A stretch of 28,777 nt of DNA from a virus: positions 1 to 28,777 of IMG/VR virus record IMGVR_UViG_3300037961_003476; one strand, given 5' to 3'. This document shows positions 1 to 28,777 of this stretch, in pieces. The position numbers and the translations under genes were made by a program. The notes below the pieces were generated by a model. The model was not told where the DNA came from, made no database searches, and worked only from the letters and a program-made list of their open reading frames with translations. Position 1 is the stretch's first letter; every line of letters begins with the position of its first letter.

Positions 1-3000
1 GCTGTGAGTGCCAATGGTCAATTCCATATCACCTGTTGCTGGGTTATAGGTTGCAGCAGTTGGGGTGAATTGGACCAGAGGAGATGCACCAATGTTTACT
101 GTGATTGTAGTGCCAGTTGTGGCAGTAATAGCGACAGCAGTATTGAATGCAGGATCTCCAGCACGAGGATAATCGTGGAAAGTCCTATCACCATCAGCAT
201 CACATGTAAATCTCAGAGAGTGTGGACGGACCTTGATAGTATCGGATGTAGTCAGAGTGTGAGTGCCGATAGTCATCACCAACTGACCAGTTGAAGGTGT
301 GTAGACTGCAGAAGACACATCGAATTCTTCCAGATCTGCTTCGCCACCACTGTAGGGACCCTGATATGTTGTAGGATCCTTGAGCATGAAACCAGTAACA
401 GAGGTTCTGGTATTAACTTGATGATACAGAAGATTATTGATTGCTTGGAAGGACAAGTGCATTGCCTTATCAATAGCAGTCAAAGATTCTGCATATTCAC
501 CAATCAGACCGTTGGCAATAGGTGCTCCAGCAGCATCGAAATACTTCTTAGTGAATTCAATGATATTGTAGTTACCACCCTGAGAAACGTCTTCTGCAAG
601 AGCGTCAAGCATCAGACCAATGTCACGACGACACTTAAGTTGACCAGGAGAATATGTGCCAAGAGACTCATCAGGGAGGTCAGCCAGTGTGCCATTCAGC
701 AGAGTTTCATCAACAACTTCATAGAGAGTTGTGATTGCTGCCTGCACATCTGTGCAGTTATCAGTGCCATTATTAGACTGGTTAGCACCGTTAGTGCCGT
801 AAGGATCGTTAGGTGATGGGTCAGCAGTAATACCATTACCATCGTAACCACCATGATCAACTTCACTCCAAGGAATGAATGTAACGCCACCATTAGGTTG
901 ACCAGATGGTGCTGTGAAGTTAGAAGTCAGATTGTTGGTGATTGCCAACTTCATCAAATCTTTTGCCTTCTCGAATCCAAAACGAGTCTCAGCAGACTCA
1001 TTATTGACATACACAAAGTTGCCATTTACATCGAAATACTTTTGGCAAAGTTTACGAGTATAGACGTTACCACCACGGAAGATATCGATAGAAATTGCAT
1101 CGATATACAATTCAAGGTCACGGATACACTTAGAAGGATCAGGTACGGTGAGTGACGTATATTGCGTCATCATCTCATCATATGCCTTATTAGCAATGTA
1201 TTCTTTGTTTCTCTGAATCAGACGATATGCATCAGAATATCTGCTCCAAGAGTTGGTAATAACATCGCCAGGGAAGTAGAATCTAGGATGTCTAACAGCG
1301 ATCTCTGCTTCAGCAAAGTCGATAATTTGCTGCTTGTTGCCAAGGATCATTGCCGAAGCATCCTTGAATCTGTTTGCAGCAACGCCATGGAATACAGAAA
1401 CTGGGTTACCGTAGTTTGCTCTGTTGTTGATTACAATATCGCCTTCTTGGAAGTTACCACCAGTCAACTGAGTATACTTAACTTCAGTATTTCTAACTTC
1501 TTCAAAGTCGAGGAAGTCATCATTGATTCTATTAGCAGAATCGTAAAGCTCAGTAGGTGTAATAGAAGATTGAGAAATGTTATCGAGAATAACATTAGGA
1601 TTAGTAATACTAACCAGACGCTCAAACAGAAGACCGTAGAAAGTGGAGCCTGGGTTGATAATCAACTCGTCAACAGGGTCGCTAGTAGCAGGATCAATAT
1701 AAGGAGAGATGAATGTAATCTGACCAGCAATCTTAGAGGATGCTGAGTAAACAAACTCATTCAATCTCAGGTCAAAGATACCAGTTTCAAACTGTGCAGT
1801 ACCTGAAGTCTTACTGACAACAATATCATCAGTAACGTTACCATTTTCATCAATATTTGTTTCTTCAATAATTGCAGTATCGCCTTCAAGGTTAGTAATA
1901 GACTCACCAAACTCAAAGATAGTATTGCTATTCAGTTGAGTAACACTTTGGACAAGTGCTGAGAATAGAGTGCCACGAGTGATTTCTTCATTCAGGTTGA
2001 ATGTGCCACCAACCAAGTTGATAACATCGATATGACTTGTGCCAGAGTCAATAACAGTGGCAACAACGTCACTATCTACACCTTGGACTTGCTGACCCAA
2101 TGTTGGGAAGATACCGAAGTTTGGTGTGCCTGCCTGACCAGAATACAACTGAATTCTGTAAATTGGTGTAGGAGTGATGCTAAGGGATCTGTAGTTAACT
2201 CTAGATGCAGGTTTGGGAGGCTCAGCGAATACGATGTTACCACCAACAATAGAGTAAGAAACGCCAGGTGCCTGAATCACACCGTTGATGGTAATCATCA
2301 ACTGATTCTGCTGGACGATAACTTGCTCACCTTCGACAGTAATTGGGAAGGACTTGTCAATACCGTTAAACTGAGGAGCAATGTCATCCAGTTTCTTCAC
2401 GATAGAGGTCAAGATTTCCTCAGAGGAAGTCAGACGCTTTTTACGGAAGAGGACTTCAGTATTGTTGTAATCGGTGTAAATTGGTTGTGCTGCACCGAAA
2501 GATGTGATTTGGTTAACGTTGGAGTAGTTATTGATGTTAACTTCCTTCGTAAACTCAGTACCGACCTTTCTACCCGAAACATCCTTACCGCCGACCAGTT
2601 GCAACTGACCAAACATGTTGAAACCAGCAGGGTGGTTGTTTTCAAGGATTTGAGTCTTCCATTCGGTAATGGGGATCTCAGACTTGATAACGTAAGAGAA
2701 GTTTTGATAGAAGAAGGAATCTTGGATTTTTTGGACGATTTCAGAAGGTTTACCGACATTATCGATAAACTTACCAGGAGTCCTTGTCAGAGAGCCGATA
2801 TTCAGCACACCACGAGCAATACTCAAGTTATCGATGACACCAGACGCTTTAGAGATAGATCCAGTGACTTTTTCGCCAACTTGCCAATCTCCGTCGTAAT
2901 CGACGATTTTGAGGATCTTAGGACCGATTTGCCAACCAGTATTGGTAGAAACCTTACCAGTTGCACTTGCAAGCTCAACTGCACTACCTTGGTAGACTTC

Positions 3001-6000
3001 TTCACCTTCAAGGAAGCGAGATGTCTCAACAACTGCTTCTGCACGACCACCGAAGACTTCGGTGAGCAATACTTGACGACCACTACCCTGAGTCAGGAAT
3101 GTGATGTAATCACCTGCTTGTGCTGCTTGTAAAGTCAGTGCAAAGCGAATTTGGTCGGATTCCAGTGAATTTTGTTGACCAGCGATTGCATAGTAGATCT
3201 GACCTTCAACCAAAGAAGTCAAACCTGCGCTAGAGGGTTTAGGCAATATACCTTCAGTGCTACCGACATTTTCAGCACGGAATTGGATTTCTGCACCAGT
3301 TGTAATGCCGTGAGGGAAGTTAAACTGCAGATAGTTGAGGTCAAGGTTAACAACGTAGTTAAACTCGGACTTCAGCGTAACTGTGGGCTCAGATGAGTAT
3401 CCAGCACCAGGATTCTTAATAATGATCTCACTGAGTCTATTATTCTTGATAACGGCAACTGCATCAGCACCTTCACCGCCACCACCTTCAATAACAACTG
3501 CAGGAGTCGATGTATAACCAGCACCTGGATCAATAATCTTAATTTCAGAAAGAATCGAAGTATTGAAGAGTTGGAGGTTAACAGGGAAGGTAATTTCTGG
3601 TTTCAGAGTATAATCGTGAGAATAACCGAAACCAAACTCATTATTCTTAAGTCTCTTGATCTTACCGATATTTTTACCAGTCAAGAAGACGGATGCACCA
3701 CTACCTTCGCTAGGAATTACAACTGTGACAGATCCACCAGATCCAGACAGTGTGGGACCAAGAATGCCAGGAATAGCGTCAATATCAACGCTTGCAACGG
3801 TATAACCTTTGCCTGGATCGGCAACTTGGACAAGACTGATTGCTCCAGACCCAGTTTCCTCGTCTGGAGTAACTGTGACGGTAACTTTACCACCTTCGCC
3901 GTCTCCAGCAACAGGAACGTCATAATAGACGCCAGGTGCGTATTCTGTGCCACCGTCATTGATAACAACCTTCTCAATTTGACGGAAGGATGCAATATCG
4001 GAGATAATTGGTAGTTTTTTGTAGAATCCACCAGGAGAAACCAGTTTGATCGAGTTGATAGGTCCAACTGCTCTTGTAGAAGTAGTAGAGTAGAAAGAAT
4101 ACTCCTGACCTTGATCATTTGCCCCGATCTCAGCGTTACTACGCTCAGGCTCTCTATTAAGTGGGAATTTGAATTCAGTATCGCTTACAATTTCGCTGAC
4201 TCTGAATCTACCTTGATATGGTGTTGTGATAACGTCAATATACGAGTTATCACCGACTGGAGAATTAGCTCCTGTCCTAGAAGGATCGAAGTAGTAAGAA
4301 ATGTTTGTGACATCGCCCAGTACCAAGAATTTAACGAATGGATTTCCTGCACCAGCACCTGCGATACCAGGAGTGCCATCTCTTACAGTATTATTGAAGG
4401 AATACTCCAACTTATACTGGTTATCCTGAGAGAAGGACAGATAGTATCCGAAGTTGGAAGGATCGCCAACATCGAAGTTGTACTGGTGATTTCTAGTAAA
4501 CAGAAGGGTAGGATGCTTAGCATAGACGTTTACATTCTGGATACCATTATTGACAAAGGCAGGATCAGAAACTGCTGCTGCTCTAATGCCAAGTGTAAAC
4601 TCTCTAGATCCGATAACATCATCAACGAAGAAAGATCCGTTGAATTGATTACCTTGGAATCCTTCGGTAAAGAGAATATCGTTTGCTTTATAGAAGTGAG
4701 GAGTATTAGATGTGAAATACACCTTATCAGTCCTAACACTACCAGTCATGATGATGTCTTTCTCAAGACGTGCTGTTACACGAATCTTCTTGACAGAAGC
4801 AAAACCAGAGATCTCAACAGACTTCTCATCTTCTGCCAAAGTGATATTATTAGTGTTGACACTAACAACGTCGTTAGGAATGAAGTTAGATCCAGGATGG
4901 ACTTCTAAGATCTCAATGCTGTAGTTATTACCTTGGTCATAACCCATCAAACGGGTCTTAAGACTAATTGCTTCAGAAGTTGCAATATGACTCCAAGTAA
5001 CCTGACCGTCAGAAACATCACCAGTGGTGTGAGTAGGAGGGACTGCTGTAGTAACGCCACCGCCACCAGCAGCAACTTCATAAACGTTGAGACGATACCA
5101 AACACGCTGACCAACAGCATACAAACGATGTGGCAACCACTCAGGCATATCCAGACCAGTATACTGAGGTCTAGGATAAGGATGCTGAGTCAGGTCAACA
5201 GTAAACTTACCTGCATCATCGATAAATGCCCAGTTGATAACACCGTCAGAAACAACACCAGTGTTATGCTGAGGTGCAATAGTGCCAGATGTGCCAGCAC
5301 CTTGTGCCTCATAGATTCTCTTTTGGTTATAGACACGATCTCCCTGTGCATATGCAGTGCCTGCCTGCCAAGGTGATTCTTCTTCAATAGTATCGAAGTA
5401 AGTGCCTTCAATCTGGTTTACATCAGCAGGGGATGCTGTGGTGCGGAATCTATCAGTAGTGTTGAATGTGCCGTAGGTTTTACCGACTCTATACTTGGTG
5501 CCAACGCCAGGATTTTGCAGAGTGCCTGCAGGAATCTCTGTAATAGTTGCAAATGCAGTTGTAGTGCCAAGGTTATTAAACTGCTGCAGAATAGAATACT
5601 TAGTCAGTTTGACATCTTGATTAAATGTCAGCTCAAGGACGTTATCAACCTTCTGATACAGAGCATCTCTAATATAGAATTTGGGAATAACATCTGCAGA
5701 AATAACCAGTCTCTTACCACGAGGTGAAGGGATGGTAGAAGTCTTAGAAGCATACTGATCATATACTGAAGATAGTGTATATGTACCAGGAATCATCGTG
5801 GAGAAAGTCTGGGACATGTCCAGAATTTGCAAACCACCAGGACCTTCTAACCACTCACTGATTGCACCAGTGCTGATAGAATTCCAAGTCATACCGATTG
5901 TATGATCGGTAAAGGCAATAGTGCTATGCTTATTAAGACCAGTCAATGTATAAGATGCACGCTGAGTGTGTGCTCTATCAAACTTAATCAGTGCAACATC

Positions 6001-9000
6001 AGAGTTGGATGTGGTGATTGCAATCTCAGCGGTTGGCACAGTATATGAAGTGCCAGGATAAGGTGCAATATCATCAAGCACAAAGTCATCGATGTTACCA
6101 CGGAAAGAATTGCTTGTAGTTGGAGGACTGGAAGGACCACAGATAACAACGTCATCGAGAGCAACATCAGTAGTGCTCTGATAACTGACTTGCTGGTTAC
6201 CACCGATGAAGACCTCATAACGATACAGACCCAGAGACTCTTGACGTTTCTGGACAGTAACATGGACCCATGCACCAGCAGCAAAGGCATCCCAGTTAGT
6301 TGCAGCAACAGAAGAGGCAACCTGAGTGCCATTCAAGTAAAGGATAACCTTCTGGTAGTCAGGATCAGTGCTATCACCTTGAATAGTTGCAGTAATCGAA
6401 TTAGTATTAGTAGCATCGTTGACATGCAACAATGTAGGCTCATGAGCGGTGCCCCATACAGTTGTATTCATGGACATCCACATTCTACCACTCCACTCAA
6501 CTGGTTGTAGACCCAAGTCAGTAATAGTGATAGGTGCAACGTCGTTAAACTTCAGAGATCCAGTGCCAAACTTATAAACAGCGGCATCAAATGTCAGATC
6601 AGACTGACTATAGTAGTTGTAAGTGCCAAGCTCTTGCTTAGTAGTATCTTCAACAGGATTTGCAGCATTACCCATTCTCCAAGAGACGAGCTGATCGGAG
6701 AGTTGACGGTTAGCAGCAATAATGGTGTCACCAGAGTTATCCAAAGCATGAGTATATGCTTGGAAACCAATACTTGCAGTGTCATCAATCTTAGTCTGAT
6801 ATAACAGAGTGCCGTCATACTTCATGTAAGAAATAACTGCATATCTCTGATTCTGAGATTCAATAACATCAGAAACTAGAGTATAGTTACCCCACTGGTC
6901 ATAAGAAATACCAGCATGATGCATTTCAAGGAAATCGCCAGAAGTTGTGACTGTCTTACTCCATTCCCATTCAGTTTGTGCTTTGGTAAGCAAGAATTTA
7001 CTGACGTTGATCTTATCGTACTTGGATGCAGCAGAATTAAAGATATCCCAGACAACGATGACTGCACCGTAGTCATCCATAGTCATTCTAGGGTTGACTA
7101 CACGTCCACCCACTGTAGGCACTTGCTTGATCCAATCCATCTCAAGGTTTGCACCATCATAGAAGAATTCACCGAAGATCAAGTCATCATTTTGGTCGTT
7201 AACACCAATGAAGAAGAATCTATCATCGGAGATCATCATGATTTGATGCATCTTCTCAGAATCATCCTGAGATGCAACCTTACGCTTCTCAACCAGATCA
7301 CCCTCAATACCACACTGAATGATCCACATATCATCAGGATCAACAGAGTTAGTATCGGTATAACCACAAAGGTAGATACGTTGCTCTTGGTCAAGGGCAA
7401 TAGAAGTTACATAATCTCTTCTGGTGCTACCAGAGATACCAGCGATTGCTCTCTGCCACTTCAGAATACCGTCAGGATCGTTTGCGTTGTTGAATCCAGA
7501 CTCATAAAGTCCCAACCAGATATCGGGATTAAATGTATCATTGTCAGGGTTTTTAGTTTGGCCTGTAACATATATGAGGTCGTTTTCTGGAGCATCATTG
7601 ACCACCATCTTGAGGAATTCAGCTCTCTTCTGGTTGGCATTGATAGGAATGAGAGTCCTTTCCCAAATCTTCTGACCAAGGTCATCAAACTTAGCAAGGA
7701 AACCAGATTCATCACCATCTGTCTCAGTGATCTTACCGCAGATATATGTAAAACGTTGAGAGGTAACTTTGATATCATTAACTTCAATGATACCAGTTGC
7801 TTCCATATATTCGGTCAACCAATAGCGAGTCTTCTTAAACTGCTGAGGATGAGAAACACGAATTTGAGGAGGATTCTCAGGATCATAACCATTACCAGAG
7901 TTGATAATGTTGACTCTGTTAATTTGACCAGTATTCTCCAGTACAATCTCTAACTGACCATCCTGACCAGAGGATGTAATCAATTCAAAGGTGGGAGGAA
8001 TATCTTCGTTGTAACCAACACCAACTTGAGCTACATTGATGCGCTCAATACCAGAAACAACCTTAACTTTGAAGTTTTTATTGGTGTTGTCAATAACAGG
8101 AGAAGAATTGACAATCAATTCGTCTTGTTGGCGAAGATCATGGTTAGCGTTAGTAACGATCACACCATATGGGCGATCACCAATGATCTCCTTAGAATAG
8201 GAGTTAATCTTCTGACCCTTGACAGATTCGATAAGTGCAGAGGCACCGAAACCACCTGTGCCTTCATCGTCAAAGAAGACAGTATCATTAACCTGATAAG
8301 AAACACCAGGATTCTCAATAACGAAACCATCAATCTGAGCATCCTCAAACTGAGTGGTTGTCTCAACTTCAATGTCCACTCTGGATTCTTCAGAAACCTG
8401 AGGGAAGTAATCATAGATTTGTAGAGTTGCCTCTTCAGACATCTCAAGAATCTCTTGCTGCTCATTAGCATCAATGATTCCGTCGTTGTTACTGTCCTGA
8501 ATCTCAAAGATAATAGGATAACCTTCGATTTCAGTTGTTAGGACATCTGCTTCTTGGTTGGGTTGACGATCAACATCGATGTCAACATTGACATAAGGAT
8601 CTCTATAACGGACAACATCTTGAGGAATATTTTCCTGAGTTGCTCCCTGAGCAAAGTTCCATTGATCAGGCAGTGAGTTAAACTGAGGTCCAAGGATATA
8701 TGGGAATTCAGCAACACCAGCTTCCGATGCATCAATAGTAATAAAGTATGCATAGGTGCCATCAGGATACTGAGGTGTCTTACAGAAACGACCGTTGTAG
8801 TTATCCAGATCACCAGATTGGAAGTCATATGTATAGTCAGCAACAAACGATCCAGCAGGATATGTGGACAACTCAGGTCCATCAATACGAGCAGGGTTAG
8901 GGTTAGTAGCTTGATCAAATACAACGTTATCCTTTAACTTATAGGATGTGCGAAGTCTTCTAATACCACTGTTTTGGTCGGTTGGATCAATGTAACCATA

Positions 9001-12000
9001 AGGACCGTAGATTGGGTTACCATCATAAGCCCAACCCAGAATAGGAGAGTGCTCAAAGTTAGATGCAACTTCTTGGAATTGCTGTGTAACAGGATTAAGG
9101 AAGACGTTATCGCCAACCACATAACGAAGCTCTTTAGGATCACTAAGGTGAGCATACTCACCACCAAACTGGTTATTCAGACCAGTAAAGACATATCCTC
9201 TTGCTCCGTCATACTTATTGACAAGATCATATTGAAGGTTTCTATTCCACTCAAACACCTGTGGTGTAAATTCAGCAAAATCACCAACAGACTCAAGTCT
9301 AACAGTAGTAAGACCTTGTGTATATCCAATACCTCTGTTTGTGATCTCAACACTAAGGACTCTACCTTTATCCTCACCAACAGTGCCGATAATTGCCCTT
9401 GCAATAGCACCGAAACCATCACCATTGATTACAATCTCAGGAGCAGTGGTATATCCACTACCAGAGTTAATAATAGCGATAGAAACGATACGACCGTTAA
9501 TAACAATAGGTTGTGCCAGAGCACCTTCACCAGAGTTAACTCTAACTGCAGGCAGTGAAGTATAACCAGTACCAGCAGAAGTAATATTAACACTTTGAAT
9601 AGGACCACGGACACTTGCAGTTGCCTCAGCACCTGTGCCACCGCCACCAGTAATAGAAACGCTAGGTTGTGAAGTATATCCTGTGCCTGGTTGCTCAACC
9701 AGAATTCTGGTGACGCGACCACCAGTTACGACAGCTTGTGCGGTTGCTCCAATACCACCACCGCCAACGATGGAGACCAAAGGAGATTCTGTATATCCAC
9801 TACCTTGATTGGTAACAACAAAGGATGTCAAACTACCATTAACAACAACTTCACCAGCAGCACCTGTGCCGCCACCACCAGTAATTTCAAGAGCAGGTTT
9901 AGATCCTGCATCATAATCCTGACCACTGTTATCAACAGTGATGCCAGTCAGAGGACCAAATCTAACAAACTCACCAGACTTGTATGCCCAGATAGACACA
10001 CCATTCACCCAAGCACCAATCGAGGTATTTGCTTGAATATCTTGACGCTCAGAGATAGTTTGGACAAGTCTTGGGAATCTAAGCAGTTTACGCTGGTTGC
10101 CAGGAATCAGTGCCGACCCAGTGAAAGGACCAACCTTATAATTGGGTAGACCAGAGGAAGCAACATAAACATAGTCATCATTAAAGAAGGAGTTTTGGAT
10201 ATTTGTTGTAAACTCACTAACAACGTTGTTGATAGAATTAACATTGGACTTACCTCTGTTAAGGTCCACAGAAAGAAGGATATTACCTTCAGGAATGATC
10301 TCTGTGGGAGTATTGATTTGATATGTAAATTGGAATTCGTCAATACGAGAGGTAACTGTAAAGGTGCCGTTAAACACAACAGGGTTAGCACCATAGATCG
10401 TCACCTGATCAGAAACCAGAAGACCGTGGGGGTTACTACAGACAACAGTTGCAGTCTGGTTATTAACACCACCAGGAGTAACGCTAGTAACCTGAATTAG
10501 TTTCTTAACGTTATACAACCATGAAGATAGTCTCTCATCTATTGCAGAAGATCCGAGTTTAGCAACCTTCAGCTTGTCACCTTGCAGATAGTAAGATCCA
10601 GTATCATTCAGGATCGTTGTGCCTGCTTCTGCAATACCAAGGACTCTGAGTTTACACTCGGCGGAAGTGCCTTGATTGACATATACAAAGATATCAGAGA
10701 AGACAATGGTGCCAGGATCCCAATCCTCTACAACACCATTTTTAGATCTGGTGCATTCAATAAACTGGTTAAGTGATTTCTCTTTATATTGGACAACCTC
10801 TTGATCGTTGATACGAATGGTGCCGTTTCTTTCTGGCCATCCAATCGTGGAGTCAACGGTAATAATTTGACCCTCTGTAGACAAAGGCTCAACTAGAGTC
10901 GTCTTATAAGGAATGACAAAACTACCACTCAAGGTCTCTTCAGAGATTGCCAATTCGTAGATAGTGTCCTTACCTTCAATAATAGTAATGACGTTTTCAA
11001 TCAGTGCCTGTGCATTTTTGACACTAAGGTCAACAGGATCGGCATACTGAGTAAGTTGTGAGTCAATCAGATTGGCAGGATCACCCTCAATCAACTCAGC
11101 ACGCAACACAGTGTCAACAACCCATGTAGCAGCAGATGGTGAGATGATCTCATCTCTAGGATAATAGATATCCACCTGCTCACCAAACATGATCTTAAAC
11201 AGATACTGTGTGGAAAGCTCAGTGCCCTTACTGATGTAGAAGTCACTGATATTTTTAATTACTTGGACAGGATTGATTGAAGAATAATCAATCTCAATAG
11301 TAGGAAGATATTGTCTTCTAAACTTATCAAAGACTTCTCTGATAAACAGAGAGTCTAAGTTAATAACTGTAGATGCAGCAGGGTGAGTAGACTGACGCAG
11401 TGCTGCTTCACCTGCATAGATCTCGTTATGTAGGTTATCGTATCCAACAGCACCAGATACACCACGACTACATCCAAGGAATGCAGAAGGTGAATAACCT
11501 TTACCTGCCTCAATGATTTCATAACCAGTCAGCTCATTGAAACCAACAGCAACGGATGCTCTTGCTGCTTTAGGCTCAGCAATGTAGATCTTAGGAGGCT
11601 CTGTTTCAGAATATCCAGTACCGAAGTTGGTAATGTTAATATCAGTGATCTCACCGTTAAAGATAGTTGCTGCAGCAGTTGCACCTGTGCCACCAATAGG
11701 CACACCATAGGGATCCTTTCTATCGTCAACGATGTAAACGGAAGGAGCGTCGGTATAACCTCTACCACCTGTCAACATCTCAATGTTAGTAACAGCACCA
11801 GACGCAACAGTAACGTCAAGCACCTGAGCACCGATAGGTTGAATAATCCTTGCTCTAGGTGGAGTTACATATCCTCTACCTCTATTTGTAATAACGATCT
11901 CGTAAACTTGACCGTCTTGGTTGATTCTGGAGATTGCCTGAGCATTGATACCACCTTCAGGTGCTTCATCCAGATAGACAATAGGAGGATTGCTGTAGTT

Positions 12001-13341
12001 GAGACCTTGCTCTTCGACAACAATACTATCGATGTTTACACGACCTTCACTATCAATAGTAGGTTGTCCAATTTTACAACCACCAGGATTAACAAAGGAA
12101 ATAGCAGGGATAAAGTCATATCCACTACCAGAATTCATAATAGTCAGACTATCGACCTGACCAGATTCATCATCTACAGTCAGAGCGACTTTTGCCAGTG
12201 TGCCACCTGTAGGAGCGCCTACAATGGCGATTGGAGGGTTGTATGACGTATAACCTTGTCCACCATCAATTAGAGTGATATCTTTGATACCACTAACCAA
12301 AGTTTTGGCAGTTGCACCAACACCATTGTTATGCTGGACGACAACCTTGGGCTCAAAGTCTAATCTATAACCACTACCACCAGTTTTAGGAATCAAACGG
12401 TCAACTTGACCATTTGCATCAACAGACACAACTGCAGATGCTCCAGATCCAAATTGAGGTGCAATATACTCAACAGAGCGTACATGAATAGTATCAGCAG
12501 CACCCAGAGGGAATCTGAAGATAATTTGATTCTCAAAAACGGTATAATCGGTATATGCCTCTAATTGGCGATTATTCTTCTTAATAATCAGACCGATTGC
12601 CGAAGTTGGCGTATATGGTTGAGTATTTACTCTGAGGGGATATTCTTTCTTACCTTGATACTCTTGGTATGGGATAGCATCAGTTGTGACGATCGTTTGA
12701 TCGGCATACCCAACCAGATATGTAATTTCAGTAAACTGAGAGTCGTCAGCACCAGATCTAGCACGAGGAGCAACTTGAAAGCGAATTTGATCGCCTTCAA
12801 CAAAATAATCAACTCCAGGAATGAGCATATCGTTATATGTGATAACGATAAGGTGCTCTGCCGAAGGAGGACGGACTGGGGTGCCTAGGAAGTTGAGAGG
12901 GAAAGTATTTCTAGTCCCATCAAACAAACTGAAGGGATTTTCTAGTTGTTGTTTCTTTTTATCGAATTGAGCAGGAGAAACACCTGGTGTAATGATGGCA
13001 TCAGGACCACGAGTCACAGACTCGTAGTAAATGACTTCATTATCGATCATAATCGATCCATTGGTCTCCTTGAAACCATCAATCGATTCAATTTTAATAT
13101 CTTTATCGTTCAGCCCAATATCATTCAGCAGAAGAGTATCTCTAGACAGTTCGTCAGACGTATAACTGTCAAGATCCAAATAAGTCAGAAGATTATTCAG
13201 AATGTCGTAAGGACGACCTGTTTTTTCTTGAGACTTGTAGTATTGGAAGAGAAAGTCAACAAATTGTCGATCTTCCTCCCTGATAAACTCAGGGAGTTGA
13301 TTTTCAACTCTATCCGAAATATTGATATTTTTTGTAGGCAT
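1..13341 (-). CDS. Giant multidomain virion structural protein, C-terminus beyond window
   Basis: The frame is open from an ATG at 13341 to base 1 (4447 codons, no stop), so the 3' end lies outside. It begins 5 nt after gp6. Domains by residue: 1-310, an N-terminal region with a fibre-like pattern (LIPGVDYFVEGDQIRF); 313-620, eight GxGY repeats; about 1040-1570, a YHYH-type domain interrupted by six GxGY repeats (about 1130-1345) and ending in NGRFCKTPQYPDGTY; 1616-1627, an EF-hand loop DSNNDGIIDANE; about 1850-2250, a propeller-like region (FLAKFDDLGQKIWERTL); about 2250-2415, LamG-like (AGAWVHVTV, YEVFIGG); 2650-2795, two SDGxVxW modules; 3127-3320, five GxGY repeats; about 4060-4270, two related helical units (GGN, then YFD); from about 4330, repeats YTPSTG/YNPATG. 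Its place in the wedge operon suggests a baseplate- or fibre-associated adhesin (inference). Long plus-strand open frames here are antisense artefacts of rare TTA, CTA and TCA codons. Confidence 0.93.
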   Translation of the reverse strand, partial: MPTKNINISDRVENQLPEFIREEDRQFVDFLFQYYKSQEKTGRPYDILNNLLTYLDLDSYTSDELSRDTLLLNDIGLNDKDIKIESIDGFKETNGSIMIDNEVIYYESVTRGPDAIITPGVSPAQFDKKKQQLENPFSLFDGTRNTFPLNFLGTPVRPPSAEHLIVITYNDMLIPGVDYFVEGDQIRFQVAPRARSGADDSQFTEITYLVGYADQTIVTTDAIPYQEYQGKKEYPLRVNTQPYTPTSAIGLIIKKNNRQLEAYTDYTVFENQIIFRFPLGAADTIHVRSVEYIAPQFGSGASAVVSVDANGQVDRLIPKTGGSGYRLDFEPKVVVQHNNGVGATAKTLVSGIKDITLIDGGQGYTSYNPPIAIVGAPTGGTLAKVALTVDDESGQVDSLTIMNSGSGYDFIPAISFVNPGGCKIGQPTIDSEGRVNIDSIVVEEQGLNYSNPPIVYLDEAPEGGINAQAISRINQDGQVYEIVITNRGRGYVTPPRARIIQPIGAQVLDVTVASGAVTNIEMLTGGRGYTDAPSVYIVDDRKDPYGVPIGGTGATAAATIFNGEITDINITNFGTGYSETEPPKIYIAEPKAARASVAVGFNELTGYEIIEAGKGYSPSAFLGCSRGVSGAVGYDNLHNEIYAGEAALRQSTHPAASTVINLDSLFIREVFDKFRRQYLPTIEIDYSSINPVQVIKNISDFYISKGTELSTQYLFKIMFGEQVDIYYPRDEIISPSAATWVVDTVLRAELIEGDPANLIDSQLTQYADPVDLSVKNAQALIENVITIIEGKDTIYELAISEETLSGSFVIPYKTTLVEPLSTEGQIITVDSTIGWPERNGTIRINDQEVVQYKEKSLNQFIECTRSKNGVVEDWDPGTIVFSDIFVYVNQGTSAECKLRVLGIAEAGTTILNDTGSYYLQGDKLKVAKLGSSAIDERLSSWLYNVKKLIQVTSVTPGGVNNQTATVVCSNPHGLLVSDQVTIYGANPVVFNGTFTVTSRIDEFQFTYQINTPTEIIPEGNILLSVDLNRGKSNVNSINNVVSEFTTNIQNSFFNDDYVYVASSGLPNYKVGPFTGSALIPGNQRKLLRFPRLVQTISERQDIQANTSIGAWVNGVSIWAYKSGEFVRFGPLTGITVDNSGQDYDAGSKPALEITGGGGTGAAGEVVVNGSLTSFVVTNQGSGYTESPLVSIVGGGGIGATAQAVVTGGRVTRILVEQPGTGYTSQPSVSITGGGGTGAEATASVRGPIQSVNITSAGTGYTSLPAVRVNSGEGALAQPIVINGRIVSIAIINSGSGYTTAPEIVINGDGFGAIARAIIGTVGEDKGRVLSVEITNRGIGYTQGLTTVRLESVGDFAEFTPQVFEWNRNLQYDLVNKYDGARGYVFTGLNNQFGGEYAHLSDPKELRYVVGDNVFLNPVTQQFQEVASNFEHSPILGWAYDGNPIYGPYGYIDPTDQNSGIRRLRTSYKLKDNVVFDQATNPNPARIDGPELSTYPAGSFVADYTYDFQSGDLDNYNGRFCKTPQYPDGTYAYFITIDASEAGVAEFPYILGPQFNSLPDQWNFAQGATQENIPQDVVRYRDPYVNVDIDVDRQPNQEADVLTTEIEGYPIIFEIQDSNNDGIIDANEQQEILEMSEEATLQIYDYFPQVSEESRVDIEVETTTQFEDAQIDGFVIENPGVSYQVNDTVFFDDEGTGGFGASALIESVKGQKINSYSKEIIGDRPYGVIVTNANHDLRQQDELIVNSSPVIDNTNKNFKVKVVSGIERINVAQVGVGYNEDIPPTFELITSSGQDGQLEIVLENTGQINRVNIINSGNGYDPENPPQIRVSHPQQFKKTRYWLTEYMEATGIIEVNDIKVTSQRFTYICGKITETDGDESGFLAKFDDLGQKIWERTLIPINANQKRAEFLKMVVNDAPENDLIYVTGQTKNPDNDTFNPDIWLGLYESGFNNANDPDGILKWQRAIAGISGSTRRDYVTSIALDQEQRIYLCGYTDTNSVDPDDMWIIQCGIEGDLVEKRKVASQDDSEKMHQIMMISDDRFFFIGVNDQNDDLIFGEFFYDGANLEMDWIKQVPTVGGRVVNPRMTMDDYGAVIVVWDIFNSAASKYDKINVSKFLLTKAQTEWEWSKTVTTSGDFLEMHHAGISYDQWGNYTLVSDVIESQNQRYAVISYMKYDGTLLYQTKIDDTASIGFQAYTHALDNSGDTIIAANRQLSDQLVSWRMGNAANPVEDTTKQELGTYNYYSQSDLTFDAAVYKFGTGSLKFNDVAPITITDLGLQPVEWSGRMWMSMNTTVWGTAHEPTLLHVNDATNTNSITATIQGDSTDPDYQKVILYLNGTQVASSVAATNWDAFAAGAWVHVTVQKRQESLGLYRYEVFIGGNQQVSYQSTTDVALDDVVICGPSSPPTTSNSFRGNIDDFVLDDIAPYPGTSYTVPTAEIAITTSNSDVALIKFDRAHTQRASYTLTGLNKHSTIAFTDHTIGMTWNSISTGAISEWLEGPGGLQILDMSQTFSTMIPGTYTLSSVYDQYASKTSTIPSPRGKRLVISADVIPKFYIRDALYQKVDNVLELTFNQDVKLTKYSILQQFNNLGTTTAFATITEIPAGTLQNPGVGTKYRVGKTYGTFNTTDRFRTTASPADVNQIEGTYFDTIEEESPWQAGTAYAQGDRVYNQKRIYEAQGAGTSGTIAPQHNTGVVSDGVINWAFIDDAGKFTVDLTQHPYPRPQYTGLDMPEWLPHRLYAVGQRVWYRLNVYEVAAGGGGVTTAVPPTHTTGDVSDGQVTWSHIATSEAISLKTRLMGYDQGNNYSIEILEVHPGSNFIPNDVVSVNTNNITLAEDEKSVEISGFASVKKIRVTARLEKDIIMTGSVRTDKVYFTSNTPHFYKANDILFTEGFQGNQFNGSFFVDDVIGSREFTLGIRAAAVSDPAFVNNGIQNVNVYAKHPTLLFTRNHQYNFDVGDPSNFGYYLSFSQDNQYKLEYSFNNTVRDGTPGIAGAGAGNPFVKFLVLGDVTNISYYFDPSRTGANSPVGDNSYIDVITTPYQGRFRVSEIVSDTEFKFPLNREPERSNAEIGANDQGQEYSFYSTTSTRAVGPINSIKLVSPGGFYKKLPIISDIASFRQIEKVVINDGGTEYAPGVYYDVPVAGDGEGGKVTVTVTPDEETGSGAISLVQVADPGKGYTVASVDIDAIPGILGPTLSGSGGSVTVVIPSEGSGASVFLTGKNIGKIKRLKNNEFGFGYSHDYTLKPEITFPVNLQLFNTSILSEIKIIDPGAGYTSTPAVVIEGGGGEGADAVAVIKNNRLSEIIIKNPGAGYSSEPTVTLKSEFNYVVNLDLNYLQFNFPHGITTGAEIQFRAENVGSTEGILPKPSSAGLTSLVEGQIYYAIAGQQNSLESDQIRFALTLQAAQAGDYITFLTQGSGRQVLLTEVFGGRAEAVVETSRFLEGEEVYQGSAVELASATGKVSTNTGWQIGPKILKIVDYDGDWQVGEKVTGSISKASGVIDNLSIARGVLNIGSLTRTPGKFIDNVGKPSEIVQKIQDSFFYQNFSYVIKSEIPITEWKTQILENNHPAGFNMFGQLQLVGGKDVSGRKVGTEFTKEVNINNYSNVNQITSFGAAQPIYTDYNNTEVLFRKKRLTSSEEILTSIVKKLDDIAPQFNGIDKSFPITVEGEQVIVQQNQLMITINGVIQAPGVSYSIVGGNIVFAEPPKPASRVNYRSLSITPTPIYRIQLYSGQAGTPNFGIFPTLGQQVQGVDSDVVATVIDSGTSHIDVINLVGGTFNLNEEITRGTLFSALVQSVTQLNSNTIFEFGESITNLEGDTAIIEETNIDENGNVTDDIVVSKTSGTAQFETGIFDLRLNEFVYSASSKIAGQITFISPYIDPATSDPVDELIINPGSTFYGLLFERLVSITNPNVILDNISQSSITPTELYDSANRINDDFLDFEEVRNTEVKYTQLTGGNFQEGDIVINNRANYGNPVSVFHGVAANRFKDASAMILGNKQQIIDFAEAEIAVRHPRFYFPGDVITNSWSRYSDAYRLIQRNKEYIANKAYDEMMTQYTSLTVPDPSKCIRDLELYIDAISIDIFRGGNVYTRKLCQKYFDVNGNFVYVNNESAETRFGFEKAKDLMKLAITNNLTSNFTAPSGQPNGGVTFIPWSEVDHGGYDGNGITADPSPNDPYGTNGANQSNNGTDNCTDVQAAITTLYEVVDETLLNGTLADLPDESLGTYSPGQLKCRRDIGLMLDALAEDVSQGGNYNIIEFTKKYFDAAGAPIANGLIGEYAESLTAIDKAMHLSFQAINNLLYHQVNTRTSVTGFMLKDPTTYQGPYSGGEADLEEFDVSSAVYTPSTGQLVMTIGTHTLTTSDTIKVRPHSLRFTCDADGDRTFHDYPRAGDPAFNTAVAITATTGTTITVNIGASPLVQFTPTAATYNPATGDMELTIGTHS
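3380..3960 (-). repeat. GxGY protein repeat array C (5 looser units)
   Basis: Units include PGAGYTSTPAVVI, PGAGYSSEPTVTL and PGKGYTVASV; two are degenerate (APGVYYDVP, GFGYSHDY). Isolated single motifs of the same kind also occur near 7880 and 8010. Confidence 0.75.
4960..5380 (-). repeat. Two tandem YEx-SDGxVxW modules (carbohydrate-binding-like)
   Basis: Two units of about 70 residues: (1) AYAQGDRVYNQKRIYEAQGAG, then APQHNTGVVSDGVINW; (2) YAVGQRVWYRLNVYEVAAGG, then PPTHTTGDVSDGQVTW. The pattern (aromatic strand, Gly loop, PTHTTG, SDGxVxW) is common in phage tail fibres and resembles carbohydrate-binding modules. The functional reading is by family resemblance only. Each run is shown in pieces. 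Confidence 0.7.
9300..9960 (-). repeat. GxGY protein repeat array B (6 units) inside the YHYH domain
   Basis: Six units of about 37-40 residues, the most regular of the three arrays: GSGYTESP, GTGYTSQP, GTGYTSLP, GSGYTTAP, with intervening GGGGTGAxA segments. The array interrupts a YHYH-type domain whose N-terminal part lies at about 9960-10200 and C-terminal part at 8640-9280. Confidence 0.87.
11480..12400 (-). repeat. GxGY protein repeat array A (8 units) in giant gene
   Basis: Eight successive units of about 35-45 residues share the core [G/Q]-x-G-Y-x-x-x-P-x-[VI]-x-[VI], for example GSGYDFIP, GRGYVTPP, GRGYTDAP and GTGYSETEPP, followed by a Gly/Ala-rich segment. The repetition is at protein level; DNA copies have diverged. 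Repeats of this kind are usually beta-rich spacer modules in surface proteins. Confidence 0.85.
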
Positions 13342-13346
13342 CTATC

Positions 13347-15509
13347 TCAGAAACAGGAGGAATCTACTGGATATGTGAAGGTATCCGAAGGATAATCAAT
13401 GATATTTATTCCGCTTGGATCACCGAAGTTATAACCATTGAAGTTGTTGGGATCGAAGTTGGGGATTGAGATGTCGTTGGTTTTCCAATCGATTGGAAAC
13501 GCTTCAACATCAAACAATGTGGGATCAACGCCAGGTGGAATGTTAATAGATCCACCATAAGGCAATACTTGAATGGGAAGACGGGTAGTATCGTCAGGAG
13601 TGCCTTGGATCGCAATAGGACCAACACAAACTTGTCCGCTACCGTAGTCAACGCTACCAACTGAGTTATTTAACGTTACTTCAACCTCATCTCTTTTGGT
13701 AACAAGAATAAGATTGCCTTTACCGTCATCTCTAATGTTTACAGGCACCAAAACTTGATTTTCACCAGTAATGGAGTTAGAAGACGAAACAGCAGTGGTA
13801 GCATTTGTGCCACTACCTGCCATAGTCAAATTAACAAGATCTTCGCTGTATCCTGTTGCATAGAAGGTGCCAGATTTGACTACAGAGAAGGAAGGAGCAC
13901 AAGTGCCGCTATCTCCCTCGTCTACACACTTACCATCCTTACAAATTTGACCTTCTGGACAATCTGAGTCAGTGCTACATGTATTTCCACCTTCTGGGGT
14001 GCCAGAATAGTCGCCAGGATTGTAAAGTGGGTTTCCAAAGTCAAGACATTGAGTAAATACGCTACCAAACTCAAATTGGTCAAGATTTTGACCAATAGTC
14101 ATCTGAGTAACCGTGCCAGAGATCGCAGGATCACTATTATCGACCATCGTGTTGTATTTCGATGTATCAATACGACCACCGAAGCGATTATTCTGACCAT
14201 TCTTGTTAAATTGGTCAATATTACGCAAAACGTCACTTCCGAGTTGAGCACCACTCTTATTAGTGTTGTTTCCGTCGTAGTAAACGTAAGATTTGGGGAT
14301 AACGTAGAAAATAGTAGGATCAATGATCACAGGATCGATTGATGCAACCGTATAACGCTTCAAATCATTTTTAATCTTTGCTTTTGTCGTCTCATTCAGT
14401 TTGTTTCCTGTTTTTGGACGAATAGCAACGTAAACTTTACCGTAAATGGGTGGAGATAGTTTTTCACCACCGTATGCGGTCACAGATGCTGCCTGAGGAT
14501 AGATCTCTGAGACGATATGCTCATAATCTGTTTCCGTTACCGCTCTGTTTTGGGTAGAGAAGGATCTTGGCGCTCTAAACTTGACTGATAGCGCACTTTC
14601 GCGTGCTTCTCCGTCTGCAGCAGACTCTCTAGTAACAACTGCGATGTTTGCAGGAGCGATTGCGCGACCATCACTGTCTTTGATGGTGCCAATGAAGGCA
14701 AAATCCTTACAACCGTTTGCTTCTTCACCAAAAGTGGTCACATATGACAATCTAATGTATTCACCATCGATCAATTTACGTCCAAGGACGCCATCACCAA
14801 AGACGAGGCGGTATCTAAGGTCATCAGTCTCCTCAAGGAAGTAAACACGAGAGGTGCTGTTGAGTGTAGTAACGTTTGCAGCAAGATTATATGTGTCAAT
14901 CTCCTGTGACTGCGCGTTAGGAGAGATATCGACGTAAACCAACTGAGTGTCTACATCTTCAGTGGGGATAACGTAGTCTTGCTTCTTCGTATAGTCAACT
15001 GTGTAGTTATACTTGAGCAAGTTACCCTGATAAACGAGCACAGGGTCAAACGTCGCGATACCAGTTGCGGGATCTACGGTAGTTTGGAGGTCACGAGTCA
15101 CACAGAAAGTGTATGTGTCATTAAAGTTGCGGGCAACAAACACATCTCCCGCTCTTAGAGTGCAGAATTCAGGATATGTAGTGCCATTCAGCGACACTTG
15201 TGTCTGGACGCGGATAGTTACGCACGCTCTGGGCGCTTTAATTGACCTAGGAGTGTAATTTAACTGCTTTGCAATGCGGACAACGTTATCTCTAACCGTA
15301 GCAGTCTCAAGAAATGCCTCATTCAGCGCCATGTTTGCGTTGAATGCGGTATAATATGTGTTATAAGCGAGGATATCAATCAGATACGACGCAGCACTAC
15401 CCTCAAAGTCGTAGTCAGTAAACTCTTTACGAGTACGAAGGTAGGACTTAATAGACTCCTTAATCTCAAAGAAGTCTAGAGATGTTAATTGTGATGGGAT
15501 AGCTGCCAT
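13347..15509 (-). CDS. 6: Baseplate wedge subunit gp6
   Basis: 720 residues, slightly longer than T4 gp6 (660). The N-terminus (SLDFFEIKESIKSYLRTR, then FEGSAASYLIDILAYNTYY and LNEAFLETATVRDNVVRIAK) is the conserved gp6 / gpJ-like wedge signature. In T4, gp6 dimers form the inner baseplate ring and change shape on contraction. The start lies 1 nt after the gp25 stop and the stop is 5 nt before the giant gene, so the three genes form a tight operon. An unusual Cys-rich insert, CSTDSDCPEGQICKDGKC, occurs at about residues 507-530; it resembles Cys-rich motifs of bacterial and eukaryotic secreted proteins and is not part of the wedge fold. The late promoter at 16096-16102 is upstream of the operon. 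Confidence 0.95.
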   Translation of the reverse strand: MAAIPSQLTSLDFFEIKESIKSYLRTRKEFTDYDFEGSAASYLIDILAYNTYYTAFNANMALNEAFLETATVRDNVVRIAKQLNYTPRSIKAPRACVTIRVQTQVSLNGTTYPEFCTLRAGDVFVARNFNDTYTFCVTRDLQTTVDPATGIATFDPVLVYQGNLLKYNYTVDYTKKQDYVIPTEDVDTQLVYVDISPNAQSQEIDTYNLAANVTTLNSTSRVYFLEETDDLRYRLVFGDGVLGRKLIDGEYIRLSYVTTFGEEANGCKDFAFIGTIKDSDGRAIAPANIAVVTRESAADGEARESALSVKFRAPRSFSTQNRAVTETDYEHIVSEIYPQAASVTAYGGEKLSPPIYGKVYVAIRPKTGNKLNETTKAKIKNDLKRYTVASIDPVIIDPTIFYVIPKSYVYYDGNNTNKSGAQLGSDVLRNIDQFNKNGQNNRFGGRIDTSKYNTMVDNSDPAISGTVTQMTIGQNLDQFEFGSVFTQCLDFGNPLYNPGDYSGTPEGGNTCSTDSDCPEGQICKDGKCVDEGDSGTCAPSFSVVKSGTFYATGYSEDLVNLTMAGSGTNATTAVSSSNSITGENQVLVPVNIRDDGKGNLILVTKRDEVEVTLNNSVGSVDYGSGQVCVGPIAIQGTPDDTTRLPIQVLPYGGSINIPPGVDPTLFDVEAFPIDWKTNDISIPNFDPNNFNGYNFGDPSGINIIDYPSDTFTYPVDSSCF

Positions 15510-15510
15510 T

Positions 15511-15924
15511 TCAGGTCTTCTCTAAGAGGAATGTTACTTCTTGGGTAGTATTCTCACCCGTAATCTTATATTCGAGCTCAACTTGAATTTCATTCAGATC
15601 GCTGTTGTCACGAATGCGGACATCTTGGACAGTGATTCGTGGCTCAAGTCTTGCGAGACAATCTTTAATCTCAGTTTTGATCGCATCTTTAGAGAATGGA
15701 TCCCATGGCTCAAAAAGAAGACCTTTCACCCTACTCCCGATGTTGGGTTGAAATGGTCTTTCACCTAATATAGTCAATAACAAATTTCTTACAGATTGAT
15801 TGATTGCTCTCTCATTCTTCACAGCACCAAAATCGTCAGTAGAGGGATTGGCATTAAAGGAAATTGCTAAATCCTTAAATCCTCTACTGACGTATTGGTC
15901 TGATCTAAATCTGTAAGCAGGCAT
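15511..15924 (-). CDS. 25: Baseplate wedge subunit gp25 (lysozyme-like fold)
   Basis: 137 residues, close to T4 gp25 (132). It carries the family hallmarks AINQSVRNLLLTILGERPF and a PNIGSRVKGLLFEPWD segment, followed by an EPRITVQDVRI strand region, as in the GpW/gp25 family. In T4-like phages gp25 joins the gp6 wedge core to the sheath and primes sheath polymerisation. A Shine-Dalgarno-like GAGGG lies just before the ATG. The upstream small gene stops at 15925-15927, directly abutting this start, which implies translational coupling. gp6 follows after 1 nt. Confidence 0.95.
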   Translation of the reverse strand: MPAYRFRSDQYVSRGFKDLAISFNANPSTDDFGAVKNERAINQSVRNLLLTILGERPFQPNIGSRVKGLLFEPWDPFSKDAIKTEIKDCLARLEPRITVQDVRIRDNSDLNEIQVELEYKITGENTTQEVTFLLEKT

Positions 15925-16071
15925 TTAACCCTCTTTTTTCTTTTGTCTCTCAGGTGGGCGGACATTACGATTCACCTTATGAAGGTATTTATCACTGCGA
16001 GGGTCGGTTATTAGCACCATCCCCGATTTAATGAAATCAGCACTCTGATCAGGCACAGGACTGTTAGCCAC
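15925..16071 (-). CDS. Small hypothetical protein (48 aa, GTG start), first gene of wedge operon
   Basis: 48 residues, from MANSPVPDQSADFIKSGMV through DPRSDKYLHKVNRNVRP to a Lys-rich tail. The GTG start is supported by a very strong ribosome-binding site (GGAGGAAGAAAA before GTG) and by the stop codon abutting the gp25 ATG. No other protein frame explains the interval. A late promoter core lies about 25 nt upstream, so this is probably the first cistron of the operon with gp25, gp6 and the giant gene. I recognise no domain; the basic C-terminus and position suggest a small virion or assembly protein (inference). Confidence 0.72.
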   Translation of the reverse strand: MANSPVPDQSADFIKSGMVLITDPRSDKYLHKVNRNVRPPERQKKKEG

Positions 16072-16095
16072 TTTTCTTCCTCCACACGGTATTTT

Positions 16096-16102
16096 TATTT
16101 AT
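16096..16102 (-). promoter_or_regulatory. T4-type late promoter core (CATAAATA) for the wedge operon
   Basis: The minus strand reads CATAAATA, matching the T4 late core TATAAATA at 7 of 8 bases. It overlaps the stop codon of the upstream 173-aa gene and lies about 25 nt before the GTG start of the 48-aa gene. A second core, GATAAATA, lies at 15986-15992 inside that gene, about 60 nt before gp25. Confidence 0.6.
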
Positions 16103-16620
16103 GGGCATTCCCAATGGTTGTTAGGACGTTCCCACCAGAAGTGTAAATCTTCCTTGGAATTGTCATAATAATGAGAAACAAAATCTGATTTGAATTTGCT
16201 TCCAGTGTTTTCGCAGAGAGCAACAGTGTAGTTGGGGCGATCACCGTATATCTGATACTTATTCATTGCCTCAGTGATCCAAGTGTAGTTGCCACCTCTG
16301 ATGACACCTGCCTCAATCAATACAAAGTTGTCCCAGTCGATTGTCCATTCCGAGAATCGATCAATGAATGTCTCAAGATAAGACTCATGTGATTCGTCTG
16401 GGAAAGGGACATTTACTGCTTCTATGTGGTAAATCTCACCATCTTTACTCAGGGCATGGCTCAGATGTTGAGCCACGACACTTGAATAGTCAGGTGAGAC
16501 ACAAAGGAAGCAGGTCCTTTTAGGATGAATGTCAGGATCCGCCATTTGAATCCTATAGATCATTTCCTGAATTAGTGCTATCTCTTTATCTTGAGAGATG
16601 AAATTCAGTTTCCTTTTCAT
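16099..16620 (-). CDS. Conserved-looking phage protein of unknown function (173 aa)
   Basis: The ATG at 16620 (MKRKLNFISQ) is preferred over an upstream ATG at 16647, which would add nine residues and deepen the overlap with the preceding gene; even so 35 nt overlap. Visible features are HPKRTCFLCVSPDYSS, a central WDNFVLIEAGVIRGGNYTWI strand-loop, and a C-terminus rich in aromatic residues (LHFWWERPNNHW). The IEAGVIRGGNYT segment loosely recalls the PRPP-binding loop of phosphoribosyltransferases (hydrophobic strand, acidic pair, Gly-Gly/Thr), but the acidic pair is not intact, so I do not assign that function. It lies in the late cluster between small genes and the wedge operon. Confidence 0.85.
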   Translation of the reverse strand: MKRKLNFISQDKEIALIQEMIYRIQMADPDIHPKRTCFLCVSPDYSSVVAQHLSHALSKDGEIYHIEAVNVPFPDESHESYLETFIDRFSEWTIDWDNFVLIEAGVIRGGNYTWITEAMNKYQIYGDRPNYTVALCENTGSKFKSDFVSHYYDNSKEDLHFWWERPNNHWECP

Positions 16621-16768
16621 AACTATATGTTGGTGGATGGAAAGCACAATACTCGTTAAAGGTAATCTTCATCTCTTTATTAGTGAGATTACAATGCTTC
16701 GCTGCTTTAGGAAGATTCCATTTAGCACTCCAAAGCATTTCCATCGCTTCTCGGGTTTCGGGTCTCAT
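16586..16768 (-). CDS. Small hypothetical protein (60 aa)
   Basis: 60 residues, mixed charge, with a helix-turn-like middle (WNLPKAAKHCNLTNKEMKIT). The arrangement of AAKHCNLTNKEM recalls a short helix-turn-helix, so DNA binding is possible but unproven. The ATG overlaps the TGA of the preceding 49-aa gene (ATGA), showing translational coupling. Its 3' end overlaps the following gene's start. It sits in the late cluster and has no recognised domain beyond the HTH-like stretch. Confidence 0.85.
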   Translation of the reverse strand: MRPETREAMEMLWSAKWNLPKAAKHCNLTNKEMKITFNEYCAFHPPTYSYEKETEFHLSR

Positions 16769-16914
16769 CGACCCTGACCACGATAACGCTTACCTTTGCT
16801 ATTACGGGACGTTGCCGAATATTTAGTATTCTTAGAGGACCCTTGTCGAGTTACCTTAGGTCTAGCAGGAAGCCAACCATCTTTTACCAAACCAGTCTTT
16901 GCTTTTGCAGGCAT
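16765..16914 (-). CDS. Very basic small protein (49 aa)
   Basis: 49 residues, from MPAKAKTGLVKDGWLPARPK to GKRYRGQGR, with a strong excess of Lys and Arg and few hydrophobic residues, so probably disordered. It ends in an ATGA overlap with the 60-aa gene. The preceding gene ends at 16934, leaving a 19-nt gap. The high positive charge suggests nucleic-acid or virion association, but that is inference; I recognise no family domain. The frame is supported by tight packing with both neighbours. Confidence 0.75.
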   Translation of the reverse strand: MPAKAKTGLVKDGWLPARPKVTRQGSSKNTKYSATSRNSKGKRYRGQGR

Positions 16915-16933
16915 AACCTTTTTTGAAACTACT

Positions 16934-17467
16934 CTATGATGCTAACACAGTTGGGTGCCCAAATGCAACCACCGAAGAGCATGGATATGAGAATCCTGGA
17001 AAACCAACACCCAGTGGGTCTAGGATCCTCGCAATAGGGATCTTAAATGCAAAGACTGTCAGGGTAGTTGGGAAGAGGACTCTAGTATGTCCTGCACCGC
17101 CAAAGTCCTCAGCTGTCAGCACACTACAAGCAATAGGTGTAGGGATAGGACACATACTCTTACCACAGGGGCAGATATAAATCACAATGTTTGTACACAA
17201 TGCGATGTGTGGGGTAAACGTATCACCACCAATCATGATGGGGATAAACTGCACCAGCACTGTTGCTCTAATTGGGTTAATTGCTGAAAGTGGAATTAGA
17301 GGTGTGGGTGGCCACCAGCATGTAAAATTCTTAATGACGATGCTGTAGGGCACTGGAGGGGTGCCACACGCTTGCACTGAGTGGACAGTAGAAGGCAAAC
17401 AAAGACCATGACCTGAGCAAGGCAGACCATTCAGTGATGCGACTGGTTTAAGAAATCCGTATGCCAT
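16934..17467 (-). CDS. Cys/Pro-rich structural protein, possible PAAR-like spike-tip protein
   Basis: 177 residues, rich in Cys, Pro, Gly and hydrophobic strands with little predicted helix. The ATG shares one base with the TAA of the 1294-aa virion gene (TAATG), so the two are coupled. Segments such as MIGGDTFTPH, PCGKSMCPIPTPIAC and the terminal VVAFGHPTVLAS recall PAAR or PAAR-like tip proteins, which have repeated Gly/His turns and metal-binding Cys/His. PAAR proteins cap the spike of contractile tails. The resemblance is partial, so the role is a hypothesis; the gene itself is well supported by context. Confidence 0.85.
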   Translation of the reverse strand: MAYGFLKPVASLNGLPCSGHGLCLPSTVHSVQACGTPPVPYSIVIKNFTCWWPPTPLIPLSAINPIRATVLVQFIPIMIGGDTFTPHIALCTNIVIYICPCGKSMCPIPTPIACSVLTAEDFGGAGHTRVLFPTTLTVFAFKIPIARILDPLGVGFPGFSYPCSSVVAFGHPTVLAS

Positions 17468-20400
17468 TATTCAAACTCTTGGTTAATTCGTTTGCCCGCA
17501 TCGTCTGGGCGAGCAACATCACATTCAGAGAAGTATGGGTTACCAAAGTTTTTAAGAGAGTTGCTAAGTGCTTGGACACCACCAGTCAACCAATTCCTTA
17601 CACGCATTGTGCCACTGTAAGATCCCATCTTAAATGCTTTGTCTCCATCAGAATTCTGATATATCCTCGTTGGGTCAATAGCGATGGATGCATCATTAAC
17701 ACTACTTAGACCACAAGCAGGAGGTCCACCGCCACCGCCAAGATAACTCCAAACCAGACCACCAGTATATCCAGATCCTCCACAAGAAGCACAGAAGGGA
17801 TTCACTGGTCCAGTAGGTGTTGTGTGTCCACTAGGATTCGTGCCGTTAGCGGGTCCTCTGATCTCCCAGAAACGCTCTCCTGACATTGGGTTACCAGATG
17901 CATCCCAACCACAATAAACGTCTAGAGGGGCATCTGAGGGCGCTCCTGAGGCACGCACATACTTATCCCAACAATCATGGTTAGGCACGTTGGTGCTGCC
18001 AGGATCAGGACTACAGTCCACAGTGAATGCAGTATACGCTGTGCTATTAGTGCCACCGTAACTTGTAGTAGACGAAGATGTATTTCCATTCTCATCTGTA
18101 GTCGTAGTTGTCTCATCATCAACCCAACTAAACGTCGTTTGAGCAGAAGTTAGACCACCACCAGTCAAATTATCACCCAACCAAAGTCTAAATTGCTCAT
18201 ATTCACTAAAACCATTACGGTTATAGTCAAAAGTATTCTCATCTAGACCCACTGGGACGAAAATAATGTCATTTGGGTCGCCAGGATCGCGATAACAGCG
18301 TCCATCAACGTCTCCGTTGTTGCAATTCCACGTTTTGTAACCACCAGACACCTTTCTGCGCGGTGTAACCTTGGGTTTTGTGAAAGAATCCATGTAATCC
18401 ATGAAATCTTCACCCATAGATCCAATAACTTTACCTTCAACCATGATACTGACGTTAAATTCTGCCTCTTTGATCTTAGAAGCGCAGTATTTGTAAGGCA
18501 AATAACCGAAAGCACGCTCATCAGAGAGGTTTCTACCCTTTTCAATCATGTCAAGAGTCTGTGATCCCCTTTCTATGGTGCTCACATAGGCACATGGCAT
18601 GTCAAACCAACGTCTGATGTTGTAAATCTTGGGTTGACCCATGGTCAAACAGCGATCTTTGTTGAAAGGACCGTAAACATGCGACGTTTGCTCTTGATAT
18701 TCGTCTAGTGCCTTCGCTCCTTGGTATACTTGAGGCATAACTTGCGACTCAAACTCACGTACACCAGGACTTACACCGCTAACCAACTCCCAGAAGTCCT
18801 CTTTTGGTATAGCATCGAGCACATTACCGCGACCATCTACCTCTAAACAGTTAGGTGGTAGGTCAAAACACAGTTTTGTCTCATTCTCTTCATCAATCTC
18901 CGCCATTCTAATGTAGGAATCAGGTGCTGCGGAGGCAACAGGTGTATTCATAATGGTGAAACCCGTGTTTGCAACCTGATTAGGAGAGGTTGCAGAGCCA
19001 ATACCAGTAGTACCTAGACTCTGAAACTGTGTAGGTGCGCCACCAAAGTCATTTCCAGTGTTAGTATTGATCCAAGAGTTGGGATCTTGGTCCTCACCTA
19101 CGGGAATACCGTCATTCATAAACTCAAACTGGTTAGAAATGCCCTGTCCAAGCGCAGCAATGTCGCCAATGTCGGGACTTTCATACTCAATATACTCAGG
19201 ATCGCTAATAAACACGTCGGGTGGCTCTTCCTGAGAGTATCCACTACCGCCATCAATCACTCTAATCTTCTTAATACCGCCAATTTCGTCGAATGCAGCG
19301 ATCTCTAGTGTCGCAGCTTTGAGCTTAGATGCGATTCCATCGTGATCAGTAGGGAATTCTGTCGCACCACTGAAGGTTCCATACGCAACTTGCACATCTT
19401 TGATGGGGTCATCACCCGAAAACTCCGATTCTGTGAATCCAATCGCCTCTTCGGCGTTGTAATCTTTGCGGATTAGGTCATCTAAGTGCTCTGTAGTGTC
19501 CGTAGGAGAGAAATTGTTGAGGACTTTTGGTGTAATTGCCGTAACTTTTGCTCTTTCGGAGTAACCACGACCGCTATTGATGATCTCAACCTCTGAAATC
19601 GCGCCCTTATTGTTGATAATTGCCTCAAGTTTCGCCTCATCTAGAGTACGATTGGGCACAAGTGCCTTCGGAGAGAGCTCAACTTTGTAATATGACACCT
19701 TTTTAGGGAATTCATACACACCAGCAAACGCACATTTGTTAGCAATGCCGTATCCAGCAAGAATTTCTACCGTGCCACCGTCCGTAGAGGTGAATTGTTG
19801 GAGATAAGTGAAGGCATTAGTGCCGCCTTCTAGCTCCATCAACCCGCATTTGAGTTGATCACCGTAATAAAAGACAGAAACGATATTCCAACCATTGATT
19901 TCTTCACCTCTATTGAAGTCACCAGTCCGTGTTGTGTATCTAAACAGGATTCTAGGACTGTCTGTGTCAATAGTTTCAAAGGATTCGTTAACTCCATTGG
20001 TAGATGTATCAGTCAAAACACATCTAGTCTTAGTAGTCTCCCATGAGTCTTGTCTAATTTGATAGAAATGAGAGTAGAAATGCTCGTTAGGGACACAACA
20101 GGGTCTAGGTCTCTCGCTAGTCTCGTCATTACAAGTAGTATTAGGGCAGCAGGGGATGTCATTCAGCTCATACTGAATGCCAAACAGCGGTCCATTCCAA
20201 GGATATGTCGTATCGTAGAGATAATAATAGAATTGTGAGTCATAAGAATCCTCAAATCCTAAGAAACGAGGCACTGCTCCCTTGATTGCACCGTTAAGAC
20301 CGTATGCCCACTCAAAGTTTGCCTCTGCACTTATGATTTCAGCGTTGTCTGGGTTACCAAAACCGATAACACCAGGCGTTGCACCTGCAGGACCGTTAGG

Positions 20401-21351
20401 ATAACCACCAGGATACCCTCCTCGGTTGTATACTCTCCAGTTAAATGGTCCATTCTCGTCATCAAACTCATACCAACCAGTCTTATCTACACACTGACCA
20501 GTAGGACCAATCCTACCAACGTCTATAACCTGCTGCTGAGGCGCTGAGGGGGCGTCTGCAGGGTAGACATACCCAATGATACCCTGATACTGGTAATCCC
20601 TATCCATGGGTTTCCTACAGGGAATAGGGTTATCCTCTAGATTGACCTCACCAGCAGGGTTGATTGTATAGAAGTCATCAATATCTTTACCCTTACTAGC
20701 ACTCTGACTACCATAGCGGTAGTGATATAGAGGCACAGCATCATCACCATACTCCTGTGCATCAGATAGATTGGTGAAGATATATCCAAGGGTGTAACAC
20801 TTATAATACTTTCCTTTCCCGCAACCTGTATTAACGCCAGGTGGGTTACCAGTGCCAGCAACTAACACACAGTTGTCAGGCCAATACGAATACCACATAA
20901 CAAGTGGCACAGCACCTTCCTGCTGACGATCTAGACAGAAGAAGTATGGAGTGCCTTTCCTAGGCTCATGATTGTATCCACTTGATATCTTCTTCCACGA
21001 TTCATTCTCACAACCTGCATCTGCCTCGATCATCTCAGGTTTCTTTGTATACTTGTGATCGCGCTTTGCTCCGCGATACCATCTGTATACAGGTGCCCGC
21101 GTATATCCGCAGTTTGCTATACAGGTCTCTTCTTGATCACCGATATAGTGTACAGCATCTTTCCCCAGAGGATACGAACCAGGTCCGCTACCCTCAAAGG
21201 TAATAAAGTAATCTGTGCCCGTGCCAAGTCCATTACCAGTGGAGTGACTCTCATAGTCACCACTAGATGGTCTTTTCCAAGTTGTGTTATACTCTTCCCC
21301 ACTAATGGGGTTAGGAAAACTCCGAGCAGTCTCTTGGAGATATGCAGGCAT
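17467..21351 (-). CDS. Large Cys-rich virion structural protein with DUF5648-like repeats
   Basis: 1294 residues. Residues about 86-265 contain two DUF5648-like units: VYRWYRG, DHKYT, GYNHEP, then AVPLYHYRY, DDFYT, YQGIIGYVYP, matching the xPLYRxY ... DHFYT ... GYxxEGixxYV pattern seen in cell-surface proteins. Two GxGY motifs (GRGYSE about 590, GSGYSQEEPP about 700) match repeats of the giant protein. A Ser/Thr-rich linker lies at about 1075-1110, and a degenerate EF-hand-like loop DYNRNGFSEYEQF at about 1040-1052. Many Cys residues suggest metal binding or disulfides. The start at 21351 lies 6 nt after the preceding stop. Late-cluster position and surface-type repeats suggest a baseplate or fibre component (inference). 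Confidence 0.9.
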   Translation of the reverse strand: MPAYLQETARSFPNPISGEEYNTTWKRPSSGDYESHSTGNGLGTGTDYFITFEGSGPGSYPLGKDAVHYIGDQEETCIANCGYTRAPVYRWYRGAKRDHKYTKKPEMIEADAGCENESWKKISSGYNHEPRKGTPYFFCLDRQQEGAVPLVMWYSYWPDNCVLVAGTGNPPGVNTGCGKGKYYKCYTLGYIFTNLSDAQEYGDDAVPLYHYRYGSQSASKGKDIDDFYTINPAGEVNLEDNPIPCRKPMDRDYQYQGIIGYVYPADAPSAPQQQVIDVGRIGPTGQCVDKTGWYEFDDENGPFNWRVYNRGGYPGGYPNGPAGATPGVIGFGNPDNAEIISAEANFEWAYGLNGAIKGAVPRFLGFEDSYDSQFYYYLYDTTYPWNGPLFGIQYELNDIPCCPNTTCNDETSERPRPCCVPNEHFYSHFYQIRQDSWETTKTRCVLTDTSTNGVNESFETIDTDSPRILFRYTTRTGDFNRGEEINGWNIVSVFYYGDQLKCGLMELEGGTNAFTYLQQFTSTDGGTVEILAGYGIANKCAFAGVYEFPKKVSYYKVELSPKALVPNRTLDEAKLEAIINNKGAISEVEIINSGRGYSERAKVTAITPKVLNNFSPTDTTEHLDDLIRKDYNAEEAIGFTESEFSGDDPIKDVQVAYGTFSGATEFPTDHDGIASKLKAATLEIAAFDEIGGIKKIRVIDGGSGYSQEEPPDVFISDPEYIEYESPDIGDIAALGQGISNQFEFMNDGIPVGEDQDPNSWINTNTGNDFGGAPTQFQSLGTTGIGSATSPNQVANTGFTIMNTPVASAAPDSYIRMAEIDEENETKLCFDLPPNCLEVDGRGNVLDAIPKEDFWELVSGVSPGVREFESQVMPQVYQGAKALDEYQEQTSHVYGPFNKDRCLTMGQPKIYNIRRWFDMPCAYVSTIERGSQTLDMIEKGRNLSDERAFGYLPYKYCASKIKEAEFNVSIMVEGKVIGSMGEDFMDYMDSFTKPKVTPRRKVSGGYKTWNCNNGDVDGRCYRDPGDPNDIIFVPVGLDENTFDYNRNGFSEYEQFRLWLGDNLTGGGLTSAQTTFSWVDDETTTTTDENGNTSSSTTSYGGTNSTAYTAFTVDCSPDPGSTNVPNHDCWDKYVRASGAPSDAPLDVYCGWDASGNPMSGERFWEIRGPANGTNPSGHTTPTGPVNPFCASCGGSGYTGGLVWSYLGGGGGPPACGLSSVNDASIAIDPTRIYQNSDGDKAFKMGSYSGTMRVRNWLTGGVQALSNSLKNFGNPYFSECDVARPDDAGKRINQEFE

Positions 21352-21357
21352 TACAAA

Positions 21358-21600
21358 TCATTTCTCTTCCAAATTATTTAGACGGGTATATAGATCGTTA
21401 AACAATTCAGGTAGGTTTGAGTAGTCCTCCTGACCAGGAATCTTATATTTGATCATATCCGCACCAGGCGGCGGAAACTTTTGTAGTGCCTGCTCTAAGG
21501 CGGTTACGCGATTAGTCAGTTGCACTAATGCTTGGGATAGTTGCTCAAATCCCCAGTTGGTATATTCTTCTAGGGTTTCAAACTTCGGAGTTTCATTCAT
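21358..21600 (-). CDS. Small coiled-coil protein (80 aa)
   Basis: 80 residues with two heptad-like stretches (FEQLSQALVQLTNRVTALEQ and LFNDLYTRLNNLEEK) joined by a Pro-rich turn (KFPPPGADMIKY), so probably two coiled-coil helices. It immediately precedes the 1294-residue virion gene (6-nt gap) and may be a chaperone or linker for it, as small coiled-coil proteins often are in tail operons (inference). No domain is recognised. Confidence 0.85.
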   Translation of the reverse strand: MNETPKFETLEEYTNWGFEQLSQALVQLTNRVTALEQALQKFPPPGADMIKYKIPGQEDYSNLPELFNDLYTRLNNLEEK

Positions 21601-21629
21601 AATTTGGGACGCGGTTTTTCGCGGATTTT

Positions 21630-21794
21630 TTAGGTTACCACTTTCTTCAGGATAATAGATCCGTCGATGTCTTCTGAATACTCTAAGACATCACCTACGT
21701 CCCACTGTGCTTCTTCAAGCAATTCGTCGGGTAGTGTGACGAAACATTCTCCATGCTCATCTACCTCGACCTCTAGGACATAACGCTTTGACAT
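21630..21794 (-). CDS. AbrB/MazE-like small protein (54 aa)
   Basis: 54 residues. MSKRYVLEVEVDEHGECFVT then LPDELLEEAQWDVGDVLEY and GSIILKKV fits the swapped-hairpin AbrB/SpoVT/MazE N-terminal domain: a beta strand, the 'xxLPxEllexlgwkxGDxLe' helix-turn, and a final strand. Such domains bind DNA as dimers or act as antitoxins. No toxin partner is adjacent; the neighbours are a peptidase and a coiled-coil protein. It may be a late-expressed transcriptional regulator (inference). Confidence 0.78.
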   Translation of the reverse strand: MSKRYVLEVEVDEHGECFVTLPDELLEEAQWDVGDVLEYSEDIDGSIILKKVVT

Positions 21795-21816
21795 GTAGTA
21801 GTTTTATTCTACAATG

Positions 21817-22299
21817 CTATGTAGACTTCTTGCGAATTGCACCGATACAACTTGTATTCCAAATGCGGTTGCCTTCCTTTTCAAGGTCTGCAATCATACT
21901 GGTGGCATTGTAAGGGTGATGCAACATAAAACCATCACCTAGGTAAATCCCTCCGTGATTAGGTGCTGCGCCCCGTGGTGCTGAGTAAGATCCTCCTAGT
22001 GGATTCACATACAGTCTGAAGAGAATAACATCATCTACCTGTAGTGTAGAGAAGTCTGTCTCTTCTCCCCATTCACTCTCCCACAGTTTCTCTGCACCAC
22101 CCTCTTCGATTGCTTCGTCAGTGAAGGTGATAATTCCCCGTGCATTGAAGTCTGGGAGATCGTCATCATACTTGTGCTTGTAATACTTACGAATGATCTC
22201 ATAACATCCGTAGATACGTCTTCCTGTCCAAGGGAGTCCTAGGAGATCCTTGTATTGCTCTCTGAGGGCAATCATCTTCTCCTTGCGGGAAATACTCAT
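21817..22299 (-). CDS. NlpC/P60 family peptidoglycan peptidase (tail-associated)
   Basis: 160 residues. The catalytic Cys is probably C32 in RIYGCYEIIRKYY, and the His is H115 in APNHGGIYLGDG, with H127/H128 in FMLHHPY as the third polar residue; this Cys ... His-Gly-Gly-Ile-Tyr order is the NlpC/P60 hallmark. The enzyme family cleaves D-Glu to diamino-acid bonds in cell-wall peptides, and tail-borne members act locally during DNA injection. It starts in an ATGA overlap with the upstream 55-aa gene and lies ahead of the structural genes. The length equals that of lambda-K-like C-terminal domains, without the N-terminal JAB domain. Confidence 0.9.
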   Translation of the reverse strand: MSISRKEKMIALREQYKDLLGLPWTGRRIYGCYEIIRKYYKHKYDDDLPDFNARGIITFTDEAIEEGGAEKLWESEWGEETDFSTLQVDDVILFRLYVNPLGGSYSAPRGAAPNHGGIYLGDGFMLHHPYNATSMIADLEKEGNRIWNTSCIGAIRKKST

Positions 22300-22463
22300 G
22301 GTTTGGTAGTCTTGTTAGTAATCTTATCGCGAAGCGCCTTAACGGCGATCCTAGCGGTCTCTGAGAGAGATTCCCAGATATATGTTACCTGCTCCCTCAA
22401 AGGGGTATGGAGCATTTTCATATTCTGGGAATTTTTTTCTGTAGGGGGGACCCGAAGTTTCAT
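22296..22463 (-). CDS. Small hypothetical protein (55 aa)
   Basis: 55 residues, MKLRVPPTEKNSQNMKMLHT then a helical stretch (REQVTYIWESLSETARIAVK) and a basic tail. The stop overlaps the NlpC/P60 start (ATGA), supporting the frame. The start is less certain: no ribosome-binding site precedes the ATG at 22463, and internal Met codons at residues 15 and 17 are alternatives. No domain is recognised. Confidence 0.6.
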   Translation of the reverse strand: MKLRVPPTEKNSQNMKMLHTPLREQVTYIWESLSETARIAVKALRDKITNKTTKP

Positions 22464-22504
22464 TTGAATAATATTGCGAGGTCGCTGTGATACTTTTGTA
22501 GGTT

Positions 22505-22541
22505 AGGGAAGTATACCTTTTTTATATACCCGCCTTCGGCG
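22505..22541 (-). promoter_or_regulatory. Intergenic hairpin followed by A/T-rich late-promoter-like sequence
   Basis: Between the 72-aa gene (ends 22581) and the 55-aa gene, the minus strand has a short CGCC-GAA-GGCG hairpin (22531-22541) and then GGTATATAAAAAAGG, which is similar to the late core TATAAATA but not exact. There is no T-tract, so termination is weak if it occurs. The rest of this 117-nt gap shows nothing else clear. Confidence 0.3.
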
Positions 22542-22580
22542 TGACACAAACGAGTAACAAATAACTGTCGTTAAGTGTTA

Positions 22581-22799
22581 TTAACTGTCCCCTACTTCTA
22601 CATCATAGCACATACCCTCAGCAATGCAATAGTCGCATAGTTGTTGATACTGTGTGAGATAATCGTCGAGGTCCATGTCTATCAACTGTTGTGCCATTTC
22701 GATTTGCTCATCAGGTGGTAATTGTCCCTCGTCGTAGAGATCTAGGAGACGCTCTAGACTGTCTGGAATTGATGCAATTTTCGCTCCGTAGGATGTCAT
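22581..22799 (-). CDS. Small acidic protein of unknown function (72 aa)
   Basis: 72 residues, acidic and helical: MTSYGAKIASIPDSLERLLD, then EGQLPPDEQIEMAQQLIDMD, ending in DYCIAEGMCYDVEVGDS. The sequence style and the MTSYG start match a small protein family common in T4-like cyanophages, but no function is known to me. The ATG overlaps the stop of the upstream 55-aa gene (ATGA), making it the last member of a run of four coupled genes. Confidence 0.88.
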   Translation of the reverse strand: MTSYGAKIASIPDSLERLLDLYDEGQLPPDEQIEMAQQLIDMDLDDYLTQYQQLCDYCIAEGMCYDVEVGDS

Positions 22800-22963
22800 A
22801 GTTGTGCCGAGAATGTGCGAGCGTCGGTGATTGCCTGTTGTTGTGATTTGAATGGACCATTCTTAGGGCAACCCTCATAATCGTAGCGCCAATAGTAACG
22901 CTTACTCTTCTCCCATAATTTTACCATAACTGGGGGAGATGTGTCAAGTGTGATGCTTTTCAT
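22796..22963 (-). CDS. Small hypothetical protein (55 aa)
   Basis: 55 residues, MKSITLDTSPPVMVKLWEKS, aromatic/basic centre (KRYYWRYDYEGC), then FKSQQQAITDARTFSAQL. The AxTDAR helix after a short aromatic sheet resembles small AP2/integrase-like or DUF1508-type folds, but this is too weak to name. It is locked by ATGA overlaps at both ends. The DNA also contains TTGACA at 22942-22947 and TAAAAT at 22918-22923 with an 18-nt spacer, a sigma70-like pair inside the gene that might express the 72-aa gene separately. Confidence 0.75.
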   Translation of the reverse strand: MKSITLDTSPPVMVKLWEKSKRYYWRYDYEGCPKNGPFKSQQQAITDARTFSAQL

Positions 22964-23064
22964 GAAAATTCAGGGTCTGAGAGGTTTTCTTCTGTTAGGT
23001 CATCATACTCGGGAAAGTCTTCCTGGAGCATGTCATCGATCCAGTCATTTTCGATGTCATTCAT
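22960..23064 (-). CDS. Tiny acidic protein (34 aa)
   Basis: 34 residues, very acidic (14 Asp/Glu): MNDIENDWIDDMLQEDFPEY to SDPEFS. It is supported mainly by context: ATGA overlaps with both the upstream 62-aa gene and the downstream 55-aa gene keep the frame in a coupled series. It follows a basic protein (62 aa), so an acidic/basic pair is possible. No domain is recognised. Confidence 0.6.
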   Translation of the reverse strand: MNDIENDWIDDMLQEDFPEYDDLTEENLSDPEFS

Positions 23065-23249
23065 GAGTTGTAATCCTCTGGGCGTTGTTGGTCAAAATCG
23101 ACATTCTTTCGTTGATATTTCCCTGTGGATTCATCTGTGGAAAACTCATCGGGCACCTGTCGATTAGTCTTGGAAAACTGTCGCTTTTCTCGGATTGATT
23201 TCGGTCGGCGTGAGTTGTGGAGATCGTTACGTTTGTAGGTCCGTCCCAT
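23061..23249 (-). CDS. Basic hydrophilic protein (62 aa), first gene of coupled run
   Basis: 62 residues, hydrophilic, Arg/Lys- and Asp/Glu-rich without hydrophobic segments: MGRTYKRNDLHNSRRPKSIR to QQRPEDYNS; probably disordered. It is the first cistron after the 239-nt gap with a TTGACA/TATATT promoter (23287-23315) and a late core (23423-23429). A ribosome-site-like AAGGA lies about 17 nt before the ATG, which is rather far. The coding DNA contains one TTTTCCACA and one GAATCCACA on the minus strand (23124-23144), adding to the adjacent DnaA-box cluster. Confidence 0.75.
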   Translation of the reverse strand: MGRTYKRNDLHNSRRPKSIREKRQFSKTNRQVPDEFSTDESTGKYQRKNVDFDQQRPEDYNS

Positions 23250-23286
23250 CAGTCAGTTGAAATTGTCCTTGGTTAACTACTCAGTC

Positions 23287-23329
23287 AATATAAGCAATTT
23301 TGGGCAATGTGTCAATAACTCTGTGACGG
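23287..23329 (-). promoter_or_regulatory. Early promoter P7: TTGACA, 17 nt, TATATT, with upstream CCGTCACA box
   Basis: On the minus strand: box CCGTCACA (23322-23329), -35 TTGACA (23310-23315), 17-nt spacer, -10 TATATT (23287-23292). The box-to-hexamer distance (29 nt) equals that of the other early promoters in this window, and it is the only one of the seven with a consensus -35. It drives the 62-aa gene and the coupled small genes after it. Confidence 0.7.
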
Positions 23330-23422
23330 TTTGTGAGGTGATCCGAGCATAGTTGACAAAAAAATCTCGCTGTGCTACGCTCTAAGGTAACAATAACTCC
23401 GTAGATATAATTCTCGGAAGTA

Positions 23423-23429
23423 TATTTAT
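23423..23429 (-). promoter_or_regulatory. T4-type late promoter core (AATAAATA)
   Basis: The minus strand reads TAAATAAATA, containing ATAAATA. It lies about 175 nt upstream of the first gene of the structural side, so this side may have both early (P7) and late start points. The A/T-rich context also makes a chance match possible. Confidence 0.45.
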
Positions 23430-23435
23430 TTACCC

Positions 23436-23488
23436 ATTTTAATTATCCACAGAATACGCGGAAACTGTGGAAATCGTGTGGAAAACTA
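23436..23488. other. Cluster of DnaA-box-like sites, candidate replication origin
   Basis: Contains TTATCCACA at 23443-23451 (a perfect DnaA box), and on the other strand ATTTCCACA (23466-23474) and TTTTCCACA (23477-23485), the last matching the box form reported for Synechococcus. Two boxes are 11 bp apart (one helical turn). TCCACAG (23446-23452) and CTGTGGA (23465-23471) can pair with a 12-nt loop. The adjacent 23402-23445 is A+T-rich. The whole non-coding gap is 23250-23488. Confidence 0.45.
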
Positions 23489-23713
23489 TCATTGTAGTCC
23501 CCTGTTTTCGTGTATGGTGTCTCTCACTCTTTCACGGTCTAGACTATCACCTCCACCCCATGTAATTACATCACCATCACATGCATCAAGGTAATTAAGT
23601 GTAGCAAGTGCAATTTCTTCTCTAGTTAGGTTAGGTATAGGATAGAGGCAATCTTTGTGAGATGGTAGATAGAATGACTCGCAATAATCAAGGAATTCAG
23701 AGAAGTTTGTCAT
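23489..23713 (-). CDS. Small hypothetical protein (74 aa)
   Basis: 74 residues: MTNFSEFLDYCESFYLPSHK, a Pro/Tyr middle, EEIALATLNYLDACDG, and a Gly-rich WGGGDSLDRERVRD tail. Acidic. No domain is recognised. It is the sole gene of an early unit with promoter P1 (TATAAT at 23741-23746) and a 27-nt A/C-rich leader lacking a Shine-Dalgarno sequence. Its stop at 23489 faces the DnaA-box cluster, so it is the last early gene before the structural side. Confidence 0.85.
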   Translation of the reverse strand: MTNFSEFLDYCESFYLPSHKDCLYPIPNLTREEIALATLNYLDACDGDVITWGGGDSLDRERVRDTIHENRGLQ

Positions 23714-23740
23714 GTGTGATGTTTCTTTGTTGTTAATACT

Positions 23741-23784
23741 ATTATAATGGATAATTGGTGTGGCACAGTGTTTAATTGTGCCAC
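23741..23784 (-). promoter_or_regulatory. Early promoter P1 with GTGGCACA box in an 8-bp dyad
   Basis: TATAAT at 23741-23746 and GTGGCACA (minus) at 23777-23784, 30 nt apart. A second arm at 23760-23767 makes an inverted repeat (GTGGCACA, 9-nt loop, TGTGCCAC). The same dyad with the same loop length but a different loop occurs at P4. No TTGACA-like -35. It drives the 74-aa gene. Confidence 0.65.
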
Positions 23785-23797
23785 TTATTGTATTGGA

Positions 23798-24244
23798 TTA
23801 GATCATGTATAGGTGACCGCCTGCCCAGTCTACGTTGTTAGCGTTATGGACAAAATTGCGATCCTTAATCACTCTCATGTCAAATCTGACGTGCTTCGCT
23901 GGTCCCTTCCATCCTGCTGGTTTGTATATCTCACCTGTCTTTTTATCGATGAAAGCAACAACTGACTGATCGCGATATTCACCCGCTTCGTTTCTTGCTT
24001 CCTGTTGGATGATCTTGAAATACTTCTTTCCAGGATTTGCTCTGAATTTCATTAACTTTGCTTCACCTGATTCGATCTTTTCAAGTTGCTCATTTGCGTA
24101 GTTAGATGAATCTGGGCGGGATGCCATTCTCTTCATTGAGTCAATATGATAAGCGCGATAGTTTGCTGTTAATGCGTCACAATACTGTTGTGTCCATGTT
24201 GGGACTAATGCTTCGATTGTTGGATTTGAGATTGTTTGAGTCAT
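23798..24244 (-). CDS. Conserved-looking hypothetical protein (148 aa)
   Basis: 148 residues. The N-terminal half is helical (TWTQQYCDALTANYRAY), the C-terminal half beta-rich: KYFKIIQQEARNEAG, SVVAFIDKKTGEIYKPAGWK, then KHVRFDMRVI. The 'VAFIDKKTGEIYKPAGWKGPA' type of strand-turn-strand (written here in part) is a pattern I associate with small proteins of marine T4-like phages, without known function. It is a monocistronic early unit driven by P2, with a leader rich in AAAC repeats and no ribosome-binding site. Confidence 0.88.
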   Translation of the reverse strand: MTQTISNPTIEALVPTWTQQYCDALTANYRAYHIDSMKRMASRPDSSNYANEQLEKIESGEAKLMKFRANPGKKYFKIIQQEARNEAGEYRDQSVVAFIDKKTGEIYKPAGWKGPAKHVRFDMRVIKDRNFVHNANNVDWAGGHLYMI

Positions 24245-24271
24245 GTAAGTTTGTTTGTTTCTTATACTATT

Positions 24272-24314
24272 ATTATAGTGTAAAAAACGACGGTAGCATA
24301 CAAGTATGTGACAC
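24272..24314 (-). promoter_or_regulatory. Early promoter P2 (TATAAT; box GTGTCACA)
   Basis: TATAAT at 24272-24277; box GTGTCACA (minus) at 24307-24314, 29 nt upstream. No -35. The leader is GTATAAGAAACAAACAAAC before the ATG at 24244, with no Shine-Dalgarno. Confidence 0.65.
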
Positions 24315-24327
24315 TAATTAAAGTGTA

Positions 24328-24951
24328 CTAAATGGGCACCACATTTGCTGTAAATGTGATACGTTGATCGCTTGGGTTTGAGTCATAACCGTGAGTAATG
24401 TTTGATGGATAAACTAAGACATCACCCTCGGATTGTTTGAAAGTTGCTTCAGTCATATTGTAAGGAGATAATTCACTTGTATCGAGTTGAATAACTGGGT
24501 AAAAGTGAGAAGCAACGTTGCGCCGCCATTTCATATAAGCGTGTTGTTTCTCATCATAGTTAACAAGATAGGTGACAGAATAGAGGCAATTAGAATGCTC
24601 ATGAGGGGCATAGATTGCGTCTTTATTTGCAATTTCGAGATAAGAGTCTGAGAATCCAAAGTTTGTTTTATACTTGAGTGAGTTAGTATTGTGTAGATTG
24701 ACTGCGTTGATGATACATTGCGCGAGATCGGGAATATCTTGAATTAGTTGGTTATTTGGTCCAACTTGCAATACATTGTGACAAATTGCGTTTCGTTTGT
24801 GATCTGAGATGATATCTTGCTTTGACATCCATTCCAGGATTTTCGCTTTGATGTCATCATGATTAGGGAGAGAATAACGAGTAATAGGGACAGGAAATAA
24901 ACCGTAAGTTTCCTGCGTTACTGCATCATCTAGTGAATCTGATAAAGTCAT
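24328..24951 (-). CDS. 2OG-Fe(II) oxygenase-like protein
   Basis: 207 residues. Double-stranded beta-helix markers: H117 and H119 in APHEHSNCLYSVTYLVNY as the first ligand region, then FKQSEGDVLVYPSNITHGYD with H187 as the distal ligand, and R197 in QRITFTANVV as the likely 2-oxoglutarate contact. The usual second ligand is Asp or Glu; here HxH is seen, so E118 or H119 may serve. Such proteins are common in marine cyanophages; substrates are unknown, with protein or nucleic-acid hydroxylation often suggested. It lies downstream of the 60-aa and 112-aa genes, and a late promoter core (24973-24979) is 22 nt before the ATG. Confidence 0.85.
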   Translation of the reverse strand: MTLSDSLDDAVTQETYGLFPVPITRYSLPNHDDIKAKILEWMSKQDIISDHKRNAICHNVLQVGPNNQLIQDIPDLAQCIINAVNLHNTNSLKYKTNFGFSDSYLEIANKDAIYAPHEHSNCLYSVTYLVNYDEKQHAYMKWRRNVASHFYPVIQLDTSELSPYNMTEATFKQSEGDVLVYPSNITHGYDSNPSDQRITFTANVVPI

Positions 24952-24972
24952 GATTAAGGGGAGAATCGTCGC

Positions 24973-24979
24973 TATTTAT
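24973..24979 (-). promoter_or_regulatory. T4-type late promoter core (GATAAATA) before the oxygenase gene
   Basis: The minus strand reads AGATAAATAG between the 60-aa gene stop and the oxygenase ATG (24951). It would give late expression of the oxygenase independent of the early operon from P3. The core is only one motif long, so moderate confidence. Confidence 0.4.
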
Positions 24980-25162
24980 CTATTGTAGCATATCATTAAA
25001 CCTCTTTTGTGCATCCTCTGCGATTGCTGGTAGATAACCTAAATCAGAATTTTGATCCAGTGCATCTAGTTGATCTGAGGTGAGATTGTGTGCTTTTCTG
25101 TAATCCTCCCATGCTTCATCGTAACAGGTTTCATACAGTGATTCATGATGTAAAATGCTCAT
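24980..25162 (-). CDS. Small acidic protein (60 aa)
   Basis: 60 residues, acidic and helical: MSILHHESLYETCYDEAWED, then HNLTSDQLDALDQ and EDAQKRFNDMLQ. The pattern 'MSILHHExLxExxxxEAWExY' is one I associate with small T4-like cyanophage proteins of unknown function. It follows the 112-aa gene after 3 nt and precedes the oxygenase, within the P3 operon. Confidence 0.88.
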   Translation of the reverse strand: MSILHHESLYETCYDEAWEDYRKAHNLTSDQLDALDQNSDLGYLPAIAEDAQKRFNDMLQ

Positions 25163-25165
25163 TGA

Positions 25166-25504
25166 TTATGCTCCTGCGAAAGTGTCAAATGTGAATCCGT
25201 TAGTGAATTCCTTAACTACACCATTTTCGCGGACATACCACACATAATCTTTCTGAAATACACCATCAGTGAAAGCATTACCAAATTCGTTGATAAGTGC
25301 ATTCAAACGTGATTTAGTGGTGTTTGACTGCCAACCGCCATCGAAAATAGTAAGAATGCCGCCACATACTTCAGCGATCTTGTTACCATGTAGGCGGACG
25401 ATTGAGATGCCTTCGTGCTCATTGAAATACACTGAAGTGTTTGAGTTAGTCCAGTTAGCGTTGTTTGCTACTGCTTGATTCATTTGCTTTTCGATCTTAC
25501 GCAT
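25166..25504 (-). CDS. Conserved-looking hypothetical protein (112 aa)
   Basis: I choose the ATG at 25504 (MRKIEKQMNQAVANN) over an upstream ATG at 25546, because the -10 element of P3 lies at 25535-25540, inside the longer frame. The protein has alternating strands (NTSVYFNEHEGISIVRLHGN, AEVCGGILTIFDGGW), a helix KSRLNALINEFG and FQKDYVWYVREN. It looks like a compact alpha+beta domain common in marine T4-like phages with no known role. First gene of the P3 operon with the 60-aa and oxygenase genes. Confidence 0.88.
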   Translation of the reverse strand: MRKIEKQMNQAVANNANWTNSNTSVYFNEHEGISIVRLHGNKIAEVCGGILTIFDGGWQSNTTKSRLNALINEFGNAFTDGVFQKDYVWYVRENGVVKEFTNGFTFDTFAGA

Positions 25505-25534
25505 GTTTCTTAGGTGTGTTTGTTTGATACTCTT

Positions 25535-25577
25535 ATTATAGGGCATAATGAGGCGGTGCCTACATCATGTGTGCCAC
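25535..25577 (-). promoter_or_regulatory. Early promoter P3 (TATAAT; box GTGGCACA)
   Basis: TATAAT at 25535-25540; box GTGGCACA (minus) at 25570-25577, 29 nt upstream. The 30-nt leader ends ACACCTAAGAAACATG, nearly the same as at P4, with no Shine-Dalgarno. It drives the 112-aa, 60-aa and oxygenase genes. Confidence 0.65.
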
Positions 25578-25581
25578 TATC

Positions 25582-25752
25582 TCAACTGTCCTGTGCAATG
25601 TCCCACATTGCATTAAAATTGTGTAACCATTGAATGTGCTTTTCATCCATGTCGGTTAAATCCTGCTCATCTGCTGAAACATAGGGAAGACCATGTTTTG
25701 TGCAATAATCTTCGTAAACATCAGTGAGGAAATCAATTTTGTCCATGATCAT
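25582..25752 (-). CDS. Small hypothetical protein (56 aa)
   Basis: 56 residues (54 if translation begins at the second ATG, 25746): MIMDKIDFLTDVYEDYCTKH, a LPYVSADEQDL turn, then IQWLHNFNAMWDIAQDS. Acidic, two helices with conserved-looking Trp. The style MDKIDFLTxxYExxC...GLPxxSADE is typical of small proteins in marine T4-like phages; no function is known to me. It is a monocistronic early unit under P4, upstream of the P3 box. Confidence 0.82.
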   Translation of the reverse strand: MIMDKIDFLTDVYEDYCTKHGLPYVSADEQDLTDMDEKHIQWLHNFNAMWDIAQDS

Positions 25753-25774
25753 GTTTCTAGGTGTCGTTAATACT

Positions 25775-25817
25775 ATTATAATGAATAATTAGGTGGCACA
25801 TAGTATTATTGTGCCAC
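25775..25817 (-). promoter_or_regulatory. Early promoter P4 with GTGGCACA box in an 8-bp dyad
   Basis: TATAAT at 25775-25780; box GTGGCACA (minus) at 25810-25817, 29 nt upstream; second arm 25793-25800 with a 9-nt loop. The sequence from the dyad to the leader (AATTATTCATTATAATAGTATTAAC) is almost the same as at P1, so the two are copies of one cassette. Confidence 0.68.
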
Positions 25818-25829
25818 TTAATAAATTGG

Positions 25830-27092
25830 TTAGACTAATGCCGTGGCGGGGACACCTTTGACAAAAATCTCATCAGTCACACGTTGTAAACGTTTGATGA
25901 TGTTTGCACCGTGATTGCGATGCACTGGAATTGTCACAAATCCTGTTGGTTTGTTGTAAAATGCCCATTGCTGTGGTTGTAACTCACCTGACTGAAGTCT
26001 CTGAGCATCATCACGATCGAGACGGATAACTCTCCCGATTGTTTGTGCCATCTCAACAACGTTGAGATTTCTGAGTAGAATGCAATGAGTTAATCCTGGA
26101 ACATTGATCCCTTCACTCAAAATAGAATAGTGAAACAATACAAACTTGCGTCCCTTCTCTTTGCCCCACTCGGTGAGAGTATTGAAGAATACTTCGCGGG
26201 ATACTTTAGTGCGGTTGACATATGCACCAAATTTAGAGGTGACATGCATCACATCGTAACCACGCTCTGATAACTCATGAATCAAATCTGTATGACCTAG
26301 GATATTACCAAGGATGCGAGAAGAGGGGACAGCAACTAACACTTTCGCCGCGTGTGTCTCATCTAGATTGTCGATGATATCCTGCACGGTGTTACTGTGG
26401 ACCATGTGAGGATTCTTTCTATCAACTGTGTGATCTGTTTCAAAAGGGACAATAGTGGGCGGAAGAATGTGACCGCCTTCGATCAATTCAGGTGCGGGGA
26501 CATTCTCAAGAATAGGACCAAAGATAGCACGGTTATTCATGCCACGGTCATGCTTATTTGAAATGCGTGGTGTAGCAGTGAAGAAATACTTTTTAGTCGC
26601 AATGTCACTCATAGCAGCAACACTCACAAAAAAGTGCTTAGTGCATCCGTTATGTGCTTCATCAAAATAGATTGCATCTACATCGATACCACTATCAACA
26701 ACGCGGCGCAATGAGTGATAAGTTGTGAAGATAATGCAAGACTCATTGGCAGCACGCGCAGTGTCATTGAATAAAGCAAGTTTGTGTGACTTAGTTGTGC
26801 TGAAATGGTGTGTTTCACCAGAGTGGCAATGCGCGACATGTGTCCATGTTGCGGGGATAATGCTCATAAACTCATCGCTGAGTTGATTAGCAAGAAGAAT
26901 GCGCGGCGCAACAACAACAATAGTGCGCGGGGCATCGTTAAGCAATGCGCGGCAATGCTCGATCATGATAATAGTCTTGCCACCACCAGTGGGGACAATG
27001 ATTTGACCATGATCAGCGCCATTCATTGCAGCAAGTGAGCGGGATTGATGAGGGCGGAGAGTGATGGTCAAAATGCGTTTCTGTCGATGCAT
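25830..27092 (-). CDS. Superfamily II DEAH-box helicase
   Basis: 420 residues. Motifs: Q-like LRPHQ (12-16), motif I PTGGGKT (34-40), Ia VAPRILLANQ (61-70), II DEAH (144-147), III TATP (172-175), V ILSEGINVPGL (324-334), VI QTIGRVIRL (350-358). This is the Res/UvsW-like DEAD/DEAH helicase type; no nuclease or other domain is attached. It may remodel replication or recombination forks or act in host takeover (inference). The ATG at 27092 lies 2 nt after a TATAAT, so the mRNA would be leaderless, or a downstream non-ATG codon is used; motif I rules out M23. Parts of the coding DNA carry GC-rich runs (GCGCGGCG) unlike its neighbours. Confidence 0.92.
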   Translation of the reverse strand: MHRQKRILTITLRPHQSRSLAAMNGADHGQIIVPTGGGKTIIMIEHCRALLNDAPRTIVVVAPRILLANQLSDEFMSIIPATWTHVAHCHSGETHHFSTTKSHKLALFNDTARAANESCIIFTTYHSLRRVVDSGIDVDAIYFDEAHNGCTKHFFVSVAAMSDIATKKYFFTATPRISNKHDRGMNNRAIFGPILENVPAPELIEGGHILPPTIVPFETDHTVDRKNPHMVHSNTVQDIIDNLDETHAAKVLVAVPSSRILGNILGHTDLIHELSERGYDVMHVTSKFGAYVNRTKVSREVFFNTLTEWGKEKGRKFVLFHYSILSEGINVPGLTHCILLRNLNVVEMAQTIGRVIRLDRDDAQRLQSGELQPQQWAFYNKPTGFVTIPVHRNHGANIIKRLQRVTDEIFVKGVPATALV

Positions 27093-27094
27093 CT

Positions 27095-27139
27095 ATTATA
27101 CACATAAAAAAGCACCCTTGACAGGGTGCCTTGTGACAG
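27095..27139 (-). promoter_or_regulatory. Early promoter P6 (TATAAT; box CTGTCACA)
   Basis: TATAAT at 27095-27100; box CTGTCACA (minus) at 27132-27139, 31 nt upstream. A perfect terminator lies between them. The start codon of the helicase is 2 nt downstream. Confidence 0.5.
27105..27129 (-). terminator. Rho-independent terminator after the 51-aa gene
   Basis: The minus strand has GCACCCT, loop GTCA, AGGGTGC (7-bp perfect stem) followed by TTTTTT (27106-27111). It follows the 51-aa gene stop by about 15 nt and lies inside the P6 box-to-hexamer interval, so it separates that operon from the helicase unit. Confidence 0.88.
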
Positions 27140-27143
27140 TTAA

Positions 27144-27299
27144 TCAATCGGACAACGGTCCACGCGGTGTCCTAACAACTTTCTCGTTGTTAATAACATC
27201 CTGTAAATATGGACTCAATTTCTTATCTGAAGTCTTTGCAGGTTTCGTCGTATCCTGCTCCGATGGGGACGGATTTGCAGAGTCTTTGGAGTTTGGCAT
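27144..27299 (-). CDS. Small Pro/Ser/Lys-rich protein (51 aa), overlaps the membrane-protein gene
   Basis: 51 residues: MPNSKDSANPSPSEQDTTKP, KKLSPYLQDVINNEKVV and RTPRGPLSD; hydrophilic, probably disordered N-terminus. It ends about 15 nt before a strong terminator, which supports the frame as the last gene of its operon. Its first 77 nt overlap the 53-aa membrane-protein gene in another frame. It has no Cys lipobox, so it is not an Rz1-type lipoprotein. No ribosome site is visible; it may depend on translation of the gene it overlaps. Confidence 0.55.
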   Translation of the reverse strand: MPNSKDSANPSPSEQDTTKPAKTSDKKLSPYLQDVINNEKVVRTPRGPLSD

Positions 27300-27384
27300 C
27301 TTGAATCTTTGAAATTGTGTTGATAGCAGAGATCCCTATATTTGTGCCTATGATGAGCACGAGAGCGGCAAGAAATAGTCTCAC
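27223..27384 (-). CDS. Small membrane or exported protein (53 aa, GTG start)
   Basis: 53 residues: M(V)RLFLAALVLIIGTNIGIS forms an N-terminal membrane helix or signal anchor, followed by IQDAKLQRLCKSVPIGAGYD and ETCKDFR with two Cys outside the membrane. The GTG has a strong ribosome-binding site (GGAGG, 7 nt before it) and forms a GTGA overlap with the stop of the 112-aa gene. It overlaps the 51-aa gene in a second frame. Function unknown; position at the end of an early operon suggests a host-membrane effector (inference). Confidence 0.68.
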   Translation of the reverse strand: MRLFLAALVLIIGTNIGISAINTISKIQDAKLQRLCKSVPIGAGYDETCKDFR

Positions 27385-27719
27385 TTCATTGCCTCCAGTG
27401 CGTTGCGATGTTGGTCATTAAATATCGCTTGAGATACTGGTTGATTGATGTATTCAAAAATGAATTGCTTACACTCGTCAATAGTATCAAATGAGCATAT
27501 GTAAGGGAAATGATAGATTAGCACATTGTCCGCTGTATATTGCTGACGACGTGCATTTACTCGGTATTTGTTACCTTCTGCCATATTTTCAGTGATCTGA
27601 AACGCTGGCACTTTTTGACCTGCATCATTATAAATGCAGTCATATTGGATGAATACCTCTTCACAAAAGAGGATAGAATTAGCGATCTTGGTGGAATCAA
27701 TGTCGATAGTCTCAGTCAT
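27381..27719 (-). CDS. Hypothetical protein (112 aa)
   Basis: 112 residues, mixed alpha/beta: MTETIDIDSTKIANSILFCE, then QYDCIYNDAGQKVPAFQI, NKYRVNARRQQYTADN, VLIYHFPYICSFDTID and ECKQFIFEYINQP. Three Cys are present. I recognise no family. It follows the 69-aa gene by 21 nt within the P5 operon and its 3' end carries the ribosome site and GTGA overlap for the membrane-protein gene. Confidence 0.85.
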   Translation of the reverse strand: MTETIDIDSTKIANSILFCEEVFIQYDCIYNDAGQKVPAFQITENMAEGNKYRVNARRQQYTADNVLIYHFPYICSFDTIDECKQFIFEYINQPVSQAIFNDQHRNALEAMK

Positions 27720-27740
27720 GATAATTCAGTGTAATAGATT

Positions 27741-27950
27741 TCAGGAAAAATAGCAAGAATCCTGTGCTTCCTGATAGACATCATAAAAGAGGTCAAATGC
27801 CTTCTCATCGTGTGCAAAGGGGCGAGACTGGTCACAAACCCAGTCATATGCCATATCCAGATCAACGTCGTTGACGAGCAGGAAAGCGGGCAGGGCATCC
27901 AGTGCCTGCAGGAAAGAAGAATCGGTGAGAAGCATGGTTTTGTTTGTCAT
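27741..27950 (-). CDS. Small acidic hypothetical protein (69 aa)
   Basis: 69 residues: MTNKTMLLTDSSFLQALDAL, then PAFLLVNDVDLDMAYDWVCD, DEKAFDLFYDVYQEAQDSC. Acidic, helical; no family recognised. The first ATG lies only 6 nt after TATAAT of P5. The next ATG at 27935 (residue 6) would give an A/C-rich leader (ACAAACAAAACC) like those of the other early genes, so it may be the true start; I keep the longer form. First gene of the operon with the 112-aa, 53-aa and 51-aa genes. Confidence 0.82.
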   Translation of the reverse strand: MTNKTMLLTDSSFLQALDALPAFLLVNDVDLDMAYDWVCDQSRPFAHDEKAFDLFYDVYQEAQDSCYFS

Positions 27951-27956
27951 GTGCCC

Positions 27957-28001
27957 ATTATAAGCATAGATGGGCAGGGATTGCTATCGACGTTGTGCCA
28001 C
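27957..28001 (-). promoter_or_regulatory. Early promoter P5 (TATAAT; box GTGGCACA)
   Basis: TATAAT at 27957-27962; box GTGGCACA (minus) at 27994-28001, 31 nt upstream. No -35. It drives the 69-aa, 112-aa and membrane-protein genes to the terminator at 27105-27129. Confidence 0.62.
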
Positions 28002-28005
28002 TGTG

Positions 28006-28188
28006 TCAGGTGTCTGAGAGCAGGTCATCTGGGTGACATGTTGCTTTCGCATATTGCCGCCTTAATTCATACTTAACCCTATTAAGGTGTTGTTGTAAGT
28101 ATTTTGTATAATCTAGTGCCTTAATGATGACCTCTAGATTATCGACATGTTGCAATGCCATTTTAATTTCGGCAGCGGTATTACTCAT
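28006..28188 (-). CDS. Small helical protein (60 aa)
   Basis: 60 residues: MSNTAAEIKMALQHVDNLEV, then TKYLQQHLNRVKYELRRQ; two amphipathic helices with heptad-like Leu spacing and a basic middle, ending in CHPDDLLSDT. Probably a coiled-coil or DNA-binding helix pair; no family is named. It shares one base with the stop of the 65-aa gene, so it is the last of a four-gene coupled run from the right edge. Confidence 0.85.
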   Translation of the reverse strand: MSNTAAEIKMALQHVDNLEVIIKALDYTKYLQQHLNRVKYELRRQYAKATCHPDDLLSDT

Positions 28189-28385
28189 TAACTAAGTGTG
28201 CAATTTGGAATGAAAATAAACTCATAGGCACCATCCATAGGATCGCGACCATCAACAACCCACTCATTATAAATGCTAGTTGCATCCTCACGGCGGTCAT
28301 CCTCAATGCATTGTTTCATAGCATCGAGAAGTGAATCTCCCATATTATCTAGGGATGTTTCTTTCTCATTGATGTCGTAATTCAT
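28188..28385 (-). CDS. Small acidic protein (65 aa)
   Basis: 65 residues, acidic: MNYDINEKETSLDNMGDSLL, then DAMKQCIEDDRREDATS and IYNEWVVDGRDPMDGAYEF. No domain recognised. The ATG overlaps the stop of the 79-aa gene (28382-28385), so it is coupled to it. Unknown role. Confidence 0.85.
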   Translation of the reverse strand: MNYDINEKETSLDNMGDSLLDAMKQCIEDDRREDATSIYNEWVVDGRDPMDGAYEFIFIPNCTLS

Positions 28386-28621
28386 TTGATGTAAGAATTG
28401 GGTTGACTGTAATACTCTACAACTTCATCGTAGAGTGATTTAGGAGAGGGATCCAGATCCCTCAATGTTTGCTCACCGTAATTCTCTACGATCTCATCGC
28501 GTAGATCATCATCGGTTGAGTCAGAATATCCATCTAGCAATAAATCATATGCTAGTTGATAGATTGAATCGCTGTCCATGTTGTCCAGTTGGTGTTGAAT
28601 GTAGCGATCGCGTAAACTCAT
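28382..28621 (-). CDS. Small acidic protein (79 aa)
   Basis: 79 residues, strongly acidic (about a quarter Asp/Glu): MSLRDRYIQHQLDNMDSDSI, then YQLAYDLLLDGYSDSTDDDL, RDEIVENYGEQTLRDLD and LYDEVVEYYSQ. Repeated Tyr/acidic helices; such acidic small phage proteins can mimic DNA or bind host proteins, but this is speculation. The ATG overlaps the stop of the membrane-protein gene (28618-28621). Confidence 0.85.
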   Translation of the reverse strand: MSLRDRYIQHQLDNMDSDSIYQLAYDLLLDGYSDSTDDDLRDEIVENYGEQTLRDLDPSPKSLYDEVVEYYSQPNSYIK

Positions 28622-28746
28622 TTTCTTAGTGGTGAATTGTAGTAACGTGTGAATGCAGTATACAGAATAATGAGAGTTGATGCAACTCCAATAAATCCAA
28701 TTACTGTGACTGCATCGCCAGTGAAGTTGAAAGTGTCAGGTGTCAT
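28618..28746 (-). CDS. Small single-pass membrane protein (42 aa)
   Basis: 42 residues: MTPDTFNFTGDAVTV followed by a hydrophobic helix (IGFIGVASTLIILYTAF) and a basic tail (TRYYNSPLRK), so N-out/C-in topology by the positive-inside rule. Its stop overlaps the 79-aa gene start (ATGA), which supports the frame. No promoter can be judged because the window ends 31 nt upstream. Role unknown. Confidence 0.68.
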   Translation of the reverse strand: MTPDTFNFTGDAVTVIGFIGVASTLIILYTAFTRYYNSPLRK

Positions 28747-28777
28747 CGATAAACTGCTTTGAAGAATAAAATAATAC

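Follow-up and report, generated by a model that had tools for sequence, protein, structure and literature searches.

Here we describe a DnaA-box cluster in a gap of a T4-like cyanophage genome (positions 23250-23488 of the window, the whole 28.8-kb IMG/VR fragment analysed), which, judged from sequence comparison, is almost certainly a conserved, selected binding site of the DnaA-box type. We read the gap, with a probability of about 0.55, as an origin or origin-like initiation site of replication that would depend on, or be assisted by, the DnaA protein of the host. An earlier note on this DNA had proposed a DnaA-box origin here; that interpretation is supported, and neither of the refutation tests that were run went against it. 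The isolate nearest to the window by DNA is Cyanophage P-TIM40, to which it is 72% identical across part of this region.

Read on the minus strand, which is the gene sense, the locus runs from the stop of the 74-aa ORF through TTTTCCACA, ATTTCCACA and GTTTCCGCG to the opposed TTATCCACA, then through the 22% G+C stretch with AATAAATA, the CTTAG...TGTCAA module and the early promoter to the 62-aa ORF (Table 1). The five boxes reported in the earlier note were all recovered at the same coordinates, its 11-bp box spacing (23466 to 23477) is correct, its A+T-rich stretch in the gap (23401-23445, 22% G+C) is real, and its early and late promoters have matches there at 23315-23287 and 23430-23423, both on the minus strand. 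The convergent pair 23443/23466, the spacer box GTTTCCGCG, which is probably a weak third box, and the plus-strand TTGACA-N17-TACGCT, which is the reverse-strand reading of the conserved CTTAG...TGTCAA module, were not in its list. The outlying TTTTCCACA box lies at an offset of 341-344 bp that is also found in four relatives (L005, L006, G002 and G003). Upstream in gene sense, a terminator-like perfect hairpin (GTGGCACA...TGTGCCAC, with a T-rich tail; 23760-23784, plus strand) separates the 74-aa ORF from a 148-aa ORF. At the other end of the window, a 4447-aa open frame (1-13341, minus strand) directly past gp6 runs off the contig and probably encodes a giant virion structural protein.

Table 1. 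Features of the box cluster and its surroundings (window coordinates)
Feature	Position	Strand	Remarks
DnaA box TTATCCACA, perfect	23443-23451	+	Right arm (gene sense) of convergent pair; kept at the locus in relatives
DnaA box ATTTCCACA	23466-23474	-	Left arm (gene sense) of convergent pair
DnaA box TTTTCCACA	23477-23485	-	Direct orientation to ATTTCCACA, 11 bp apart
Outlying DnaA box TTTTCCACA	23136-23144	-	Within the 62-aa ORF
Weak box GAATCCACA, two mismatches	23124-23132	-	
Degenerate box GTTTCCGCG	23457-23465	-	In the spacer of the pair; TTTCCGC core kept in relatives
Convergent box pair	23443-23474	none	Conserved core element, 32 bp (9 + 14 + 9 bp); spacers of 14-15 bp favoured among the IMG/VR matches listed
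A+T-rich stretch	23401-23445	none	22% G+C; candidate unwinding element
Early promoter match TTGACA-N17-TATATT	23287-23315	-	Would serve downstream small genes; TTGAC here kept in many relatives
Late-promoter-like AATAAATA	23423-23430	-	AATAAA aligned in most relatives
Promoter-like TTGACA-N17-TACGCT	23353-23381	+	Weak -10; points through the A+T-rich stretch to the boxes
62-aa ORF	23061-23249	-	phrog_1464, unknown function; downstream of the early promoter
74-aa ORF	23489-23713	-	phrog_7799, unknown function; upstream of the element
gp25-like baseplate wedge gene	15511-15924	-	phrog_261, phrog_43; with gp6 marks the syntenic position
gp6-like baseplate wedge gene	13347-15509	-	

The proposed count of boxes across the window gave a divided answer. 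At up to one mismatch, TTWTCCACA occurs 19 times against 18.8 expected, and this way of counting was dropped as uninformative, its result being equal to chance. Exact boxes are clustered beyond what shuffling produces: three occur in the 28.8-kb window against 0.7 expected, and neither three within 350 bp nor two within 45 bp were reproduced in any of 1000 dinucleotide shuffles.

The locus is conserved across cyanophage isolates. Among 14 complete Kyanoviridae genomes scanned in full, 12 have their strongest TTWTCCACA cluster at this locus, before the gp25/gp6 baseplate genes, and exact boxes reach 0.61 per kb within 2 kb of it versus 0.019 per kb elsewhere, while the reversed word has no matches near the locus in these genomes. 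In S-SSM5 the pair constitutes the sole two exact boxes in 176 kb. The box locus is at 49.3 kb in S-SSM5, 52.57 kb in Syn9 and 19.2 kb in S-PM2. The earlier note had held that its proposal would fail if boxes were as frequent elsewhere or were not conserved in close relatives; away from the locus, exact boxes are rarer by a factor of about 30, and the same locus carries them in 15 Kyanoviridae genera (at least two exact boxes in each, from the complete genomes plus box coordinates from three more records) and in many divergent environmental relatives. BLAST searches retrieved 204 phage records with the S-SSM5-type element (190 of them named cyanophages, including some RefSeq/GenBank duplicates) and 60 with the S-PM2-type region, all except one named cyanophages. 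In every annotated record examined at the element, it lies inside a run of small genes and precedes the baseplate wedge genes. Closer to the window, a contig with 98% identity (L005) keeps everything, and one with approximately 75% identity (L006) keeps the convergent pair and the spacer core with different flanks; the pattern TCCACAGTTTCCGC-N2..8-CTGTGGA has matches in 12 IMG/VR contigs.

Most isolates have just 2-4 strong boxes, and some have none clustered. In P-TIM40 and P-SSM4 the locus and the CTTAG...TGTCAA module are present with no boxes there, and clustered exact boxes are missing from P-SSM2; not every relative therefore requires the cluster. In one group of phages an extra exact TTTTCCACA stands upstream of the pair at a constant distance of 227-231 bp (Syn33 46489, ACG-2014a 43565, S-RIM8 41476, S-RIM2 47900, S-CAM22 42213 and S-RIM12 47476), resembling the fixed downstream box of the window's group.

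Environmental relatives extend the element to larger arrays. A scan of IMG/VR with TTTTCCACA-N4..16-TGTGGAAAA found at least 80 loci, those analysed being among the matches listed. Within the matches listed, cyanophage-like ORFs occur at 72 of the 80 loci analysed, 66 of those 72 are divergent T4-like (median identity below 70%), and at 56 of the 66 divergent loci an ORF near the pair has its orthologue among the genes that lie within 3 kb of the reference element. Distinct spacers among the matches listed are mostly of 14-16 bp (52) or 4-5 bp (14), with only six between. Many of the contigs listed carry more extended arrays, the largest with eight boxes, and some of these arrays are divided into two halves by a central gap of 47 or 69-70 bp. 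The search pattern placed no condition on tandem spacings; among the matches listed these fall at multiples of about 10.5-11 bp (11-12, 21-22 and 43-44 bp; n=88, R=0.65), related lineages being pooled, so that the p-values overstate independence. Such ordered, helically phased boxes belong mainly to the IMG/VR relatives, the window itself having an 11-bp tandem and a 14-bp convergent spacing. Arrays of seven or eight TTTTCCACA boxes occur in L529 (3941), L540 (12), L556 (1063), L298 (12909), L326 (4848) and L591 (2392); in many arrays of this size the half-arrays face each other across a recurring gap sequence, and the 47-bp and 69-70-bp gaps differ by about two helical turns. As a marker of the host of the array contigs, psbA/psbD was set aside, with genes of this type in only 3 of 30 fragments.

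The reversed word was rejected as a collection-wide control. It matched a different conserved palindrome, so the IMG/VR totals lack a clean control and the spacer-length distribution within the pattern was used instead. This palindrome (ACACCTTTT-N-AAAAGGTGT) recurs often in viral contigs, in most cases around a 10-bp spacer, and is unrelated to DnaA boxes (examples in L407-L486, e.g. L407 2472-2499).

The 9-mer stays while orientation, box number and spacer vary between lineages. Compared with the window's group, S-SSM5, Syn33 and most other phages carry the asymmetric element in reverse with respect to the genes; S-PM2 combines one forward box with two reverse ones, and P-TIM68 has a pair with a 5-bp spacer. 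Evenly spaced 12-nt iterons are absent from the window and most relatives, Syn1 alone having three tandem boxes in 12-bp steps. A 9-mer that is kept while its arrangement turns over is expected of protein binding sites, not of an RNA or coding feature. An RNA hairpin, terminator or structured RNA was rejected (fold z-score -1.3, no U tract, no Rfam match), and the occurrence of the element in both orientations relative to the genes also rules out an RNA element.

The word itself is that of the host. The earlier note had taken TTTTCCACA to be a cyanobacterial DnaA box, correctly so: it is termed the cyanobacterial DnaA box in the literature, its binding having been studied in vitro in Cyanothece (PMC4674748), and the host dnaN loci agree. 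In 35 picocyanobacterial genomes, located through psbA and dnaN, it is the commonest box-like 9-mer in the dnaN regions (the oriC side), and several low-GC genomes have three to five boxes about 130-300 bp from dnaN. In our reading, host DnaA would bind the phage element. The cyanobacterial oriC by dnaN (Synechococcus elongatus, Anabaena, Cyanothece, picocyanobacteria) resembles the phage locus in having the same 9-mer in an intergenic cluster of 2-5 boxes. In contrast to oriC, the phage cluster lies in a lytic genome, away from dnaN and with no GC-skew minimum seen, and its pair is convergent with a 14-15 bp spacer; the pair at several low-GC host loci is instead divergent, its boxes lying about 30 bp from each other.

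Beside the boxes, the A+T-rich stretch is exceptional for the window: only 0.07% of the contig's 45-bp windows have 22% G+C or less. In 8 of 12 relatives the stretch adjoining the boxes ranks among the 3.3% of genome windows poorest in G+C, and in the other 4 its A+T richness is unremarkable. The late-promoter-like site can be compared with the published cyanophage late-promoter motif, NATAAATA (PMC2984593). The plus-strand site at 23353-23381 may have promoter activity, and, with promoters present, the locus could have a regulatory role.

The strongest rival, which we consider rather unlikely, holds that host DnaA at boxes beside early and late promoters times the genes before the baseplate cluster, with no start of replication. 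Bacterial DnaA is known to regulate transcription, and both promoter-like sites keep conserved positions beside the pair. The first pair box also stands at a fixed distance from the CTTAG...TGTCAA module, 88-91 bp (90-91 bp for eight genomes and 88 bp for the window), or 109-110 bp in two genomes. Against transcription control, up to eight phased boxes with central gaps of 47 or 69-70 bp exceed a usual operator, and the element can be inverted and shifted by about 20 bp.

A second alternative, less probable again, is that a phage-coded protein with a DnaA-box-like site, acting as initiator or regulator, binds the element. A candidate of this kind would be the AbrB/MazE/SpoVT-like protein encoded about 1 kb downstream of the element in Syn33, and the TTTCCGC core of the spacer is conserved beyond the DnaA consensus. 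However, the boxes match the host DnaA box letter for letter (PMC4674748 and the host loci), and no initiator-like gene was recognised adjoining the locus.

It is also improbable, and more so than either of these, that transcripts prime an ordinary T4-type (R-loop) origin here, with boxes that are accessory or serve as a decoy titrating host DnaA. T4 has several transcript-primed origins with no common motif, and DnaA is not mentioned in the account of them (PMC3016281). A promoter with an A+T-rich element downstream of it is required at T4 oriF and oriG, while oriE has an early promoter beside short repeats (PMC3016281). The cyanophage locus may share the oriF/oriG layout, with its promoter-like site at 23353-23381 pointing into the A+T-rich stretch 23401-23445, and the TTGACA/CTTAG module persists in the boxless P-TIM40 and P-SSM4. 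The two differ in that the T4 origins have no shared motif, whereas the cyanophage locus has boxes; as a decoy, these boxes would need neither fixed location, helical phasing nor promoter spacing. An origin of the oriF/oriG type has a middle-mode promoter with a MotA box. Cyanophages are described as lacking MotA (PMC2984593).

The genomic neighbourhood is shared with T4. There, oriE is located between genes 5 and 6, and some 80 bp separate oriF from gene 25. Cyanophages have genes 25 and 6 side by side with the element ahead of both, which places it in the neighbourhood of T4 oriE/oriF. Like oriE, the locus is near gene 6 and combines an early promoter with short repeats, the steps in Syn1 being exactly 12 bp. 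T4 oriE is described as having 12-nt iterons, but the repeats seen beside it are 24-nt units in gene 5. Homology with these repeats was rejected, since the unit there lies within gene 5 and no DnaA-box cluster was found at T4 oriE. Positions 25830-27092 of the window (minus strand) encode a superfamily-2 helicase that weakly matches T4 UvsW (E 1e-4). In T4, uvsW is also near oriF, and UvsW removes origin R-loops.

Chance similarity of ordinary words in an A+T-rich gap, for which the one-mismatch count equal to expectation would speak, has a negligible probability and is already refuted by conservation and clustering, being contradicted by the shuffles, the fixed locus, the local density, the spacer preference and the helical phasing.

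The preferred reading, a host-DnaA-dependent or DnaA-assisted origin, has parallels among plasmid and prophage replicons. P1 oriR, pSC101 and F are host-DnaA replicons with few boxes by an A+T-rich region, as at the phage locus, but they also have iterons and their own Rep, and no Rep-type gene was found at the phage locus. GC skew, which the earlier note had suggested as a check, lent the origin no support. The complete genomes have no skew flip or minimum at the locus, the cumulative skew being dominated by transcription direction, and in most of them the detrended skew has a maximum, not a minimum, about 3-25 kb upstream of the element; the test is a weak one in genomes transcribed almost wholly one way, and recombination-dependent replication imposes no strict need for a skew signal. 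A change of skew slope near 22.2 kb in the window was discarded as an origin marker, being absent from complete relatives, where skew tracks transcription and gene class.

Since the boxes are the word bound by host DnaA, the viruses may borrow the host initiator to begin genome copying. Early in infection, a host DnaA oligomer would form on the phased boxes and open the adjacent A+T-rich DNA, possibly aided by a transcript that starts at the plus-strand promoter-like site and crosses this DNA in the direction of the boxes. At the opened site the helicase-primase and polymerase of the phage would then load and begin the first rounds, after which recombination-dependent replication would take over, as in T4. 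A broader proposal, which we hold tentatively and at somewhat less than even odds, is that most T4-like cyanophages would share one conserved origin opened by host DnaA. This would be a lineage-wide replacement of the multi-origin, transcript-primed scheme of T4, with array size and spacing evolving in helix steps.

T4-like cyanophages are among the most abundant ocean viruses. We know of no T4-type phage that starts replication with a host initiator; oriC-like box clusters are known, but, to our knowledge, not as an element present at one locus throughout a lineage of T4-like lytic phages. A single theta origin has been predicted for Syn9 (reviewed in PMC2984593), and beyond this prediction no located or tested replication origin of T4-like cyanophages was found in the literature searched, nor any report on cyanophage DnaA boxes or Syn9 transcription starts, the Syn9 genome paper lying outside that literature. 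If the preferred reading is true, phage replication would be tied to host DnaA, and perhaps to the host's light-driven or daily replication control, and T4-type replisomes could be started in a way wholly unlike that of T4. The fixed, single-copy host-DnaA-box element provides an exact site for testing, and the boxless gaps in two Prochlorococcus phages, P-TIM40 (L004 4248-4460) and P-SSM4 (50850-51200), provide natural controls for function.
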